Assembly: GCF_005233835.1 (NCBI RefSeq)
Contig: NZ_SZQA01000017.1
Location: 62,001 to 126,000 of the forward strand
DNA: 64,000 nucleotides
Source of the DNA: Herbidospora galbida
GTDB taxonomy: Bacteria > Actinomycetota > Actinomycetes > Streptosporangiales > Streptosporangiaceae
Direction of reading: 5' to 3'
Shown in pieces: positions 1 to 64,000 of this stretch. Made by a program: the position numbers and the translations under genes. The notes below the pieces were generated by a model. The model was given only the letters and a program-made list of their open reading frames with translations. It searched no databases and had not been told where the DNA came from. The number at the start of each line of letters is the position of its first letter. Within the stretch, counting starts at the first letter, position 1.

Positions 1-137
1 AAGCCCACGACCAGCACCGACAGCACGCCGATGGCGCCCAGCTTGACGGCGGTGGAGGCCTTCTTGTTCTTCTTCGGCGGCGGGCCGCCGGCCATGGGGA
101 ACGTCGGCGGTCCCGGCGGTGGGGGTGAGGCGGCCAT
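1..137 (-). CDS. Membrane protein, N-terminal fragment (runs off left edge)
   Basis: The reverse strand opens with a proline-rich head (MAASPPPPGPPTFP...), then a lysine cluster (PKKNKK), then the start of a hydrophobic helix (KLGAIGVLSVLVVG). This is the usual shape of actinobacterial single-pass membrane or secreted proteins with a Pro-rich cytoplasmic tail. GGAG lies about 5 bases upstream of the ATG, which supports this start. Only about 45 codons are inside the window, so the function of the extracytoplasmic part cannot be judged. The gene is divergent from the PHP gene. Confidence 0.6.
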   Translation of the reverse strand, partial: MAASPPPPGPPTFPMAGGPPPKKNKKASTAVKLGAIGVLSVLVVG

Positions 138-230
138 AAGGCTCCATGATTCCTTGAGGTCGGGCAAGCCTATCGGTGTCTGTTTGAACGGTACAAACAT
201 CAATTCTGGCCGGTTGATAACGTCTTCGGC

Positions 231-1235
231 ATGGAGCCTCTTGACGCCTTGCGCCAAATCGCGTTCCTGCTCGAACGGGCCGGTGAACCCACCTATCGGG
301 TCCGCGCCTTCCGGGGCGCCGCCAAGGTCATCGAGGACTTGCCGCGCGAGGAACTGGAGGAGCGCGCCCTCGCCGAGACGCTGACCGAGCTGCCCGGCGT
401 CGGCAAGGTGACCGCGCTGGCGATCACCGAGGCGCTGGCCGGCCAGACGCCCACCTACCTGCGCCGCCTGGAGGCGACGTCCGGGACCGACCTGTCCGAG
501 GCGGCCGACTCGCTGCGGCGGGCCCTGAAGGGCGACCTGCACAGCCACACGACGTGGAGCGACGGCGGGTCGCCGATCGAGGAGATGGCCGAGGCGGCGC
601 GGGCCATCGGGCACTCCTACCTGACGATCACCGACCACTCGCCCCGGCTGACGGTGGCGCGCGGCCTGTCGGCCGAGCGGCTGACCGAGCAGATCGAGGT
701 CATCGAGGGGTTGCGCGAGCGGTTCGCGCCCTTCCAAATTCGGACCGGCATCGAGGTCGACATCCTGGCCGACGGGTCGCTCGACCAGGATCCGGCCCTG
801 CTGGCCCGGCTCGACTGCGTGGTCGCCTCGGTGCACTCCTCGCTGAAGATGGACGCCGGCGAGATGACCCGCCGGATGGTCACCGCCGTCGCGAACCCGC
901 ACGTCGACGTGCTCGGCCACTGCACCGGCCGGATCGTGAAGGCGGGCGGGAAGCGCGGCGGCCTGCGCGCCGAGTCGTCCTTCGACGCCGAGATCGTCTT
1001 CGAGGCGTGCCGGCGGTTCGACGTCGCGGTCGAGATCAACTCCCGCCCCGACCGGCTCGACCCGCCCAAACGGCTGCTGCGCCTGGCCTACGAGATGGGC
1101 TGCGTGTTCGCGATCGACAGCGACGCCCACGCTCCGGGTCAGCTCGACTGGCTCATGTACGGATGTGAGCGCGCCGCCCTGTGTGGTGTGGAACCGGAAC
1201 GAGTGGTCAATACGGGTATATGGCCGCGGAGTTAG
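231..1235 (+). CDS. PHP-domain phosphoesterase with N-terminal PolX-like helix-hairpin-helix region
   Basis: A 334-aa soluble protein. Residues 1-95 resemble the DNA-binding head of family X DNA polymerases, with a helix-hairpin-helix element (LPGVGKVTALAI, residues 54-65). Residues 100-330 form a PHP metal-dependent phosphoesterase domain. Visible metal ligands are DLHSHTTWSDG at 102-112, ITDHS at 133-137, GIEVD at 173-177, ASVHSS at 199-204, GHCTG at 229-233 and DSDAH at 296-300. Family knowledge: PHP domains act as trinuclear-metal phosphatases or exonucleases, and the HhH-PHP pair without the polymerase palm is a recognised actinobacterial form. Inference: a DNA-associated phosphoesterase or exonuclease; the substrate is unknown. 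No strong ribosome-binding site precedes the ATG. Confidence 0.85.
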   Translation: MEPLDALRQIAFLLERAGEPTYRVRAFRGAAKVIEDLPREELEERALAETLTELPGVGKVTALAITEALAGQTPTYLRRLEATSGTDLSEAADSLRRALKGDLHSHTTWSDGGSPIEEMAEAARAIGHSYLTITDHSPRLTVARGLSAERLTEQIEVIEGLRERFAPFQIRTGIEVDILADGSLDQDPALLARLDCVVASVHSSLKMDAGEMTRRMVTAVANPHVDVLGHCTGRIVKAGGKRGGLRAESSFDAEIVFEACRRFDVAVEINSRPDRLDPPKRLLRLAYEMGCVFAIDSDAHAPGQLDWLMYGCERAALCGVEPERVVNTGIWPRS

Positions 1236-1282
1236 GTGGGAAATACCAGGATTTGTCGCTCACCGCACGTAACGTCGGCGTT

Positions 1283-1741
1283 ATGGACCGTCGACGTGCG
1301 CTGGTAGAGGAGTTACGGAGCAACGGGCAGCTGTCGGCCAAAGACCTCGCCGACCGGCTCGGGGTGAGCAAACGGACGGTGATCCGCGACATCGCCAGAC
1401 TCCAGGGCGAGGGCGTGCCGATCCGGCTCGACCCGGCCGGCTACACGATCGACGGGGCCGAAGAGGTCAAACGCGCCATCGACCGCGCGCTCACGGGCCG
1501 CCGGGTCCTGCGCATCGACTACCTGAACAGCAAGAGCGAGGTCAGCACCCGCGATCTGGAGCCCAGCATCATGCTGGGCGGGCGCGGCGGGTTCTGGTAT
1601 CTGGTGGCGTGGTGCCGGTTACGTGAGGACGTGCGGGTGTTCCGGGTCGACCGGATCACTCGGGCGGAGGTCCTCGACGAGCGCTACCCGGAGCCCGACA
1701 AGCAGCGGCTGTCGGAGATGACGTCGGCCTTGCCGCTCTGA
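1283..1741 (+). CDS. HTH/WYL-domain transcriptional regulator (short form)
   Basis: A 152-aa protein. Residues about 10-45 are a DeoR/HTH_11-type winged helix (LSAKDLADRLGVSKRTVIRDI). A compact WYL domain follows, carrying the family triad as FWYLVAWCRLR and a downstream VFRVDRI. Canonical WYL regulators are 230-330 aa with a linker and a C-terminal extension, so this is a minimal version. An upstream in-frame GTG at 1181 would overlap the PHP gene. The ATG at 1283 is preferred because the protein then begins directly at the HTH; it has little Shine-Dalgarno sequence. It may respond to nucleic-acid or nucleotide ligands, as other WYL proteins do, but the target is unknown. Confidence 0.8.
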   Translation: MDRRRALVEELRSNGQLSAKDLADRLGVSKRTVIRDIARLQGEGVPIRLDPAGYTIDGAEEVKRAIDRALTGRRVLRIDYLNSKSEVSTRDLEPSIMLGGRGGFWYLVAWCRLREDVRVFRVDRITRAEVLDERYPEPDKQRLSEMTSALPL

Positions 1742-1754
1742 CGCGGCGGTCTCC

Positions 1755-2222
1755 CTACAGGTCCTCCACGAGCTGGCACCGGTGGCTGACGGGGTCGGCC
1801 GCGTCGGCCCGCCGGGCCAGGTGTTCGAGGGTCTGCCGGAAGGCCGTCGCCTCCGCCTCCGGCAGGTCGCCCAGCAGGTGGGCGCCGACCGCCCTGAGGC
1901 GGCGCTCGGCGTGCTCCCAGGTCTCGCGGCCGCCTTCGGTGATCACGATCCGGCGGTTGCGGCGGTCTCTCGGGTCGGGCTCGCGTCTGACCAGGCCCGC
2001 CTTCTCCAGGTCGTCGACCAGGTAGGTCATGACCGTCCGGTCGACGCCCAGTTCCCGGCACAGGGCCACCTGGCTGCCGGCGTCGCCGTGGACGGCCGCC
2101 GTCAGGATCTGGTAGCCACGCGGGCCGCCCGGGATGTCGGCGAGCACCACGTTGGACGCCTTCACGTAGGCCCGGAAGAGCACCCCCAGGTTGAATCCGA
2201 GGTCCTGCCGCAGTCCCTTCAT
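1755..2222 (-). CDS. MarR-family transcriptional regulator
   Basis: A 155-aa protein with the MarR winged-helix layout: an N-terminal dimerisation helix, then the HTH (QVALCRELGVDRTVMTYLVDDLEKAGLV), then the wing with the diagnostic RREPDPRDRRNRRIVIT stretch, then a long C-terminal helix. It is divergent from the hemerythrin gene, and the 45-bp intergenic region contains a perfect palindrome. By analogy with MarR family divergons it probably represses itself and the hemerythrin gene. The ligand is unknown; because the partner is a hemerythrin, a redox, oxygen or nitric-oxide-related signal is plausible. Confidence 0.88.
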   Translation of the reverse strand: MKGLRQDLGFNLGVLFRAYVKASNVVLADIPGGPRGYQILTAAVHGDAGSQVALCRELGVDRTVMTYLVDDLEKAGLVRREPDPRDRRNRRIVITEGGRETWEHAERRLRAVGAHLLGDLPEAEATAFRQTLEHLARRADAADPVSHRCQLVEDL

Positions 2223-2234
2223 GATTCCATAATA

Positions 2235-2249
2235 ATCTGTACGACAGAT
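2235..2249. promoter_or_regulatory. Palindromic operator in the MarR/hemerythrin divergon
   Basis: ATCTGT-ACG-ACAGAT is a perfect 6+3+6 inverted repeat in the 45-bp gap between the two start codons, in an AT-rich patch unlike the surroundings. Position and symmetry fit a MarR dimer site controlling both directions. Confidence 0.6.
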
Positions 2250-2267
2250 GATCTGGGGGACTGAACG

Positions 2268-2723
2268 ATGTCGCTGCTGTCCGAACTGACCTTCGTCCAC
2301 AACATGCTCCGCCGCGACCTCGCCACGATCCGGCGGATGGCCGAGTCCGCCGCCGCCGGGGGAGACCTCGCCGAGGTGCGGCAGGGGCTGCGCGAGCTGG
2401 CCACGCGTGGGCCGTTGTTCCAGCTCAAGGCCAACTGCCTCAGCTACTGCTCGATCGTGCACACCCACCACGGCATCGAGAGTGCCACGCTGTTCCCGCG
2501 CATCCGGGTGCTGGCGCCCGAGCTGAACGCGGCGGTCGACCGGCTGGAGGCCGACCACGTCGCCGTCTCGGGGCTGCTCGACGAGGTCGAGGCGGCCGCG
2601 CGGGCCGACGACGACCGGGCGCGGCTGGTCAAGGCGCTCGACGCGCTCGCCGACCGGTTCCTGGAGCATCTGGCGTACGAGGAGGAGGCGCTCGGAGCGG
2701 TGTTGTCGCAGATGACGCACTAG
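2268..2723 (+). CDS. Hemerythrin-domain protein
   Basis: A 151-aa four-helix-bundle protein with the hemerythrin ligand spacing: H11 in the first helix (FVHNMLRRDL), the HTHHGIESATLFP element (His and Glu ligands) in helix 2, EADH in helix 3 and FLEHLAYEEE in helix 4. Hemerythrins bind a non-haem di-iron centre and handle O2, NO or iron. A GGGGGA ribosome-binding site sits 6 bases before the ATG. The protein is cytoplasmic, with no signal peptide. The gene is divergent from a MarR regulator with a shared operator. It is followed 10 bp downstream by the alanyl-tRNA editing gene and may be co-transcribed with it. Confidence 0.85.
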   Translation: MSLLSELTFVHNMLRRDLATIRRMAESAAAGGDLAEVRQGLRELATRGPLFQLKANCLSYCSIVHTHHGIESATLFPRIRVLAPELNAAVDRLEADHVAVSGLLDEVEAAARADDDRARLVKALDALADRFLEHLAYEEEALGAVLSQMTH

Positions 2724-2733
2724 GCTGCCGCGC

Positions 2734-3471
2734 ATGCGGACGGAACGGCTCGAACTCGCCGACCAGGACCTGCGCGACTGGGAGGCGACGGTGCTCGACG
2801 CCACTCCCGACGGCATCGTGCTGAACCGGTCGGCCTTCTATCCCGGCGGGGGCGGGCAGCCCGCCGACCAGGGGACCCTGCTGTGGCAGGGCGTGGAGAC
2901 CCGCATCGCCGGGGTGCGCAAGGGCGACGACCTCGTGCTCATCCCCGCCGAGGGCGATCCGCTGCCGGCGGCCGGGACGGTCGTCCGGGCGGCGCTGGCC
3001 GATGAGCGGCGCAGCGCGCTGATGCGCACCCACTCCGGGCTCCACGTGCTCTGTGGCGTGGTGTTCCGCGACTACGGGTCGCTGGTGACCGGCGGGAACA
3101 TGGACGTCGCCGCCACCCCGGGCGTGGTGGGCACCGCGCGCATGGACTTCAACCTGCCGGAGGTGCCGCCCGGCTTCAAGGAGGCCGTCGAGGCCGCCTG
3201 CAACGCCGAGATCGAGGCCGACCGGCGGATCGACGTGCGGGTGCTGCCGAGGGCCGAGGCGTTCGCCATCCCCGACATCATCCGGACCGCGACCAACCTG
3301 GTGCCCGACGACGTGGCCGAGGTGCGGATCGTCGACATCGTCGGGCTCGACTGCCAGGCCGACGGCGGGACCCACGTCGCCTCCACCCGGCAGATCGGCC
3401 GGGTGCGGGTCGCCAAGATCGAGAGCAAGGGCAGGGGGTTCCGGCGGGTCCGGCTGGAGGTGTCCGACTAG
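2734..3471 (+). CDS. Alanyl-tRNA editing protein (AlaX-like)
   Basis: A 245-aa free-standing homologue of the AlaRS editing domain. An N-terminal beta-barrel segment carries YPGGGGQPADQG (residues 36-47). The zinc-binding editing site follows, with H100 and H104 (THSGLHVL) and C207...H214 (CQADGGTHV). Family role: hydrolysis of mischarged Ser-tRNA(Ala) or Gly-tRNA(Ala) in trans. The presence of both the glycine-rich motif and the zinc site fits the longer AlaX type. It lies 10 bp after the hemerythrin gene on the same strand. All expected ligands are present, so it should be active. Confidence 0.9.
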   Translation: MRTERLELADQDLRDWEATVLDATPDGIVLNRSAFYPGGGGQPADQGTLLWQGVETRIAGVRKGDDLVLIPAEGDPLPAAGTVVRAALADERRSALMRTHSGLHVLCGVVFRDYGSLVTGGNMDVAATPGVVGTARMDFNLPEVPPGFKEAVEAACNAEIEADRRIDVRVLPRAEAFAIPDIIRTATNLVPDDVAEVRIVDIVGLDCQADGGTHVASTRQIGRVRVAKIESKGRGFRRVRLEVSD

Positions 3472-3531
3472 TTGTCCACAGGGCGTCCCGAGGCCGGTCG
3501 CGGCCCTTCGCGGCGGTGACAGGGTGCCCGG

Positions 3532-4068
3532 ATGGACCTCAGCGCGGTGCCGCTCGTCTACAACGGCGTCATGTTCCGGTCGACGCTGGAGGCCGACTGG
3601 GCGGCCACCCTCGACGCCCTGGGCGTCTACTGGCAGTACGAACCGATCGCGCTCCGGCTGCCGAGCGGGGCCGTCTACGTGCCCGACTTCTACCTGCCGG
3701 CGTTGAACGCCTGGGCCGAGGTGAAAGGGCCCCACTGGGAGCGGCTGGCCAAGCCCGTCGAGCTGCGGGCGACCCTGGCCGTCGCCGGCGGGGCCGGGTG
3801 GTGGGAGCAGGTCCACGTGGTGGTGCTGGAGGCGCCCGGACCGGGCGACGCCGCGAGCTGGCACGTGCCGGTGGGGTCGTGCTGGCTGGTCGAGTGCGGC
3901 GAGCGGCAGAACCGGTTCGCCTGGGACGACGGGCGGTGCTGGGCCTGCCAGCGGGAGGACCTCGGCGGATCCCACTACTTCTACCGGCCGGCCCGCGCCC
4001 CGGCCGCCGGGCCGACGTGGCGGATGACGCGGGCGCCCCGGCCCGAACCCCTGCGGCGGGCCGCCTGA
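3532..4068 (+). CDS. PD-(D/E)XK nuclease-fold protein, function unknown
   Basis: A 178-aa protein. The N-terminal 70 residues carry a restriction-endonuclease-like pattern: E20 in a first helix (FRSTLEADWAATL), then a strand pair with PD at 51-52 (VYVPDFYLP) and ExK at 63-65 (WAEVKG). This arrangement is typical of small PD-(D/E)XK nucleases such as VSR/DUF559-like proteins and TnsA-like folds. Beyond residue 100 there is a tryptophan- and cysteine-containing C-terminal part (CWACQRED) that may bind a metal. No methylase or helicase partner is nearby. It precedes a tiny zinc-finger protein gene on the same strand. The nuclease assignment rests on the motif alone. Confidence 0.6.
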   Translation: MDLSAVPLVYNGVMFRSTLEADWAATLDALGVYWQYEPIALRLPSGAVYVPDFYLPALNAWAEVKGPHWERLAKPVELRATLAVAGGAGWWEQVHVVVLEAPGPGDAASWHVPVGSCWLVECGERQNRFAWDDGRCWACQREDLGGSHYFYRPARAPAAGPTWRMTRAPRPEPLRRAA

Positions 4069-4117
4069 GTTTCGGCGATGGCCGGTAGGTGACCGGAAAG
4101 ATGCGTACCGTGATCGC

Positions 4118-4252
4118 ATGGCGAACGAGGACCTGCCGCCGATCTGCCGCACGTGCGGAGGCGAGGGCGGCGAATGGATCAGCAAGGACGGCGAAGAGGT
4201 GTGGGTGAGCTGCACGCCCTGCGGCGGGGTGGGGCGGCAATCTCCCCGGTGA
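4118..4252 (+). CDS. 44-aa CxxC zinc-ribbon-like small protein
   Basis: A short coding frame with two cysteine pairs in DnaJ-zinc-finger style: CRTCGGEGGEW, then about 20 residues later CTPCGGVG. The acidic spacer contains KDGEEVW. The ATG at 4118 and stop at 4250-4252 are convergent with the monooxygenase gene, only 4 bp away. Small proteins of this CxxCxGxG type are known as orphan zinc proteins in actinomycetes. No function can be assigned. Support comes from the clean four-cysteine pattern. Confidence 0.55.
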   Translation: MANEDLPPICRTCGGEGGEWISKDGEEVWVSCTPCGGVGRQSPR

Positions 4253-4256
4253 CGTG

Positions 4257-5141
4257 TCAGTTCACCGCCGCGCGCACCCTCGGCACGACCTCTTCCGCCC
4301 AGCGCCGCCTCATCGTCTCGGCCGACGGCCCGCCCGGCGGGAAGTAGACGAAGCCGCCCGCGCCGTGGTCGAGCACCGCTCCCGTGAGTTCCTCGGCCCA
4401 CTGCTCGGCGGAGCCGCCGATCCACCGGCCCTCGTCGTCGCGGGTGGCGTCGAGCGGGGCCGGGGTGATGCGGCCCGGGAGGTTGTAGACGGTCGCGACG
4501 TCGGCCGGGCTGCGTCCGGCCGACGTGGCCGCCTCGTCGATCAGGGGGCGGGAGGTCCGGAAGCGCTCGCTGAGCCAGTCGGCCGCGTGGCCCGGGATCC
4601 AGCCGTCGGCCAGCCTGCCGGTCACGGCCAGTGACTTGGGGGCGCCCGAGCCGGTCCAGATCGGCGGGGTCGGCGCCTCGGCCGGGGCCAGGTCGGTGAC
4701 CTGGTAGAACTCGCCGTCGAAGGTCACCCGGTCGCCGCCGCCCGACAGGGCCCTGATCAGGGTGATGGCCTCGGCCAGGGCGCGGACCGCCTCGCCCGGG
4801 GTCCGGCGCGGGGCGCCGAGGCGGGCGATGTCGTCCCACAGGCCGCCGGCGCCCATGCCGAGGACGATCCGCCCGCCGGTCAGCGCCGACAGGGAGGTGA
4901 CCGTCCGGGCCAGCATCGGGGCCGGTCGGCTCGGCAGGTTGGTGACGTTGACCAGGCCGGAGATCCGGCTGGTCGCGCCGAGTGCGGTGCCGACCACGGC
5001 GTAGGCGTCGAGCCGGTCGCCGTAGTAGGGGTGGTCGGAGACGCTGAACAGGTCGAGGCCGTCGGCGTCGGCCGTGACCACCTCGCGCAACGTCTGCGTG
5101 GCCGCCGGGGCGGCGCTGGAAACTCCTATGCCGAACCACAT
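4257..5141 (-). CDS. LLM-class flavin-dependent oxidoreductase
   Basis: A 294-aa luciferase-like TIM barrel. Visible features are the N-terminal strand MWFGIGVSS, the SVSDHPYYGDRLDAYAV segment typical of F420- or FMN-dependent LLM enzymes, ARTVTSLSALTGGRIVLGMGAGG (the glycine-rich cofactor loop), and WTGSGAPKSLAVTGRLADGWIP near the phosphate-binding site. Family role: oxidation or reduction of an unknown small molecule using reduced flavin or F420. The start is supported by GGAAAGAAG upstream. A divergent MarR regulator starts 32 bp away, suggesting local control. Confidence 0.85.
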   Translation of the reverse strand: MWFGIGVSSAAPAATQTLREVVTADADGLDLFSVSDHPYYGDRLDAYAVVGTALGATSRISGLVNVTNLPSRPAPMLARTVTSLSALTGGRIVLGMGAGGLWDDIARLGAPRRTPGEAVRALAEAITLIRALSGGGDRVTFDGEFYQVTDLAPAEAPTPPIWTGSGAPKSLAVTGRLADGWIPGHAADWLSERFRTSRPLIDEAATSAGRSPADVATVYNLPGRITPAPLDATRDDEGRWIGGSAEQWAEELTGAVLDHGAGGFVYFPPGGPSAETMRRRWAEEVVPRVRAAVN

Positions 5142-5173
5142 GGGTCGCTTCTTTCCGTACTAGTTTGGCCCGC

Positions 5174-5647
5174 ATGGGTGGGCAGGAAGAGAATCTCGGG
5201 GTCGTCGCGGCCCTGGTGCGGGCGTCGTTCCTGATCTCCGCCGTCTACGCCGAATCGGCGCGCGACCACGGCTTGACCCCGCAGCAGGGGCAGTTGCTGT
5301 GCGTGCTGATGGGCCGCCCCTACCGCATGAACGACCTGGGCGCGACGCTGCGGCTGGCCAAGTCGAGCCTGACCGAACTCGTCGACCGGACGTCGCAGCG
5401 CGGGCTGGTCAGGCGGGAACCCGACCCCTCCGACGGCCGGGCGGTGCTGGTGACCCTCACCGACCAGGGCGCCGCCGCCGCGGAGACCTTCTACGCCGAG
5501 ACGTGCGACCGCGTCGCCCGGGTGCCCGGGAGCCTCGGGGCGGGGGAGCAGGGGGTGCTGGCCGAGCTGCTCGGACGGGTCGTCAAAGACAACACGGTGG
5601 GCACGGTGTTCCTCGATTGGGACGACGACGTTCACCCCCCGGCTTGA
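5174..5647 (+). CDS. MarR-family transcriptional regulator
   Basis: A 157-aa protein with a standard MarR fold: dimerisation helix, HTH (RMNDLGATLRLAKSSLTELVDRTSQRGLV) and wing (RREPDPSDGRAVLVTLTDQG). The ATG at 5174 is chosen over a TTG nine bases upstream. No clear ribosome-binding site is present, so the message may be leaderless. It is divergent from the LLM oxidoreductase and is the likely regulator of that gene; the 32-bp intergenic region contains no obvious long palindrome. Immediately 3-prime of the gene lies an unusual array of alternating inverted half-sites. Confidence 0.87.
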   Translation: MGGQEENLGVVAALVRASFLISAVYAESARDHGLTPQQGQLLCVLMGRPYRMNDLGATLRLAKSSLTELVDRTSQRGLVRREPDPSDGRAVLVTLTDQGAAAAETFYAETCDRVARVPGSLGAGEQGVLAELLGRVVKDNTVGTVFLDWDDDVHPPA

Positions 5648-5688
5648 AGTTCGTACTACGAACAATATTGGTTCGGGTCACGAACTTC
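5646..5688. repeat. Array of four alternating GTTCG/CGAAC half-sites
   Basis: Between two convergent stop codons lie GTTCGT-ACT-ACGAAC (5649-5663) and then GTTCG-GGTCA-CGAAC. The outermost copies also pair with each other (GAAGTTCGT with ACGAACTTC). The central gap is AT-rich (AATATTG). It could be a bidirectional terminator, but there is no U-tract, and the nested symmetry looks more like tandem protein-binding sites. Confidence 0.5.
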
Positions 5689-6013
5689 AATCGCGCTGCC
5701 AGGCGATGACGTCTTCTCTCGCCCAGAGGGGGCCGGAGGCCAGGTCGTACAGAGCGGGCGGGAAGTCGGGCCGGGCGGTCAGCTCGCGCGCCTGCTCGGG
5801 AGGCACGCCGAGGAGTTCGGCCGCGCCCGACCGCCCGACCAGGCCGGTGAGGCGTTCCAGGGCCACCAGCAGGAGTTCGCTGTTCTCCCAGTCGAGCCGC
5901 CCCTCGGCGGCCAGTTCGACGGCGAGGAGGTTCGCGTCGGCGGGATCGTGGCCGAGCGCACGGGCGACGGCCTTGGCGGCGGCGAGAACCTGGTAGTTAC
6001 GGCTGCGCGTCAT
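5687..6013 (-). CDS. AlpA/MerR-like helix-turn-helix small protein
   Basis: A 108-aa protein. The C-terminal half (GAAELLGVPPEQARELTARPDF, then LWAREDVIAWQRD) matches the AlpA/excisionase-type winged helix seen in small actinobacterial DNA-binding proteins, with the final tryptophan-containing strand. The N-terminal half is a short helical region without a recognised domain. Proteins of this type occur both in mobile elements and as orphan regulators. There is no integrase next to it, so an orphan regulator is more likely. Confidence 0.6.
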   Translation of the reverse strand: MTRSRNYQVLAAAKAVARALGHDPADANLLAVELAAEGRLDWENSELLLVALERLTGLVGRSGAAELLGVPPEQARELTARPDFPPALYDLASGPLWAREDVIAWQRD

Positions 6014-6144
6014 GGTCTCGTCGTACCAGAGGGCCCGCCGTTCCGCTGACCGCCCAGGCGCGTGCGGTCATCTCCAGCGGGCCCGGGCCCAGACGCGACC
6101 GCAGCAGGTCGCGCACGGCCGCTCTGCCGTCGTCGTGGCGCGGC

Positions 6145-6166
6145 CTCCCATGTCTCCATGGGAGAC
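6145..6166. terminator. Overlapping inverted repeats 3-prime of the lipase operon
   Basis: CTCCCATG-TCTC-CATGGGAG (6145-6164) overlaps GTCTCC-ATG-GGAGAC (6152-6166). The two structures are mutually exclusive. The element lies just downstream of the last gene of the minus-strand operon and upstream of the AlpA-like gene, so it may terminate the operon. No U-run follows. Confidence 0.4.
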
Positions 6167-6170
6167 GTCC

Positions 6171-7280
6171 CTACGATCCGAACTTCACCTCGGGATAGCG
6201 GGACGACGGGCCCGCCCAGAGGGGCTGCGGGCGTGACCTCAGGTGCTCGTCCAGGAACGCCGCCACATAGGTGCGGGTGATCTCGGCCAGGCGGGCGGCG
6301 CCCGGCGTTCCGGCGAGCGGCTTCAGGCCGAGGGCGCTCTGCAGCTGGGGCAGGTCGGTGAACGACTGGTGGTCGGCGCCGGTCACCGTGAGCCAGCGTT
6401 TCCAGCCTTTCAGCAGGTTCCAGTCGCGGTCCCACGAGTGGTCGCGGCCGCCGGGGGCGTGCTGGGGGGTGCCCACGAACAGGAACGGGCGGGCGAAGCC
6501 GCGCGGGAGGCGGGCGTAGGTCGTGCCGTCGAAGTTGATCCCGGCGTCGATCCGGGGGTCGGCGGCCATGGCGGCCAGGGCGCTCGCGCCGCCGATCGAC
6601 TGGCCGGCCATCGCGATCCGGGTGGGGTCGATCATCGCGGGCTTCTTCTTCAGGAGTTCGTCCAGGACGAAGGAGACGTCCGCCGCGCGGTTGCCGACGA
6701 CGCCCGTCCCGAAGCCAGGGTCGGTGTCGCTGTCGCAGGCCAGGCACTCGGCCACCGCGCCATCGGCGAGGGTCGTGGCGTAGTTCTCGTAGGTGTGGTC
6801 GACGCCGGCCACGACGTAGCCCCGGCTGGCCAGGTCTTCGGCCAGCGAGGTCAGGGTGCTGACCGGTTTGGTGAAGCCGGGCGACAGGACCACCAGGGGG
6901 TGGCGGCCCGGTGCGGGGGCGTCGGTGGTGGCGTACACGACCGTTCTGCTCAGGATGTCGGGCGGGACGCCGGCGGCGCCGGAGCCCGCCAGCGTGAGCT
7001 CCGACTCCCGGGGGCTCATGTACGCCGCCCGCTCGCCCGCCCCCCGCCCGCTCGGATACCACAGGGTGACCCTGAGCTCTCTGGCCCCGGCGTCGAGGTT
7101 CCACGGGTCGGGCCGGGAGGCGTCGGTCAGGTGCAGGACCGTCGTGCCGACCGGATGCTCCCCGGTCGGGGCCGCCAGCGTGGCGGGCCGGGGCGGGGTC
7201 GGCGAGGGGGCGGCCGAGCGCGGCGGGGCGGGGGCCGAGCAGGCGGTCAGCACGATCAAGACCGCGAGGGTTCGTCTCAT
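6171..7280 (-). CDS. Secreted alpha/beta-hydrolase lipoprotein (PAF-acetylhydrolase/lipase-like)
   Basis: A 369-aa protein. The first 20 residues are a lipoprotein signal (RTLAVLIVLTAC, cysteine at the lipobox). A Pro/Ser-rich linker follows, then an alpha/beta-hydrolase domain. The nucleophile elbow is GQSIGG (MAGQSIGGASALAAM), with a preceding HPLVVLSPGF oxyanion-hole strand. The catalytic His is probably in TGADHQSFTD. The layout matches the bacterial platelet-activating-factor acetylhydrolase-like/dienelactone hydrolase family. It is the last gene of a five-gene operon; its ATG overlaps the stop of the S41 peptidase by 4 bp. Substrate unknown; it acts at the outer face of the membrane. 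Confidence 0.8.
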   Translation of the reverse strand: MRRTLAVLIVLTACSAPAPPRSAAPSPTPPRPATLAAPTGEHPVGTTVLHLTDASRPDPWNLDAGARELRVTLWYPSGRGAGERAAYMSPRESELTLAGSGAAGVPPDILSRTVVYATTDAPAPGRHPLVVLSPGFTKPVSTLTSLAEDLASRGYVVAGVDHTYENYATTLADGAVAECLACDSDTDPGFGTGVVGNRAADVSFVLDELLKKKPAMIDPTRIAMAGQSIGGASALAAMAADPRIDAGINFDGTTYARLPRGFARPFLFVGTPQHAPGGRDHSWDRDWNLLKGWKRWLTVTGADHQSFTDLPQLQSALGLKPLAGTPGAARLAEITRTYVAAFLDEHLRSRPQPLWAGPSSRYPEVKFGS

Positions 7281-8584
7281 CGGGTGTCCAGCAGGGTCAG
7301 GGCCTTGGCGAGCGCGGCGTCGCGTCCGGCCGCCGCGTCGTCGGGGGTCGGCGGGACGAAATGGTGGGGCGCGACGCCGATCCGGTCGACGATCTCCCGG
7401 TTCGGGCCGAGATGACGGCGGGTCGGGAAGCTCAGGACGGTGTTGTCGCGGAGCAGGAACGGCTCCCCCGGGCCGGAGATCAGCCCGGCCGTGCGGGTGC
7501 CGACCAGCAGGCCGGCCGCGTGGGCCTTGACCGCCGAGCTGAAGTGCTCGCACGCCGAGGCGCACCCTCCGTCGACGAGGACCACGAGAGGCAGGCCGAC
7601 CAGGCCGACGGTGTCGTCGGTCTGACCGGGCTCGCACTGGTCGTCGACCGTGCAGAGATGGGAGGTGACCTTCCCGTGCACGAACGCGCTCACCAGCCGG
7701 GTCGCCTCCACCGGGCTGCCACCGCCGTTCCCGCGCACGTCGAGCACGACCCCGCGCACGCTCCGGCCGGCCCGCAGCCGGTCGATCGCCCGGAAGGCCC
7801 GGTTCGCCGCGTCGGGGGAGAAACCGCGGACCCGTACATAGACCACCTCGTCGTCGATCAGCCGTGACTGGACCACCTGAAGCGTGGCCAGGTCACGTGG
7901 GTAGAGGCCGGGCGTGAGGGTGACGCTCCAGCGGCGGTCGCCGCGCCGCAGGCGCAGTTCGACCGGCTGTCCGTCGGGATATCTCGGCCGCAGCAGTCCG
8001 GGGTCGTCGACGTTCTCGATGACGTCGCCCGGCCGCAGCCCGGCCTTCCGCGCCGCGCCGCCCTCCACGGCCGAGACGAACAGCGGGTCGTCGCCGGTCA
8101 CCTGGAAGCCCAGCCCGTAGCCGTCGCCGTCGTAGTAGCCGGGCGGCCGCTCAACGTCGTGCATCCAGCGGGCGTGGTTGTCGTCTAGCGCGGCCACCAT
8201 GGCCTCCAGGGTGACCTCGGCCAGGTCCTCCCGGTCGGTGATCTTCCGGTACGTCGCCTCGAACGCCGCCCAGTCGCCCCGCGGGTCGCCGGTCAGCGGC
8301 GGCAGGGACAGCGGGGCCCCGGGCAGCGCCCGGGTCAGCGCGGTGAACCCGGCGACGAGCAGGTCACGGGGGTCCATGGCCGGCGCCCGCCAGTACTCGT
8401 CGAGGATGCAGAAGTAGGCCTGCTCGACGACGTCGATCGTGGTGGGGGCCTCCTCGCGGGGCGGACCCTTGGGCGGCGCGCAGGTGGTGCTCTCGGGGGA
8501 GCCCGCCTGGGCTCGGGGCGGTTCGGGGGTCGTACAGGAGACCGCCAGCAGGAGCAGCAGCCCCGCCGCAACCGCCCTGGTCAT
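7277..8584 (-). CDS. S41-family (CtpA-like) peptidase lipoprotein
   Basis: A 435-aa protein. A lipoprotein signal (GLLLLLAVSC) is followed by a helical domain, a PDZ domain (LGFQVTGDDPLFVSAVEGGAARKAGLRPGDVI) and the tail-specific protease core. The core includes YVRVRGFS, VLDVRGNGGGSPVEA, the catalytic-serine region GGCASACEHFSSAVK and a downstream lysine region. Family role: degradation or processing of extracytoplasmic proteins by a Ser-Lys dyad. It overlaps its neighbours by 4 bp on both sides, so it is translationally coupled to the ABC permease and the lipase. An S41 protease inside a YtrA-type ABC operon is an uncommon combination. Confidence 0.85.
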   Translation of the reverse strand: MTRAVAAGLLLLLAVSCTTPEPPRAQAGSPESTTCAPPKGPPREEAPTTIDVVEQAYFCILDEYWRAPAMDPRDLLVAGFTALTRALPGAPLSLPPLTGDPRGDWAAFEATYRKITDREDLAEVTLEAMVAALDDNHARWMHDVERPPGYYDGDGYGLGFQVTGDDPLFVSAVEGGAARKAGLRPGDVIENVDDPGLLRPRYPDGQPVELRLRRGDRRWSVTLTPGLYPRDLATLQVVQSRLIDDEVVYVRVRGFSPDAANRAFRAIDRLRAGRSVRGVVLDVRGNGGGSPVEATRLVSAFVHGKVTSHLCTVDDQCEPGQTDDTVGLVGLPLVVLVDGGCASACEHFSSAVKAHAAGLLVGTRTAGLISGPGEPFLLRDNTVLSFPTRRHLGPNREIVDRIGVAPHHFVPPTPDDAAAGRDAALAKALTLLDTR

Positions 8585-9633
8585 GACAGCCGTCTCCGGA
8601 TCAGCCAGAAGGAGAACCAGGTCAGGCCGAGGGTGAGCGCGGCGTAGATGCCGGTCTCGATCCACTGGAACGGCCAGAACCGCTCGATCGGATGGTAGAC
8701 CGCCTGCTGCCGGTAGCCCAGCCCGTTGATCTCGGCCCAGCAGGCGTCGGGCCCTCCTCCGCCGCCGCCCTGCGGCGAACAGGGTCCCGACGTCCCCGAC
8801 ACCGAGACCGGCGTCTCCTGGCCGTCGGCCGGCACCACCTTCCCGGACGGATCGAGCAACCGGCTCGACAGCACCCACGCGCCGCCCTCACCGGGCACGG
8901 CGAGCTCCACCGAGACCCGCACCTCGCCGCCGCCCTGCTGGATGTGCAGCCCGCCCATGTTGGCGCGGCCGAGCTCGTGCGTCGTGGTGACCGGCGCCAT
9001 GAAGTGGGGCCGGACCAGCGTGGGCATCGCGACCTGCACGGCCACGAAGACGACCAGGGTGAGCGCCATGGCGGGCAGCGTGCGCCGCACCAGCATGCCG
9101 ACGGTCACCCCGAGCACGAACGCGAACGCGGCGTACCCCATCGGCACCACGCCGCGCGCGCCGAACACGAGCGGGGTCATCTGCGCGAGCTCCGGCACGG
9201 CCGAACCGTCGAGCGGCCGCGACCACCAGGTGACGACGAGCCCCGCCACACAGGCCATGCCCACCGCGATCAGCCCGATGAACCCCAGCTTGACGGCCAG
9301 CCAGCGCACCCGGCCGACGCCCTGGCTCCACGCCAGCAGGTGAGTGCCGGACTCCAGCTCCCGGGTGATCAGCGGCGCTCCCCAGAAGAGCCCGATGAAG
9401 GCGGGCAGGGCCAGCAGCACGAAGCCGACGAGCACGAAGAGCAGCTGGTATTCGTCGAAGAAGAGGTCGAAGAAGCGGTCGCAGGTGTCGTCGGCCACGC
9501 AGTCGGCGAGGCCCTGCGCGTAGTGGTCGGCCAGTCCGGGCCCGGTCAGCGCCAGGACCCCGGCGCACACGGCGACCACCGCCGCCGTCATCACGGCCGA
9601 GCCGCGGAACTGCCGCCAGGTCAGCCAGATCAT
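8581..9633 (-). CDS. ABC transporter permease (YtrC-like/ABC-2 type)
   Basis: A 350-aa membrane protein. It starts with the family hallmark MIWLTWRQFRG and an N-terminal transmembrane helix (about 15-32). A cluster of four or five helices between about 70 and 210 follows, then a periplasmic loop of about 100 residues (glycine-rich PQGGGGGGPDACW), a last helix (ALTLGLTWFSFWLI) and a basic tail RRRLS. It is coupled by ATGA overlap to the ATPase upstream and the S41 peptidase downstream. Family role: the membrane half of an exporter often tied to envelope stress or antibiotic response. Confidence 0.82.
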   Translation of the reverse strand: MIWLTWRQFRGSAVMTAAVVAVCAGVLALTGPGLADHYAQGLADCVADDTCDRFFDLFFDEYQLLFVLVGFVLLALPAFIGLFWGAPLITRELESGTHLLAWSQGVGRVRWLAVKLGFIGLIAVGMACVAGLVVTWWSRPLDGSAVPELAQMTPLVFGARGVVPMGYAAFAFVLGVTVGMLVRRTLPAMALTLVVFVAVQVAMPTLVRPHFMAPVTTTHELGRANMGGLHIQQGGGEVRVSVELAVPGEGGAWVLSSRLLDPSGKVVPADGQETPVSVSGTSGPCSPQGGGGGGPDACWAEINGLGYRQQAVYHPIERFWPFQWIETGIYAALTLGLTWFSFWLIRRRLS

Positions 9634-10511
9634 CGCAGCGCCTCCAGCCCGGCCCGGCGGCCTGCGGCGGGACGCCGTTCCATGTAGGCGAGGACGAGAT
9701 CCTCCAGCGTGAGGGGGGTGACGACCCAGGCCGGGTCGAGAATCGGTTCGTCGGTACGGATGACGTAGGTGCTCTGCCGGTCGGTGTGCCGGGCGGAGAC
9801 GACGTACTGGTTCGAGGGCAGCCGGTCCGGGTCGCGGCGCGGCCCGGTCAGGCGATGGTGGGTGCCGAGCAGTTCGTCCACCTCTCCGGCCACCTGGACG
9901 CGCGAGTCGACCAGCACGACGAGGAAGTCGCAGACGCGTTCCAGGTCGGCGACCAGGTGCGACGACAGGACGACGCCGAACTCGTCGGCCGCCGTCGCCT
10001 CCATGAGCCCCTGCAGGAACTCACGCCGGGCCAGCGGGTCGAGCGAGGCCACCGGTTCGTCGAGGATCAGCAGCTCCGGCCGTTTGGCCAGGCCCAGCGT
10101 GAGGGCCAGCTGGGCCCTCTCGCCGCCCGACAGTCTGCGGGCCTTCTGCCGGGGGTCCAGACCCAACTGGGCGATGCGGTCTTCGGCCAGGCGGGCGTCC
10201 CAGGTCGGGTTGAGCCGGGCGCCCAGCGTGAGGTGGTCGCCGACGCTGAGGCCGGCGTAGACGGGGGTGTCCTGGGCGACGAAGCCGACTCTGGAGAGGA
10301 TGCTCTCCGGCTCCTCGCCCAGCACCCGCAGATCGCCCTCCGACGGGGTGAGCTGGCCGGCGGCCAGCTTCAGGAGCGTCGTCTTGCCCGCTCCGTTGGG
10401 GCCGACGAGGCCGGTCACGTGGCCTTTCGGGATCTCCAGCGTGCAGTCGCGGAGGGCCCAGCGCCTGCCGTACCTCTTGCCTAATTCCCGGGCCTGCAGG
10501 ACGGGGGTCAC
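9630..10511 (-). CDS. ABC transporter ATP-binding protein
   Basis: A 293-aa ATPase with Walker A GPNGAGKTT (residues about 37-45), Q-loop VAQDTP, signature LSGGERAQLAL, Walker B LLILDEPVASLD and H-loop VLSSHLV. The C-terminal about 90 residues are an accessory domain without a catalytic motif. It is directly coupled to a GntR regulator upstream (ATGA overlap) and to the permease downstream. Inference: energises the adjacent permease under control of the YtrA-type repressor. Confidence 0.92.
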   Translation of the reverse strand: MTPVLQARELGKRYGRRWALRDCTLEIPKGHVTGLVGPNGAGKTTLLKLAAGQLTPSEGDLRVLGEEPESILSRVGFVAQDTPVYAGLSVGDHLTLGARLNPTWDARLAEDRIAQLGLDPRQKARRLSGGERAQLALTLGLAKRPELLILDEPVASLDPLARREFLQGLMEATAADEFGVVLSSHLVADLERVCDFLVVLVDSRVQVAGEVDELLGTHHRLTGPRRDPDRLPSNQYVVSARHTDRQSTYVIRTDEPILDPAWVVTPLTLEDLVLAYMERRPAAGRRAGLEALR

Positions 10512-10915
10512 GCGATGTCCTCCTGGGCCGCCGAGCGGAACGTGGTCATGAAGAGGGCCTCGATGGACTCGTCGTCGAGACCGGCCTTGCGGGCCTTGGT
10601 GAGCCAGCGCCGCAGGTCCTGGCGCAGCGGGGCCTGGGCGGCCCGGCTGGAGGCGTCGGTGAGGGTCCGGGTGATGAACGTGCCCACGCCCGGCCGGGCC
10701 GCCGCGAGGCCCTCGTGTTCGAGCTCGCGGTAGGCCTTCAGGACGGTGTTGGGGTTGATGGCGAGCTGCGCGACGACCTCTTTGACGGTCGGGAGCTGGT
10801 CGCCCTCGCGGAGCAGGCCGAGGCGCATGGCCTGGCGGACCTGGTGGACGAGCTGCAGGTAGGACGAGACGCCGGACCTGCCGTCCAGGTGGAACTCGAT
10901 CACGGTGCGCTCCAT
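10508..10915 (-). CDS. GntR-family repressor, YtrA subfamily
   Basis: A 135-aa protein. An N-terminal GntR winged helix (SYLQLVHQVRQAMRLGLLREGDQLPTVKEVVAQLAINPNTVLKAYRELEHEGL) is followed by only about 55 helical residues, the short effector/dimerisation arm that defines YtrA-type regulators. Family knowledge: these sit first in an operon with an ABC exporter and respond to cell-wall-active compounds. Here it is the promoter-proximal gene of the five-gene operon ending at 6171. A symmetric element lies directly upstream and fits autoregulation. Confidence 0.9.
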   Translation of the reverse strand: MERTVIEFHLDGRSGVSSYLQLVHQVRQAMRLGLLREGDQLPTVKEVVAQLAINPNTVLKAYRELEHEGLAAARPGVGTFITRTLTDASSRAAQAPLRQDLRRWLTKARKAGLDDESIEALFMTTFRSAAQEDIA

Positions 10916-10919
10916 TTAT

Positions 10920-10947
10920 CTAGTCTCCTAGTACTTTAGGGGTCTAG
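10920..10947. promoter_or_regulatory. Candidate YtrA/GntR operator
   Basis: An AT-rich nested inverted repeat: outer CTAG at 10920-10923 and 10944-10947, inner CCTA-GTACTT-TAGG at 10927-10940. It begins 5 bp upstream of the GntR start codon, in a region whose base composition departs from the flanks. Confidence 0.5.
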
Positions 10948-10973
10948 TTGTTAAGAGCGCATAAGGTTCGTGT

Positions 10974-11204
10974 TCAGCGACTCCGCGACCTCGACCGGCG
11001 GCGCAGCAGCACCCACGCGATCAGCACGGCCGACACCACGCCGGGGCCGCAGTGCACCGCGAGGACGCCCGCGAGGCTGGGGCCGCCCCAGTCGTCCCGG
11101 TACGTCGCGGGGTCGGACATGTCGATGACGAACGGTTCGGCGAGGGCCCGAACGATCAGATAGGCGCCCAGGACGAAGCCGAGAACTCCCAAGACCTTGC
11201 GCAT
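10974..11204 (-). CDS. Small two-helix membrane protein, unknown function
   Basis: A 76-aa protein. One hydrophobic helix lies near the N-terminus (VLGVLGFVLGAYLIVRAL). A short polar loop carries FVIDMSDPATYRDDWGGPS. A second helix (GVVSAVLIAWVLL) ends in an Arg/Ser-rich tail (RRRSRSRSR). The loop sequence is well ordered and recurs in actinobacterial hypothetical membrane proteins. An upstream GTG at 11210 is possible; the ATG at 11204 is preferred because it places the basic residues before the helix. It is divergent from the GntR operon. Function unknown. Confidence 0.6.
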   Translation of the reverse strand: MRKVLGVLGFVLGAYLIVRALAEPFVIDMSDPATYRDDWGGPSLAGVLAVHCGPGVVSAVLIAWVLLRRRSRSRSR

Positions 11205-11244
11205 GCCCACACGGTACGTTCGCGATCAGCCCGGTGGGCGGCCG

Positions 11245-11904
11245 TTACTTCGCCGCCTGCCGGCGGACGATCTCGGCGATCCAGACCGGCGCGAACGGGG
11301 ACGTGCACCCCGGAGAGGTCGGATAGTCCTTGAGCACTTCGAGGCGCTCACCGATGGCGACCGCGCGGGCGCGGTGCTCGGCGTGGTCGATGCCGATCTG
11401 GGCCAGGCAGTGGTTCATCGCCCACTGCAGCCGGTCGGGGGCGCCCTTCATCTCGGCCTCGATGACGTCGAGCAGGCCGGGCAGGTCGAGGACCCCGGGC
11501 TTCTTCGTCACGTTCTCGGTGGTCAGCGCCCAGCCGGCGCTCGCGACCACCGGATCGGGGTCGGCCGTCCAGGCCAGGCGCAGCTGCTCGGCGTGCGGGT
11601 TCTTCTTCACGACGTAGTTCACGAGCCAGTCGTGCACCTTGGGCGCGCGGGCCTCGCGCAGCATGGCGTCGAGCTCGCCCGCGCCGAACGCCTTCGGGCG
11701 GCAGATCAGCAGCGCCACCAGCCGCGCCGCGGTGTCGCCGGTCGCCCAGAGGTCGAGGGCGAGTTCGTGCTGCGTCTTCAGGCGCTTCGCGAGCGCGCGC
11801 AGCCTGCCGAGGTTGACGCCGTGGTCGTCGCCGTGCCGCTCGTTCACCGCGCGCGTCTTCGGGTCTTCGAGTTCGGCCAGCTCGGCCAGCACCTCAGCCA
11901 CCAT
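11245..11904 (-). CDS. DNA alkylation repair protein (AlkD-type HEAT-like)
   Basis: A 219-aa all-helical protein starting LAELAELEDPKTRAVNERHGDDHGVNLGRLRALAKRL, a hallmark of the actinobacterial DNA-alkylation-repair family. It continues through helical pairs such as HDWLVNYVVKKN, ASAGWALTTE and LQWAMNHCLAQIG. Family role: base-excision repair of N3- or N7-alkylated purines without base flipping, though several members are only distant relatives of AlkC/AlkD. The ATG at 11904 with an upstream AGGA is preferred; longer in-frame starts would run into the 3-prime end of the phosphatase gene. It follows PhoX on the same strand. Confidence 0.8.
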   Translation of the reverse strand: MVAEVLAELAELEDPKTRAVNERHGDDHGVNLGRLRALAKRLKTQHELALDLWATGDTAARLVALLICRPKAFGAGELDAMLREARAPKVHDWLVNYVVKKNPHAEQLRLAWTADPDPVVASAGWALTTENVTKKPGVLDLPGLLDVIEAEMKGAPDRLQWAMNHCLAQIGIDHAEHRARAVAIGERLEVLKDYPTSPGCTSPFAPVWIAEIVRRQAAK

Positions 11905-12002
11905 CGGGGCCACTTCCTGTACGTCGGTCACGCCCAGGATAGCCACCGGACCTCCCCGCCGGCGGTACGGCGTCCGCACCGCCGGCGAGGCCGGTCGTCG
12001 TT

Positions 12003-13499
12003 CTAGCGCAGGTAGTCCTGCCACGGGCCGGTGATGGCCAGGGTGATGCCCGGGGTCTGGATGTTCACGAAGAGGACCTTGCCGTCAGGGGAGAAGGTCG
12101 GCCCGGTGAACTCCGAGTAGGTCGGGTTGCCGTTGCTGGTGCCGATCTGGAGCTGGTTGCGGGCGATGGCGTAGGTCGGGCCGCCCGGGACCGAGCTGAG
12201 CACGTGGGAGGCGCGGGCGCCGTCCTCGGCCAGGACCAGCGTGCCCCACGGCGTGACGGTCACGTTGTCGGGGCTGTCGAAGGTCATGTCGACGTACTTG
12301 GGGTTCACGCCCTCGCCCTCGGAGAAGGGGTTGTGCGGGAAGTACGTGACCAGCGTGATGGTCTCGTCCTTGTAGTCGTAGAACCAGACCATGCCGTCGT
12401 GCTTGGCGGCGTCGGCGGGCAGGTCGGCGGTGGCGAAGGCGTAGCTGTTGACGATGTAGCAGCCGTCGCCGTTGCTCCACACGCCCTCGAACTTCTTGCC
12501 GCGGGTGACGGTGCCGTCGGCGAACTGGAGGCGCGTCGGCGTCGTCTTGGCGTCGCGGTCGGGGACCGGCGCCCAGGTCACGTTGAACGGGCGGCCGAGC
12601 TGCGCCGAGGTGATGTAGGCGACGTCGGGGACGATGCTGCCGTCGTCCAGGCGGATCTGCATCGCCTCAAGGGTGCCCTCGGTGTCGCCGAGCTGGTCGG
12701 CGATGCCCTTCTCCAGACGGCCCTGGCTGGCCGTCCACCGGTAGAAGAGGCCGTTGGGGCCGCTGGCGTCCTCCGAGAGGTACACGCGGCGCTGCTTCGG
12801 CTCGACGGCGAGGGCCTCGTGGTCGAAGCGGCCGAACGCCTTGATCGGCTTGGGCAGCTGCGCGCCCGACGGGTCGGGGTAGACCTCGAAGACGTAGCCG
12901 TGGTCCTTCTGGTAGGTGCCGGTCTGGCCGCCGCCCGACCAGGTGCCGCCCGCGCGGGTCGACGACTCCTCGCAGGTCAGCCAGGTGCCCCACGGGGTGA
13001 CGCCGCCGGCGCAGTTGCGGATCGTGCCGGAGATGCCGACCCACTGACCCGTCAGGTTGCCGTTGGGGTCGGTGGTGACCACGGTGCAGCCGCCCGCGTT
13101 GGGCGCGCCCGGGTCGTACACGGTGCCGGGGATGTGCGGGACGCCGTTGGTGATCGCGTGCGGCGCCGACTCGTGGTTCAGGATGAACGTCAGCCCCGCG
13201 TGCCTGCTGCCCACGACGCCGGTGCCGTCGTGCAGGCCGGGCGTCTTGCCCTGGCCGAACGACATGTCGGTCTGGCCCTCACGAGTGACGATCTTGTACG
13301 AGAAGCCGTCGGGCAGCGCGAGGATCCCGTTGGGGTCGTCCTTCAACGGCGGGAAGGGACGCAGCGGCCGCCCTGCGGTCCCGGTGCTGGTGGCGGCCGA
13401 CGCCGGGGTCGCGCCAAGGGTCGGCAGCACGCCCCCGACGGCGAGGCCGACGGCGGTGGCGGCGCTTCCGGAAAAGATCTGGCGGCGAGAAATGCTCAT
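12003..13499 (-). CDS. PhoX-family (DUF839) Tat-exported phosphatase
   Basis: A 498-aa protein. A twin-arginine signal (MSISRRQIFSGSAATAVGLAVGG) is followed by an Ala-rich cleavage region (PASAAT) and a beta-propeller body. Features of the PhoX/DUF839 family include FILNHESAP, GTIRNCAGG, WGTWLTCEES, KAFGRFDHEALAVEP, VYLSEDAS, SNGDGCYIVN and the final PTFSPDGKVLFVNIQTPG. Family role: Ca/Fe-dependent alkaline phosphatase or related esterase acting outside the cell. A candidate PHO box lies 37 bp upstream. The gene is divergent from the SCO0854-type gene. Confidence 0.85.
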   Translation of the reverse strand: MSISRRQIFSGSAATAVGLAVGGVLPTLGATPASAATSTGTAGRPLRPFPPLKDDPNGILALPDGFSYKIVTREGQTDMSFGQGKTPGLHDGTGVVGSRHAGLTFILNHESAPHAITNGVPHIPGTVYDPGAPNAGGCTVVTTDPNGNLTGQWVGISGTIRNCAGGVTPWGTWLTCEESSTRAGGTWSGGGQTGTYQKDHGYVFEVYPDPSGAQLPKPIKAFGRFDHEALAVEPKQRRVYLSEDASGPNGLFYRWTASQGRLEKGIADQLGDTEGTLEAMQIRLDDGSIVPDVAYITSAQLGRPFNVTWAPVPDRDAKTTPTRLQFADGTVTRGKKFEGVWSNGDGCYIVNSYAFATADLPADAAKHDGMVWFYDYKDETITLVTYFPHNPFSEGEGVNPKYVDMTFDSPDNVTVTPWGTLVLAEDGARASHVLSSVPGGPTYAIARNQLQIGTSNGNPTYSEFTGPTFSPDGKVLFVNIQTPGITLAITGPWQDYLR

Positions 13500-13535
13500 T
13501 CTTAAACTCCTGCGGTACGGCCAGGCGATGTGTCC

Positions 13536-13568
13536 CCGACCTGAAGAGCTTTGGAGTCTCACCTGAAC
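13536..13568 (-). promoter_or_regulatory. Candidate PHO box upstream of the PhoX gene
   Basis: On the minus strand two 11-bp units, GTTCAGGTGAG (13558-13568) and CTTCAGGTCGG (13536-13546), stand exactly 22 bp apart with an unconserved 11-bp unit between them. Actinobacterial PhoP sites are built from 11-bp direct-repeat units beginning GTTCA. Spacing and gene context fit, but the second half of each unit departs from the consensus. Confidence 0.4.
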
Positions 13569-13622
13569 CCCGGGCCAACGGGGCGTTGCCGCAGAATGCA
13601 CCTCACATGGAAGGCTATGCCC

Positions 13623-15731
13623 GTGGAAACGCTGGAGAGCCTCGTCATCACGCGCCGACTGAAGGTGCCCATGAAGCCCCCGGCCGGGGAGCCGGAGGGC
13701 GCCCCCGGAGAGGTCGCCGCCCGTCAGCTGGACGCCGCCCTGCTCAGCGTCGGGTTCGCCTGCTCCACCGCCCTGCTCGACCGGCTGGGCAGGCTGCCCC
13801 CCGGTGAGGTGCTGGACCTCGGCGTCCGCGTCCTGGCCGCCGTCCGCACGCTCGTCGGTGACCACGTCCGGCACAACGCCTACTTCGTCGACTTCCCCAG
13901 GAACGTCCCCGACACGGTCGAGTTCTGGGCCGGCCTGCTGGCCGAGGCGCTGCGCGACCCGGTCGCCGCCGGGCGGGTCTCGCCCGGCAACCTGCTGACC
14001 CTCCCCGGCTACGGCGTCTACCGCCACACCTACGCCGACCTGCTGGCCGCGCACGCCGAACTCGTCCCGCTCGCCGGCGACCGGGTGACCGTGCTCGACC
14101 TGGGCGGCGCCCTGGCCGACGAGGTCGAGGCGCTGTTCGCCTCGCTGGCCGGGTCGGAGGTCCCCCTGTCGGCCGAGGACGTGGTGCTGCTCCGCGACCT
14201 CGCCAGGGTCTGCGCGGGGGAGCCCGACCGCATCCCCGTACGGGAGAACCGGGCCGTCGTCAACGAGGCCCGGCTGGCCGCCGGGCGTGCGCCGCTCGTG
14301 GACACCGTCACCGACGTGCTGCGGCTGGCCTGCGGCATCTCGGGCGGCGACATCACGCTGACCGACCCGACCCGCTTCCGGTCGTTCACCCGGGCCGAGC
14401 GGCGCACCCTGCTGGCCGCCCTCGACGGCGTCGCGACCACGGCCAAGCTGGGCGACGTCCCCCGTCACCGAGAGCAGTGGAAGCGCCTCGGCGAGCGGCT
14501 GCACGCCCACGACTACCCGAGGTTCCCCCGCGCCGCCCGCGTCTTCGAGGTCGCCCGCGGCGAGCGCCCGGCCGTCAGCCTGACCGGCAGGGTCGAGGTC
14601 GCCCTGGCGGCGGGCCGCACCGCCGAGGCCCTCGAACTCCTCACGAACACCCCGGGCGCGCTGCTGCGCCGCCTCGACCACCTGCTGCGGGTCGGGGAGT
14701 CGCCTTCTTCGGTCCTGTACGCCGCCCGTCAGGCCGCCGGGAGCGCGTCGGGCCGGGTGCTGCTGTCGCTCCGCGAGCACCTGCAGAACCGCGCCGCCGC
14801 CTTTCCGGCCCGGGTCTTCGCCAACCAGCGGAGCCGCGCCTGGGTCGCCCCCGACACGCGGGACCCGCTCGCCGGAGAGGTCGTCGCCGAGGCGCTCGCC
14901 CTCCTCGACGAGGAGATCGCCCGCCGCCTCCCCGACCCGGGGGTGCTGGTCGTCGACGACGACGTGCTCGACGTCGCCCTGCCCCTGTCGGGCAAGGCGG
15001 TCGCACCGGGACTGGGCCTGCTGCCGCGCGGCTCGATCTCGGCGGTGGACGGGGAACTGCTGCGCTTCTTCGTCCACTGGCGCCAGAGCGAGCGGACCAC
15101 CGACTACGACCTGTCGGCGCTCATGCTCGACGCCGAGTACGGCGACGAGCAGCACGTGTCGTGGACCAACTACAGCACCGGCTTCGCCCAGTACTCCGGC
15201 GATCTCACCGAAGCGCCCCAGGGCGCGTCGGAGTTCATCGACATCCGCCTGGCCCAGTCGACCCGGCCGATCATCATCCCGCAGGTCAACATCTTCAGCG
15301 GAGAGGCCTTCGACCAGGCGGCCGAGGCCTTCTTCGGTTTCATGGTCCGGAGCGAGGAACAGCACGGCAGGCCGTTCGAGCCGCGCACGGTACGGGCCAA
15401 GTCGGACCTCCGGGGGGCCGGGCGGGTCGCCCTCCCGCTGGCCTTCCTCCGCGACGAGGCCGGCGGGTGGCGGGCGAAGTGGCTGCACCTGTACCTGAAG
15501 GGGCATCCGGCCTTCAACCGGGTGGAGGTCAACCGGCTGACCACGAGCCTGCTGGTGCGCTCGATCGTCGAACGCGACCACCTCCGCGTCGGCTACCTCG
15601 TCGACCTGCTGCGCGCCAAGAGCGCGACGACCGACCGCACGACCTTCATCGGCCTGGCCGCGCCCACCGACCCTCCGCAGGGAGCGAGAGTGATCACCGC
15701 GGCGACGCTGCACGAGCTCATTCCCGCCTGA
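13623..15731 (+). CDS. SCO0854/MXAN_6230-type large protein with TerD-like C-terminal part
   Basis: A protein of about 702 aa. The N-terminal 450 residues are helical. Residues about 455-560 resemble a TerD-type domain (ALPLSGKAVAPGLGLLPRGS, LRFFVHWRQSERTTDYDLSALMLD, VSWTNYSTGFAQYSGDLTEAP, EFIDIRL), followed by ARVITAATLHELIPA at the C-terminus. This layout matches the actinobacterial/myxobacterial SCO0854 family, whose members usually also carry a RING-like cysteine cluster after the first 100 residues; no such cluster is visible here. The GTG at 13623 is preferred over the ATG at 13617 because GGAAGG is then 8 bases upstream. Function unknown; TerD domains bind calcium and occur in stress systems. 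Confidence 0.65.
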   Translation: METLESLVITRRLKVPMKPPAGEPEGAPGEVAARQLDAALLSVGFACSTALLDRLGRLPPGEVLDLGVRVLAAVRTLVGDHVRHNAYFVDFPRNVPDTVEFWAGLLAEALRDPVAAGRVSPGNLLTLPGYGVYRHTYADLLAAHAELVPLAGDRVTVLDLGGALADEVEALFASLAGSEVPLSAEDVVLLRDLARVCAGEPDRIPVRENRAVVNEARLAAGRAPLVDTVTDVLRLACGISGGDITLTDPTRFRSFTRAERRTLLAALDGVATTAKLGDVPRHREQWKRLGERLHAHDYPRFPRAARVFEVARGERPAVSLTGRVEVALAAGRTAEALELLTNTPGALLRRLDHLLRVGESPSSVLYAARQAAGSASGRVLLSLREHLQNRAAAFPARVFANQRSRAWVAPDTRDPLAGEVVAEALALLDEEIARRLPDPGVLVVDDDVLDVALPLSGKAVAPGLGLLPRGSISAVDGELLRFFVHWRQSERTTDYDLSALMLDAEYGDEQHVSWTNYSTGFAQYSGDLTEAPQGASEFIDIRLAQSTRPIIIPQVNIFSGEAFDQAAEAFFGFMVRSEEQHGRPFEPRTVRAKSDLRGAGRVALPLAFLRDEAGGWRAKWLHLYLKGHPAFNRVEVNRLTTSLLVRSIVERDHLRVGYLVDLLRAKSATTDRTTFIGLAAPTDPPQGARVITAATLHELIPA

Positions 15732-15821
15732 TACGGTCATCCTCGCGAGGCCATGGGAGACGCTTCCTTCTCAACTCACTGGACTGCTAGCTTTCCCGCT
15801 TTCCTCGCCTTCGGTTCGCTC

Positions 15822-15860
15822 GAAAAGCCCGCCGGCCCTTCCGAGGGCGGCGGGCTTTTC
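15822..15860. terminator. Intrinsic terminator hairpin
   Basis: A perfect 13-bp stem GAAAAGCCCGCCG / CGGCGGGCTTTTC with a 13-nt loop, with A- and T-runs on both sides. It terminates the SCO0854-type gene before the sigma-factor gene and could act in both directions. Confidence 0.8.
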
Positions 15861-15906
15861 GCATGCGCGTAGGCTTGCCCAGGTCAGAGGCCTGAAAGGG
15901 GGAAAG

Positions 15907-16824
15907 GTGCCGGGCGCCCTTTCGGACGCGGACCTGGTGCGGGCCGCCGTGGCGGGCGACGTCACCGGGCTCGGGCTGCTCCTCTCGCGGCACCGGGCCG
16001 GCATGCACGCGGTCGCGCTCAGCATCCTGGGCCACGGCCCCGACGCCGAGGACGCCGTCCAGGACGCCATGCTCCTCGCCCTGCGAAAAATCGACGGGCT
16101 GCGCGATCCGGCCGCCGCGGGGCCGTGGCTGCGGGCGATCGTCCGCAACGCCTGCCGGGCCCGGCTGCGGACGACGGGCACCGTCCCCTTCCCCGACGGG
16201 GAGATCCCCGCGCCCGGCCCCACCCCGGAGGAACTGCTGGAGCGCCGGGCCCTGCGCGACTGGGTCTGGCACGCGATGGACGACCTCTCCGAACCCGTCC
16301 GGCTGGTCGCCCTGCTGCGCTACTTCAGCGACGTCTCCTCCTACGACCAGATCGCCGCCCTGTGCGAGGTGCCCGTCGGCACCGTCCGCAGCCGCTTGAG
16401 CCAGGCCAGGGCGAAGCTGGCGACTGCCTTGGCGGGCACGGCCGACCTGGCCCACGACGACGCCGCGGCGCTGACCCGGACCCGCCGCCGGGAGGCCGAG
16501 GAGATGCTGGCGGCGGCCCAGCGCGGCGCGTTCGCCGAGGTGGTGCGCGACCACTGGCGGCCCGACGTCGAGTTCGTCGGACCGGGCGGCGAACGGGCCG
16601 CCGACGACCGCGCCTTCGCCATCAGGGGCATGGAGGCCGACCTGGCCGCCGGGGTCCGGCAGCGCCTGGTCGAGGTGGTGGCCGGCCGCGACCTGACCAT
16701 CTGGCGGGCCGACCTGATCAGCCCGCCCGACGACCCCGGGCACTGCCCGCCCAGCCTGGTGTGGCTGCACCACCTCCGCGAGGGGCGGGTCCGGCGGCTG
16801 CGGCTGTTCCACCCGGTGACGTAG
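15907..16824 (+). CDS. ECF-type RNA polymerase sigma factor with C-terminal SnoaL-like domain
   Basis: A 305-aa protein. Sigma region 2 lies at about 10-75 (LGLLLSRHRAGMHAVALSILGHGPDAEDAVQDAMLLAL, then RAIVRNACRARLR). Region 4 is at about 125-175, with YDQIAALCEVPVGTVRSRLSQARAKL. The C-terminal about 120 residues (EEMLAAAQRGAFAEVVRDHWRPDVEFVGPGG...) have SnoaL/NTF2-like character, as in ECF groups that replace an anti-sigma factor with a fused control domain. The GTG start follows GGGGGAAAG. No anti-sigma gene is adjacent. The alpha/beta-hydrolase 93 bp downstream may be a target. Confidence 0.85.
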   Translation: MPGALSDADLVRAAVAGDVTGLGLLLSRHRAGMHAVALSILGHGPDAEDAVQDAMLLALRKIDGLRDPAAAGPWLRAIVRNACRARLRTTGTVPFPDGEIPAPGPTPEELLERRALRDWVWHAMDDLSEPVRLVALLRYFSDVSSYDQIAALCEVPVGTVRSRLSQARAKLATALAGTADLAHDDAAALTRTRRREAEEMLAAAQRGAFAEVVRDHWRPDVEFVGPGGERAADDRAFAIRGMEADLAAGVRQRLVEVVAGRDLTIWRADLISPPDDPGHCPPSLVWLHHLREGRVRRLRLFHPVT

Positions 16825-16917
16825 AACACAGGGAAACGACCGAACTTCTCCGCGGGCTTCCGCGTCCCGTTCACGTCAGCCGGGCCCTGACCTGGGGCCC
16901 GGCGCGGAACGCAAGGG

Positions 16918-17817
16918 ATGACGATGACTCTCGTACAGGGCACCCATGAGATCACTGTGGACGGCGTGCGCCAGGTCTTCCACGTCGCGGGGGCCGGGCC
17001 GGTGTGCCTGGTGCATTCGGGCGGGCCCGGCATCGAATGGAGGTATCTGCGGCTGCCGGCCCTGGAAGAGCACCTGACCATGGTGTACCTCGAACCGATC
17101 GGCACCGGGTCGTCCGGCCGCCTCGACGACCCCCGCGACTACCGGATCGACACCTACGCCCGGTTCGTCCACGGCGTGGTCGAGCACCTGGACGTGCCCT
17201 CTGTCTTCCTGCTCGGCCATTCGCACGGCGGGTTCGTCGTCCAGCGCTACGCCCTCGACCACCCCGGCCGCGTCGCCGGGGCCATCCTCTACTCCACCTC
17301 ACCGGTCACCGGAGAGGAGTTCTGGAACGACGCGATGGCCCGCATCGCCGCCTTCCCCGAGCGGCTCCCGCACCGCCCGGCGGCGGCCGAGATCCCGGCG
17401 GCGTTCCAGCGGGCCCTGGCGGCCCAGGACGACGAGGCGTACACGACGTCCTTGCGGGAGATCCTCCCGGCGTACTTCGCCGACTACTGGACGCGGGAGC
17501 AGGACCTCGAACCGCTGCGCGCCGCCCTCAGGGCGTGGATCGACCCGATGCGCGGCGAGGAGCCCGCGCCGTTCGACGTGCGCGGGGAACTCCGCTCCCT
17601 CGTGGTCCCCGTGCTGATCATCTCCGGCGTGCACGACTTCTTCGGCGGCACCCGCTGGGCACGCCTCGCCCAGGAGCTCATCCCAGGGTCGCGTCTGGCG
17701 GTGCTCGAAGAGAGCGGCCACATGGGCCATCTCGAACAGCCGGAGGAGTTCACCCGCGTGATCGCCGGGTTCGCGGTCGCCGGGGCGGACGTCAGTGCAG
17801 GTAGAACCGCTCGGTGA
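16918..17817 (+). CDS. Alpha/beta-hydrolase (proline-iminopeptidase-like)
   Basis: A 299-aa cytoplasmic enzyme. The oxyanion element HSGGPG (33-38) and nucleophile elbow GHSHGG (Ser102) match the S33 prolyl-aminopeptidase/hydrolase group. The catalytic Asp is likely in ISGVHDFFGG and His in ESGHMGHLEQPEEF. Substrate unknown. It lies on the same strand as the ECF sigma factor. Its C-terminus overlaps the convergent MazG-like gene by 26 bp. Confidence 0.82.
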   Translation: MTMTLVQGTHEITVDGVRQVFHVAGAGPVCLVHSGGPGIEWRYLRLPALEEHLTMVYLEPIGTGSSGRLDDPRDYRIDTYARFVHGVVEHLDVPSVFLLGHSHGGFVVQRYALDHPGRVAGAILYSTSPVTGEEFWNDAMARIAAFPERLPHRPAAAEIPAAFQRALAAQDDEAYTTSLREILPAYFADYWTREQDLEPLRAALRAWIDPMRGEEPAPFDVRGELRSLVVPVLIISGVHDFFGGTRWARLAQELIPGSRLAVLEESGHMGHLEQPEEFTRVIAGFAVAGADVSAGRTAR

Positions 17818-18091
17818 AGGCGCCGCGCCGAGCACGTTTCTCCGCGGCGACCCGCTCGACGTCGTGCCACGAGTGGCCGTGGACGTCGGCGATCGCCCGG
17901 AGCACCTCGAGGAGGTCGGCGAGTTCCTCGGCGACCTCCGCACCGGTGGCCTCGGCGAGCTCGCCGGCCTCCTCGGCCAGTTTGTCCTGGAGCGCTTCGC
18001 GGTAGGCGTCCGCGCCGAGCACGGAGACCGTGGGCTCTTCACCGCCCAGGCGGATGATGTCGGGGATCCGGTCGCGTACCAGCTTGCCCAT
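17792..18091 (-). CDS. MazG/phosphoribosyl-ATP pyrophosphohydrolase-like protein
   Basis: A 99-aa protein beginning MGKLVRDRIPDIIRL, a conserved opening of this small family. It is followed by a helical MazG-like core with EEAGELAEA and EELADLLEVLRAIAD, which give the acidic metal-binding residues. Family role: hydrolysis of nucleoside triphosphates or phosphoribosyl-ATP to monophosphate and pyrophosphate; the short orphan forms probably act in nucleotide-pool cleaning. It is not near histidine biosynthesis genes. The start is fixed by the conserved N-terminus. Confidence 0.8.
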   Translation of the reverse strand: MGKLVRDRIPDIIRLGGEEPTVSVLGADAYREALQDKLAEEAGELAEATGAEVAEELADLLEVLRAIADVHGHSWHDVERVAAEKRARRGAFTERFYLH

Positions 18092-18140
18092 ACGTCGATA
18101 CTCTCTTCGCTTCTCGCCCGCGGTGGGTGATGCTGTGGCG

Positions 18141-18334
18141 ATGCCGGTGCTGACCGAGGTGAAGTACGAGCGGACGATCGCCCGGATGCGCGGCAGCCGC
18201 ATCCGGGGGGTCGTCTACCACCCGTTGACGCCGGCTGAGCTCAAGGGACACGGACGTGTGGATCGCCGCCGGAAGGCGGCTACCTGTTGGGTACGGACGA
18301 CGTGATGGTCGTCTTCACCCCCGGCGTTCTCTAG
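18141..18334 (+). pseudogene. Small gene interrupted by a frameshift
   Basis: The first frame from 18141 reads MPVLTEVKYERTIARMRG, then VYHPLTPAELKGHGRVDRR, and after about 18270 becomes nonsense (KAATCWVRTT, stop). A second frame reads on sensibly as EGGYLLGTDDVMVVFTPGVL and stops at 18332-18334. Joining the two across about 18265-18272 gives one coherent protein of about 64 residues, so one base appears to be missing. It is either a recent pseudogene or a sequencing error. No family is recognised. It ends on the same bases as the convergent DUF5997 gene. Confidence 0.5.
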
Positions 18335-18702
18335 CGCTGCTTGAGGCGGAGCGCCTCTTTGCGGGCCTCCTTCTGGACGGCCCGCTCGCGCTCCAGCCAC
18401 GCCGGGTTCTCCGCCTTCAGCGCCTCGATCTCGGCGGTGGTCAGCGGTTCGGTGATCCCGCCTCTGATCAGGCCGGAGATGGAGACTCCGAGCTTCGCGG
18501 CGACGACCTGCTTGGGGTGCGGGCCGTTGCGGCGCAGGTCGACGAGCCAGGCGGGCGGCGCCGACTGCAGCGCGTTCAGCTCGTCCCTGGAGACGACACC
18601 CTCCTGGAACTCGGCGGGAGTGGCCGACAGCAGAACGTCCAGTTTCTTGGCCGCGGTCTCGGGCTTCATCGTCTGGACGGTCTTCGGCTTGGACGAGGTC
18701 AT
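18331..18702 (-). CDS. DUF5997-family protein
   Basis: A 123-aa protein with the family features KPETAAKKLDVLLSATPAEF, EGVVSRDELNALQS, LRRNGPHPKQVVAAKLGVS, GLIRGGITEPLTTAEIEAL and a basic helical tail (ERAVQKEARKEALRLKQR). No experimental role is known to me. The PKQVVAAKLGVSISGLIRGG segment resembles an HTH, so DNA binding is possible. It is divergent from a LysR-type effector-domain gene 55 bp away, a pairing I recall from other actinomycetes. Confidence 0.8.
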   Translation of the reverse strand: MTSSKPKTVQTMKPETAAKKLDVLLSATPAEFQEGVVSRDELNALQSAPPAWLVDLRRNGPHPKQVVAAKLGVSISGLIRGGITEPLTTAEIEALKAENPAWLERERAVQKEARKEALRLKQR

Positions 18703-18757
18703 GGCGTCGAGAATAGTCAGTCGGAGCGGGTCTCCCCGACATCGATACCCTGAGGCG

Positions 18758-19489
18758 GTGACTGATGGGGAGACCGGCAGGGTGTTCAGGCTGGCGTACG
18801 TGCCCGGGGTGACCCCCGCGAAATGGGTCAACGTCTGGACCGAGAGGGTGCCCGACGTACCGATCAGCCTGCTCGCGGTCCCCGCGGCCGAGGTGGTGGA
18901 ACTCCTGCGCGACGGCGGCGCCGACGCGGGGTTCGTCCGGCTGCCGGTCGACCGCGACGGGCTCAGCGTGATCCCGCTCTACGTGGAGACCACGGTGGTC
19001 GTGGTGCCCAAAGACCACGCGATGGCCGCCGCTGAAGAGGTGGCCGTCGCCGACCTGGCCGACGACGACGTGTTCCATCCTCTGGACGACACCATCGAAT
19101 GGACGGCCCGGCCCGGCCGGCCCGCGTTCACCCGCCCGGCCACGACGGCCGACGCGGTCGAGCTGGTGGCGGCAGAAAGCGGGCTGCTCGTGGTTCCGCA
19201 GTCGCTGGCCCGCCTCCACCACCGGAGGGATCTGACATATCGGCCGGTGGGAGACGCTCCGCAGTCCCAGGTCGGCCTGGCCTGGCGCACCGACGCGACC
19301 ACCGACCTGGTGGAAGACTTCATCGGCGTCGTACGGGGCCGGACGGTGAACAGCACGCGCGGCCGTGTCACCGCTTCCCCCGCGGAGAAGCCGGCCCAGC
19401 GGCAGGAGCGGAAACCGGCGCGGAGCGGCTCCGGCCGCAAGGCCGTGCCGACGACGGGCCGTAAGAAGAGGGGCAACCGGCCTCGCTGA
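18758..19489 (+). CDS. LysR-type substrate-binding domain protein lacking an HTH
   Basis: A 243-aa protein. Residues about 10-190 are a LysR-type effector domain: FRLAYVPGVTPAKW, then VVELLRDGGADAGFVRLPVD, VVVVPKDHAMA and DAVELVAAESGLLVVPQS. No N-terminal winged helix is present; the upstream bases belong to the divergent promoter. The last 45 residues are a flexible Lys/Arg-rich tail (KPAQRQERKPARSGSGRK, ending KKRGNRPR). Such headless LysR domains beside DUF5997 suggest a two-protein sensor in which DUF5997 may provide DNA binding. The GTG start is the only one compatible with the effector domain. Confidence 0.75.
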   Translation: MTDGETGRVFRLAYVPGVTPAKWVNVWTERVPDVPISLLAVPAAEVVELLRDGGADAGFVRLPVDRDGLSVIPLYVETTVVVVPKDHAMAAAEEVAVADLADDDVFHPLDDTIEWTARPGRPAFTRPATTADAVELVAAESGLLVVPQSLARLHHRRDLTYRPVGDAPQSQVGLAWRTDATTDLVEDFIGVVRGRTVNSTRGRVTASPAEKPAQRQERKPARSGSGRKAVPTTGRKKRGNRPR

Positions 19490-19552
19490 CCTCGGGAAGC
19501 GAGGAGGGGCGGTCCGGGCGCGGAAGGGGGAGCGCCGGACCATCGGTCGGCA

Positions 19553-20035
19553 TCAGTAGATGCCTTCCTCGATGTTGGATTCGGCGGTGATGGTCGCGCC
19601 GTCGCCGTCGATGAACTTCGCGACGATGTAGACCTCGTCGCCGTTGTTGACCCAGCTGTCGTCCTCGTTGAGGAACGAGCCCTGGGGGACCTCCCAGCCG
19701 TAGTCGAGGCGGATGCCGTCCGGGCCCGCCGTCAGGCCGTAGTCGCCCCGGTACCAGGTGACCGGGCCGTAGATCACCGGGTCGGTGCCCGAGTCGCTGC
19801 CGTAGAAGCGGACCTGGATCCTGCCGCCGTGGATGAGGTAGCCGTTGGCGTCGTACTCGTCCATGGGGACGTGGACGCTGAGGTTGATGGTCCGGGCGGC
19901 GGGCACGCCGGTGTTGAACCCGATCTCCAGGTGGGCGGTGATCACGGTCGCCGCCTGGGCGGGCGGCGTCATGAGCCCGATGACGCCGACGGTGGCCACC
20001 GCGGCGGCGGCCAGCCGGTTGAGAACGCTTTTCAT
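19553..20035 (-). CDS. Secreted protein of unknown function
   Basis: A 160-aa protein. A Sec signal peptide (MKSVLNRLAAAAVATVGVIGLMTPPAQA-A, cleavage near residue 28) precedes a beta-rich acidic domain with tryptophan and tyrosine repeats (IQVRFYGSDSGTDP, VTWYRGDYGLTAG, SWVNNGDEVYIVAKFIDGDG). No cysteines and no membrane anchor. No family is recognised. The overall look is of a small extracellular beta-sandwich. Flanking genes give no functional hint. Confidence 0.7.
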   Translation of the reverse strand: MKSVLNRLAAAAVATVGVIGLMTPPAQAATVITAHLEIGFNTGVPAARTINLSVHVPMDEYDANGYLIHGGRIQVRFYGSDSGTDPVIYGPVTWYRGDYGLTAGPDGIRLDYGWEVPQGSFLNEDDSWVNNGDEVYIVAKFIDGDGATITAESNIEEGIY

Positions 20036-20199
20036 GATCTGTCCTTCTTGAATTGATCAAGGGTGAAGAAGAGACGTGGCCGTCTCACACAGATAAGGCG
20101 TTCCATCCCGTTCCGCCGGGTTCCAGGCGTGGAACTGATCGCGGGCATGGCGCGCCGCGGGCCCAGCTGAGGGGGTCAGATCGAATGACCACCAGGGCC

Positions 20200-20615
20200 T
20201 CAGGAGATCGTCCATTCGCCCTTCTCGCTGGCTTCAGGGCCAGCTGGAGCGTCGTGAGCTTGGCGTCCTGCGGCACCTCGAACAACCCCACGCCCTTACG
20301 CGAGTCCCCGGGATTGGCCGTGACGGCCGAGAAGATCACCCCCTCCTTCACGTCCCCGAAGGTCTGGGAGTACCTGGCCCTCTTGAGGCCGTTGCCGAGC
20401 GCGTCGCTGTACACGGCCGCTCCCGTGTTCTTCACCTGCAGCTCCACCGCCACCCAGCGGGCACCCGCATCGAGCTTGAGAAGTCGTTCGAGGGCGTGGC
20501 CGGGTCGACGACCTGAGTCACGGTGGCATCAAACCGCAGGTCGGAGTCCAGCCCGTGCAGGGCGATCGGGAAGCCGACGGCCACCCCGGGAAACTGGAGG
20601 GCAAGTCGTATTCCT
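20200..20615 (-). pseudogene. DUF4352 gene with at least two frameshifts
   Basis: Read on the minus strand, one frame gives PIALHGLDSDLRFDATVTQ then VVDPATPSNDF, and is then thrown off. A second frame continues KLDAGARWVAVELQVKNTG and then SQTFGDVKEGV, and runs to DAKLTTLQLAL. The third frame supplies EASEKGEWTIS and a stop at 20200. The pieces in order match the DUF4352 immunoglobulin-like domain of secreted actinobacterial lipoproteins. The first break fits loss of one T near 20480. No signal peptide is recoverable upstream, so the gene is dead or assembled with errors. Confidence 0.65.
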
Positions 20616-20732
20616 ATATCCTGTCGGACCTGATCCGCCTTACCCGGGCGAACTGTGCGGGCCCGGCGACGGCGAAGCCCCTCGCCTGTCCTCGCAGGTG
20701 GGTGATCTTCAACAGGACGGCCGTCGAAAACC

Positions 20733-21095
20733 ATGTCTCTGGACAGCCAAGGGGCGATCCGACGAGTGTCGCGTGTCGTGTTCTTCGTGATCTTCTATGG
20801 AGTCTCGCTGCTCTGCGGCCTTGTGGCGTTCGGCATGGATTATTACCGCTACTCGTTCATTCCTGGAAATGAACGCATGGCGGATCCTGACACCGTGCTG
20901 GCCGGCACGGCGGGTGCGGTGATCGGGCTGGTCTCCGCATTGCTGGCGGCCTTGCTGTTCTTTCGATCGTGGAAGATCTGGTTGTTGACCGGCCTGCTGT
21001 TCGTTCTGTCGGGCGTCGGGTTGTGGAGGGCCGGGAATGCGTCCTCCGAATTTCCTCCCAGTGGAACGTCGGCTGCGCCCACGGCATCTGAGTGA
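20733..21095 (+). CDS. Small integral membrane protein, unknown function
   Basis: A 120-aa protein with three predicted helices: VVFFVIFYGVSLLCGLVAFG, LAGTAGAVIGLVSALLAALLFF and IWLLTGLLFVLSGVGLW. A charged N-terminal head precedes them and a Ser/Thr/Pro-rich tail follows. No recognised family. The gene starts just upstream of the DUF4352 remnant on the other strand, and the two diverge. Confidence 0.6.
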   Translation: MSLDSQGAIRRVSRVVFFVIFYGVSLLCGLVAFGMDYYRYSFIPGNERMADPDTVLAGTAGAVIGLVSALLAALLFFRSWKIWLLTGLLFVLSGVGLWRAGNASSEFPPSGTSAAPTASE

Positions 21096-21119
21096 CGGTG
21101 CGCGGCCACGCCGCTCGCG

Positions 21120-21374
21120 TCACGCAGGGGGCGACCAGTTCTCGGGTATCGGCTCCTTGAGGCGGCCGGTCAGGTGTGCCCAGTCGAGGACATCTGAGAG
21201 CCACCACCAGTCCCGGCCGGAGATCTTCCCTGCCGGAGTCGGGAACTTCGGCACGTTCACCCACTCTTTCGCCGAGCGCCGCCGCCAGGCGATGACGGTG
21301 TTCTCGGACACGCTGAGATGTGCGGCGACCGCGTCGATGCCTACAGGGATCCATGGCGACTTGGGGCGTTCCAT
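21120..21374 (-). CDS. AlpA-like helix-turn-helix DNA-binding protein
   Basis: An 84-aa protein: VGIDAVAAHLSVSENTVIAWRRRSAKEW, then VPKFPTPAGKISGRDWWWLSDVLDWAHLTGRL. The HTH followed by a wing containing WWW and the D-V-x-x-W helix is the AlpA/excisionase-like fold, related to the protein at 5687-6013. The ATG at 21374 is chosen because the conserved domain starts there; longer in-frame starts extend into the promoter. It may be a leftover of a mobile element or an orphan regulator. Confidence 0.6.
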   Translation of the reverse strand: MERPKSPWIPVGIDAVAAHLSVSENTVIAWRRRSAKEWVNVPKFPTPAGKISGRDWWWLSDVLDWAHLTGRLKEPIPENWSPPA

Positions 21375-21586
21375 GCTCAGAGTGTACGTCTGATACATGC
21401 GCATGGCTAAGCCATACAGGCGAATGGGTGCCGGGTACTCGACGATCAGCCCGTTCCAGGGCGACGCCGTGTCCGCGCGGCCGGCCTCAAATGAAGCTCG
21501 CCCCGACGGGTCGGCGCCTATCGCGGTCCGGCGTCGCTTTGGCAAGTCAAGGCAGGTCCGTGACGCAACCTAACCCTGACATTCAG

Positions 21587-21610
21587 GCTTTCCTTCGCCA
21601 AAAGGGGTAC
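21587..21610 (+). promoter_or_regulatory. Sigma-B-like stress promoter of the Asp23 cluster
   Basis: GCTT (21587-21590), 14 bases, then GGGTAC (21605-21610), about 60 bp upstream of the first Asp23 start. Actinobacterial sigma-B-type promoters follow a GNNT-N14-16-GGGTAY pattern. The match is exact, in an otherwise empty leader (21375-21670), where nothing else is seen. Confidence 0.5.
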
Positions 21611-21670
21611 TAGGGGATGAAGACGGCCAAAACCGATAAGGCCGTCAAAAGGTCGAAGTGGGGGATTCAT

Positions 21671-22117
21671 ATGACGCAGACCAATGCGCCATCGGCCCAG
21701 GGCATGTCAGTCCCGCGAGAGCGCGCCCCCGACCACGGCCGCACCACCATCGCGGGGGACGTCGTCGCGAAGATCGCCGGCGTGGCCGCCCGGGAGATCT
21801 CCGGCGTCCACGACTTCGGCACCGCCCCGGCCCGCGCGTTCGGCGCGTTCAAGGGCAGACTCGGCGCCGAGGAAGGCGTCACCCGCGGCATCGCCGTCGA
21901 GGTCGGCGAGCGCCAGGCGGCCGTGGACATCGATCTGGTCGTCGACTACGGCGTGGCCATTCCGGGCCTCGCGGCAGCGGTCCGAGACAACGTGATCTCA
22001 GCCGTCGGTGAGATGTGCGGGCTCGAAGTGACCGAGGTGAACGTCGCGGTGGACGACGTCTACCTGCCGAGCCAGGACGAGTCCTCGGGCGCCAGGGAAG
22101 GTGCGCGGGTCCAATGA
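21671..22117 (+). CDS. Asp23/Gls24-family envelope stress protein
   Basis: A 148-aa protein with the Asp23 core: DHGRTTIAGDVVAKIAGVAAREI, GVHDFG, then RGIAVEVGERQAAVDIDLVV and DYGVAIPGLAAAVRDNVISAVGEMCGLEVTEVNVAVDDV. The Ser/Glu-rich tail is disordered. Family role: peripheral membrane protein anchored by AmaP during envelope stress. GTGGGG precedes the ATG by 6 bases; an upstream ATG at 21617 is less likely. It is the first gene of a seven-gene cluster running to 25024 (six coupled genes plus the phosphatase). Confidence 0.9.
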   Translation: MTQTNAPSAQGMSVPRERAPDHGRTTIAGDVVAKIAGVAAREISGVHDFGTAPARAFGAFKGRLGAEEGVTRGIAVEVGERQAAVDIDLVVDYGVAIPGLAAAVRDNVISAVGEMCGLEVTEVNVAVDDVYLPSQDESSGAREGARVQ

Positions 22118-22470
22118 CCAGGGGCAGGGGCCGTACAGCCCCCCGGAACCCGGGGGTCACGCGGCCCCGGACCGCTCCGGACGCGAGGCGGATCGCCGAG
22201 ACGGTGGTCTCGTGTCCCGGCGTCGCGGCGCTCACCCGCGGCCGGTTCGGGACGGCCACCACGTACCTTCCCGGCGGATCCGTGCCGGGGGTGCGCCTGC
22301 ACGACGAGGCGGTCGAGATCCATGTGGCCGTCCGGTACGGCAGACCGATCCCGGAGATCGTGGCCGAGGTCCGCGAAGCCGTCAGCCCGCTGTCCGGCGA
22401 CAGGCGTGTGGACGTGACGGTCGAAGACGTCACCGACACCGAAGAAGCCAGGAAGGTAGGTTCACCATGA
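22114..22470 (+). CDS. Asp23/Gls24-like protein (short paralogue)
   Basis: A 118-aa protein with a basic N-terminus (MTRGRGRTAPRN). It carries the Asp23 pattern in reduced form: RRIAETVVSCPGVAALTRGRFGTATTYLPGG, then VEIHVAVRYGRPIPEIVAEVREAV and RRVDVTVEDVTD. The ATG overlaps the upstream stop (ATGA), so translation is coupled. Presumably it partners with the full Asp23 protein and AmaP. Confidence 0.75.
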   Translation: MTRGRGRTAPRNPGVTRPRTAPDARRIAETVVSCPGVAALTRGRFGTATTYLPGGSVPGVRLHDEAVEIHVAVRYGRPIPEIVAEVREAVSPLSGDRRVDVTVEDVTDTEEARKVGSP

Positions 22471-22652
22471 ACCAGTTCCCAGTTTGGTCCATCGTCGGAC
22501 TCACGTTCGGCACGATCCTCGGAATCGTCGGCGCCTTCGGCGGCCTCAACGCCTTCCTCATCGTGCTCGTCCTCGGGGTCGTCGGCTTCTTCGTCGGGCT
22601 CATCCTCGAAGGCGGCGTCGAGATTCCCAAGCTCCGGGCAAGGCGGCAGTGA
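22467..22652 (+). CDS. 61-aa two-helix membrane protein (DUF2273-like)
   Basis: Two closely packed hydrophobic helices (VWSIVGLTFGTILGIVGAFGG and AFLIVLVLGVVGFFVGLILEG) with a basic end (PKLRARRQ). Small proteins of this type are standard members of AmaP/Asp23 operons. The start overlaps the previous stop and the end overlaps the next GTG, so expression is coupled on both sides. Confidence 0.8.
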   Translation: MNQFPVWSIVGLTFGTILGIVGAFGGLNAFLIVLVLGVVGFFVGLILEGGVEIPKLRARRQ

Positions 22653-22975
22653 CCGCCCCGGCCGGGCCCGGCGCCACCAGGGTCTCGGAGCGCACGTTCG
22701 TGAAGATCGCCACAGAGGTGGCCGCAGATGACGACCGGCTCGCGGAGCGGCCACAAGTGGCGGCGTCCGTCAGCGGAGCGGTCGCCGCCGTGCGGCTCGG
22801 CATCGCCGTCCGCTACCCGGCACCAGTGCGTCAGGTCGCGGCGGAGGCGCGCGAGCGGCTCATGAGCCGGATGCGCGATCTGACCGGCATCACCGTGGAG
22901 AACGTCGACGTCGACGTCGTCCGGCTGGTGCCAGAACCGAGGAGCGGCTATGACGACTCTCGACGCGGGAGCTGA
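22649..22975 (+). CDS. Asp23-like small protein
   Basis: A 108-aa protein: RVSERTFVKIATEVAADD, AAVRLGIAVRYPAPVRQVAAEARERLMSRM and TGITVENVDVDVVRLV. This is a third Asp23-related fold in the cluster. It starts with GTG in a GTGA overlap. Its 3-prime end overlaps the DUF6286 gene by 26 bp. Confidence 0.7.
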   Translation: MTAPAGPGATRVSERTFVKIATEVAADDDRLAERPQVAASVSGAVAAVRLGIAVRYPAPVRQVAAEARERLMSRMRDLTGITVENVDVDVVRLVPEPRSGYDDSRRGS

Positions 22976-23585
22976 ATCTCCCGAACCCCGTCACATCACC
23001 GGAGAGACCCTTGAACCGCCGTCCCGCGCGTCCGCGCGCGGGAAGGGCGCGACGCGCTTCCTGCGCCCCAAGCGGAAGGTGCCCGCGGCGATCGCCGCGC
23101 TCGTCCTGCTCGCCACCGGGCTGCTGATCGCGGTGGAGACGATCTCGGCGCTGTTCGGCCACCCGGCACGGATCGTGCCCTACGACCGGGTGGCCGACTG
23201 GGCCCGTGCGACGACCTGGCAGGACAACGCGGTCATGGCGGGTGCCGGGGCCATCGCGATCGTGGGGTTGCTGCTCATCCTGATCGGGACGGTCTCCGGG
23301 CGACCCCGGCTGGTGGCGCTGCGCAGCGGTGACCCCGACATGATCATCAGCACGCCGCGGCGCATGCTGGCCCGGGTGCTCGGCACGGTCGCGGCCCAGG
23401 TGGACGGTGTTCGCCGGGCACGGGCGCAGATACGCGGGCGGCAGGTGACCGTACACGCGGGCACCGACCTGCGCGACACGGCCGCAGTGCGCGAACGCGT
23501 GCGGCACGCCGTGGAGGACGAGCTGGCCAAGCTCGCACCGGTCGGCCGCTACACGGTCAAGACCAAGGTGAGGGGTGCGTCATGA
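22950..23585 (+). CDS. DUF6286 membrane protein
   Basis: A 211-aa protein. A disordered N-terminus (about 40 residues) leads into a first helix (AAIAALVLLATGLLIAVETI). A short extracytoplasmic loop follows (FGHPARIVPYDRVADWARATTWQDNAV), then a second helix (GAIAIVGLLLILIGT). The C-terminal cytoplasmic domain has an Asp23/AmaP-like alpha-beta pattern (VAAQVDGVRRARAQIRGRQVTVHA). It is typical of actinobacterial AmaP clusters and presumably part of a membrane scaffold for the Asp23 proteins. Confidence 0.82.
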   Translation: MTTLDAGAESPEPRHITGETLEPPSRASARGKGATRFLRPKRKVPAAIAALVLLATGLLIAVETISALFGHPARIVPYDRVADWARATTWQDNAVMAGAGAIAIVGLLLILIGTVSGRPRLVALRSGDPDMIISTPRRMLARVLGTVAAQVDGVRRARAQIRGRQVTVHAGTDLRDTAAVRERVRHAVEDELAKLAPVGRYTVKTKVRGAS

Positions 23586-24175
23586 CACGAGGTAGGGCCT
23601 TCGGCCGGGGCATCGCGTGGGGCAACCGAACCGGTCTGGTGCTGCTCGGCCTGATCCTTCTGGTGGCGGGCGCCGCCGCATTGGCGTGCGGCCTGGGCGT
23701 CTTCGGCGCGAACGCCGCCCGGTCGCCCCTGCTGCCCGGTCCCGTCTCCACCTTCGCCGGCTCCACCTCCTGGTTCTGGCCGGCCGTCGCCGCCGGGGGC
23801 TTCGTGATCGGCGCCGTCGGGCTGGGCTGGCTGCTCGCCCAGTTCCGACTCGACCGGCTGGGCCGCATGCGCCTGGATTCCGGCCCGTCCGGGATCACCG
23901 AGATCGGCGGCAAGCAGGCCGGCGAAACCCTGGCCGATCAGGTGAGCACCTACGAGGGCGTGCGGCACGCCCGGGCCTCCCTGCGCGGGAAGCCGGACGC
24001 ACCCGCCCTCGACCTGCGGGTGACCTCACAAGACCCGGCGCATCCTGACGCCCTGATCACCCGCCTGCACGACGAGGCGCTCCCCAACCTGCGGACGGCG
24101 TTGGGCCTGGAACGCCTGCCCGTCCTGATACGGCTCCGCTTCGACCCGGGCAGACGGACCCGCGTGGTCCACTGA
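23582..24175 (+). CDS. amaP: Alkaline-shock response membrane anchor protein AmaP
   Basis: A 197-aa protein with helices TGLVLLGLILLVAGAAALACGLGVF and FWPAVAAGGFVIGAVGLGWLLAQF flanking a short loop. A cytoplasmic domain follows (GGKQAGETLADQVSTYEGVRHARASLRGKPDAPALDLRV). Family role: anchors Asp23-type proteins to the membrane. It is coupled by ATGA to DUF6286 and is the last gene of the tightly overlapping set. Confidence 0.82.
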   Translation: MTRGRAFGRGIAWGNRTGLVLLGLILLVAGAAALACGLGVFGANAARSPLLPGPVSTFAGSTSWFWPAVAAGGFVIGAVGLGWLLAQFRLDRLGRMRLDSGPSGITEIGGKQAGETLADQVSTYEGVRHARASLRGKPDAPALDLRVTSQDPAHPDALITRLHDEALPNLRTALGLERLPVLIRLRFDPGRRTRVVH

Positions 24176-24256
24176 AACGGCGCTGAGCCGCAGGGCCGGG
24201 CTGTTCATGGTCCGGTGGCCTGGACATCGAGGTCAGCGTCATGCGCATGATCGCTC

Positions 24257-25024
24257 GTGCGCATCACCTACGAATCCAGGCCGGCACCTGATCGGCGGAA
24301 CGAGGACTTCGTCGTCGGCGGCCCTACCTGGGTCGCCGTCCTCGATGGGGCCACGGCCCCGGCCGGGGTCGACTCCGGGTGCGTGCACGACGTGCCCTGG
24401 CTCGTCTCCCGACTCGCGAGCGACCTCGCCCGGGGCATGATCACGCGCGGGGAGGCCTCGCTCGCCGACATCCTCGAACAGGCCATCCGCTCCACCGTCG
24501 CCGCGCACGTCGACACCTGCGACATCGCGAACCCCGATTCCCCATCGTCGACCGTGGCGATCGTGCGTCGTCGTCGCGACCTCGTCGACTATCTGGTGCT
24601 GTGCGACTCTCCGATCGTGCTGCGCCGGTGCGACGGCACTCTCACGGTGGTCGACGACGGTCGGACGGAACAACTGCCGGGCGGCCGGCCGTACAGCCTC
24701 GAGCTTGTCAGATCACTGCGTAACCGGCCCGGGGGCTTCTGGGTGGCGAGCACTCGGCCGGAAGCCGCGCGGGAGGCGCTGACAGGGACGATCGATGCTG
24801 ATCGAGTGAACGGCGTCCTGCTCATGACCGACGGGGTGAGCCGGCTTGTGACATGGTTCGGGCGATCCTGGCGAGATCTGGTCGACCTCGCGGAAGGCCA
24901 TGGCCCGAGCGGCCTCATCGAGCAGGTCCGCGCAGCGGAGGAAGGCCATGAACCTCCCCATGGAGCCAAGCGGCACGACGACGCGACGGCGGCGTGGATG
25001 ACGTGGGCGGAAGATGCGATGTGA
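24257..25024 (+). CDS. PP2C-like protein phosphatase
   Basis: A 255-aa protein with PP2C landmarks: RRNEDFVV at the N-terminus (in place of QD in RNQD), AVLDGATAP (metal-binding Asp and Gly), SSTVAIVRRR, LMTDGVSRL (second Asp) and RHDDATAAWM near the C-terminus (third Asp). It is cytoplasmic. The GTG start has no visible ribosome-binding site but directly precedes the conserved MRITYESRPAPDRRNEDF opening. It follows amaP by 81 bp on the same strand, so it may belong to the stress cluster as a signalling output. Bases 25025-25289 downstream show nothing recognisable. Confidence 0.72.
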   Translation: MRITYESRPAPDRRNEDFVVGGPTWVAVLDGATAPAGVDSGCVHDVPWLVSRLASDLARGMITRGEASLADILEQAIRSTVAAHVDTCDIANPDSPSSTVAIVRRRRDLVDYLVLCDSPIVLRRCDGTLTVVDDGRTEQLPGGRPYSLELVRSLRNRPGGFWVASTRPEAAREALTGTIDADRVNGVLLMTDGVSRLVTWFGRSWRDLVDLAEGHGPSGLIEQVRAAEEGHEPPHGAKRHDDATAAWMTWAEDAM

Positions 25025-25289
25025 AACGGCCTGTGCGTCTGGTCGCACTGCGGATGCACTTTCTGTGCCCAAGCCTTGCGCCGCGACGTCGCCGTGGACG
25101 GGCACCAGGTACATGAGTACGTGACGCCGGTGCCACGAACCCTCAGCGGTAAGCGCCGCTTCAACGTCGCCGGCCAAATGGGCCTGGATGCGGGCTCGGA
25201 GAAACGAAAGAAAGTCCCTCGCCTGCTTTTACAGGTGAGAGGCTCAAAGTGGGCGGCCTGCGGGCCGACACGTGATTCCAGAAGATAAC

Positions 25290-25769
25290 CGAGCTCGCCC
25301 CTCACCGGGGACTGTCCACCGACACCTTCGGAAAACGCGATGCCGCCTATTCCACTGGGCCCTGCCGTCACGCGCTGACCTCGGCGGGACATCGCGCGGT
25401 GATCAAACCCGCGCCGTTGCGCCCGGCGGGTTCGACCTGGACCAGGTTCCGCTGTCGGCGCCCTCAGGCCGCAACCGGCAGCGTAAAACGTTCTGCACCG
25501 GCCAGTGCGCCGGCTGCCCGCTGCGCCCGCGCTGCACCAAGGCCGAAGCCGGGCGCGTCCTCACCATTCGCCCCCACCGCGACGAACTCGCCGCCGCCCG
25601 CCGGAAAGCGGCAACCGATCCGGCCCGGCAAGAGGACTACCGGCGCTGGCGGCCTCCCGTCGAACGGGCCATCGCCTGGATCGTCGCACGGGGCAACGGA
25701 ACCCGAGGTCAGCACAGGTGCAGGGCGCCACACGCCAACAAGATCTTCAGCGGCCTTCTAGCCGAGTAG
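25290..25769 (+). mobile_element. Decayed IS1182-type transposase (C-terminal part)
   Basis: One frame around 25339-25425 reads DAAYSTGPCRHALTSAGHRA then VIKPAPLRPA. It then shifts to GGFDLDQVPLS, FCTGQCAGCPLRPRCTKAEA, GRVLTIRPHRDEL and DPARQEDYRRWRPPVERAIA, then WIVARGN, before breaking again near 25705. This order is that of the zinc-ribbon and catalytic C-terminus of IS1182-family DDE transposases. At least two frameshifts and loss of the N-terminal half show it is inactive. No terminal inverted repeats were found. Confidence 0.75.
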
Positions 25770-26480
25770 GCGTTGGAGGCGGGTGATTTCGGCGCTTTGT
25801 TCGGCGACGACGTCCTGGGCCCAGGTGAGGACGCGGTCGTGGGAGCCGTTGATCAATTGGGTTTCGGCCATGGTGATGGCGCCCTTGTGGTGGGCGATCA
25901 TCAGGGTGAGGAAGAGGGTGTCGAAGGATTCGCCCTTGGCGTTGCGGAGGTCGGTGAGCTGGGCGGGGGTGGCCATGCCGGGCATCGTGGCGTGGTCGGC
26001 GTGGTGGTCGGGTTCGCGCAGACCCTCTTCTTCGAGCCAGGTGGTCATGGCGTTGATTTCGGGGCCCTGGGCGTCGTAGATGCGGTCGGCCAGGGACTTC
26101 AGGCGGGGGGATTGGGCGCGGTCGGGGGCCAGCGCGGCCATTTCGAGGGCCTGGCGGTGGTGGACGATCATGTCTTGGACGTAGCGGACGTCGGTGGCGT
26201 TGATCGTGGGGGAGGGCAGGGGGGCGAAGGTCTGGCCGGGGGTGAGGGTGGCGGCGACCTCGCCCGGTTTGCCGGGGACGATGACCGGGGCGTCGGTGAT
26301 GACGTTGGCCGGCTCGGTGGGAGACGAGCAGGCAGTCAAGAGCAGGGTGGCCCCCGCGATGCTCAGGAAGGCTTTGACCGCGGTGGTCCCGGCCTGTCGG
26401 AGCGGGAGAGCTCTGAGCACATGGGGATCGGCGCTCGGGGCGGGAACGCGGCTCGTGATGACGGCGGGAGCTCTGCGCAT
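25758..26480 (-). CDS. DUF305-family lipoprotein
   Basis: A 240-aa protein. A lipobox (GATLLLTACSS) sits unusually far in, near residue 50. A GTG at 26420 would give a normal-length signal, but only the ATG at 26480 has a good ribosome-binding site (AAAGGA). The mature part is a ferritin-like four-helix bundle with the two DUF305 motifs DMIVHHRQALEMA and LMIAHHKGAITMAE, plus HHADHATMPGM, which suggests metal (copper) binding. Family role: extracytoplasmic metal handling; not firmly known. It is divergent from the LVIVD protein. Confidence 0.8.
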   Translation of the reverse strand: MRRAPAVITSRVPAPSADPHVLRALPLRQAGTTAVKAFLSIAGATLLLTACSSPTEPANVITDAPVIVPGKPGEVAATLTPGQTFAPLPSPTINATDVRYVQDMIVHHRQALEMAALAPDRAQSPRLKSLADRIYDAQGPEINAMTTWLEEEGLREPDHHADHATMPGMATPAQLTDLRNAKGESFDTLFLTLMIAHHKGAITMAETQLINGSHDRVLTWAQDVVAEQSAEITRLQRLLG

Positions 26481-26619
26481 TTCGGTCCTTTCGGCTGTGG
26501 TCGCGGAGCGATCGTGCCTGGTCATGATGAGGGGAGCTGTGCGCACCCGTCCCCCTTTCGGTCCTTCTGAGGAACCTATGGCCTGGGCTTGTGACAGTAA
26601 AGGAGACGGATCGTAGGAA

Positions 26620-26660
26620 ATATGTGACATATTGACGACTTGCTTGAGGGCCTGGGTAAA
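26620..26660 (+). promoter_or_regulatory. Promoter with abutting palindrome upstream of the LVIVD gene
   Basis: ATATGT-G-ACATAT (26620-26632), a perfect palindrome, runs directly into TTGACG (26632-26637), a good -35 box. TAAAGT lies 19 bases further on, a weak -10. An operator overlapping the -35 would allow repression. The other divergent gene is DUF305. Confidence 0.45.
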
Positions 26661-26706
26661 GTCACCATCAGGGGTGTTTGCATCCTTTTACCCGGAGGTT
26701 CCCTCA

Positions 26707-28098
26707 ATGTCCCCCCTCCGCAGGGTTGGGCGTTTACTCGCCGTGCTCGGTGCCGCCGGAGCGCTCGCGCTCTCCACGACACCGGCTCAGGCCGCTGACA
26801 CCCTGCCCCCTGGCGCTATCGACATGAGCGATAACGTTCAGCACGTCGCGAACCTACCGCGACCCGACTCCCTGCTCACCACCATCAACACCGACATCGC
26901 CTTCCAGGGCGACTATGCCTACGTCGGCAACTACGGCGGCTTCTCCGTCTACGACATCAAGCACCCGAAGAAGCCGAAGCTGGTCAGTTCGGTGCTGTGT
27001 CCCGGGTCGCAGATGGACATCTCCGTCTACGGCAACCTGCTGTTCGGTTCCGTTGACTCCTCCCGCAGCGACGACTCCTGCACCAGCGTGAGCCAGTCGG
27101 CCGCGAACAAGGCGTCGTGGGAGGGCATCCGGGTCTTCGACATCAGCGACAAGGCCAACCCGCGCTACGTCAAGTCGATCGAGACCAACTGCGGTTCGCA
27201 CACCCACACGCTCGTCCCTGGCACGGACAAGGCGAGCGTCTACCTGTACATCTCCTCCTACAGCCCGTCGGCGTCGTTCCCGGACTGTCAGCCGCCCCAT
27301 GACCTGATCTCGATCGTCAAGGTGCCGCTGAACGACCCGGCCGCCGCCTCGGTCGTCGCCACGCCGAACCTGTTCCCGGACGGCGGCAACCCGGGTGAGA
27401 GCCTCCCCTACCCCTACCGCACGTCGGCCACCAGCGGCTGCCACGACATCACCGCGTACCCGGAGAAGGGTGTCGCGGCGGGCGCGTGCATGGGCGAGGG
27501 CATCCTGCTGGACATCCGCAACCCGGAGGCCCCCGCCGTTCTCGACGTCGTTCGTGACGACGAGAACTTCGCCTTCTGGCACTCCGCCACGTTCAACAAC
27601 GAGGGCGACAAGGTCATCTTCACCGACGAGCTGGGCGGCGGCAGCGCCGCCACCTGCAACGAGGCGATCGGACCGAACCGCGGCGCGGACGCCATCTTCG
27701 ACATCGCGGACGGTCAGATGACTTTCCGCAGCTACTTCAAGATCTCCCGCCACCAGGCCGACACCGAGAACTGCGTGGCCCACAACGGCTCGCTGATCCC
27801 GGTCAAGGGCCGCGACATCATGGTTCAGGCCTGGTACCAGGGAGGCATCTCGATCTGGGACTTCACCGACTCCGCCAACCCGCACGAGATCGGCTACTTC
27901 GAGCGCGGTCCCGGTGAGAACCTCGGTGACGGTTACTGGTCGGCCTACTACTACAACGGTTACATCTACGGTTCCGAGTTCACCCGGGGCTTCGATGTGT
28001 TCAAGATCAACGACCACCGTACGAACCAGGCCAACAGCGTGAAGATGGACGACTTCAACGCGCAGACGCAGCCGTCCTACAAGGACAAGAAGCACTAG
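26707..28098 (+). CDS. Secreted LVIVD-repeat beta-propeller protein
   Basis: A 463-aa protein. A Sec signal (RRVGRLLAVLGAAGALALSTTPAQAA) is followed by repeated blades such as DYAYVGNYGGFSVYDIKHPKK, WEGIRVFDISDKANPRYV, GILLDIRNPEAPAVLDVV and GGISIWDFTDSANPHEIGYF. These are the LVIVD repeat, a YVTN-like extracellular propeller unit. Ribosome-binding site GGAGG lies 8 bases before the ATG. Its codon use is more moderate than that of its neighbours, typical of a well expressed secreted protein. Function unknown; probably cell-surface binding. Confidence 0.85.
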   Translation: MSPLRRVGRLLAVLGAAGALALSTTPAQAADTLPPGAIDMSDNVQHVANLPRPDSLLTTINTDIAFQGDYAYVGNYGGFSVYDIKHPKKPKLVSSVLCPGSQMDISVYGNLLFGSVDSSRSDDSCTSVSQSAANKASWEGIRVFDISDKANPRYVKSIETNCGSHTHTLVPGTDKASVYLYISSYSPSASFPDCQPPHDLISIVKVPLNDPAAASVVATPNLFPDGGNPGESLPYPYRTSATSGCHDITAYPEKGVAAGACMGEGILLDIRNPEAPAVLDVVRDDENFAFWHSATFNNEGDKVIFTDELGGGSAATCNEAIGPNRGADAIFDIADGQMTFRSYFKISRHQADTENCVAHNGSLIPVKGRDIMVQAWYQGGISIWDFTDSANPHEIGYFERGPGENLGDGYWSAYYYNGYIYGSEFTRGFDVFKINDHRTNQANSVKMDDFNAQTQPSYKDKKH

Positions 28099-28111
28099 TC
28101 AGCCCTGATTC

Positions 28112-28141
28112 GCGGCCCTCGCCTCGTTGGGCGAGGGCCGC
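28112..28141 (+). terminator. Terminator hairpin after the LVIVD gene
   Basis: A perfect 12-bp GC-rich stem GCGGCCCTCGCC / GGCGAGGGCCGC with a 6-nt loop, 14 bases after the stop codon. No U-tract. Confidence 0.7.
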
Positions 28142-28184
28142 ATTCGCCTCCGACGGTCGTCGCCGCGAAGTCGCCTTCGGCCGG

Positions 28185-28549
28185 GTGCCGAGCCGAATCG
28201 GAGGGTACTCAAGCTGCCGCGCCTGTGCGTGGAAGCCCTCAAGGCTCTCCACGAGGAACAGGCCGGCCTCGGATCTCGTCTTCCGCACGAAGACGGGAAA
28301 CGCCCTCACAGCGCACAACGTGAGGCGCGACTTCCGCAAGGTCATCAAGTCTCCCGGAACGCGACTGGTCGCCGCGCGAGATGGCACAGCTTCGTCTCGC
28401 TGCTCTCCGACCCGGGAGTCCCGATCAAGGACATCTCCCGCCTGGTGGGCCATCGCACGACGGTCGTCACGGAGACCGTCTATCGCAAGCAGATCCGCCC
28501 GGTCCTCATGGAAGGCGCCGAGGCCATGGACGACATCTTCGGGAGTTAG
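28185..28549 (+). pseudogene. Decayed tyrosine-recombinase integrase
   Basis: Fragments in three frames line up in order as an actinophage/AICE-type integrase catalytic domain: RVLKLPRLCVEALKALHEEQ, then DLVFRTKTGNALTAHNVRR, then (after the lost arginine box WSPREM) HSFVSLLSDPGVPIKDISRL, VGHRTTVVTETVYRK and the terminal AEAMDDIFGS. At least three small indels separate them; one removes the R-H pair of box II. The gene ends 47 bp from the 3-prime end of a tRNA-Val gene, the usual place for such integrases, so this is the scar of a former integrated element. Confidence 0.75.
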
Positions 28550-28596
28550 TCACCCAGACCCGATTTCCAAGATCAGCAATCGGGTCTATGTGCAGG

Positions 28597-28668
28597 TGGG
28601 CGGTACTGGGTTCGAACCAGTGACCCCTCGCTTGTAAGGCGAGTGCTCTACCGCTGAGCTAACCGCCC
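28597..28668 (-). tRNA. tRNA-Val (anticodon UAC)
   Basis: The minus strand folds as a 72-nt cloverleaf: acceptor GGGCGGT/ACCGCCC, D-arm GCTC/GAGC, anticodon stem CTCGC/GCGAG with loop CTTACAA (anticodon TAC), T-arm ACTGG-TTCGAAC-CCAGT and discriminator A. No CCA is encoded. It lies next to an integrase relic, which suggests past use as an attachment site. Confidence 0.95.
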
Positions 28669-28683
28669 CGGACCGCTTACACC

Positions 28684-29631
28684 TTACGGCACTCCCACGG
28701 CCGAAGGCACCTCGGTAAGCCGCACGACCGCGCGTCCTCCCCGCGTACCCTCCCAAGCCGCGCCGACGTCATCAAGACCGACCACATAGTGATCAACCGA
28801 CAGCTCTCCCCGCGCGGCATGCCCGAAGATCGCCCCAAGCGCCGCGGCCCGCTGTTCCCGGCTCACCGCGTTGTTCGAGTAGCCCAGCACCGAGACCGCC
28901 CGGCTCCGCAGCCCGGCCGACGACAGCACCGCCGAGTCGGAGGCGGACCCGCCCAGGTTGACCAGCCGCCCGCCGGGCGCGAGCACCTGCAGAGCCGCCT
29001 CGGCGGGCTCTCCGAACACCGGGTCGATCACCACGTCGGCGGCCCCGATCACCTCCCGGAGCCGGGCGGCCAGCGTCGGCACCGGGTCCAGGGGAATGCA
29101 CCCCTCCCGAGGCGCCCGGGACACGCCCACCACGTCACCGGCGCCCAGCAGCCGGGCCGCCCGCAGCGCCACCTGGCCCACCGTCCCGCCGGCCCCGAGG
29201 ACCACCACCTTCTCGCCGGGCTCCAGCCGGGCCCGCCACGTCAGGGCCAGCCACGCCGCCACCGCCGACAGGCCGAGGGCCGCCGCCGTGACATCGTCGC
29301 AGCCTTCGGGCAGGCGTACGAGATCGGAAGAGGGCACGGCGCAGAACTCGGCCATGCTCCCGTCGCCCGGAGCCATCCCGGCCGACGTGGGGAACCACAC
29401 CCGCTCCCCGGCGGGCGTGATCCCGACGCCCTGGACGCCGGGCACGTACGGCAGCGCCGGCTCGCCGAAGTAGGAGGTCCCCGTCGCGCACAGCAGGTCC
29501 AGGGGGGTGATCGGCGCGCAGGTGACGGACAGGAGAACGTCCCCGGCCCCCGCAAGAGGCCGGGGGACGTTTCCCACCACCGGGGGGCGGCCGCAGCATT
29601 CGACCAGGGCCGCCCGCATCGGTGAGCTCAT
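28684..29631 (-). CDS. Zinc-type/quinone-oxidoreductase-like dehydrogenase
   Basis: A 315-aa MDR-family protein. The GroES-like N-terminal part carries PLDLLCATGTSYFGEPALPY then VPGVQGVG. The Rossmann part carries VVVLGAGGTVGQVALRAARLLGAGDVVGV and DVVIDPVFGEPAEAALQ. No structural-zinc cysteine cluster is present, which favours the quinone-reductase-like group (NADPH-dependent). It is the last gene of the CaiB-LigAB operon, with its ATG overlapping the LigA stop. Inference: reduces or oxidises a ring-cleavage intermediate. Confidence 0.8.
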   Translation of the reverse strand: MSSPMRAALVECCGRPPVVGNVPRPLAGAGDVLLSVTCAPITPLDLLCATGTSYFGEPALPYVPGVQGVGITPAGERVWFPTSAGMAPGDGSMAEFCAVPSSDLVRLPEGCDDVTAAALGLSAVAAWLALTWRARLEPGEKVVVLGAGGTVGQVALRAARLLGAGDVVGVSRAPREGCIPLDPVPTLAARLREVIGAADVVIDPVFGEPAEAALQVLAPGGRLVNLGGSASDSAVLSSAGLRSRAVSVLGYSNNAVSREQRAAALGAIFGHAARGELSVDHYVVGLDDVGAAWEGTRGGRAVVRLTEVPSAVGVP

Positions 29632-29990
29632 GTGGCGATGTCCGGGTAGGGCAGGGTGAAGTGGGAGAGCCGGGCCGCGTACTCCTTCTGGAACGCCAGC
29701 GGCTCCTCGTAGTCGCGCTCGAACATCGCGATGAACAGCGTCAGCGTCAGGAACGGGTGGGCGCCCAGCTCGAACAGCTTCACGTAGTCGTGGCCCGTCA
29801 GCGCGTCCCGCTCGACGTCGTCGAAGGCCAGCCACGTGCTGGCCTCGCCGCCGTGGCAGTTCAGGAGCTCGTTGGCCATGGTCGACTCCCACCACGCCAC
29901 CGTCTCGTGGGGGGCGGCGCGGTAGCGCTCGACCAGGTCGGGGTCGCGGTCGACGGTGAACAGGAACTTGTTCAGCAGGTATTTGCTCAT
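29628..29990 (-). CDS. LigA-like small (alpha) subunit of extradiol dioxygenase
   Basis: A 120-aa helical protein: MSKYLLNKFLFTVDRDPDLV, then WWESTMANELLNCHGGEAST, ALTGHDYVKLFELGAHPFLT and LTLFIAMFERDYEEP. It matches the alpha subunit of protocatechuate 4,5-dioxygenase/class III extradiol enzymes, which caps the active site of the LigB subunit. It overlaps the LigB gene by 4 bp (ATGA) and the dehydrogenase gene by 4 bp, so stoichiometric expression is likely. Confidence 0.8.
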   Translation of the reverse strand: MSKYLLNKFLFTVDRDPDLVERYRAAPHETVAWWESTMANELLNCHGGEASTWLAFDDVERDALTGHDYVKLFELGAHPFLTLTLFIAMFERDYEEPLAFQKEYAARLSHFTLPYPDIAT

Positions 29991-30850
29991 GCCGGGACCC
30001 CGTTCGGATACCAGGTGAAGTAGGCCTCCATCGTGTGGAACAGGTCGAGCGAGTCGGCGTAGTCGGCCTTGGCGCCCTCTCCGGCCACGCCCATCATGAG
30101 CATGAAGTCCATGAACCCGTGGGTGGCGTTGCCGGGCGTCCACAGCGAATCGAGGGTCACCTCGGCCAGGGCGCGTTCGATGTCGCCCGAGGCGATCCAC
30201 TCGACCGCCTTGCGGTCGAACTCCGGGTCGGGGCCGTGGGGGCCGAACTGCCTCGGGCCGCCCAGTTCCAGCGACAGGTGGCCGGTGCCGATGACCGCGA
30301 CGCGCAGGTCGGAGGGCCAGGTCTCGATCAGGCGTCTGATCGAGTGGCCCAGTTCCACGAAGCGGGCGGGCCTCGGCAGGGGCGGGGCGAAGATGTTGGT
30401 GTAGATCGGCACGATCGGCAGGTCGGCCTCGGGGCGCAGCGTGATGATCGGGCAGGTGATGCTGTGGTCGATCCGCAGCTCGTTGGAGAAGGCCAGGTCG
30501 AAGCCCTCGTCGAGGCCGCCGCGCAGGATGTGGGACGACAGCTCCTCGTGGCCGCGCAGCAGCATGCGGGGCAGGCCGAACTCGCGCTCCTCGTTGTACC
30601 AGTTGGCGTCGTAGAAGGGCGCCTTGCCCACCAGGAACTGCGGCATGTTGTCGAGCCACAGCTGGTGGAAGTGGTCGGAGCCGACCATGACCAGCACGTC
30701 GGCGCGGGCCCTGGTCAGGGTCTCGCGGAAGGCCGTGATCTTGGCGACCCACTCGTCGGCGAACGGCGGGCGTTCCTCCGGGGGCGCGGTGCTGGCCTTG
30801 TAGTAGAACGGGTGGTGCGTGGACGCGATCACGGCGGCCAGTGTTGCCAT
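29987..30850 (-). CDS. LigB-like catalytic subunit of class III extradiol ring-cleavage dioxygenase
   Basis: A 287-aa protein with family features: ASTHHPFYYKAS (first iron-ligand histidine region), VMVGSDHFHQLWLDNMPQF (second histidine), IDHSITCPII, LRVAVIGTGHLSLELGG (catalytic histidine region) and NATHGFMDFMLMM. Family role: Fe(II)-dependent meta-cleavage of a catechol-type or related ring. It is encoded with LigA, a CoA-transferase and a lyase. The specific substrate is not apparent; no 4-oxalomesaconate hydratase or CHA aldolase of the classical protocatechuate 4,5-pathway lies in the window. Confidence 0.85.
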   Translation of the reverse strand: MATLAAVIASTHHPFYYKASTAPPEERPPFADEWVAKITAFRETLTRARADVLVMVGSDHFHQLWLDNMPQFLVGKAPFYDANWYNEEREFGLPRMLLRGHEELSSHILRGGLDEGFDLAFSNELRIDHSITCPIITLRPEADLPIVPIYTNIFAPPLPRPARFVELGHSIRRLIETWPSDLRVAVIGTGHLSLELGGPRQFGPHGPDPEFDRKAVEWIASGDIERALAEVTLDSLWTPGNATHGFMDFMLMMGVAGEGAKADYADSLDLFHTMEAYFTWYPNGVPA

Positions 30851-30863
30851 GCGGACACCTTCT

Positions 30864-31619
30864 CTACGGTTCGTACGTCGCGTTCCGGTCGACGGTCAGG
30901 TAGACATCCATGCCGATGGGGCGGCGGCGCTCCTCGGCCAGGTGACCGAGCAGGCCGGCGGCGCGGGCCAGCAGGGCGAAGCCGCGCAGCAGGTCGACCG
31001 GGAGGCCGAGGTCGGCCAGGGCCGCCCCGCAGACCCCGGCGCCGTTCAGCGGCAGCTTGCGGCCCAGGACCTCGGGGTGGACCCGTCCGATGGCCTCGAA
31101 CAGCGCCAGGTGGGGGCCGAAGACGCCCTCTTCGCGGGCCAGGGCGAACAGCACGGGGGTGCGGGGGTCCTCGACCTTGTGCACGGGGTGTCCCAGGCCG
31201 GGGATCAGCCGCTTCTCGGCCCGCGCCTCGCGCACGGCCTCGCGCGCCACGCCGTCCCAGTCGTCCCCGTCGGAGAACTCGACCAGTTCGTGGAGGAAGC
31301 GGCCGGCGTCCTCGGTCACGCCGAGAAAGCGGGATCCGCCGCCCAGCAGCCCGGCGGCCAGCGCCCCCTGGACGCTCTCGGGGGCGCTCAGCAGGGTCAG
31401 CCGGGCCGCGATGGCCGTGGGAGTGAAGCCGTGGTCGGCCAAGGCGACCAGGACCGCCTCGAACACCCGGGTCTCCCCGGGAGTGGGGCGGCGGCCGGCC
31501 ACCAGCCAGAACGCCAGTTCGCCGAAGCCGACCTTGCCCATCAGGTCGTGGGCGAGGTCCTGCCCGAGCAGGCTGATGGAGTCGGCGTCGGACGTGCCGA
31601 TGCCGGTGGGAAAGTTCAT
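30864..31619 (-). CDS. Citryl-CoA lyase-like (citrate-synthase-fold) enzyme
   Basis: A 251-aa protein, much shorter than citrate synthase (about 430 aa) and close to stand-alone citryl-CoA lyase domains. Motifs: SISLLGQDLAHDLMGKVGF, APESVQGALAAGLLGGGSRF (active-site His replaced by Gln/Gly context), RLIPGLGHPVHKVEDPRTPV (catalytic GHP histidine) and LPLNGAGVCGAALADLGLP. Family role: cleavage of a citryl-type CoA thioester to an acyl-CoA plus a 2-oxo acid. The ATG overlaps the CaiB stop by 4 bp; a GTG 9 bp upstream is less likely. It is probably paired with the CoA-transferase in one metabolic step. Confidence 0.8.
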   Translation of the reverse strand: MNFPTGIGTSDADSISLLGQDLAHDLMGKVGFGELAFWLVAGRRPTPGETRVFEAVLVALADHGFTPTAIAARLTLLSAPESVQGALAAGLLGGGSRFLGVTEDAGRFLHELVEFSDGDDWDGVAREAVREARAEKRLIPGLGHPVHKVEDPRTPVLFALAREEGVFGPHLALFEAIGRVHPEVLGRKLPLNGAGVCGAALADLGLPVDLLRGFALLARAAGLLGHLAEERRRPIGMDVYLTVDRNATYEP

Positions 31620-32722
31620 CGCAGCCACTTCCTGATCTCGTCCCCGTGTTCGTCCAAGGCGGGCGGCGGCAGCCGGTAGCCCGCGGGCGTGCCGGAGAAG
31701 CGGATGGGGTGGCGGACCGACGGCACGCCGCCAGGCCCGACCACCGGTTCCAGGCCCAGGTCCTCGGCCAGGGCGACCCCCTCGGTCACCGTGTTGATCG
31801 GCCCGCAGGCCACGCCGACCGCGCTGAGCTGCGCGAACAGCTCAGCTCGCGTCCGCTTCTTCAGCTCCGCGACCAGCAGCGGCTTCAGTGCGGCCCGGTT
31901 CGCGGTCCGGTCGCGGGTACGCGCGAAGCGCGCGTCGTCGGCCAGTTCGGGCACCCCCAGGACCTCGCACAGCTTCCGGAACTGACCGTCGTTGCCCGCC
32001 GCGACGACCAGGTCGCCGTCGGCGCACTCCAGCGGCTCGTAGGGGAACAGCGAGGGGTGGGCGTTGCCCATCCGGTGGGGGGTGACCTCTCCGGCGACCA
32101 CGGCGCTCGTGTGGTTCACCAGCGCCGACAGGGCCGACGACATCAGGTTGACCTCGACGCGCTGGCCGCCGCCGGCGTAGAGCGCGGCGAGGATGCCCGA
32201 CACCGCGTGCAGGCCGGTGATCACGTCGAAGACCGACATGCCCGCCCGGTAGGGCGGACCGTCGGCCGAACCGGTGAGGCTCATCAGCCCGGAGACCGCC
32301 TGCACAATCAGGTCATACCCGGGCAGATGGGCGCCGCCCTCCGCGCCGAAGCCGGTGATGGAGGCGTACACCACCTTGGGGTTGCGCTCCCGCACGGCCG
32401 GATAGTCGAGCCCGTAGGCCGACAGGCCGCCGGGCTTGAAGTTCTCGATGAAGACGTCGGCGCGGGCCGAGAGCTCATGGGCCAGCGCCCGGTCGGCGGG
32501 GTCTTTCAGGTCGAGGGCGACCGAGCGCTTCCCCCGGTTGACGCCCAGGTAGTACGTCGAGACGCCGTCGCGCTCGGGGGGCAGCCAGTTGCGGGTGTCG
32601 TCGCCGCCGGGCGCCTCGACCTTGATGACGTCGGCGCCCATGTCGGCCAGCAACATCGTGGCGTAGGGCCCGGCGAGCACCCGGGAGAAATCGGCCACGA
32701 GGATGCCGTCGAGTGCGCCCAT
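31616..32722 (-). CDS. CaiB/BaiF-type (class III) CoA-transferase
   Basis: A 368-aa protein with the class III hallmarks: LDGILVADFSRVLAGPYATM, DMGADVIKVEAPGGDDTRNW, NRGKRSVALDLKDP, ENFKPGGLSAYGLDY, the catalytic-aspartate segment GYDLIVQAVSGLMSLTG, and EPLECADGDLVVAAGNDGQF. Family role: transfer of CoA between carboxylic acids. It is the first gene of a five-gene minus-strand operon. A palindromic operator lies 22 bp upstream. Inference: activates a ring-cleavage-derived acid for the downstream lyase. Confidence 0.87.
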   Translation of the reverse strand: MGALDGILVADFSRVLAGPYATMLLADMGADVIKVEAPGGDDTRNWLPPERDGVSTYYLGVNRGKRSVALDLKDPADRALAHELSARADVFIENFKPGGLSAYGLDYPAVRERNPKVVYASITGFGAEGGAHLPGYDLIVQAVSGLMSLTGSADGPPYRAGMSVFDVITGLHAVSGILAALYAGGGQRVEVNLMSSALSALVNHTSAVVAGEVTPHRMGNAHPSLFPYEPLECADGDLVVAAGNDGQFRKLCEVLGVPELADDARFARTRDRTANRAALKPLLVAELKKRTRAELFAQLSAVGVACGPINTVTEGVALAEDLGLEPVVGPGGVPSVRHPIRFSGTPAGYRLPPPALDEHGDEIRKWLR

Positions 32723-32743
32723 GTGATCCCTTCGTCCGTCACG

Positions 32744-32759
32744 CGGACACTTGTCCGCG
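32744..32759. promoter_or_regulatory. IclR operator copy 1 (CoA-transferase operon)
   Basis: GCGGAC-ACTT-GTCCGC, a perfect 6+4+6 palindrome 22 bp upstream of the CaiB start. The same half-sites and spacing recur at 33685-33700, on the other side of the IclR gene. Confidence 0.7.
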
Positions 32760-32791
32760 ATCCCGAGTCTTGTCGGGCGGCGAAGGTGATG

Positions 32792-33601
32792 TCAAGCGGG
32801 GACCTGTGAGGTCGACTGGGGGATCGACTCGTGCAGGGCGACGTCGGCGCCGATCGCGCCGGCCGTGCGGAGCAGGGCGGGCAGGAACTCCTCGGTCAGC
32901 CTCTCCATCGAGGTCTCGGCCGAGTGGGCGTTCACGTTGATCGCCGCGATCACCTTGCCGTGGCCGTCGCGCAGCGGCGCGGCCACCGAGCGGATGCCCG
33001 GCGCGAGCTGCTCGTCGGTCACCGCCCAGCCGCTGGCCCGGACCGCGCGCAGCGCCGCGTGCCGCTCCTCGGTGGAGGGACGCCAGCGCGGCGTGATGCC
33101 CGACTGGCTGGGCGTCTCCAGCACCGCGTCGGCCTCGGCGGTCGGCAGCGCCGCCAGCAGGACCTTGCCCAGCGACGTCTGGAGCGCCGGGAACCTGGTC
33201 CCGATGCTGACCGACAGGGTGACGATCTTGGGCACGGCGACGCGGGCGACGTACACGATGTCGGAGCCGTCGAGCTGCGCGATCGAGCACGATTCGCGCG
33301 TCAGCGCCGAGAGCTGCTCCAGGTGGGGCCGGGCGATCTCCCACAGCCCCATCGAGTGGACGTAGGCCACCCCCAGCTCCAGCACCCGGGGCGTGAGCGC
33401 GAAACCCCCCTCGGCGGCCCTGACGTAGCCGAGCTCCTCCAGGGTCAGCAGGATGCGGCGGGCGGTCGGGCGGGCCAGTCCGGTCGCCGTGGCGACCTCG
33501 GTGAGGGTCATCGCCCGCTGGCGCGGGCCGAACGCCTTGATCACATCGAGCCCCCTGGCCAGGGCCTCGATGAAGTCGGGTCCGGTGTCCTTGCGTGGCA
33601 T
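32792..33601 (-). CDS. IclR-family transcriptional regulator
   Basis: A 269-aa protein. The N-terminal winged helix (residues about 8-65, MTLTEVATATGLARPTARRI and LLTLEELGYV) precedes an IclR effector domain (SIAQLDGSDIVYVARV, FPALQTSLGKVLLAAL, APGIRSVAAPLRDGHGKVI, AAINVNAHS). The subgroup resembles PcaR/PobR-type regulators of aromatic catabolism. It sits between the CoA-transferase operon and the amidohydrolase, each with an identical palindrome. Inference: senses a pathway intermediate and controls both units and itself. Confidence 0.88.
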   Translation of the reverse strand: MPRKDTGPDFIEALARGLDVIKAFGPRQRAMTLTEVATATGLARPTARRILLTLEELGYVRAAEGGFALTPRVLELGVAYVHSMGLWEIARPHLEQLSALTRESCSIAQLDGSDIVYVARVAVPKIVTLSVSIGTRFPALQTSLGKVLLAALPTAEADAVLETPSQSGITPRWRPSTEERHAALRAVRASGWAVTDEQLAPGIRSVAAPLRDGHGKVIAAINVNAHSAETSMERLTEEFLPALLRTAGAIGADVALHESIPQSTSQVPA

Positions 33602-33684
33602 GGGTCGACTTTAGACGGCCCTGAGTGTCTTGACATCGGCCAAGGGGGCTCGCATTGTTGCATTCACGTTTCTGCGACCGCCAG

Positions 33685-33700
33685 GCGGACGTTGGTCCGC
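33685..33700. promoter_or_regulatory. IclR operator copy 2 (IclR/amidohydrolase divergon)
   Basis: GCGGAC-GTTG-GTCCGC in the divergent intergenic region, 19 bp upstream of the amidohydrolase start. It has the same half-sites as the copy at 32744-32759; only the spacer differs. Confidence 0.7.
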
Positions 33701-33719
33701 GACTCTGGGAGGCAGCTCT

Positions 33720-35111
33720 ATGCCCATCGTCCTCCGCAACGGACTCGTGCTGACCATGGACGACCGGCGAACCGTGCTGGCGCGCGGCGACGTGCTGGCC
33801 GACGGGGAAATCATCGTCGCCGTCGGGCCCGATCTGGAGGTGCCCGAGGGCGCCGAGGAGATCGACGCGTCCGGCGGCATCGTGATGCCCGGCATGATCG
33901 ACACCCACCGCCACCTGTGGCAGACCGCGATGCGCGGCTACGGCGCCGACTGGACCCTCACCCAGTACTTCGTCTGGTACTACCTCGAATGGGGCAAGAA
34001 GTTCCGCCCCCAGGACGTCTACGCGGGCAACCTGCTGGGCGGCGTCGAAGCCCTCGACGCCGGGGTCACCACCACCGTCGACTGGTCGCACGGGCTGCAG
34101 ACCGTCGACCACGCCGAGGCGGCCGTCGACGCGCTGGAGGCGGTGCCTGGGCGGTTCGTGCTCGCGTACGGCAACATCCAGCAGGCCCCCTGGGACTGGG
34201 CGCCCTCGGCCGACCTGCGCGCCTTCATCGGCCGGCGGTCATGGGGCGACTTGCTGGGGCTCCAGCTGGCCTTCGACGTCACCGGCGACCCCGCCTTCCC
34301 CGAGAAGGCCGCCTTCGAGGCCGCCCGCGACCTCGGGCTCCCCGTGACCACCCACGCGGGGGTGTGGGGCGCGACCAACGACGACGGCATCCGGCTCATG
34401 TACGAGAACGGCTTCATGACCCCCGAGACCACGTACGTCCACGCGGCGACGCTCAGCCCCGACTCCTACCACCGGATCGCCGCCACCGGCGGCTCGGTGT
34501 CGGTCTCGACCGAGAGCGAGCAGAGCGCCGGGCAGGGCTACCCGCCCACGTGGCAGCTCCGGCACCACGGCATCCCCGTGTCGCTGTCGATGGACACCAG
34601 CGTGTGGTGGAGCGGCGACCTGTTCTCGGCCATGCGGGCCACCCTGGGCGCCGACCGGTCGCGCGAGCACCTGGAGGCCCACCTCAAGTCGGAGACCGTG
34701 ACGCACTGCCACCTGCGGGCCGAGCAGGTCGTCGAATGGGCCACCCGGGGCGGCGCGGCGGCCCTGGGCCTGTCGGACAAGATCGGCAGCCTGGAGCCCG
34801 GGAAGAAGGCGGACATCGTCCTGATCAAGAACGACGCCTCGCCCGTGATGTTCCCGATCCTCAACCCCTACGGCCACATCGCCTTCCAGGCCCAGCGCGG
34901 CGACGTCCACACCGTCGTGGTCGACGGCCGGATCGTGAAGCGCGAGGGCAGGGTCGAGGGCGTCGACGCCGCCCGCGCCGCCGTGACGCAGACGGTCGAC
35001 CACCTCATGAGCGAACTGGGCGACGCCTGGCTCACCGGGATGAACCCGGACATTCCGGAGACCAAGATTCTCGACAATCCGTACATGTACACGGACTACA
35101 GGTCGAGCTGA
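33720..35111 (+). CDS. Amidohydrolase (cytosine-deaminase/TrzN-like, SsnA/AtzA superfamily)
   Basis: A 463-aa metal-dependent hydrolase. MPGMIDTHRHLWQTAMRGYG supplies the HxH metal ligands (His63, His65). Further ligands lie in LPVTTHAGVWG and TTYVHAATL, and the catalytic Asp in LSLSMDTSVWWSGD. The C-terminal barrel-flanking domain carries GSLEPGKKADIVLIK. Family role: hydrolytic deamination, dechlorination or ring opening of N-heterocycles. Ribosome-binding site GGGAGG is 8 bases upstream. The last codons form the first copy of a tandem repeat. It is divergent from IclR and shares its operator, so it probably acts early in the same pathway. Confidence 0.85.
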   Translation: MPIVLRNGLVLTMDDRRTVLARGDVLADGEIIVAVGPDLEVPEGAEEIDASGGIVMPGMIDTHRHLWQTAMRGYGADWTLTQYFVWYYLEWGKKFRPQDVYAGNLLGGVEALDAGVTTTVDWSHGLQTVDHAEAAVDALEAVPGRFVLAYGNIQQAPWDWAPSADLRAFIGRRSWGDLLGLQLAFDVTGDPAFPEKAAFEAARDLGLPVTTHAGVWGATNDDGIRLMYENGFMTPETTYVHAATLSPDSYHRIAATGGSVSVSTESEQSAGQGYPPTWQLRHHGIPVSLSMDTSVWWSGDLFSAMRATLGADRSREHLEAHLKSETVTHCHLRAEQVVEWATRGGAAALGLSDKIGSLEPGKKADIVLIKNDASPVMFPILNPYGHIAFQAQRGDVHTVVVDGRIVKREGRVEGVDAARAAVTQTVDHLMSELGDAWLTGMNPDIPETKILDNPYMYTDYRSS

Positions 35112-35248
35112 GCCGCCGAACCGAGGACGCCTTTCTCGACAATCCACTGTGCATATGCACGGACTACAGGTCGAGCTGAGCCGCCGAACCGGGGACGCCT
35201 TTCTCGACAATCCACTGTGCATATGCACGGACTACAGGTCGAGCTGAG
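35068..35248. repeat. Three tandem copies of a gene-end sequence, each with a central palindrome
   Basis: Unit 1 (35068-35132, 65 bp) is the coding end of the amidohydrolase, unit 2 (35133-35200, 68 bp) is intergenic, and partial unit 3 (35201-35248) contains the stop and last codons of the convergent ROK gene. Shared blocks are TTCTCGACAATCC and GGACTACAGGTCGAGCTGAG. Unit 1 carries GTACATGTAC (35081-35090); units 2 and 3 carry GTGCATATGCAC (35149-35160, 35217-35228). Units 2 and 3 are near identical, so the duplication looks recent. Confidence 0.85.
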
Positions 35249-36146
35249 GCGCCCAGTTCCGTACCCCCGCCGCGCGCCAGCCGAGGATGCCCGCTCCCAG
35301 CATCCCCGCGCGGACGCCCAGTGCCGTCTGGCGCAGCGGCGGGGGCTTGCGGAAGCTCAGGCGCTCGGTCATGCGGTCGCGGAGCGGCATCAGCAGGGCC
35401 TCGCCGGCCTCGCCGAGGCCGCCGCCGATGACGATCATCGCCGGGTCCATGAGCAGCGTGTACGACGCCAGCGAGATCGCCAGGGCCTCGACGGCCTCGG
35501 CCAGCACCGCGTAGGCGTGGGGATCGGTGGCCGCGTTGGCCATGACGTCGACCGCCGTGGCCGGTTTTCCGGTGCGCTCGGTGTAGCGGCGGCCGAGGGA
35601 GGCCGCCGAGGCGTAGGTCTCCAGGCAGCCGGTCTGGCCGCAGGCGCACCGCTCGCCGTCGGGCCACACGGGGGTGTGGCCGATCTCGCCGCCCCAGCCG
35701 TTGACGCCCCCGTAGGGCTCGCCCTTGATGATCAGGGCGCCGGCGATACCCGTACCGATGGGCAGGAAGAGGAAGTCGGTCACGTCGCGCCCGGCCCCGA
35801 AGACGCTCTCGGCCAGGCCCGCCGTCTGCACGTCGTGGCCCAGGCTCACCGGCAGCCCCTCGGGCACGAACGCGCCCGCCGGGACGTCACGCCAGCCGAT
35901 GTTGGCCGAGAACAGGGCCGTGTCGGCGTCGACGATGCCGGGCACCGCCAGGCCCACGCCGCGCGGCGGCCCGTCGCCGGAGGCGGCGAGTTCGGCCACA
36001 TAGGCGCGGATGTTGGCGACCACGGCCTCGGGCCCGTCCTCCCGCCCGGTCGGACGACCGGGGAAACCGGTCACCTCGCCCGATTCGCTGACGAGGCCGC
36101 CCTTCATCGATGTTCCGCCCACATCCAGGGCGACCACGTAACTCAT
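35232..36146 (-). CDS. ROK-family sugar kinase
   Basis: A 304-aa protein without an HTH, so a kinase rather than a repressor. ATP-binding ALDVGGTSMKGGLV opens the protein. The sugar-binding/catalytic region includes LGHDVQTAGLAE, LPIGTGIAGALI and NGWGGEIGHTPV, and the ROK zinc motif is CACGQTGCLETYAS. A second phosphate loop lies at IVIGGGLGEAG. Probable glucose/N-acetylglucosamine-type substrate, not determinable here. Its 3-prime end is built from the third repeat unit. The ATG at 36146 opens on the conserved MSYVVALDVGG. Confidence 0.87.
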   Translation of the reverse strand: MSYVVALDVGGTSMKGGLVSESGEVTGFPGRPTGREDGPEAVVANIRAYVAELAASGDGPPRGVGLAVPGIVDADTALFSANIGWRDVPAGAFVPEGLPVSLGHDVQTAGLAESVFGAGRDVTDFLFLPIGTGIAGALIIKGEPYGGVNGWGGEIGHTPVWPDGERCACGQTGCLETYASAASLGRRYTERTGKPATAVDVMANAATDPHAYAVLAEAVEALAISLASYTLLMDPAMIVIGGGLGEAGEALLMPLRDRMTERLSFRKPPPLRQTALGVRAGMLGAGILGWRAAGVRNWAPQLDL

Positions 36147-36160
36147 CCGGACATCTAATC

Positions 36161-36469
36161 TCACGACCGGCCGAGTACGCGAGACAGGGCCGCCTCCACC
36201 TCCGCCGCCAGGTCGGCGGGCACCGAAGGCCGCCCGGGGCCGCTCTCGCCGGCGCTGCGGACGTGGCCGCAGGAGCGGCACTCGACCTCGCCCAGGCGGC
36301 AGACCAGGGCCGTCGAGCCGCACGAGGAACAGGCGTCGAGTTCGAGGTCATGGGCTCGCTGGCAGTCCGGGCAGATCAGGACCTGGGTGTCAGAGCGGAC
36401 CCCGCGCCTCCACGGGCTCGCGCCACGAACCGGGTCGGTCTGCCGGGCCCCGCATCGGTAGCAGGGCAT
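36161..36469 (-). CDS. Zinc-ribbon protein, unknown function
   Basis: A 102-aa protein with four CxxC pairs: CYRCG at the N-terminus, CPDC, CSSCG and CRSCG. This gives two stacked zinc ribbons, followed by an Ala/Glu-rich helix (ADLAAEVEAALSRVLG). No enzymatic motif. It lies 11 bp downstream of the ahpE stop on the same strand and is probably co-transcribed with it. Confidence 0.6.
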   Translation of the reverse strand: MPCYRCGARQTDPVRGASPWRRGVRSDTQVLICPDCQRAHDLELDACSSCGSTALVCRLGEVECRSCGHVRSAGESGPGRPSVPADLAAEVEAALSRVLGRS

Positions 36470-36480
36470 GTCGGCCTCCC

Positions 36481-36921
36481 CTACAGCTCGCTGAGGACTT
36501 TCCGATAGTCGGCGACGTCGCGCGCCTGCCCGATCGCGGTCGCGACCGTCCAGCGCACCACGCCCTCGCCGTCGATGATGAAGGTCCCCCGAGAGGCGAC
36601 CCCCTTCACCTCATCGAAAACACCATAAAGACGCGCGACCTGACCGTGGGGCCAGAAATCCGAGAGCAGGGTGACGTCCCAGCCCTCGCGGTCGGCCCAG
36701 GCCCGCTGCGCGAACATCGAGTCGACCGAGACGGCAAGCACGGCCGCGTCGTCGAACCCGTGGAGATCGTGGAGTTCGCCCTGGCAGACGCCGGTGAAGG
36801 CGAACGGGAAGAAGACCAGCAGCACCTTCCGGCCGCGGAGACCCGACAGCCGGACCGGCGTGCCGTGCTGGTCGGTCAGTTCGAAGTCGGGCGCGACAGA
36901 CCCGGCGGTCGGCATGTCCAT
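36481..36921 (-). CDS. ahpE: Peroxiredoxin (AhpE-like)
   Basis: A 146-aa thioredoxin-fold protein: APDFELTDQHGTPVRLSGLR, then FFPFAFTGVCQGEL with the peroxidatic cysteine, VSVDSMFAQRAWADREGWDV and TFIIDGEGVVRW. Only one conserved cysteine is present, fitting the 1-Cys AhpE group of actinobacteria. Role: reduction of peroxides in the cytoplasm. Genome context supports the assignment: a DUF3052 gene upstream and aceE beyond it, the same neighbourhood as Rv2238c-Rv2241 in Mycobacterium tuberculosis. Confidence 0.85.
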   Translation of the reverse strand: MDMPTAGSVAPDFELTDQHGTPVRLSGLRGRKVLLVFFPFAFTGVCQGELHDLHGFDDAAVLAVSVDSMFAQRAWADREGWDVTLLSDFWPHGQVARLYGVFDEVKGVASRGTFIIDGEGVVRWTVATAIGQARDVADYRKVLSEL

Positions 36922-36942
36922 GATCGCTCCGCCCGTAGTGAG

Positions 36943-36972
36943 CCTGCCGTACGGCGGCGGCCGTACGGCAGG
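36943..36972. terminator. Perfect 12-bp hairpin between DUF3052 and ahpE
   Basis: CCTGCCGTACGG-CGGCGG-CCGTACGGCAGG, 15 bp downstream of the DUF3052 stop and 21 bp upstream of the ahpE start. No U-tract. Either a terminator of DUF3052 or a leader structure that tunes ahpE. Confidence 0.6.
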
Positions 36973-36987
36973 ACGGGGCCCAGCCGG

Positions 36988-37419
36988 CTAGCGGCGGCCC
37001 TTGAAGACGAGTCTCGTGCCCGACCAGTCTCTGGCCGCGCTGATGCTGCTGGTCTGCGCGAGGCCGGCGGTCGTGGCATCCTCACCGATGTCGCTCGGCT
37101 CGACGTGGCCGTCACGGCCCGCCTTGGGGGTCAGCAGCCAGATCTGGCCGCCGTCCGCCAGCGCCGTGGTCACACCGCTCAGGATGTCGAACAGATCGTC
37201 ATCCCCGTCGCGGTACCACAGGAGCACCACGTCGACGACCTCTTCATAGTCCTCGTCGACCATCTCGTTGCCGGTCAGCTCCTCGATGGACTGACGAAGC
37301 GCCTCGTCGCTGTCCTCGTCCCAGCCGACCTCCTGCACCACCTGACCCGGCTTGAGGCCGAGTCGTTCGGCCAGGCCGCGCTCGCCCTGCGCCTGACCCG
37401 CGGTCGCGCTCACTCTCAT
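36988..37419 (-). CDS. DUF3052-family protein
   Basis: A 143-aa acidic protein with family landmarks GLAERLGLKPGQVVQEVGWD, LTGNEMVDEDYEEVVDVVLLWYRDGDDDL, LADGGQIWLLTPK and LAQTSSISAARDWSGTRLVFK. No biochemical function is known to me. It is conserved beside aceE and ahpE in actinobacteria. Ribosome-binding site GGAGGG sits 5 bases before the ATG at 37419; longer in-frame starts lack one. No signal peptide. Confidence 0.82.
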   Translation of the reverse strand: MRVSATAGQAQGERGLAERLGLKPGQVVQEVGWDEDSDEALRQSIEELTGNEMVDEDYEEVVDVVLLWYRDGDDDLFDILSGVTTALADGGQIWLLTPKAGRDGHVEPSDIGEDATTAGLAQTSSISAARDWSGTRLVFKGRR

Positions 37420-37535
37420 CCCTCCTGCTCGGATCGACCCCGCTCGGAAACCGCTGCGGGTATCGTTCGGCACAGTCCACACGCTGTGACCCATCGTCGT
37501 CAACGGTCGCCACGGTCAGTGACCCGCACCGTTAT

Positions 37536-37946
37536 CTACGATTCGGACAAATAGGACAAACGAACACGACGTTCCATGTTGTCCACGTTGAGATCCACGA
37601 TGGCGATCGACTGCCAGGTGCCCAGAGCCAGCCGCCCCCCGATGACGGGCACCGTCGCATAGGGCGGAATCAGGGCCGGCATCACGTGAGACCGCCCGTG
37701 GCCCCGGGAGCCGTGGGCGTGCCGCCAGCGGTCGTCGGCCGGGAGCAGGTCGCCCAGCGCGGCCAGCAGGTCGTCGTCACTGCCGGCGCCCAGTTCGATC
37801 AGCGCCACGCCCGCCGTCGCGTGAGGGACGAAGACGTTGAGAAGACCGTCGCCTCCGGCGTCTCCGACGAACCTCGCGCATTCCGCGGTGATGTCGTGCA
37901 CCCGTTCCCGGGAGCCCGTCCGCACCTCGATGACCTGAGATCTCAC
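37536..37946 (-). CDS. YjbQ/UPF0047-family protein
   Basis: A 136-aa protein: RVHDITAECARFV, GLLNVFVPHATAGVALIE, WRHAHGSRGHGRSHVMPALI and GTWQSIAIVDLN. The conserved His-rich segment is typical of UPF0047, some members of which show weak secondary thiamine-phosphate synthase activity. The physiological role is unclear. It is divergent from aceE. Confidence 0.85.
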   Translation of the reverse strand: MRSQVIEVRTGSRERVHDITAECARFVGDAGGDGLLNVFVPHATAGVALIELGAGSDDDLLAALGDLLPADDRWRHAHGSRGHGRSHVMPALIPPYATVPVIGGRLALGTWQSIAIVDLNVDNMERRVRLSYLSES

Positions 37947-38092
37947 ATCGGGATACTAAGGTGCGGCCTGCCCGTAAATCGGGGCCGTGCGACCAGGTGA
38001 GGGACAACCTAGGTCAAAACGTTACGCTGACGAAGTGAGCACACCCGGTGGTGGCGGGATGTGCAAGCTTGGGCGAAAATCGTCCTACCATC

Positions 38093-38115
38093 GGTGGTCT
38101 AGGCCAAAGACCACC
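38093..38115. promoter_or_regulatory. DasR-like (dre) site and hairpin in the aceE leader
   Basis: TGGTCTAGGCCA (38095-38106) differs by one base from the TGGTCTAGACCA core of HutC/DasR-type GntR sites. The same bases can form an 8-bp hairpin GGTGGTCT / AGACCACC with a 7-nt loop. It lies about 100 bp upstream of the aceE start. Confidence 0.45.
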
Positions 38116-38214
38116 CGGTTACCCCGCGGTAGAGATGCATCTTCCGCAGGGAGCAGCCAGGATGGAACCCGAACCCTAGACCGACAAAAGTCCATTCTCG
38201 GAAGGCGAGACCCA

Positions 38215-40962
38215 GTGGCTTCCGGACGCCAGCGTTTCTCGATCATCAGTGACGGCCTACCCAGCCAGTTCCCTGATGTCGATCCAAGCGAGACCCAGGA
38301 GTGGCTTGAGTCGCTCGACAACGTCGTCAGGACGGAGGGGCGAACCCGAGCGCGCTATCTGATGCTCCGCCTGCTCGAACGGGCGCGTGAGCATCAGGTC
38401 GGCGTCCCGGGTCTGCGCAGCACCGACTACATCAACACGATCGCCCCCGAGCGCGAGCCGTGGTTCCCCGGCGACGAGTACGTCGAGCGGCGCATCCGCG
38501 CCTACAGCAGGTGGAACGCCGCGATCATGGTGACCAGGGCCAACGCCCGCACCAACGTGGGCGGCCACATCGCCACCTACGCCTCGGCCGCGTCCCTCTA
38601 CGAGGTGGGCTTCAACCACTTCTTCCGCGGCAAGGACCACGGCGAGTCGGGCGACCAGGTGTTCTTCCAGGGCCACGCGGCCCCCGGAATCTACGCGCGC
38701 GCCTTCCTCGAGGGCCGCCTCACCGAGACCCAGCTCGACGCCTTCCGGCAGGAGCTGTCGCACGGGTTCAAGGGGCTGCCCTCCTACCCCCACCCGCGCC
38801 TGATGCCCGACTTCTGGGAGTTCCCCACGGTCTCCATGGGCCTGGGCCCGATCGGCGCGATCTACCAGGCGCGGTTCAACCGCTACCTGCACGACCGCAA
38901 GATCAAGGACACCTCGCGCAGCCACGTGTGGGCCTTCCTCGGCGACGGAGAGATGGACGAGCCCGAGTCGCTCGGCGCCATCGGTCTCGCGGCCCGCGAG
39001 GAGCTCGACAACCTGACCTTCGTCATCAACTGCAACCTGCAGCGGCTCGACGGCCCGGTCCGGGGCAACGGCAAGATCATCCAGGAGCTCGAGTCGTACT
39101 TCCGGGGCGCCGGATGGAACGTCATCAAGGTCGTCTGGGGCCGTGACTGGGATCCGCTGCTGGCGGCCGACGTCGACGGCGTGCTGGTCAACCAGATGAA
39201 CACCACGCCTGACGGCCAGTTCCAGACCTACTCGGTCGAGAACGGCGGCTACATCCGCGACCACTTCTTCGGCGGCGACCCGCGCCTGCGCAAGATGGTC
39301 GAGCACCTGTCCGACGACGAGATCCGCAAGCTCTCGCGCGGCGGTCACGACTACCGCAAGGTCTACGCGGCCTTCAAGGCGGCCCGCGACCACGTCGGCC
39401 AGCCGACGGTCATCCTGGCGCAGACGATCAAGGGCTGGACGCTGGGCAAGGACTTCGAGGCCCGCAACGCCACCCACCAGATGAAGAAGCTGAGCAAGGC
39501 CGAGCTCAAGGAGTTCCGCGACCGGCTCTACCTTCCGATCCCCGACAAGGACCTCGAAGGCGACCTGCCGCCCTACTTCCACCCGGGCGCCGACAGCGAC
39601 GAGATCGCGTACATGAAGGAGCGGCGCCACGCGCTGGGCGGGTTCCTGCCCAAGCGGGTCATCCGCGCCAAGAGCCTCAAGCTGCCGGGCGACGACGCCT
39701 ACAAGCAGCTCTCCAAGGGCTCGGGCAAGCAGAACGTCGCCACCACCATGGCGTTCGTCCGCCTGCTGAAAGACCTCATGCGCGACAAGGAGATCGGCAA
39801 CCGCTTCGTGCCGATCATCCCCGACGAGGCCCGCACCTTCGGCATCGACGCCATGTTCCCGACCGCCAAGATCTACTCGCCGTACGGGCAGACCTACGAG
39901 GCGGTCGACCGCGACCTGCTGCTGTCCTACAAGGAGTCGACCGAGGGTCAGATCCTCCACGAGGGCATCACCGAGTCGGGCTCGATGGCCTCCACGATCG
40001 CGGTCGGCTCGGCGTACGCCACGCACGGCGAGCACATGATCCCGATCTACATCTTCTACTCGATGTTCGGCTGGCAGCGGACGGCCGACCAGATGTGGCA
40101 GCTGGCCGACCAGATGGGCCGGGGCTTCCTGCTCGGCGCCACCGCCGGCCGCACCACCCTGAACGGCGAGGGCCTCCAGCACGAAGACGGCCACACGCCG
40201 CTCATCGCCTCGACCAACCCCGCCGCGATCTCCTACGACCCGGCGTGGGCCTACGAGGTGGCCCACATCGTGCGCGACGGCCTGCGGAGGATGTACGGCG
40301 AGAACGCCGAAGACGTCTTCTACTACCTGACCGTCTACAACGAGCCCTACCAGCAGCCCGCCGAGCCGGCCGACCTCGACGTCGAGGGCCTGCTCAAGGG
40401 TCTCTACCTCTTCGCCCCCGCCAAGGGTGACGGCCCCAAGGCCAACATCCTCGTGTCGGGCGTCGCCGGGCCGTGGGCCCTGGAGGCGCAGCGCATGCTG
40501 GCCGAAGAGTGGGGCGTGGCCGCCTCGGTGTGGTCGACCACCTCGTGGTCGGAGCTGCGCCGCGACGCCCTCGCCTGCGAGGAGCACAACCTGCTCAACC
40601 CTGAGGCCGAGCCCAAGGTCCCCTACGTCACGGCCAAGCTGTCGAACGTACCCGGGCCCTTCGTGGGCGTCAGCGACTACATGCGGGCCGTACAGGACCA
40701 GATCGCGCAGTGGGTGCCGGGCGACTGGACCTCGCTCGGGACCGACGGCTTCGGCCTGTCCGACACGCGGTCGGCGCTGCGGCGGCACTTCCACGTCGAC
40801 GCGGCCTCGATCACCCTGGCGGTGCTGACCCAGCTCGCCAAGCGCGGCGAGGTGAAGCCGGAGACGCTGAAGGACGCGATCGCCCGCTACCACCTCAAGA
40901 ACGGCGTCACCGAGATCGGCACCACCGCCGAGTCGAACGACACCGAGGCGATGGGCGTCTGA
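38215..40962 (+). CDS. aceE: Pyruvate dehydrogenase E1 component, homodimeric type
   Basis: A 915-aa enzyme, the normal length for AceE. The TPP-binding motif begins at [14 protein letters not shown] and ends at [11 protein letters not shown] (GDG...N). Further landmarks: [55 protein letters not shown]-type region [19 protein letters not shown] and [13 protein letters not shown]. Role: decarboxylates pyruvate and acetylates the lipoyl E2. The GTG at 38215 follows GGAAGGCGAG; it begins [15 protein letters not shown], as in homologues. The leader holds a DasR-like site and a strong terminator follows. Confidence 0.97.
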
Positions 40963-40975
40963 GCCCAGGCGTCTC

Positions 40976-41560
40976 TCAGAAGGCCCCCGAGTGTCTCGGG
41001 GGCCTTTCTGTTTCCGGTACGCCCCAGAGCCGGGCCAGCAGCACGAGGAGCGGCCCGGCGGGGTCGGGCTCCGACGGGTCGTCGAGGGCCCACCGGTCGA
41101 CGGCCGCGAACACCCCGGCCGTGGCGGCCTCGATGCCCGGGACGACGTCGATCACCCCGATGCGGGCCCCGTCGGCGACCAGGTCGGCGATCCAGCCGTC
41201 GCCCCCGGAGCCGCCGCCCGCCGCCAGCACGGCCCGGTCGTCGGGATGGTCGCGCAGGTGGGCCGACAGGCGCAGCGAGCCCGCCCGGAGCCGCTCCCAG
41301 AGGTCGGCGGCCGACTCGGCCGGCCGCCACGGGCCGAGCACGTCCAGGGCCCGTCCGGAGGCGTCGGCGACGACGGCCGACCACAGGTCGTCCTTGCCGT
41401 CGAAGTAGTGGTAGGCCGAGGTCTTGGAGATGTGGGCGTCGGCGATGATCTGGTTGAACGAGGCCGCGTCCTTCCCGTCTCGGGCGAAGTGGGCGCGCGC
41501 GACCGCCAGGATCGCGGCCCGGGACTCGGCGGGCAGCCGGTCGAAGCGAGGCAGCGGCAT
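40976..41560 (-). CDS. TetR-family transcriptional regulator
   Basis: A 194-aa protein. The N-terminal HTH is typical of the family (ESRAAILAVARAHFARDGKD, FNQIIADAHISKTSAYHYFD, GKDDLWSAVV). The C-terminal ligand domain is not recognisable in detail. Its last codons lie inside the aceE terminator stem. Its start overlaps the stop of the membrane-protein gene by one base, so the two form one unit. It probably represses that unit through the palindrome at 42042-42056. Confidence 0.85.
   Translation of the reverse strand: MPLPRFDRLPAESRAAILAVARAHFARDGKDAASFNQIIADAHISKTSAYHYFDGKDDLWSAVVADASGRALDVLGPWRPAESAADLWERLRAGSLRLSAHLRDHPDDRAVLAAGGGSGGDGWIADLVADGARIGVIDVVPGIEAATAGVFAAVDRWALDDPSEPDPAGPLLVLLARLWGVPETERPPRHSGAF
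40980..41006 (+). terminator. aceE terminator
   Basis: AGGCCCCCGAG-TGT-CTCGGGGGCCT with an A/T pair extending the stem, followed by TTCTGTTT. It overlaps the 3-prime end of the convergent TetR gene. Confidence 0.85.
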
Positions 41561-42042
41561 CAGGTTCCCCAGGTGTGCTGGACGCGGGACGTCATGATCC
41601 AGTGTGCCGCCCAGAGCGGGATGGCCACGGCCCCTCCGGCGTAGCCGGGCAGGCCGGGGAGCAGCGACAGGATCTGGAAGGCGCACCAGCCGTACCCGAG
41701 GATCGACCACCACCGCAGGAACTCCGGCGTCACGCGCCCGGTCAGCGCGGCGCGGACCTTCCCGACGATGAAGAAGTCCTCGGTGAAGTTGTACGGGATC
41801 GCGAACATCCACCACACCGACCCGGGCCGGTCGGCGCCCGCCAGGACGAGGGTCCGCCGCAGGGTCCGGCAGTAGAGGGCGACCAGGCCGAAGAAGACCG
41901 CGACGAAGGCGGTCCCGCCGACCGGCCCGGCGGCGGTGACCTCGCCGAGGATGCCCGTGCCCCATTGCGGGGCGTAGAGGGGGTAGGCGATCAGGGCGGT
42001 CACCAGCACGGTGCCTGTAACTTTCACTAAGACAGTCCGCAT
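41560..42042 (-). CDS. Four-helix integral membrane protein, unknown function
   Basis: A 160-aa protein with helices near residues 5-25 (VKVTGTVLVTALIAYPL), 35-58 (GGTAFVAVFFGLVALYC), 105-125 (SILGYGWCAFQILSLL) and 130-148 (AVAIPLWAAHWIM). A conserved-looking loop carries VWWMFAIPYNFTEDFFIVGK. No known family. The ATG at 42042 is preferred over a GTG 15 bp upstream. It is encoded directly upstream of TetR; the start codon lies inside a palindrome. Confidence 0.6.
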   Translation of the reverse strand: MRTVLVKVTGTVLVTALIAYPLYAPQWGTGILGEVTAAGPVGGTAFVAVFFGLVALYCRTLRRTLVLAGADRPGSVWWMFAIPYNFTEDFFIVGKVRAALTGRVTPEFLRWWSILGYGWCAFQILSLLPGLPGYAGGAVAIPLWAAHWIMTSRVQHTWGT

Positions 42043-42056
42043 GTACTGATGGTACA
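42042..42056. promoter_or_regulatory. Candidate TetR operator at the membrane-protein start codon
   Basis: TGTAC-TGATG-GTACA, a perfect 5+5+5 inverted repeat that begins at the first base of the start codon. An operator this close to translation start would block a leaderless or short-leader transcript. Confidence 0.5.
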
Positions 42057-42072
42057 CACACCTGGTTCCCGT

Positions 42073-43917
42073 CTAGTGGTACGGGATGAGGGCCTCGTCC
42101 AGGGCCGTCCGGTTCAGGATGCGGAGGAGGGCCGAGGTCATGGTCGCCGTGTCGGTGTCGAAGTCGGAGTGGCTCCGGGCGGCGCAGTGGTCGGTGATCG
42201 GGGTCATCGTCCCGGCCAGCACGACCGGGACGTCCAGGCCGGTCAGATGCTTGGCCATGCCGAGGATCGGCACCTCGCCGCCCGCCTGGGCGGGCCGCTC
42301 GAAGGCGCGGGAGACCAGGTAGAGGATCGACTTGCGGTAGACGGCGCCGCACACGTCGCCGAGCTCCAGGTCGTCGGTCAGGGCGAACGTGGTGAACCGG
42401 CCGATCCGGGGGAGCAGGGGCGCGAGGGTGCGCCGGAAGTCGTCCACAGTGATCGCGGGGGCCAGGAACGTCGTGGACGCGATCGGGACCTCCGCCGCCA
42501 CCAGGCGTTCGGCCAGGGCGGTCAGGAAGATCGAACCGGCGCTGTGGCCCACCAGGTGGACGCGGGTGCCCGGGTGCAGGTGGTTGCGCAGCGCCAGCGC
42601 GGTCAGGGTGGCGCCGGGGTGCGGCGACCGGGTGGCGGTCCAGTCGATCTCGGCCGCCACCGGCTCCGAGGCGGCGCGGGCGTTCTGCTTCATCTGGTCC
42701 CAGGCCCAGGCCAGGCTGCCCCGCGCCAGCACCTCCACCGCGCGGTCGGCCTGCTCGGTCAGCCACTCCGCCGGGCCGCCGGCGGGCAGGAAGCGGCGGG
42801 CCAGATCGGCCAGCTGGTCGAGGAGGGTCTCGACCGGGCCCGTCTGCCAGGCGAAGGTGATCGGGTAGATCCGGTTGGCCAGCCACCAGTCCAGGTCCCG
42901 CCGGGCGATGTCCTGGCCCCGGCCGCCGCTGGTCAGGCCGCCGTGGGCGTAGAGGACCACGTGGCGTTCCGCGCCGCCCCACTTGGCGTGCGTGGCGTCC
43001 ATCTGGGTGAGGGCGGCCTCGATCTGGCGGGGGGAGCTCTCGAAGGTCCCGATCCTGGCCAGGCGGCCGTCGTTGCCCAGGTTCACGACGTAGGGGGCCA
43101 GGTCGACGCCTGAGGCGGCGGCGGCGGCCTCCGGGGCCGGCCGGGTGCGGGTGCCCAGCGGGGTGCCCCGGACGCCGGGGCGGACGGCGAAGGCGTCGTA
43201 GGCGGTGGCGAGCCACTCGTCGTAGGGGAGGGTGGCGAAGCCCCCGCCGGCCCACGACGGGCCCCACGAGTTCTGCACCAGGAAGCCCGTCTCGTCGTAG
43301 CCGACCAGCGCGAAGGCGTGGCCGCCCAGCGACGCGTGGCCGCCCAGACGGCGGATGACGTGGGCGCCGTTCTCCAGGCACGGCTCGCGCCAGCCCTCGT
43401 GGACGAGCGCCGACACGCACACCGCGCCCGCCTCGGCGATGGCCGACTGCATGTCGTCGAGGTTGCCGGGGGTCACCCGGTAGTAGGCGCCCATCGGGAT
43501 GCGGGCGGCCTCCGCCGCGACCAGCGGGTCGTTCAGGTCGGGTTCCGGGACGGTCCAGGCGTCCTCCTGGAGGACGCCGTGGTGGTACCAGCCCTTCAGG
43601 ACGCCGCGGAGCGAGGAGCCGATGTCCTCCTCCCCGGCGAACTCGTCGTAGCGGCGGCCGAGGCGGTAGAGCATGTACGGGCTCACCGCCAGCCCTTCGC
43701 GCGCCGAGGCGATGACGGCGGCCAGGGCGTGGCCGGTGCAGGAGGCCCCCTCCTGGGTGAGGACCCGCCGGCCGGCGCGGTTGTCGACCGCGTCGGGCAG
43801 CGGCCGCAGGAGGGGGCGGTAGGGGAGGTCGCGGGCGTCGTACACGTCGGGGAGCACCGCCGCGACGAAGGCGCGGCCGTCGACGAGGATGGTCCCGGGA
43901 GGGACGGCTCTGGCCAT
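42073..43917 (-). CDS. C1 (papain-like) peptidase fused to an alpha/beta-hydrolase domain
   Basis: A 614-aa cytoplasmic protein with no signal peptide. Domain 1 (about 25-250) has the papain triad: Cys60 in QEGASCTGHALA, His200 in GGHAFALVGYD and Asn216 in VQNSWGPSWAGGGF. Domain 2 (about 310-610) is an alpha/beta-hydrolase with VVLYAHGGLTSG (oxyanion strand), nucleophile elbow GHSAGS (Ser459), a likely Asp in ALTDDLELGDV and His in DHCAARSHSDF. Both active sites look intact. No family with this exact pairing is known to me. It is divergent from a membrane-anchored trypsin-like protease across 126 bp. Confidence 0.75.
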   Translation of the reverse strand: MARAVPPGTILVDGRAFVAAVLPDVYDARDLPYRPLLRPLPDAVDNRAGRRVLTQEGASCTGHALAAVIASAREGLAVSPYMLYRLGRRYDEFAGEEDIGSSLRGVLKGWYHHGVLQEDAWTVPEPDLNDPLVAAEAARIPMGAYYRVTPGNLDDMQSAIAEAGAVCVSALVHEGWREPCLENGAHVIRRLGGHASLGGHAFALVGYDETGFLVQNSWGPSWAGGGFATLPYDEWLATAYDAFAVRPGVRGTPLGTRTRPAPEAAAAASGVDLAPYVVNLGNDGRLARIGTFESSPRQIEAALTQMDATHAKWGGAERHVVLYAHGGLTSGGRGQDIARRDLDWWLANRIYPITFAWQTGPVETLLDQLADLARRFLPAGGPAEWLTEQADRAVEVLARGSLAWAWDQMKQNARAASEPVAAEIDWTATRSPHPGATLTALALRNHLHPGTRVHLVGHSAGSIFLTALAERLVAAEVPIASTTFLAPAITVDDFRRTLAPLLPRIGRFTTFALTDDLELGDVCGAVYRKSILYLVSRAFERPAQAGGEVPILGMAKHLTGLDVPVVLAGTMTPITDHCAARSHSDFDTDTATMTSALLRILNRTALDEALIPYH

Positions 43918-44043
43918 GTCCGCAACGGTAGGAACGGGCCAACGGGCCTGCCACCGGGTCTGCCCTGGGGTTTTCCCTCGGGTAATGGAAACCCCAAGTC
44001 ACTCACAAGTGGTGGACAAGGCGACTGTCCGACGATCAGTGCC

Positions 44044-45780
44044 GTGAACCTCAGAAGAATCATCGTCGCCACTGCGGCGGTGTCGGTGCTCGCCGCATCT
44101 CCCGCGTACGCGGATGAGACGCCTGACGTCCCGATCGGGACCCGGCTCGCCGCGCAGACCCACCCCGCCGTCCAGCTCACCAGCCTCACCTACACGGGCA
44201 AGGTCAGCGTGCCCACCCCGGCCGTCAACGAGGCCAACCTCTACGCCCTCGTCGACAAGATCACCGCCGACGTCGTGGCCGGCAAGGTCGCCTCCGACCA
44301 GCGGACCATCGCCAAGTACATGTTCGAGCAGATGAACGCCAACGTGGGCGCCTACCTCGTGCCCGGCACCCCGAACCGCGTCGTGGACGCCGAGGTCGGC
44401 GGCATGTGCACCGGCTGGTGGGTCACCCCCGACGGCTACATGGTCACCGGCGCGCACTGCGTCGAGATGGGCGAGAAGGAGCTCCACGACGTCTTCGCCC
44501 AGCAGGCGCTCTCCAAGTTCTACGAGGAGGACGCCCAGGGGATCCTGGAGATGGTCAAGGACCTCTCGCCCGACGAAGAGATGATCAAGCTCGCCGAGAA
44601 CCTCTTCATCAACTTCAACGCGGCCAACATGCAGGTCAACGGTCTCAAGAAGGAGATCGCGGTGCTGCAGGCCCACCCCGGCGGCGGCGTCGACAAGACC
44701 GCCAAGCCGATCGTGGCCGAGCTCGTCGACGTCGGCGAGAGCTACCCCGGCAAGGACTACGCGCTGCTCAAGGTCAACGGGCAGCAGAACCTGCCGACCG
44801 TGCCGCTGGGCGGCGACGCCGACGTCCAGGTCGGTTCGACGCTGTACATCAGCGGGTTCCCCGGACTGGTCACCAACACCCCGTTCTTCAGCCTGGAGTC
44901 GAAGCTCGACCCGGCGCTGACCGAGGGGCCGTACAACGCGCTGCGGACGACCGACAAGGGCGTGCCGTACATCCAGACGCAGGCGCCCTCCTACCACGGC
45001 AACTCCGGCGGGCCGGTCTTCTCCAAGGACGGCGACGTCATCGGCATGCTGATCGCGGGCACGGTCTCCGAGGGCGGGGAGGCGTCGGAGAACGAGTCGT
45101 TCGTGCTCCCGATCTCGGTGATCAAGGAGAAGCTGAACGAGAAGGGCATCAAGCCGACCGCGTCGGCCACCACGACGCGCTGGAACACCGCCCTGGACGC
45201 CTTCTTCCTGAAGCACTACTCCGAGGCGCTGCCCATCTTCCGCGAGGTCCAGGCGCTGCACCCGACCCACCCGTGGGTCGCCGAGTACATCACCAACTCG
45301 CAGCAGGCCATCACGGCCGGCAAGGACGAGTCGCCGCAGTCGTCGGGCTTCTGGCTGCTCATCGGCGCCGGGGTGATCGTCGCGATCCTGCTCGGCCTGG
45401 TGCTGCTCCGCCTGCTGGTGAAGAGCGCCAAGCGCAAGAAGCGCGCCCAGATCCCGGTCTACAACGGCGCCCCGCCCTACCAGGCGCAGGCCCAGCAGAT
45501 CCCGGCCTACCAGCCGCCGCAGGCCCACTCGCTGCCCCCGGCCGAGAGCACGACCCGCTACCGGCCGCCGTCGCAGCCCTACCAGGCCTACCAGCAGGCC
45601 CACGGCGGGCAGCAGCACGGGCAGCAGCACGGGCAGCAGCCGAACGGTGGACCGGTTCCGCAGCCCCAGCCCTACGGCCACCAGCCCCAGCAGCCGCAGC
45701 CGCGGGACCGGAACGTCGCCGACCTGGAGCGCGAGCTGGAGCAGCTCCGCCGCCAGCTCGGCAACCGGCCGCCGCAGTAG
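44044..45780 (+). CDS. Membrane-anchored trypsin-like serine protease
   Basis: A 578-aa protein. Sec signal 1-23, extracytoplasmic protease domain with the catalytic triad His138 (TGAHC), Asp238 (GKDYALLKV) and Ser321 (HGNSGGPV). A TPR-like helical pair lies at about 378-424 (WNTALDAFFLKHYSEALPIF). The transmembrane helix is 436-458 and the basic stop KSAKRKKR follows. The last 115 residues are a Pro/Gln/His-rich cytoplasmic tail (QQHGQQHGQQ repeats) ending in a short coiled coil (VADLERELEQLRRQLG). An insert of about 90 residues sits between His and Asp. The GTG start begins directly on the signal peptide. Confidence 0.85.
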   Translation: MNLRRIIVATAAVSVLAASPAYADETPDVPIGTRLAAQTHPAVQLTSLTYTGKVSVPTPAVNEANLYALVDKITADVVAGKVASDQRTIAKYMFEQMNANVGAYLVPGTPNRVVDAEVGGMCTGWWVTPDGYMVTGAHCVEMGEKELHDVFAQQALSKFYEEDAQGILEMVKDLSPDEEMIKLAENLFINFNAANMQVNGLKKEIAVLQAHPGGGVDKTAKPIVAELVDVGESYPGKDYALLKVNGQQNLPTVPLGGDADVQVGSTLYISGFPGLVTNTPFFSLESKLDPALTEGPYNALRTTDKGVPYIQTQAPSYHGNSGGPVFSKDGDVIGMLIAGTVSEGGEASENESFVLPISVIKEKLNEKGIKPTASATTTRWNTALDAFFLKHYSEALPIFREVQALHPTHPWVAEYITNSQQAITAGKDESPQSSGFWLLIGAGVIVAILLGLVLLRLLVKSAKRKKRAQIPVYNGAPPYQAQAQQIPAYQPPQAHSLPPAESTTRYRPPSQPYQAYQQAHGGQQHGQQHGQQPNGGPVPQPQPYGHQPQQPQPRDRNVADLERELEQLRRQLGNRPPQ

Positions 45781-45795
45781 CGGGCCGGACGCGAG

Positions 45796-45823
45796 AAAGG
45801 CCCGTCTTCTCCACGGGCCTTTT
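45796..45823 (+). terminator. Terminator after the trypsin-like protease gene
   Basis: AAAGGCCCGT / ACGGGCCTTT, 10-bp perfect stem, 7-nt loop, followed by more T residues. Confidence 0.8.
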
Positions 45824-45833
45824 CTGTTCGCAT

Positions 45834-45872
45834 AAACACGGGATAAGCGAATTCGCTTAACGGGTGTTTAGC
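45834..45872 (+). promoter_or_regulatory. Exporter-operon control region with OmpR-type site and palindrome
   Basis: TAAGCGAATTCGCTTA (45844-45859) is a perfect 16-bp palindrome inside a wider AAACAC...GTGTTT inverted repeat. Overlapping its right half is CGCTTAACGGGTGTTTAGC (45854-45872), whose TTAAC and TTTAGC half-sites are one helical turn apart. A near copy precedes the response-regulator gene. Confidence 0.6.
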
Positions 45873-45894
45873 GGGGTCTCGCTAGAAATTGCGC

Positions 45895-46401
45895 ATGACC
45901 CGATTCAGAATGGCTTTGGTCGCGGCGGTGCCGCTGTTCCTGGCCGCGTGCGGAACCGCCCAGCAGAGCGGCGTCGCGACCGCCGGAGGCGCGTCCGCCT
46001 CCGCCCCGGCGCCCAGCCCGGCCGCGTCCGGAGACGCCGTCAAGTTCGCCCAGTGCATGCGTGAGCACGGCATCGACGTGCCCGATCCGGAGCCGGGCGG
46101 CAACGCCGTCAGGGTGCGGATCAAGGAGGGGGTCGACCCGGCGACCGTCGAGAAGGCCAACGAGGCGTGCGAACAGTTCCGGCCGATCGGGGCCGGGCCG
46201 GGAATGGGCGACGCGCAGTTCGCGGACGCCGTGCAGAAATACACCGACTGCATGCGGGACAACGGCGTCGACATGCCCGATCCGAAGGTCGACGGCGGGC
46301 GGATGCTCATCCGGGCGCCCAAGGACGTCATGGACTCCCCGGAGGCGAAGAAGGCACAGGCGACCTGCGAGAAGCACCTGCCCGGCGGGGGCCCTAAGTG
46401 A
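45895..46401 (+). CDS. Lipoprotein with duplicated CMRExGxDxPDP module
   Basis: A 168-aa protein. The lipobox is PLFLAACG, followed by a Ser/Ala/Pro linker. Two copies of a short motif follow: KFAQCMREHGIDVPDP and KYTDCMRDNGVDMPDP, each followed by a conserved ACEQF or TCEKHL helix. The paired cysteines may form disulfides. I recall similar lipoproteins at the head of actinobacterial MacAB-like operons; the role is unknown, perhaps capturing the exported compound. ATG at 45895 chosen over an upstream TTG. ATGA-type overlap with the adaptor gene. Confidence 0.75.
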   Translation: MTRFRMALVAAVPLFLAACGTAQQSGVATAGGASASAPAPSPAASGDAVKFAQCMREHGIDVPDPEPGGNAVRVRIKEGVDPATVEKANEACEQFRPIGAGPGMGDAQFADAVQKYTDCMRDNGVDMPDPKVDGGRMLIRAPKDVMDSPEAKKAQATCEKHLPGGGPK

Positions 46402-47407
46402 GGAAGGGGCTGCTCGCCGGGGGAGTGGCGGTCGCCGCGCTGGCCGGCGGCGGCGTCGCGGCGGCCACCCGTGACACGCCCCCGCCGCCCGCGCCGGTCG
46501 TGGCGGAGACGGCCGACATCACCCGCGGCGACCTGGCCGACGCAGAGACCGTCGGCGGCACCCTCGGCTACGAGAACCGGCGCGACCTGCCCAACGCCGC
46601 CCGCGGCACGGTCACCTGGACGCCCGAGGAGGGCGCCGTCATCCGGCGCGGCAAGCGGCTCTACGCCGTCTCCGGCAAACCCGTCATCCTCATGTACGGC
46701 GCCACGCCCATGTACCGCCGGCTCGACACCGCCACGTCGGGGCACGACGTCCGGCAGCTGGAGCGCAACCTCAAGGCGCTCGGCTACGACCCCGGCACGG
46801 TCGACGACGACTTCACCTGGACGACCCGGGAGGCCGTACGGGACTGGCAGGAGGACCTGAACCTCGACGAGACCGGCACGGTCGGGCCCGAGGAGGTGGT
46901 GGTCGCCTCCGGCCCGGTGCGGGTCGCCCAGGTCACGGGCGAGCCGGGCATGCCCGCCGGACGGTCGGTCATCGCCACGACCGGCACCAAGCGCGTCGTC
47001 CACGTCGACCTCGCCGCCTCCGACCAGCAGCTCGCCCGGCTCGGCGCGGCGGTGACGCTGGAGACCCCCGACGGGCGGACCGGGAAGGGGAGGATCACCT
47101 CGATCGGCACCGTCGCCCGGCCGCCCGCGCAGGAGGGCGGCGAGGCGACGATCGACGTCGAGATCACCGCCGAGGGCCGGCTCGGCCGGTTCGACCAGGC
47201 CCCCGTCGACGTCGGCCTGACCGGCGAGACCCGCAAGGACGTGCTGTCGGTGCCGGTCGAGGCGCTGCTGGCTTTGCGCGAGGGCGGCTACGGCGTGCGG
47301 ATCGCCGGCACGGTCACCAAGGTCACGACCGGGCTGTTCGCGGCCGGTCGGGTCGAGATCGAGGGCGCCGGGCTGACCGAGGGGATGAAGGTCGAGGTGC
47401 CCGCCGA

Positions 47408-47411
<4 letters not shown>
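46398..47411 (+). CDS. MacA-like periplasmic adaptor with peptidoglycan-binding domain
   Basis: A 337-aa protein with an N-terminal membrane anchor ([19 protein letters not shown]). A barrel-type segment comes next ([40 protein letters not shown]), then a PG_binding_1 insert at about 115-160 ([19 protein letters not shown], then [12 protein letters not shown]). The C-terminal half is a membrane-fusion beta-barrel ([39 protein letters not shown]). Family role: bridges an ABC exporter to the envelope in actinobacteria. It is encoded directly upstream of the matching ATPase. Confidence 0.85.
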
Positions 47412-48068
<657 letters not shown>

Positions 48069-48076
<8 letters not shown>

Positions 48077-49256
48077 GCTGCGTCCGGCCCGGCTCTCCTG
48101 GGGCGACCTGGTCAGGGTCGGCGCGGCCGGGCTGCGGGTCCGGCCCGCGCGGGCGGTGCTGTCGGCGCTCGGCATCGCCATCGGCATCGCGACCATGGTC
48201 GCCGTCGTCGGGATCTCGTCGTCGTCCAAGGCCCAGCTGCTGGCCGAGCTCGACCGGCTCGGCACCAACCTGCTGCGGGTCACCCCCGGTCAGAGCCTGT
48301 TCGGCGAGCCGACCGCGCTGCCGGAGACCGCGCTCGCGATGGTCGGCGCGGTCGGACCGGTCGAGGTGGCGGGCGCGACCGGCGACACCGGGACGCCCGT
48401 CTACCGCACCGACCGGATCGACCCCCAGTCGACCGGCGGGCTGACCACGCGGGCCGCCTCTCCCGAACTGCTGCGGGCGCTGCAGACCCCCGTCGCCGAG
48501 GGCGTCTGGCTGAACGAGGCCACGGTCTCCCTCCGGGCCGTCGTGCTCGGCGCGGTGGCGGCCGACCGGCTCGGGGTGCGCGACGTGGGAGAGCAGCTGT
48601 GGATCGGCGGCCGGTGGTGGACCGTCGTCGGGGTCCTCGCGCCCTCGCCGCTGGCGCCCGAGGTCGACCGGTCGGCGCTGGTCGGGTTCGCGGCGGCCGG
48701 GACGTACCTGAACTTCGACGGCCACCCGACCACGATCTACACCCGGACCGACCCGTCGCAGGTCGACGCGGTGCGGGCGGTCCTCCCGGCCACCGCCTCG
48801 CCGGAGAACCCGGAGGAGGTGGAGGTCAGCCGGCCGTCCGACGCGCTGGCGGCGCGGGCCGCCGCCGACTCGGCGTTCACCGGCCTGCTGCTGGGGATCG
48901 GCGCGGTGGCGCTGCTCGTCGGCGGGGTGGGGGTGGCCAACACGATGGTCATCTCGGTGCTGGAGCGCCGCAGGGAGATCGGCCTGCGCCGCTCGCTGGG
49001 GGCGACCCGGGGCCAGGTGCGCGGCCAGTTCCTCGCCGAGTCGCTGCTGCTCTCGGGCCTGGGCGGGGTCGCCGGGGCGGTGCTGGGCGGGGCGGTGACG
49101 GTGGCGTACGCCACCTGGATGGGCCTGCCTCCGACGGTGCCGGCCTGGGCGCCGGCCGGGGCGCTCACCGCGACCCTGCTGGTCGGGACGGTCGCCGGGC
49201 TCTACCCGGCGATGCGGGCCGCCCGGATGTCGCCCACCCTCGCCCTGAGCGCTTAA
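48069..49256 (+). CDS. MacB-type ABC transporter permease
   Basis: A 395-aa protein with the FtsX/MacB layout: one N-terminal helix ([20 protein letters not shown]), a large extracytoplasmic domain (about 50-270), then three helices ([62 protein letters not shown]). Characteristic segment [20 protein letters not shown] follows the second helix. It is the last exporter gene; the response-regulator gene starts 35 bp later, and an OmpR-type site overlaps its stop codon. Confidence 0.9.
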
Positions 49257-49268
49257 CCGGCGTTTACC
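49250..49268 (+). promoter_or_regulatory. OmpR-type site upstream of the response-regulator gene
   Basis: CGCTTAACCGGCGTTTACC matches 16 of 19 bases of the site at 45854-45872. It overlaps the permease stop codon and lies about 23 bp before the regulator start, so it could drive an internal autoregulated promoter. Confidence 0.55.
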
Positions 49269-49291
49269 CCCGGAACGGCAGGATGCGGACC

Positions 49292-49945
49292 ATGCGGGTG
49301 CTGGTGGCCGAAGACGAGAAGGTGCTGGCCCGGGTCGTGGCGGCCGGGCTGCGCCGGGAGACGATGGCGGTGGACGTCGTGCACGACGGCGACGCCGCCC
49401 TGGAACGCGCGCTGACCAACGACTACGACGTCATCGTGCTCGACCGCGACCTGCCGGCGGTGCACGGCGACGACGTGTGCCGCCAGCTGGTCGCCCGGCG
49501 GATCCCGGCCCGCATCATCATGCTCACCGCCGCCGGCGACCTGCGGTCGAAGGTCGAGGGCCTGTCGATCGGCGCCGACGACTACCTCGCCAAGCCGTTC
49601 GACTTCCCCGAACTCGTCGCCCGGCTCCGGGCGCTGGCCCGGCGGGTGCCGCTCGCGCACCCGCCGGTGCTGGCGCGGGCCGGGGTGACCCTCGACCCGG
49701 CCCGCCGCGAGGTGTTCCGCGACGGCCGGTACGTCGCCCTCAGCCCGAAGGAGTTCGCCGTGCTGGAGATCCTGCTGCGGGCCGAGGGCACCGTGGTCAG
49801 CGCGGAGGACCTGCTGGAGAAGGCGTGGGACGAGAACATCAGCTACTTCACCAACTCGGTGAGGGTCACCGTCATGACCCTGCGCAGGAAACTCGGCGAC
49901 CCGCCCGTCATCGAGACCATCACCGGCGCCGGATACCGCCTGTGA
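49292..49945 (+). CDS. OmpR/PhoB-family response regulator
   Basis: A 217-aa protein. Receiver domain 1-115: acidic pair in VAEDEK, phosphoacceptor in IVLDRDLP, Thr/Ser switch in IIMLTAAG and Lys in DDYLAKPF. The winged-helix domain at about 125-217 carries LSPKEFAVLEILLRAEGTVV and VTVMTLRRKLG then ITGAGYRL. The ATG at 49292 gives the standard MRVLVAEDE opening. A GTGA overlap couples it to the sensor kinase. Likely regulator of the exporter operon upstream. Confidence 0.92.
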   Translation: MRVLVAEDEKVLARVVAAGLRRETMAVDVVHDGDAALERALTNDYDVIVLDRDLPAVHGDDVCRQLVARRIPARIIMLTAAGDLRSKVEGLSIGADDYLAKPFDFPELVARLRALARRVPLAHPPVLARAGVTLDPARREVFRDGRYVALSPKEFAVLEILLRAEGTVVSAEDLLEKAWDENISYFTNSVRVTVMTLRRKLGDPPVIETITGAGYRL

Positions 49946-51060
49946 ACCGCATGCCGATCAGGGCCCGGCTCACCGTCGTCTACGGGAGCCTGTTCTGCGC
50001 GGCGGCGCTGGTCCTCGTGATGATCAACTACATCGTCGTCAGCAGGCAGCTCACCCGGCGGGTGACGATCCGCCTGCCGCTCGACGACCTGCCGCCGCTC
50101 ACCGGCGACAAGCAGCTGTTCTTCTTCAACAAGCAGGTCGAGGACTACCACGAGACGGTGCTGGGCGCCCTGGTCTGGTGGTCGCTGCTCGCCGCCGTGC
50201 TGGTCGGCCTGGTCGGCCTGGCCGTCGGCTGGTACGTCGCCAAACGCGCCCTCGACCCCCTGCAGCACGTCACCGAGACGGCCCGCCGCCTGTCGACCGA
50301 CACCCTGCACCGGCGCATCTCGATGACCGGGCCGCACGACGAGATCAAGGACCTGGCCGACACCTTCGACTCGATGCTCGAACGCCTCGACAACGCCTTC
50401 GACGGCCAGCGCCGCTTCGTCGCCAACGCCTCCCACGAACTGCGCACGCCCCTGGCCATCAACCGCGCGCTGCTGCAGGTCTCCATGTCCGACGGGCTGA
50501 TCCCCGCGTCGCTGCGGCCGGTCCGCGACGAGCTGCTGGCGTCCAACTCCCGGCAGGAACGCCTCATCGAGGGCCTGCTCACCCTGGCGCTGAGCGAACG
50601 CGACCTGAGCGGACGGGAATCGGGCGACCTGGCCGAGCTGGCCCGCCCGTCGCTGCTGGCGCACGGCCTGACGGTGTCGCGCCAGTTCCCGGCGCCGGTG
50701 ATGGGCGACGGGGTGCTGCTGGAACGGATGATCCGCAACCTGGTCGACAACGCGGTGACCTACAACGACGATCGCGCCGAGGTGACGGTCCGGACGGGCA
50801 ACGGAGCGGGCCATTCGTACGTGACCGTGGAGAACACCGGCCGCGAGATCGCCCCCGCCCAGGCCGCCCGGCTGTTCGACCCCTTCATCCGCCTCGACCC
50901 CGATCGGACGGGATCGGCGGGCGGGGCGGGGCTGGGTTTGTCGATCGTCCGGGCCATCGCGCGGGCCCACGGGGGGACGGCGGAGGCCCGGCCACGGGAG
51001 GGCGGGGGGCTGATCGTGACGGTCCGGCTACCGCTCCTCGTCGAGGTCGCTGCCGTCTGA
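49942..51060 (+). CDS. Sensor histidine kinase
   Basis: A 372-aa membrane kinase. TM1 at about 12-32 (VVYGSLFCAAALVLVMINYI), a short extracytoplasmic loop of about 55 residues, and TM2 (WWSLLAAVLVGLVGLAVGWYV). A HAMP region follows (LDPLQHVTETARRLSTD), then the H-box RRFVANASHELRTPLAINRA, N-box MIRNLVDNAVTYN, F-box/G2 LFDPFIRLDP and GGAGLGLSIVRAI. The small sensing loop suggests an intramembrane-sensing type that responds to envelope perturbation. Its 3-prime end overlaps the convergent DUF1648 gene by 33 bp. Confidence 0.92.
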   Translation: MNRMPIRARLTVVYGSLFCAAALVLVMINYIVVSRQLTRRVTIRLPLDDLPPLTGDKQLFFFNKQVEDYHETVLGALVWWSLLAAVLVGLVGLAVGWYVAKRALDPLQHVTETARRLSTDTLHRRISMTGPHDEIKDLADTFDSMLERLDNAFDGQRRFVANASHELRTPLAINRALLQVSMSDGLIPASLRPVRDELLASNSRQERLIEGLLTLALSERDLSGRESGDLAELARPSLLAHGLTVSRQFPAPVMGDGVLLERMIRNLVDNAVTYNDDRAEVTVRTGNGAGHSYVTVENTGREIAPAQAARLFDPFIRLDPDRTGSAGGAGLGLSIVRAIARAHGGTAEARPREGGGLIVTVRLPLLVEVAAV

Positions 51061-52041
51061 CCGGGCCGCGTCGTCGGGCTTCGGGGACTCGGCGGCAGAG
51101 CGGAGGGCGCGGCGGATCTCCTCTGCGCCCAGCGCCGCGTGGTCGACCGTCACCGTGAACTCGCCGCCGTCGCGCAGTGCGACCAGCAGGGCCTCGCCCT
51201 TGCGGATCAGGACCGCGTGGGTGCGCAGGTTGCGCAGCCGCCAGCCCCAGCCCCACTGGCTCGGGTCGACCTCGATCGCCTCGGCCGTCTCGATGTCGGC
51301 CAGGTCGACGCGGCGCAGCGACGGCAGCGGCAGCCGGCCGCGCACGGTGAGCGTGCGGCCGTCGAAAACGGCGGTGACCCCCGACCACAGGTGGAGCCCG
51401 GCCAGCGAGATCAGGGCCGGGATGACGGCCCACTCGCTGCCGACGACGGTCACGCCGAGCAGCAGGCAGGCGGCGGCGAGGGTGTTGCGGAACAGCGGGC
51501 GGTTCTCGGCCGTCCCGATCCAGATCGACCGGCCCCGGCGGGGCGGCCCGGCCACCGGGTCGTCGGGCAGCGCCTCCTCGTCGTCGCGGCGGCGGCGCAG
51601 CGGGCTGACCGCCAGCGCGCCGAACACGGCGCCGGCCGCGCCCATGGCCATCACCAGCGCCGGGGCGTAGCCGGGGGAGCGGGCCTCCTGCCAGGTCGGG
51701 GCGTCGAGGTTGCTGAGGATCGGGCCGATCAGGGCTCCGGTGTTCAGCAGCACGATCAGCCCGAGCGCCACGCCCGCGGCCGCGCGGCGGCCGATGGAAC
51801 CGTCGGGGCGCAGGAACGCGACCAGGCCGAAGACGGCCCAGACGACGGAGCTGAGGATCAGGTCCTCGACGACGGAGGACCACAGGGAGGCCGCCTGGTC
51901 GGGACGGCCCTCGGTGAAGTGGACGGCCACCGGGTCGGGCAGGCGGTCCTGGAGCGTCAGCGGCAGGATGGCCGCCGCAAGGTGGATGAGCGCCGGTAAG
52001 AGGAGAACCACTCTCGCGAAGTGTGAGGACGCCCTCTTCAC
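51028..52041 (-). CDS. DUF1648 membrane protein (possible immunity factor)
   Basis: A 337-aa protein. The DUF1648 signature lies early (VVLLLPALIHLAAAILPLTL, RLPDPVAVHFTEGRPDQAAS), with further helices at about 60-85, 95-120 and 130-150. A cytoplasmic linker and two more helices at about 195-235 follow (AAACLLLGVTVVG, AVIPALISLAGLHLW), then a C-terminal PH-like soluble domain. DUF1648 is also the N-terminal part of SdpI, the immunity protein of the Bacillus SDP toxin. Its position beside an sdpCAB-like operon makes an immunity role attractive, although GntR/DUF1648 pairs also occur alone. GTG start with AGGA upstream. Confidence 0.7.
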   Translation of the reverse strand: MKRASSHFARVVLLLPALIHLAAAILPLTLQDRLPDPVAVHFTEGRPDQAASLWSSVVEDLILSSVVWAVFGLVAFLRPDGSIGRRAAAGVALGLIVLLNTGALIGPILSNLDAPTWQEARSPGYAPALVMAMGAAGAVFGALAVSPLRRRRDDEEALPDDPVAGPPRRGRSIWIGTAENRPLFRNTLAAACLLLGVTVVGSEWAVIPALISLAGLHLWSGVTAVFDGRTLTVRGRLPLPSLRRVDLADIETAEAIEVDPSQWGWGWRLRNLRTHAVLIRKGEALLVALRDGGEFTVTVDHAALGAEEIRRALRSAAESPKPDDAARSDGSDLDEER

Positions 52042-52069
52042 CTGATGGTCCTGAACGTGCGAGCGGATT

Positions 52070-52459
52070 TCACTGGTCCAGGATCTTGTCATAGCTTGGC
52101 CCGCTTTGGAAAGCATGTACCACTAGTTCCACCAGCCTGCCCTGAGTCAGCCCCACCCGATGGGCCTCGGCCGCCACGTGGGCGATGGCGCGGGCCAGCC
52201 GGGGGTCGCCCACACCGGGCGGTTGCGCCACCACGACGGTGCCGCGGCCGCGCCGGACCTCCAGCAGGCCCTCGTCCCTGAGCAACGCGTACGCGCGGAG
52301 AACCGTGTGGAGGTTCACCTGGATGTCATTGGCCAGATCCCTGGCGGGAGGCAGTCGGTCGCCCGTGCGGAGTAGTCCATTGGCCAGAGCGTGGCGGATG
52401 CTCCTGGCGATCTGGTCGAACAGGGGTTCCGCCGAGCTCGGATCGATGCTCAGGCGCAT
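52070..52459 (-). CDS. GntR-family regulator, YtrA subfamily
   Basis: A 129-aa protein. GntR winged helix (PLFDQIARSIRHALANGLLR, PPARDLANDIQVNLHTVLRA, YALLRDEGLLEVRRGRGTVV) plus a short C-terminal arm, as in YtrA-type repressors. It is co-oriented with the DUF1648 gene 28 bp downstream and divergent from the SDP operon. An inverted repeat CCTCG-AACG-CGAGG lies at 52514-52527 and another, TGACA-ACTA-TGTCA, at 52670-52683, either of which could be its operator. Confidence 0.87.
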   Translation of the reverse strand: MRLSIDPSSAEPLFDQIARSIRHALANGLLRTGDRLPPARDLANDIQVNLHTVLRAYALLRDEGLLEVRRGRGTVVVAQPPGVGDPRLARAIAHVAAEAHRVGLTQGRLVELVVHAFQSGPSYDKILDQ

Positions 52460-52669
52460 GCGGCACTCCCAGCCATCAGCCTGGCCGACGGCACGGTCAG
52501 GCGGTTCCACATACCTCGAACGCGAGGCGCGATCATCTTGACACCGCGTCTGCCCGGCCTGTCGTTACGGCCCCATCTGGTCGCGGTGCCGGCCGGGGGG
52601 TCGAGGGCGCCGCCAGGAGTGGCGTGTTCGAAGGTCGACACCCCCAAGGTTCTCTCATGACTTGTTCTA

Positions 52670-52735
52670 TGACAACTATGTCAACCCGCCTGGCACAGGC
52701 AGGCATTTACAGCGTTGTTTGAGAAGTTATATAAC
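52670..52735 (+). promoter_or_regulatory. AT-rich control region of the SDP-like operon
   Basis: The 317-bp divergent region (52460-52776) holds no gene. Its right part is strikingly AT-rich and has two perfect inverted repeats: TGACA-ACTA-TGTCA (52670-52683) and GTTATATAAC (52726-52735), the latter flanked by TTGTT and AACAA. They end about 40 bp before the sdpC-like start. Confidence 0.5.
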
Positions 52736-52776
52736 AAGCCAAGTTGGTATCAAGACGGCAACGACCTGGAGTTGGC

Positions 52777-53307
52777 ATGCGACCAATGATCGTCGGAACC
52801 ATCGTGACCATTTGCGTCATAGCGGCGGGATCGGCCGCGGCGGCGTCCGACCCGCCGGTGAGATACACGGGAGAAGAGCTCTTCTCGGGCCTCCTCCTCT
52901 CCCAGGGCCCGGCGGCGGAGACCTACGCCGACCTGCGCGGCCCCCACTCGAACGTCGTCTGGACGGCGGCCGAGGCCAGCCGGCTGACCGGCCGCATCAA
53001 GGCCCTGGATCCCCGGTTCTTCGCCTCCTTCAAGGCCGACGTCACCAGCGGCGACCGGGTGCGGGTGCACCGGGCCGCGAATCGGGCGGGCGAACTCGCC
53101 GTCAAGGCATACGGGGCCGGCGCCCTCTCCGAGGCGGCCCCCGCCTCGCCGGGCCTGGCCAAGTTCGTCGTGGTCAACCGCACCATCATGAAGCAGACCA
53201 GCGTCGTGGTGAACCAGAACAAGTACTGGAGCGGACCCGACCCGTCCGCGAGCAAGCTCGACCACGAACGGTGGGCCGACGAGGTGGCCGACCGCCTCGC
53301 TCCATGA
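52777..53307 (+). CDS. SdpC-family antimicrobial peptide precursor
   Basis: A 176-aa secreted protein. Signal peptide MIVGTIVTICVIAAGSAAAA, then the family pattern VRYTGEELFSGLLLSQGPAAE, LTGRIKALDPRFFASFKADV, TSGDRVRVHRAANRAGELAV and VVVNQNKYW. Family knowledge: Bacillus SdpC is exported and processed by SdpA/SdpB into a membrane-active toxin. Here the mature part has no cysteine and only modest hydrophobicity near residues 125-150, unlike the disulfide-bearing Bacillus SDP. GGAG lies 5 bases before the ATG. First gene of a coupled operon. Confidence 0.8.
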   Translation: MRPMIVGTIVTICVIAAGSAAAASDPPVRYTGEELFSGLLLSQGPAAETYADLRGPHSNVVWTAAEASRLTGRIKALDPRFFASFKADVTSGDRVRVHRAANRAGELAVKAYGAGALSEAAPASPGLAKFVVVNRTIMKQTSVVVNQNKYWSGPDPSASKLDHERWADEVADRLAP

Positions 53308-53867
53308 CGGCGCGGACGGGCGGCGACCGCTGCCTCGGGGCTGCGACGGTCGCGATCGGGCTGGGCTGGATCGTCGTCATCGGCTATGTCGTGCTCGGGC
53401 AGCTGCCCTCGCCGGCGCTCGAACTGCCCGGCCAGCGGGTGGTCGCGCGGCACTCCCAGGCGATCGCCCCCCAGGGCTGGGCCTTCTTCACCAAGTCGGC
53501 CCGCGATCCGGTGGAGGCCGCCTGGCAGCGCGACTCCGGCGGGACGTGGCGGCCGGCGTCGTCCGGCCCGCACGCCGGGCACAACCTCTTCGGGCTCGAC
53601 CGGGCGTCCCGGGCACAGGCCGCCGACCTGGGCGTCCTGGTCGCCGCGGTGCATGCGGCCCGGTGGGCCGTCTGCGACGACGGCCTGGTGGACGCCTGCC
53701 TCGCCCGGGCCGGGGCGGCCTACCCGGTGACCAACCCGGCGCCGGCGCCCCTGCTGTGCGGGGAGATCGGGATCACCCGGCGGGAGCCCGTCCCGTGGGC
53801 GTGGGCCGACGCCGCCGACCGCACCCGCATGCCGGTGACGGCGGTCCGGCTGGAGGTGGCGTGCTGA
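53304..53867 (+). CDS. SdpA-family protein
   Basis: A 187-aa protein with an N-terminal membrane anchor (LGAATVAIGLGWIVVIGYVVLG) and an extracytoplasmic domain with the SdpA pattern QGWAFFTKSARDP, HNLFGLDRASRAQAADLGVL and REPVPWAWA. Four cysteines lie in the second half (WAVCDDGLVDACLAR, LLCGEIG). Role by homology: needed with SdpB to mature SdpC. ATGA overlap with sdpC. Confidence 0.8.
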   Translation: MTARTGGDRCLGAATVAIGLGWIVVIGYVVLGQLPSPALELPGQRVVARHSQAIAPQGWAFFTKSARDPVEAAWQRDSGGTWRPASSGPHAGHNLFGLDRASRAQAADLGVLVAAVHAARWAVCDDGLVDACLARAGAAYPVTNPAPAPLLCGEIGITRREPVPWAWADAADRTRMPVTAVRLEVAC

Positions 53868-54799
53868 CCCGGCTCGGGGCCGCCGTCCGCGCCCGCGCGG
53901 AGACGAGCCCCTGGACGAACGTGTACGGCCTGGCCCGCACGATGCTCGCGGTCGCCACGCTGCTGACCCTGCTGGCGACCGACACCACGAGCCTGTTCCG
54001 GCCCGTGGCGGGGGTGCCCGACTTCCCCAACTGTGATGACATCGCCCAGTACGGCCTGTTCTGCGTCGCCGGCCCCGGGCCGGGCCGCTACATCGGGATC
54101 GCCGTCCTGGTGGTCGTGGCGACCGGATGGCGGCCCCGGTTCACGGCTCTGCCTCACTGGTGGGTCACGGTCAGCTTCCAGGCGTCCGGCAGCCTGCCCG
54201 ACGGGGGCGACCAGGTCGCGGCGGTCATGACGTTGCTGCTGCTGCCGGTCGCGCTCACCGACGGGCGGCCCTGGCACTGGGGACCGGCCGCGCGGGTGGC
54301 CGACCCGGCCCGGTCGCTGCTGGCCTGGTCGGCGTTCCTGGTGGTCCGACTGCAGGTGGCCGGCATCTACCTGCAGGCCTCGATGGCCAAACTCGGACGC
54401 GAGGAATGGGCGAACGGGACCGCGCTGTACTACTGGCTCAACGACCCCATGTTCGGGAGTCCCGAATGGGCCTCCTGGCTGCTCCGGCCGGTGCTGGCCA
54501 GCGCCGCCGGGGTCACCCTGCTCACCTGGGGGGCGATCGCGGTCGAGTTCGCCCTCGTGCTGGGACTGGTGGCGCGGCGGGAGGCGTGGCCCTACCTGCT
54601 CCTCGCGGGGCTCGGCCTGCACGCGTCGATCGCGCTGCTCATGGGGCTGGGCAGCTTCGCGCTGACCATGATGGCCTGCCTGGTGCTCTATCTGCGCCCG
54701 GCGGACACGCCCCTGCCCGGTCCCGTCCCCATGCCGGTCCACGGGTGGCGTCCCGCCCTGCGGCCCGGCCCTGTTCGTGATCTCTCCACCAAATACTGA
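53861..54799 (+). CDS. SdpB-family membrane protein (HTTM-type)
   Basis: A 312-aa polytopic membrane protein. Family landmarks: SPWTNVYGLARTMLAVATLL, ATGWRPRFTALPHWWVTVSF, LPDGGDQVAAVMTLLLLPV, VVRLQVAGIYLQASMAKLGR and WANGTALYYWLNDPMFG. About seven helices. The fold is related to HTTM/vitamin K-dependent carboxylase-like membrane domains. Role by homology: processing or export of the SDP-type peptide. GTG start with GGAGG, overlapping sdpA by 7 bp. Confidence 0.85.
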   Translation: MLTRLGAAVRARAETSPWTNVYGLARTMLAVATLLTLLATDTTSLFRPVAGVPDFPNCDDIAQYGLFCVAGPGPGRYIGIAVLVVVATGWRPRFTALPHWWVTVSFQASGSLPDGGDQVAAVMTLLLLPVALTDGRPWHWGPAARVADPARSLLAWSAFLVVRLQVAGIYLQASMAKLGREEWANGTALYYWLNDPMFGSPEWASWLLRPVLASAAGVTLLTWGAIAVEFALVLGLVARREAWPYLLLAGLGLHASIALLMGLGSFALTMMACLVLYLRPADTPLPGPVPMPVHGWRPALRPGPVRDLSTKY

Positions 54800-54815
54800 G
54801 CAACTGGGAGGTGCC

Positions 54816-55532
54816 ATGACCGGCGGTCCTGTGAACGGTTTGGTCAGGAAAACCCACAACGGCGAGCCCCGGCCCGAAGCGACTCCACAGCGGCTGGGGA
54901 TCGACCGGTCGGTCGTCACCCGGCGGACCGGGCTCCAGTTCCCCAACCAGCTCTCCTATCCGGCCTGGGAGCGCATAGGCAAGCAGATCTCGCTGATCTG
55001 TGACTCCTCCTCCTGGTGGCTGGGCGACTGGCTGATCTACGGCGAGCAGGCCTACACCGACCGCTACCGGATGGCGATCGAGCAGACCTCGCTCGACTAC
55101 CAGACGCTCCGCAACTACGCGTGGGTGGCGCGGCGGTTCAGCCTGTCGCGCCGCCGCGACAAGCTGAGCTTCGCCCACCACGCCGAGGTCGCCGCCCTGA
55201 GCGAGGAGGACCAGGATCTGTGGTTGCGCCGCGCTGAGCACTTCGGCTGGTCCCGCAACCGGCTGCGGCGCGAGCTGCGCGGCTCGGCCCGGATCGCGGC
55301 GGCCGGGGAGGCCCGGCAGGTGGAAGAGGGGAACGGTGAGCCGAGGAAGCGGGCCCGCGCGGCCCGCGCCGCCGGCCCGGACGGCGACGTGCAGCTCACC
55401 TACAGCCAGGAACAACTCGAACGCTGGAAGCTGGCGGCCAGCCTGCAGAACAGCGACCTGGTCAACTGGATGGTCGAGGCCCTCGAAAGCATCGCCCAGG
55501 AGGTCATCGGCCAGAAACAGCCCGTGGGCTGA
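54816..55532 (+). CDS. LmbU-family transcriptional regulator
   Basis: A 238-aa protein with the LmbU core: TGLQFPNQLSYPAWERIGKQ, ICDSSSWWLGDWLIYGEQAY, TSLDYQTLRNYAWVARRFSL and SRRRDKLSFAHHAEVAALSE, then WLRRAEHFGWSRNRLRRELR. LmbU activates lincomycin biosynthesis and relatives sit in many actinomycete antibiotic clusters. It starts 16 bp after sdpB with GGGAGG, and a terminator follows, so it is most likely the fourth gene of the SDP operon. It also borders the biosynthetic cluster downstream. Confidence 0.87.
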   Translation: MTGGPVNGLVRKTHNGEPRPEATPQRLGIDRSVVTRRTGLQFPNQLSYPAWERIGKQISLICDSSSWWLGDWLIYGEQAYTDRYRMAIEQTSLDYQTLRNYAWVARRFSLSRRRDKLSFAHHAEVAALSEEDQDLWLRRAEHFGWSRNRLRRELRGSARIAAAGEARQVEEGNGEPRKRARAARAAGPDGDVQLTYSQEQLERWKLAASLQNSDLVNWMVEALESIAQEVIGQKQPVG

Positions 55533-55543
55533 CCGGCCGCCTC

Positions 55544-55584
55544 GGGCCGTCTCCGCGTATTCGCGGGGGCGGCCCTTTCCTTTT
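55544..55584 (+). terminator. Intrinsic terminator after the LmbU gene
   Basis: A long stem (GGGCCG with CGGCCC and an inner CCGCG-TATT-CGCGG) followed by TTTCCTTTT. It separates the SDP-LmbU operon from rfbA. Confidence 0.85.
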
Positions 55585-55663
55585 GTCAATGCCTTTCCGC
55601 GATGTTTGCCGCCGCCGGAGTGGGCGTGCTTATTCTTCAGCGCCTTTAAAGAAAGGACGGATG

Positions 55664-56539
55664 ATGAAGGGAATCGTGCTGGCCGGCGGCAGCGGATCGC
55701 GTCTCTATCCGCTCACCCTGGCGACCTCGAAACAGCTCCTCGCGATTTACAACAAACCGATGATCTATTACCCGATTTCCGTGCTGATGCTGGCCGGGCT
55801 GCGGGACATCCTGGTGATCTCGACCCCCGGCAGCCTCCCGGCGCTGCGCAACGTGCTGGGCGACGGCTCCCAGCTCGGCCTGAACCTCTCCTACGCCGCC
55901 CAGCCCGAGCCCAACGGCATCGCCGAGGCGTTCATCATCGGCGCCGACCACATCGGGACCGACCCGGCGGCGCTGATCCTGGGCGACAACTTCTTCCACG
56001 GCGCCGGCTTCCCGCGCATCCTGCGGGCCAGCCGCGAACGCCTCGACGGCTGCGTCCTGTTCGGCTACCCGGTCTCCGACCCCGAGCGCTACGGCATCGG
56101 CGAGACCGACGCCGAGGGCCGGCTCGTGTCGATCGAGGAGAAGCCGCTGCGGCCCAAGTCGGACAACGCGATCACCGGCCTGTACTTCTACGACAACGAC
56201 GTCGTGGAGATCGCCCGCGCCCTGACGCCGTCGAAGCGGGGCGAGCTGGAGATCACCGACGTGAATCTGGCCTACCTGAAGCAGGGCCGGGCCCACCTGA
56301 ACCGGCTCGGCCGGGGCTTCACCTGGCTCGACACCGGCACCCACGACTCGCTGCTGGCGGCCAGCCAGTACGTGCAGGTCATCGAGCACCGCCAGGGCGT
56401 GCGGGTGGCCTGCCTGGAGGAGATCGCGCTGCGCATGGGCTACATCGACGCCGACGCCTGCGCCCGTCTCGGGGCCGGGATGAAGAACTCCGAGTACGGC
56501 CGGTACCTGATGGAGATCGCGCAGTCGCTCGGCTCCTGA
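55664..56539 (+). CDS. rfbA: Glucose-1-phosphate thymidylyltransferase
   Basis: A 291-aa protein, the normal length. Nucleotide-binding GGSGSRLYPLT, then SKQLLAIYNKPMIYYPISVL, EAFIIGADHIG, LILGDNFFHGAG, GLYFYDNDVVEIAR, GELEITDVNLAYL and TWLDTGTHDSLL. Role: makes dTDP-glucose, the first step to dTDP-deoxysugars. An isolated rfbA at the edge of an NRPS cluster suggests a glycosylated product; the remaining sugar genes are not in the window. ATG at 55664 chosen (AAGGA 7 bases upstream) over the one 3 bases earlier. Confidence 0.95.
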   Translation: MKGIVLAGGSGSRLYPLTLATSKQLLAIYNKPMIYYPISVLMLAGLRDILVISTPGSLPALRNVLGDGSQLGLNLSYAAQPEPNGIAEAFIIGADHIGTDPAALILGDNFFHGAGFPRILRASRERLDGCVLFGYPVSDPERYGIGETDAEGRLVSIEEKPLRPKSDNAITGLYFYDNDVVEIARALTPSKRGELEITDVNLAYLKQGRAHLNRLGRGFTWLDTGTHDSLLAASQYVQVIEHRQGVRVACLEEIALRMGYIDADACARLGAGMKNSEYGRYLMEIAQSLGS

Positions 56540-56593
56540 ATCCGCCCGCAAGAAGCTGTCCCGCTGGCGGGACCACGTGAAGGAGCACATGTC

Positions 56594-57661
56594 GTGGACT
56601 ATCGGGCGCTGACCCCGGCCGGCCTCCTGACGGCCGGGTTCGACACCCTCGACTCCCCGTGGCGGGCCCGCTGGGAGCCGGGGGACCACACGGAGTTCGT
56701 ACAGGAGCACCTGCCGCCGGAGATCGACTTCGCCACCTCCGGGAGCACCGGCGCCCCCCAGGTCTGGCGGCGGCGGGCCGGGAAGGTGTGGGCGGAGGCG
56801 GGCCTGCTGGCCGAGCTGGTGGCCCCCGAGGAGCCAGGGGCGGTGTTGTCGTTCGCGCCGACCGTGCACCTCTACGGGGCCCTCACCAGCGTGCTGATGC
56901 CCGCCTGGCTGGGGGTGCCGGTGTGGCACCGGACGTCGTTCTTCGGGGCGATGCCCGCGCTGCCGACGCGGCGGGTCGTGGTGGTGGCCACGCCGTGGAT
57001 CTTCAAGCTGCTGCTCGAACACCTCGACTGGGTGCGGTCGATGGAGCACGTGACCGTCCTCTACGGCGGCGCGATGTTGCCCGGCACGGCCGGTGAGCTG
57101 CTCGACCGGACCGGCCGGACGCTCATCGTCGAGGTGATGGGCTCGACCGAGGCGGGCGGCATCGCCACCCGGCGCTGGTCGTCGGGGGAGCCGCCGGCCT
57201 GGACGCTCTTCCGGGACGTCGACTTCCACGGCGTCCCGCCGAAGGAGGAGGCGCCGCTGGTCGTCACGAGCCCCCGGCTCGCCTACCGGCCGGGGGGCGA
57301 GCCGCCCGCGTTCTGGGAGGCCGACGACCACGTCGAGGTGACCGGGCCGCGCGAGTTCCTGCTGACCGGGCGGCGGAGCCGCCTGGTGAAGGTGAACGGC
57401 CGCCGGATCAACCTCGACCTGGCCGAACACGCCGCCGGCGCGGTGCTCGACTGCGCCGACCTGGCCGTCGTCGCGGTGACCGACCCGGTCATCGGCGAAC
57501 ACGTCGACCTGCTCGTCGTGCTCCGGCCGGGCACCGAGCTGGCCGACCTGGATCTGCCCGCCGCCTTCGAGCGGCTGGGAGTGCGGCCCCGCCGGGTGCG
57601 GGCCGTACCGGAAATCGAACGCTCAGCGATGGGCAAGGCGACAACGAAGGTGACCACATGA
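56594..57661 (+). CDS. Short adenylate-forming (AMP-binding) enzyme
   Basis: A 355-aa protein, well below the usual 500-550 aa. Motifs: DFATSGSTGAPQVWRR (P-loop-like A3), SFAPTVHLYGALTSVL, VMGSTEAGGIATRRW (A5), LLTGRRSRLVKVNGRRINL (A8 hinge) and SAMGKATTKV (A10 Lys). The N-terminal subdomain before A3 is almost missing. GTG start with GGAG upstream. Overlaps the MIO enzyme gene by 4 bp, so it may activate that enzyme's product (a cinnamate- or beta-amino-acid-type acid). Length and context differ from standard NRPS loading enzymes. Confidence 0.75.
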   Translation: MDYRALTPAGLLTAGFDTLDSPWRARWEPGDHTEFVQEHLPPEIDFATSGSTGAPQVWRRRAGKVWAEAGLLAELVAPEEPGAVLSFAPTVHLYGALTSVLMPAWLGVPVWHRTSFFGAMPALPTRRVVVVATPWIFKLLLEHLDWVRSMEHVTVLYGGAMLPGTAGELLDRTGRTLIVEVMGSTEAGGIATRRWSSGEPPAWTLFRDVDFHGVPPKEEAPLVVTSPRLAYRPGGEPPAFWEADDHVEVTGPREFLLTGRRSRLVKVNGRRINLDLAEHAAGAVLDCADLAVVAVTDPVIGEHVDLLVVLRPGTELADLDLPAAFERLGVRPRRVRAVPEIERSAMGKATTKVTT

Positions 57662-59127
57662 CGGTGATCATGGAACGGACCGAGGACGACTACCTCGCCG
57701 AGGTGGTGCGCAGCGCCGCGTGGGACGCCACGATCGCGCCGATCACCCCCGGCGACGTCGAGCGCATGGAGGCCAGCGCGGCGACCATCGCCAAGCACCT
57801 GGCGGCCGAGAAGCCCATCTACGGCCTCACCCAGGGCTTCGGCCCGCTCGTGCTCTACAGCGCCGAGTCGGAGCTGGAGCAGGGCTCCTCCCTCATCTCC
57901 CACCTGGGCACCGCGCAGGGCCGGCCGCTCGACCCGGAGGTGTCGCGACTGATCCTGTTCCTGCGGCTCAACAGCTCCCGGCGCGGCTACTCGGCGGTCT
58001 CGCCGGCGTTCTGGCAGAACCTCGCCGACCTGTGGAACGCCGGGTTCACCCCGGTCATCCCGCGCGACGGCACCGTCAGCGCCAGCGGCGACCTGCAGCC
58101 GCTCGCGGCGGCGGCGCTGGCGTACACGGGGTTCGGCGAGGCGTGGCAGCGCGACGGCGACGGCTGGCAGCGGAGGCCCGCCCGGGAGGTGCTCGCCTCG
58201 CTGGGATTCGCGCCCTTCGAGTGGCCGGTCCGCGAGGCGCTCGCCTTCGTCAACGGCACCGGCGCCAGCCTGGCCGTCTCGATCCTCAACCAGCAGTCGG
58301 CGCTGCGCCTGGTCAGGGCCGGGGCGATGTTGTCGGGGCGGCTGGCGGCCCTGCTCGGCGCCAACCCCGAGCACTACGCCGACGCGCACGCCCACGCCCG
58401 CGGCCAGGCCGGCCAGCTGACGGCCGCGCGGTGGATCAGGGCCGAGCTTCCCCCCGGCCACGTGCGCGACGAGCGGCGGGCGCTCCAGGAGCCCTACAGC
58501 CTGCGGTGCGCGCCGCAGGTCCTCGGCGCGGTGCTCGACCAACTGCGGATGGCGGGGGACGTGCTGGCGCGGGAGGCGCGGAACTGCCAGGACAACCCGA
58601 TCACCTTCGAGGGCGAGGTCCTGCACGGCGGCAACTTCCACGCCATGCCCGTCGGGCTCGCCTCCGACCAGATGGGCCTGGCCGTCCACATGGCCGCCTA
58701 CCTGGCCGAACGTCAGCTCAACCTGCTCCTCAACCCGGCCACCAACGGCGACCTGCCGATGATGCTGACACCGCGCGCGGGCCGGGGCTGCGGCCTGGCC
58801 GGGGTGCAGATCAGCGCGACCTCGTTCGTGTCGCGCATCAGGCAGCTCGTCTACCCGGCGTCCCTCACGACGCTCCCGACGAACGGGTGGAACCAGGATC
58901 ACGTGCCGATGGCCCTCAACGGCGCCAACGGGGTGAGCGACGCGCTCGAATTCGGCTGGCTCATCATCGGGTCGCTGGCGCTGGGCATGGCCCAGCTGGC
59001 GGTCATGGTCGGCGACGAGCCGGAGGGGATCTGGGCGGAACTCGCGGAGATCTCCCCGGCGCTGGACGCCGATCGCCCGATGGCGGCGGAGGTGCGCGCG
59101 GCCCGGGACCTGTTCGACCGCGTCTGA
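57658..59127 (+). CDS. MIO-dependent aromatic amino acid ammonia-lyase/aminomutase
   Basis: A 489-aa member of the HAL/PAL/TAL family. The MIO triad Ala142-Ser143-Gly144 sits in GTVSASGDLQPLA. Catalytic Tyr55 is in IYGLTQGFGP. The substrate-selectivity pair is Ser81-His82 (LISHLGTAQG), as in histidase and tyrosine aminomutases rather than PAL. Other landmarks: FVNGTGASLAVSI, NCQDNPITF and NQDHVPMALNGAN. Clustered with an adenylate-forming enzyme and an NRPS, not with histidine degradation genes, so a biosynthetic role (tyrosine- or histidine-derived lyase or mutase product) is favoured. Confidence 0.85.
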   Translation: MTVIMERTEDDYLAEVVRSAAWDATIAPITPGDVERMEASAATIAKHLAAEKPIYGLTQGFGPLVLYSAESELEQGSSLISHLGTAQGRPLDPEVSRLILFLRLNSSRRGYSAVSPAFWQNLADLWNAGFTPVIPRDGTVSASGDLQPLAAAALAYTGFGEAWQRDGDGWQRRPAREVLASLGFAPFEWPVREALAFVNGTGASLAVSILNQQSALRLVRAGAMLSGRLAALLGANPEHYADAHAHARGQAGQLTAARWIRAELPPGHVRDERRALQEPYSLRCAPQVLGAVLDQLRMAGDVLAREARNCQDNPITFEGEVLHGGNFHAMPVGLASDQMGLAVHMAAYLAERQLNLLLNPATNGDLPMMLTPRAGRGCGLAGVQISATSFVSRIRQLVYPASLTTLPTNGWNQDHVPMALNGANGVSDALEFGWLIIGSLALGMAQLAVMVGDEPEGIWAELAEISPALDADRPMAAEVRAARDLFDRV

Positions 59128-59135
59128 TCGTGAGA

Positions 59136-59164
59136 AAGCCCGGCGGGTGTCTCCCGCCGGGCTT
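59136..59164. terminator. Bidirectional terminator between convergent operons
   Basis: AAGCCCGGCGGG / CCCGCCGGGCTT, 12-bp perfect stem with a 5-nt loop, A-rich before and T/C-rich after, between two convergent genes. Confidence 0.85.
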
Positions 59165-59174
59165 CCTCCTTGTT

Positions 59175-60074
59175 CTATTTCTGGACGAACTCCAGCACGG
59201 CCATCGCGCTGTGCAGTTTGCAGGTGGCCTGGGTGAAGGCGATGCTGCGCGGGCCGTCGAGCACCTCGGCGGTGACCTCCTCGCCCCGGTGGGCGGGGAG
59301 GTCGTGCATGAAGACGGCTTCTGGGCACGCGGCCAGCACCTCGGCGGTCACCTGGAAGGGGGCGAAGAGGGTCCGCCAGTCCGGGTCGGGCTTGCTGGTG
59401 CCGGTCGTCTGCCAGCGGGTGGTGTAGACGACGTCGCGGTCGCCCGGCAGGTCGGTCATGTCGTGGCGTTCGCGGACGGTCGCGCCCGACCGCTTGGCCA
59501 GGCTGTGCAGGTCGTCGAGCACCTCCGGCTCCAGGCCGTAGCCCGGCGGGGTGCGGAACTCCAGGTCGACGCCGGGGAAGCGGGGGAGGGCGCGGGCCAG
59601 GGCGGCGGCGGTGTTGTTGCCCTCGCCCACGTACAGGACCCGGAGGCCCTCCAGGCGGCCGAAGTGGGACCACAGAGTGGTCAGGTCGGCCAGGCCCTGG
59701 GTGGGGTGCTCCTCGGCGCTCATCGCGTTGACGACCGGGAGGCCCGCCGCGCTCAGGGCGCGCATCTCGGCCGCCGGGCCGGCCGTTCTGGCAACCAGGG
59801 CGTCGAGCATGCCGGCCATCACCCGGCCGGTGTCCTCCAGGGTCTCGCCCGTGTTGAGCTGGAGGTCGCCGGGGCCGTAGGAGATCGTCCGGGCGCCCAG
59901 CCGCAGGGCTCCGACGGTGAAGGCGGTCCGGGTGCGGGTGGAGGTCTTGCTGAAGTAGACGCCGACGACCCTGCCGCGCAGCGTCTCCGCACGGTTGCCC
60001 GCGAGGTCGACGCCGCGGCGGACGATGCCCTCCAGCTCGGCGTCGGTGAGGTCGTTGAGGGAGATCAGGTTCAC
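59175..60074 (-). CDS. Ornithine-carbamoyltransferase-like enzyme with altered substrate residues
   Basis: A 299-aa aspartate/ornithine carbamoyltransferase-superfamily protein. The carbamoyl-phosphate site is intact: STRTRTAF and HPTQGLADL. The ornithine side is not: the usual HCLP is HDLPAHRGEEV (Cys to Asp) and the usual DVWxSMG-type loop is VYTTRWQTTG. Therefore a different amine acceptor is likely, for example an N-acyl-ornithine, a diamino acid or a biosynthetic intermediate. GTG start overlapping the NRPS stop (GTGA), so it is translated with the NRPS rather than belonging to arginine synthesis. Confidence 0.82.
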   Translation of the reverse strand: MNLISLNDLTDAELEGIVRRGVDLAGNRAETLRGRVVGVYFSKTSTRTRTAFTVGALRLGARTISYGPGDLQLNTGETLEDTGRVMAGMLDALVARTAGPAAEMRALSAAGLPVVNAMSAEEHPTQGLADLTTLWSHFGRLEGLRVLYVGEGNNTAAALARALPRFPGVDLEFRTPPGYGLEPEVLDDLHSLAKRSGATVRERHDMTDLPGDRDVVYTTRWQTTGTSKPDPDWRTLFAPFQVTAEVLAACPEAVFMHDLPAHRGEEVTAEVLDGPRSIAFTQATCKLHSAMAVLEFVQK

Positions 60075-63000
60075 GGGGCTCCTTCGGCGAGAGCGCTGGT
60101 CAGGGCGCGGGCCAGGTCGGTGACGCAGGGGTCGCGCAGCACGCCCAGATGGTCGCCGGGGACCCGGTGCAGCCGCAGGTCGGCCAGTTCCGACCAGCGG
60201 CGCAGGTAGCCGGCGTAGGTGCTGCCCTGGATGGACTCGTGCTTCTCCTGGACGAGTTCGTCGCACAACACCAGGTGCACGGTGCCCTCGTAGCGGGGGA
60301 AGGGGTAGTCGAGGCGGGCCTGGAGGAGCTCCCGCCACGACCGCAGGCGGTCGGCCCACTCCGGGCCGAGGTCGTCGGCGGTGATCTGCTCGGCGTCCTC
60401 GTCGACCACGTCGCGCAGGACCTCCACCAGTTCGTCGGCCGCGGCGGGATCGCCGAACAGGGCCTCGGCCCGCTTGAAGACCTCCAGCTTGGCCAGGTGG
60501 GCCGCGTCGTCGCCGGCCGAGACGTCCAGGACCGGGTCGAGGAGGACCAGCTCGACCTCCTCACCGGCGGCGCGCAGGCGGCGGGCCATCTCCCAGGTGA
60601 TGCCGCTCGAACCGCACCAGCCCAGCAGGTGGTAGGGGCCCGCCGGGCGGGCCGCGCGCATCGCAGCCAGGTAGAGGTCGGCGATGTCGCCGACCGTGCT
60701 CGCCGGGGGGTGGTCGCCGTGCAGGCCCGGCCATTCGAAGGCGGCCAGCGAGCGGCCGAGCGTCTCGGCCAGCACCCGGTACCAGTGGCCGCTGCCGCCG
60801 CCCGGGTGCACGCAGAACAGCGGCGTCTCCGGCCCCTCCCGCAACCAGACCAGCGGGGAGCGGGGGCCGCCCGTCACGGTGGCCAGGCCCCGGACGGTAC
60901 GGTGCCCGAGGAAGTCGCGGAAGGTCAGGGTGATGCCGTGCTCCTCGCGCAGCCGCACGATGATGCGCATCATCAGGAGCGAGTGGCCGCCGATCGCGAA
61001 GAAGTCGTCGTCCCGGCCGACCCTCGCCAGCCCGAGCACCTCGGCCCACACCCCGGCGATGGTCTGCTCCCTGGCGCCCCGCGGCGGGTCGTCGCGCGTC
61101 GCGGACGTGCCGGCGGGCGACGGCAGGGCCGCCCGGTCGACCTTGCCGTTGGCCAGGCGCGGGAAGGCGTCCATGACCGTGAAGTGGGCGGGCACCATGT
61201 GCGCGGGCAGCACCCCGGTCAGGTGGGCGCGCAACGCGGCCACGTCGAGGCCGGGCTCCGCGATCAGGTACGCCGCCAGCGCGCCCCCCGCCGGATGCGC
61301 CACCGCGGCGCGGACCCCCGGACAGGCGACCAGCGTGTTCTCGATCTCGCCCAGCTCGACCCGGAAGCCGCGCACCTTCAGCTGGTGGTCGGCCCGGCCG
61401 AGGATCTCGATCCGGCCGTCCGGGTGCCGCCGCCCCAGGTCGCCGGTGGCGTAGAGGCGGGCGCCGGGCGGGCCGAACGGGTCGGGGCGGAAGTTCTCCG
61501 CCGTGTGGCCGGGCTGGCCGAGGTAGCCCCGGGCCAGGCCGTCGCCGCCGACGTGGATCTCCCCGGGGACCCCGAACGCCGCCGGTTCGCCACCGGGGGT
61601 GAGGACGTGGGAGGTGGCGCCGTCCGCCAGGAACCACGTGCCGTCGTCGACCCGGGCGCCGAAGCAGAAGATCGTGGCCTCGTTGGGGCCGTAGCAGTCC
61701 CAGACCTGCGCGCCGGTCGCGACCAGGCGGTCCTTCAGCGCCTGGGTCATGGCCTCGCCGCCGGAGACGATCCGGAAGCCCGGCGGCGGCGTCCACCCCG
61801 ACTCGACCAGCATCCGCCACGTGGTGGGGGAGCACTGCATCCAGCTCACGTCGTGCGCGGTCAGCAGGTCGGCGAGGGAGAACGGGTCGCGGGCCAGGTC
61901 CTCGGCGGCCAGGACGAGCCTCGCGCCCTGCGTCAGCGCGCCGAAGACGTCGAGCGTGGCGACGTCGGTGGTGATCGGCACCACGGCCGCCAGCACGTCG
62001 TCGGCCGACAGGCCCGGCGTGTGCGCGTTCGACCTGACCCGGTCGGCCAGCGCGGCGTGCCGGACCATCACGCCCTTCGGGCGGCCGGTCGAACCGGAGG
62101 TGTAGATGACGCAGGCGACGTCGTCGGGCTGCGGCGACCACGGCGTGACGTCGTCGTCGAGCGGCTCCAGGCCGGGCGTGACGACCACGCGCGCGCCCGC
62201 GTCGCGCAGCAGCGCGGCCCGCCGGTCGGCCGGGTCGCGCGGGTCAAGCGGCACGTACGCCGCCCCCGTCCGCAGGACGCCCAGCAGCGCGGCGACCAGG
62301 TCGGTGCTCCGGGGCAGGCAGACCCCGACGACGTCACCGGGGGCGACCCCCATCAGCACGAGCCGCGCGGCCCACCGCCTGGCCCGGTCGTGGAGTTCGG
62401 CGAAGGTCAGCGCGCCGTCGGGGGCGACCACGGCGACCTGGTCCGACACCGGGATCCGCTCGTGGACGGCTCCCCGCCAGCCTTCTCCCCGGGGTCCGCC
62501 GCCGAGCGCGAGGATCTCCGCCCGGTCCTCGGCGGCCAGCGCCGACGCCGCGACGGGGCCGTCGGGGTCGGCGGCCATCGCGGTGAGCACCGTCCGGTAC
62601 ATCCGGGCCAGCAGTTCCCCGTACGGCCGGGCCACCCGCTCCGACCGGAGGGTCAGCACCAGCGCGTCGCCCTCGGTCGAGACGGCCAGCGGGAACTCGT
62701 TCGGGCTGATCTCGCTGCTGGCGGCCGTGTCGACGGCCTCCCGGTCGAGGACGTGGAAGTCGAGGTAGTTGAACACGACCTCCAGCAACCGCCCGCCGTC
62801 GCCGAACTCGCGCTGCATCTCCGCCAGCGGGAAGCGCCGGTAGGGCCACAACTCGACCTCCTCGGCGAAGGTGGCGCGGACGAGGTCGGTCCAGGTGCCG
62901 GAGAAGCCGGGGGCCAGGAACGGGACGGGGTTGAGGAACATGCCCCGCACCCGGTCGCCGTCCTTCACCTCGGGGCGGCCGTTGCTGACCAGTCCGCAGT

Positions 63001-64000
63001 GGAACCGCGGCGCCGATGTGAGGGAGCGCCAGACGGCCAGGTGGGCGGCGAGCAGCACGCTCTTCTTCGAGGCGCCGGCCCGCTTGGCGAGCAGCCGGAG
63101 CCCGGGGTCGAGCCCGGCCAGCGGGACGGTCAGTTCGTAGAGGCCCGGCTCGCCCGCCCAGGACGCCGGGATCTTCACCGGCTCCGCCTCGCCGAGGCGG
63201 TCGCGCCAGAAGGCGCGATGGGCCGGGTCGCGCAGGCCGGCCTGCTCCTGGGCGATGAAGTCGGCGTACCGGACCGAGATCCGCTCCTCGGGGAGGGGCA
63301 GCCCGGCGCGGGCGGCGCGGTAGCAGGCCAGCAGCTCCGAGATGAGCGAGTTGTGGCTCCAGCCGTCGAGGACGGCGTGGCATTCGGTGAAGGTCAGATA
63401 CCAGCGGTCGTCGGCGACCCGGTGGGCGCCGAGGCGGACCAGGGGCGCCTTCGTCAGGTCGAACGGCCGCGCCCGTTCGGCCTCCTGGAACTCGAGCAGG
63501 GTCGACGTGGGCAGGGTCACCTCCATTTCCGCCGTCTCGTGCACGAGCTGGCGGTAGGAGCCCAGGTCGAAGGAGGTCCGGAGCACCTCGTGGCGCTCGG
63601 TGACCGCCTCGGCGGCCCGGCGCAGGGCGGCCGGATCGAAGGGGCCGGTGTCGCGGATCAGATAGCTCGTGACGTTGTGGTAGAGGTTCAGGCCGGGGTC
63701 GGCGAGCATCTCGTACACCATGCCGGTCTGGCCCATGGCCATCGGGTAGGCGTCGGCCAGCCCCTCGGGCAGCAGCGCCCGCTCCTCCGCCGGGATCAGC
63801 GCGAACGGGGCGACGCCCGGCTCCTCGGCGTGCGTCCCGCCGGTCCGGACGAGCGCGCCCACGGTCGGGTGCCGGAAGAGGTCCTGGACCGAGAAGCCGT
63901 GCCCGGCGTCGCGCAGCAGCCCGATCAGCCGGACCGCCCTGATCGAGTCGCCGCCCAGCGCGAAGAAGTTGTCGTCGACGCCGACCCGGTCGACCTGCAG
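60071..64000 (-). CDS. Nonribosomal peptide synthetase, terminal part: PCP-C-A-PCP-TE (5-prime end beyond window)
   Basis: An open frame of 1309 residues entering from the right edge. PCP-1: DDNFFALGGDSI (Ser19). C domain (about 75-500): motif CHAVLDGWS (first His of HHxxxDG is Cys). A domain (about 520-1000): VIYTSGSTGRPKGVMV, WDCYGPNEATIFCFG, LKVRGFRVELGEIEN and PRLANGKVDRAALP; pocket residues D-V-L-Q-V-G-C-I-F. PCP-2: DDDFFAIGGHSLLM. TE: PLFCVHPGGGSGHWYRVLAE, nucleophile elbow GWCGSSG with Cys1129, Asp near LLDPVLD and His in VPGDHLGVL. Last module, incorporating one residue and releasing the chain. Confidence 0.93.
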   Translation of the reverse strand: MQVDRVGVDDNFFALGGDSIRAVRLIGLLRDAGHGFSVQDLFRHPTVGALVRTGGTHAEEPGVAPFALIPAEERALLPEGLADAYPMAMGQTGMVYEMLADPGLNLYHNVTSYLIRDTGPFDPAALRRAAEAVTERHEVLRTSFDLGSYRQLVHETAEMEVTLPTSTLLEFQEAERARPFDLTKAPLVRLGAHRVADDRWYLTFTECHAVLDGWSHNSLISELLACYRAARAGLPLPEERISVRYADFIAQEQAGLRDPAHRAFWRDRLGEAEPVKIPASWAGEPGLYELTVPLAGLDPGLRLLAKRAGASKKSVLLAAHLAVWRSLTSAPRFHCGLVSNGRPEVKDGDRVRGMFLNPVPFLAPGFSGTWTDLVRATFAEEVELWPYRRFPLAEMQREFGDGGRLLEVVFNYLDFHVLDREAVDTAASSEISPNEFPLAVSTEGDALVLTLRSERVARPYGELLARMYRTVLTAMAADPDGPVAASALAAEDRAEILALGGGPRGEGWRGAVHERIPVSDQVAVVAPDGALTFAELHDRARRWAARLVLMGVAPGDVVGVCLPRSTDLVAALLGVLRTGAAYVPLDPRDPADRRAALLRDAGARVVVTPGLEPLDDDVTPWSPQPDDVACVIYTSGSTGRPKGVMVRHAALADRVRSNAHTPGLSADDVLAAVVPITTDVATLDVFGALTQGARLVLAAEDLARDPFSLADLLTAHDVSWMQCSPTTWRMLVESGWTPPPGFRIVSGGEAMTQALKDRLVATGAQVWDCYGPNEATIFCFGARVDDGTWFLADGATSHVLTPGGEPAAFGVPGEIHVGGDGLARGYLGQPGHTAENFRPDPFGPPGARLYATGDLGRRHPDGRIEILGRADHQLKVRGFRVELGEIENTLVACPGVRAAVAHPAGGALAAYLIAEPGLDVAALRAHLTGVLPAHMVPAHFTVMDAFPRLANGKVDRAALPSPAGTSATRDDPPRGAREQTIAGVWAEVLGLARVGRDDDFFAIGGHSLLMMRIIVRLREEHGITLTFRDFLGHRTVRGLATVTGGPRSPLVWLREGPETPLFCVHPGGGSGHWYRVLAETLGRSLAAFEWPGLHGDHPPASTVGDIADLYLAAMRAARPAGPYHLLGWCGSSGITWEMARRLRAAGEEVELVLLDPVLDVSAGDDAAHLAKLEVFKRAEALFGDPAAADELVEVLRDVVDEDAEQITADDLGPEWADRLRSWRELLQARLDYPFPRYEGTVHLVLCDELVQEKHESIQGSTYAGYLRRWSELADLRLHRVPGDHLGVLRDPCVTDLARALTSALAEGAP

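Follow-up and report, generated by a model that had tools for sequence, protein, structure and literature searches.

A probable sdpC-sdpA-sdpB-lmbU operon beside a biosynthetic gene cluster in Herbidospora galbida

In Herbidospora galbida, genes resembling those of the SDP system of Bacillus subtilis stand directly ahead of a gene for an LmbU-family regulator at the edge of a biosynthetic cluster, and there is strong evidence that sdpC, sdpA, sdpB and lmbU form an operon. We consider it about an even chance (probability roughly 0.5) that this is a GntR-controlled operon from which a cluster activator is made together with a secreted, processed peptide, with a wiring similar to that of SdpC-SdpI-SdpR. 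For the peptide, a signalling role is more likely than one as a pore-forming toxin, and peptide signalling itself is what we infer from the comparisons below. Searches of an open-licence literature collection turned up no account of an LmbU regulator joined to an SDP-type operon.

Gene organization of the locus

The DNA analysed, referred to as the window, comprises 64,000 nucleotides; the features of the locus are compiled in Table 1. The sdpC and sdpA genes overlap in an ATGA, sdpA and sdpB by 7 bases, and lmbU follows sdpB after 16 bp, whilst the GntR/DUF1648-like pair is oriented divergently. These genes and coordinates, as well as the overlaps, the 16-bp gap, the terminator behind lmbU and the divergent pair, had been described in the initial annotation and were all reproduced. 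Its family names stood for SdpA, SdpB, LmbU and GntR, which score above the respective cut-offs; those for sdpC and DUF1648 are weaker, both scoring below. With SdpA and SdpB above curated cut-offs and an sdpC-like gene adjoining, the locus is of the SDP type.

Table 1: Features of the locus and of the adjoining cluster (positions in the window).
Feature	Position	Strand	Evidence
DUF1648-like membrane protein gene, 362 aa as longest frame	51028-52116	minus	PF07853, 22.6 bits (cut-off 28.7)
Small GntR regulator gene, 129 aa	52070-52459	minus	PF00392 (winged helix), 56 bits (cut-off 27)
Conserved promoter/operator-like element TTTACAGCGTTGTTTGAGAAGTTATATAACAA, 32 bp	52706-52737	+	Comparison with three relatives
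SdpC-like precursor gene, 176 aa	52777-53307	+	TIGR04032, 66.7 bits (cut-off 99.2)
Cysteine-free segment FVVVNRTIMKQTSVVVNQNKYW, SdpC residues 130-151, proposed peptide	53164-53229	+	5/5 linked SdpCs
sdpA	53304-53867	+	PF17418, 123.3 bits (cut-off 25); TIGR04034, 97.3 bits (cut-off 53.1)
sdpB	53861-54799	+	TIGR04033, 277.3 bits (cut-off 178.4)
lmbU-family regulator gene	54816-55532	+	NF038070, 228.1 bits (cut-off 125)
Intrinsic terminator stem-loop 3' of lmbU	55544-55575	+	14 pairs, 12 G-C, T-rich tail
Start of adjoining biosynthetic cluster	55661-63862		Pfam
Nucleotidyltransferase (RmlA-like)	55661-56539		Pfam
Adenylate-forming ligase	56594-57661		Pfam
Aromatic amino acid lyase	57658-59127		Pfam
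Carbamoyltransferase	59175-60074	minus	Pfam
NRPS	60071-63862	minus	Pfam

The longest GntR frame reaches 52510, and the start at 52459 is backed by relatives; the true start of the DUF1648-like protein probably lies at 52035-52011. A genome search at E <= 0.001 yielded no second lmbU-family gene. Two terminator-like sites were counted in 52000-56000 against a shuffle mean of 1.1, which is not clearly above it; the stem behind lmbU is long. A strict scan of the locus region detected no sigma-70 promoter. A search for defence families yielded a single weak GntR match (E 0.002) and no others.

Conservation of the six-gene module

The same six genes were found in the window, Nonomuraea sp. SYSU D8015, N. 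indica, N. antri and genome G212, that is, in five genomes of three genera within one family (the window and loci L062/L074, L063/L077, L065 and L075). The initial annotation had made its proposal depend on synteny in relatives, which is thus present. Among 297 genomes of the family, an LmbU gene stands directly downstream at 4 of the 21 SdpB places above the cut-off, and N. antri adds a fifth intact module to these; the layout is therefore more than chance. The sdpB-lmbU gaps, computed from the first plausible lmbU start, are 16 (window), -4, 37, 155 (G212) and -4 nt, both negative values being ATGA overlaps. That sdpCAB and lmbU make up one unit, as supposed at the outset, is supported by their retention in five genomes and by the ATGA overlap in two.

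Flanks without LmbU and without a DUF1648 relative were observed for 21 of 25 SDP loci from named genomes, some of these flanks being short, which argues for a link between SDP genes and LmbU specific to this group (GntR matches in the flank surveys were listed at 1e-15 or stronger). On the SdpB tree, the five LmbU-linked proteins form one clade with a support of 100/99. On the LmbU tree, whose 36 rows are the retrieved loci and thus a subset of the family's LmbU places, the eight module LmbUs fall on one side of a fork (87/98, not starred), including that of Sinosporangium album (L028).

S. album carries a decayed copy of the module, in which GntR and lmbU are kept, DUF1648 is truncated and sdpCAB has decayed. 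Two congeners of H. galbida, G130 and G033, retain GntR, DUF1648 and lmbU but have no sdpCAB. Since GntR and lmbU remain where sdpCAB is decayed or absent, LmbU is independent of the peptide in two lineages. Judging from the tree, deletion of sdpCAB is likely in G130 and G033. A remnant of sdpC was sought there and rejected, as nucleotide similarity to G212 was equalled by 426 and 275 of 1000 shuffles and is thus not above their level. A short frame in both genomes starts 40 nt past the conserved element, about where sdpC starts in the intact loci (37-40 nt); at the protein level, the best match was a weak one (E 0.014).

The SdpC-like precursor

The SdpC-like protein has a hydrophobic N-terminus serving as secretion signal (top hydropathy 2.16 at residue 4) and the conserved pro-region; it matches profile TIGR04032 over positions 7-118 of 172. 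A score below the cut-off of this profile is shared by three of the four unlinked SdpCs scanned, the fourth lying above it at 100.1. The match ends at 89-118 of 172 in all five linked SdpCs, whereas it reaches 172 in the four unlinked ones. The C-terminal hydrophobic toxin domain, as defined for the SdpC family in PMC6818787, is missing in 5/5 linked proteins. Consistent with this, their maximal C-terminal hydropathy is 0.17-1.25, a range exceeded by 29 of the 31 unlinked rows, a count that includes near-duplicates (e.g., L008/L009 and L079/L080) and rows in which the motif defining the start of the C-terminal part was placed early. Low values are not unique to the linked proteins, as they are also seen in two unlinked rows (0.49 and 1.08) and in the sister group that lacks LmbU (0.49-1.72).

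The killing peptide postulated in the initial annotation is thus not supported, since SDP-type toxins are released from a hydrophobic domain that all five linked SdpCs lack. The cysteine-free stretch of 22 residues at 130-151 is present in each of the five, with a mean pairwise identity of 0.53, compared to 0.24 in the linker ahead of it; two stretches of the pro-region are better conserved (0.60).

Conserved element and DUF1648-like protein

The element at 52706-52737 was detected by comparison of relatives and not by the sigma-70 scan. It shows 11 mismatches over 96 positions against three relatives, compared to 39 for the next-best 32-mer of the region; a genome-wide search allowing up to 3 mismatches returned one copy, against none for the reversed sequence used as control. 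It includes -35/-10-like sequence, is located 37-40 nt upstream of the sdpC ATG in all five intact loci and has a related form upstream of lmbU in G130 and G033, both without sdpCAB. The element is probably an operator of the divergent GntR. A conserved element between GntR and sdpC agrees with the earlier proposal of this GntR as likely regulator.

The DUF1648-like protein contains several hydrophobic stretches (residues 29-251), and the DUF1648 profile matches five of seven subfamily members at E <= 0.05. A Pfam search revealed no SdpI domain (PF13630) in it, and no PF13630 match was obtained in the whole genome, five of 14 control genomes being positive. In the family survey the close subfamily was found beside this LmbU only, and a DUF1648 relative at E <= 1e-8 occurs in 102 of 297 genomes; GntR adjoins such a relative at both non-SDP places inspected. 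The profile was detected in 3/7 genomes of the window's genus, 1/16 of G212's genus and 3/54 of G251's genus, the third of which (G298) sits at the N. antri coordinates. In a class sample it was found in 1 of 394 genomes, the window itself. Absences in the class sample and in the family survey are soft, because only about five and six candidates per genome, respectively, were scored. Solved structures were tried as relatives, and the best match (E 0.021) was unconvincing. The protein is a candidate receptor or immunity protein. For the immunity role suggested in the initial annotation the observations point both ways: the SdpI domain is missing and the gene persists in two genomes that have no sdpCAB, yet the close subfamily was found beside this LmbU only and the gene is truncated in S. 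album, where sdpCAB has decayed.

Relation to the biosynthetic cluster

The module adjoins cluster genes, several of which are common to related module loci, as expected from the tie to a biosynthetic cluster drawn at the beginning. Among the matches listed, which are complete for the window's own genes, the window has NRPS, carbamoyltransferase, methyltransferase and halogenase genes in common with G212, G130 and G033, and the genes for the lyase, the ligase and the RmlA-like protein in common with N. antri and S. album. The LmbU site described in the literature, CGCCGGCG, is not enriched, with 18 occurrences in the window against 17.4 expected, and at chance frequency this count is uninformative on LmbU targets.

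Proposed mechanism and alternatives

According to the reading we prefer, the six genes would constitute one conserved regulatory-biosynthetic module within secondary-metabolite clusters, and the element would drive sdpC, sdpA, sdpB and lmbU as a single operon. SdpC would be secreted and then processed by SdpA/SdpB, as by SdpAB in Bacillus, and the released part would be a short cysteine-free peptide of approximately residues 130-151 rather than a hydrophobic SDP toxin. The DUF1648-like protein might perceive this peptide and then relieve GntR, in the way that SdpI acts on SdpR once it has sensed SDP, resulting in positive feedback on the operon and more LmbU, by which the surrounding cluster would be activated. 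The precedent is SdpC-SdpI-SdpR signalling, for which the roles of SdpI and SdpR are given in PMC1626106. Several observations count against this explanation, namely that two lineages keep GntR and lmbU although their sdpCAB, evidently dispensable, has decayed or is absent, that DUF1648 persists without the peptide in G130 and G033, and that other members of the family have GntR/DUF1648 pairs not accompanied by SDP genes; the 155-nt gap ahead of lmbU in G212, the chance frequency of CGCCGGCG, the low hydropathy of some unlinked SdpCs and the stronger conservation of the pro-region than of residues 130-151 were counted likewise.

The further step, that SDP machinery has been turned from a killing peptide to a pheromone-like one, with a DUF1648-type receptor, a GntR repressor and lmbU as fourth gene, is put forward tentatively and with considerable doubt. 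If such a circuit exists, congeners without sdpCAB would be signal-independent or eavesdropping variants. If it works, it would represent a genetically encoded peptide switch for actinomycete antibiotic clusters, usable to wake silent ones. It would moreover show that SdpA/SdpB can act on a precursor that has no membrane-killing segment, making SdpAB chemistry testable on a short peptide.

It is possible, if rather unlikely, that the locus encodes an antibacterial peptide belonging to a new sequence class, against which DUF1648 protects the producer, with GntR controlling both and LmbU merely co-timed, peptide and cluster product thus being made at the same time. The toxin sequence varies between SdpC groups, and immunity to the YIT toxin is conferred by YitQ, a protein unlike SdpI (PMC6818787); SdpA and SdpB are intact in five genomes, and DUF1648 is truncated in S. 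album, where sdpCAB has decayed. This explanation nevertheless has to accommodate five linked SdpCs without the hydrophobic domain, a genome in which no SdpI-domain protein was found, and two genomes that keep DUF1648 without sdpCAB.

We regard it as improbable that GntR, DUF1648 and lmbU are the working cluster regulator, with sdpCAB placed between them by history, drifting and being lost. Its absence or decay in two lineages that keep lmbU and the element would fit, as would the reduced toxin part in 5/5 linked SdpCs, but the sdpCAB frames are all open and overlapping in five genomes of three genera, and residues 130-151 are conserved above the preceding linker. Very improbable is a separate lmbU promoter inside sdpB or the gap, adjacency to sdpCAB being chance inheritance: the 155-nt gap in G212 leaves room for a second promoter and lmbU survives without sdpCAB, but the gap in the window is 16 nt, ATGA overlaps occur at two loci, and the element stands before lmbU in both genomes without sdpCAB.

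Comparison with known systems

In G059 (Planotetraspora sp. A-T 1434), G157 and G212 (first copy), SDP loci form the sister group on the SdpB tree and share the C-A-B order. In contrast to the present locus, they have neither LmbU nor a DUF1648 relative within the 19 kb covered, and their SdpC matches the toxin profile to the end (two scanned).

LmbU-family cluster-situated regulators include LmbU (lincomycin), HmtD (himastatin), HrmB (hormaomycin) and AcmO (actinomycin) (PMC6510168). The protein described here resembles them in its NF038070 score above cut-off, its NRPS-type neighbours and an N-terminal stretch ahead of the family domain (PMC6510168), and differs in that its gene closes an SDP-type operon and follows an element on the GntR side, with no CGCCGGCG enrichment.

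As in yitPOM-yitQ of B. subtilis (YIT toxin), similarity of the SdpC homologue stops before the toxin segment, and the immunity protein of that system is unlike SdpI (PMC6818787). YitM, however, retains the C-terminal hydrophobic domain, and LmbU is not described at yit.

With sdpABC-sdpRI of B. subtilis, which encodes the SDP cannibalism toxin, the locus has in common homologues of SdpA and SdpB, an SdpC-like precursor that is secreted and has a conserved pro-region, and an adjoining membrane protein with a DUF1648-like start next to a repressor gene (for the roles of SdpI and SdpR, see PMC1626106). It differs in that the hydrophobic SDP segment is absent, the corresponding segment contains no cysteines, the regulator belongs to the GntR family and the membrane protein has no SdpI domain; the gene order is C-A-B with lmbU as fourth gene, and the regulator pair is divergent.

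Gene Content and Distribution of the Module

The six genes of the initial annotation, a DUF1648-like gene and gntR divergent from sdpC, sdpA, sdpB and lmbU, kept their positions on re-examination. Profile searches upheld the family names SdpA, SdpB, LmbU and GntR above curated cut-offs; SdpC and DUF1648 remained below theirs. sdpC overlaps sdpA and sdpA overlaps sdpB, lmbU starts 16 bp past sdpB, and at E ≤ 0.001 LmbU occurs only once in the 8.3 Mb genome.

Coordinates of features (window positions, or locus-internal positions for L-numbered loci)
Feature	Locus	Position	Remark
Conserved 32-bp element	window	52706-52737	between gntR and sdpC; match to relatives
Terminator, 14-bp stem	window	55544-55575	after lmbU
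RmlA-like nucleotidyltransferase, ligase, aromatic amino acid lyase, carbamoyltransferase, NRPS	window		downstream of lmbU
MacB/FtsX-type ABC transporter, response regulator, histidine kinase	window	45910-51060	adjoins module
SDP locus	L065, genome G212	9695-11912
SDP locus	L069, genome G212	9360-11622
Single sdpAB pair with flanking genes	L070, genome G157	8619-11994	flanked by two SdpC-like genes
GntR-like gene (E 9e-28)	L094, Streptomyces composti	2169-2798	opposite strand, after SDP genes; short contig without LmbU
Ornithine-cyclodeaminase-like and PLP-dependent enzymes	L107	13571-15537	pair adjoining NRPS (Pfam)

In a survey of 297 genomes belonging to this family, SdpB exceeded the cut-off at 21 places (19 genomes) and LmbU in 63 genomes. 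lmbU lies directly downstream of sdpB at four of the 21 places, namely the window, Nonomuraea sp. SYSU D8015, N. indica and the second copy of G212, another Streptosporangiaceae genome. A search of named genomes yielded 25 SDP loci and added N. antri to the family survey. LmbU and the GntR/DUF1648 pair were present at four of these (three intact, one a remnant in Sinosporangium album); the other 21, some with short flanks, showed neither LmbU nor a DUF1648 relative, and one had a GntR-like gene. The synteny of sdpCAB and LmbU in other actinomycetes, proposed initially as a check, was thus found, with five intact loci including the window, all of identical gene order. The sdpB-lmbU distance is 16 nt in the window, 37 in N. 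indica, 155 in G212 and -4 in both SYSU D8015 and N. antri, the latter two being ATGA overlaps. Long inverted repeats were seen by eye 3′ of lmbU in all intact loci except G212. The four genes from sdpC to lmbU are read as one probable operon.

S. album has kept GntR and lmbU, with sdpA and sdpB reduced to scraps (best pieces E 2e-10 to 6e-15), and G130 and G033, congeners of the window, carry DUF1648-GntR and lmbU with nothing of sdpCAB in between. The SdpB tree (40 rows) groups the five linked proteins in a single clade (support 100/99), whose sister group consists of SDP loci that lack LmbU. In the LmbU tree (36 rows) the eight module proteins lie together at one fork (87/98, not starred), within which starred branches give (S. 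album,(G212,(G033,G130))). Since G212 is intact in that branching, parsimony calls for sdpCAB to have been lost independently at least twice.

The 32-bp promoter/operator-like element differs from those of SYSU D8015, N. indica and N. antri by 11 mismatches over 96 positions, compared to 39 for the next-best 32-mer of the gntR-sdpC region, and ends 37-40 nt before sdpC in all five intact loci. A genome-wide search allowing up to three mismatches gave a single copy of the window form and none of the reversed control. G212, G130, G033 and S. album have a related form, so even with sdpCAB gone the element is retained ahead of lmbU. Hexamers TTTACA and TATAAC-like can be read in it, and its dyad symmetry is only partial; we infer that GntR binds here. 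Support is good both for the linkage of sdpC-sdpA-sdpB-lmbU and for the element.

SdpC and the DUF1648-Like Protein

In Bacillus, SDP is released from a hydrophobic domain at the C terminus of SdpC, and the SdpC groups compared each have a domain of this sort of their own, according to PMC6818787. The killing peptide of SDP type that had been proposed for this locus found no support, as the domain is missing from all five linked SdpCs. Their NCBI profile alignments end at position 89-118 of 172 (172 is reached in the four unlinked SdpCs scanned), and their C-terminal hydropathy peaks at 0.17 to 1.25; the peak exceeds 1.25 in 29 of 31 unlinked rows, the exceptions being 0.49 and 1.08. Values are low as well (0.49 to 1.72) in the sister group without LmbU. 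G212 contains SDP loci of both kinds: one is LmbU-linked and has no hydrophobic core, the other lacks LmbU and has a longer core.

In place of the domain, the linked proteins share a cysteine-free segment (FVVVNRTIMKQTSVVVNQNKYW in the window, residues 130-151). Its mean pairwise identity is 0.53, compared to 0.24 for the preceding linker, 0.48 for the pro-region (individual stretches up to 0.60) and 0.44 for the tail. Loss of the domain and the better conservation of this segment than of the linker argue that some product is still made, though no classical SDP; that residues 130-151 are this product is a guess from conservation.

DUF1648-like matches above 250 bits occur in six of the 297 genomes, beside LmbU every time, and the next match scores 99.8 bits (about six candidates scored per genome). 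More distant GntR/DUF1648 pairs exist without SDP. The SdpI domain PF13630 is absent from the protein, and the profile search of the genome gave no match to it. In S. album the gene is cut short along with the decayed sdpCAB; in G130 and G033 it is intact, yet has diverged further (49-50% identity to G212) than GntR (68%) or LmbU (75-77%). The restriction of close matches to LmbU loci, the truncation and the divergence fit a partner of the peptide, receptor and immunity protein alike.

Cluster Context

Beyond the window the cluster continues with NRPS modules, ornithine-cyclodeaminase-like and PLP enzymes, methyltransferases and a tryptophan halogenase. The enzyme pair of L107 calls to mind diaminopropionate synthesis by SbnA/SbnB. 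The window has its NRPS, carbamoyltransferase, methyltransferase and halogenase genes in common with G212, G130 and G033; its lyase and RmlA-like genes with N. antri and S. album; and its ligase gene with these two and SYSU D8015. The N. indica contig stops beside lmbU, and the only shared gene seen there is a KASIII-like one, which also occurs in SYSU D8015, N. antri and S. album. Because cluster genes are shared with different sets of module genomes, one module is found in at least two overlapping cluster kinds. No sequence evidence for LmbU sites was found in the window.

Close to the SYSU D8015 locus there are relatives of the whole transporter, response regulator and histidine kinase set that adjoins the module; in G212, G130 and G033, lmbU is accompanied by a different MacB-like pair. 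YknWXYZ, a Bacillus transporter of the MacB/FtsX kind, is described in PMC4887032 as an SDP efflux pump.

Proposed Circuit

The open-licence literature yielded no paper combining LmbU with SdpC or DUF1648 with GntR, nor LmbU among the matches listed in a further search; for the LmbU family we drew on PMC6510168. In Bacillus a single protein, SdpI, confers immunity and acts as the receptor, and it sequesters SdpR when SDP is present (PMC1626106). By analogy with SdpI/SdpR, the peptide would act on the DUF1648-like protein, this on GntR and GntR on the operon, with LmbU as output; we infer GntR binding, peptide sensing and LmbU output. Compared with the Bacillus SdpC-SdpI-SdpR system, the DUF1648-like protein would thus take the role of SdpI and GntR that of SdpR.
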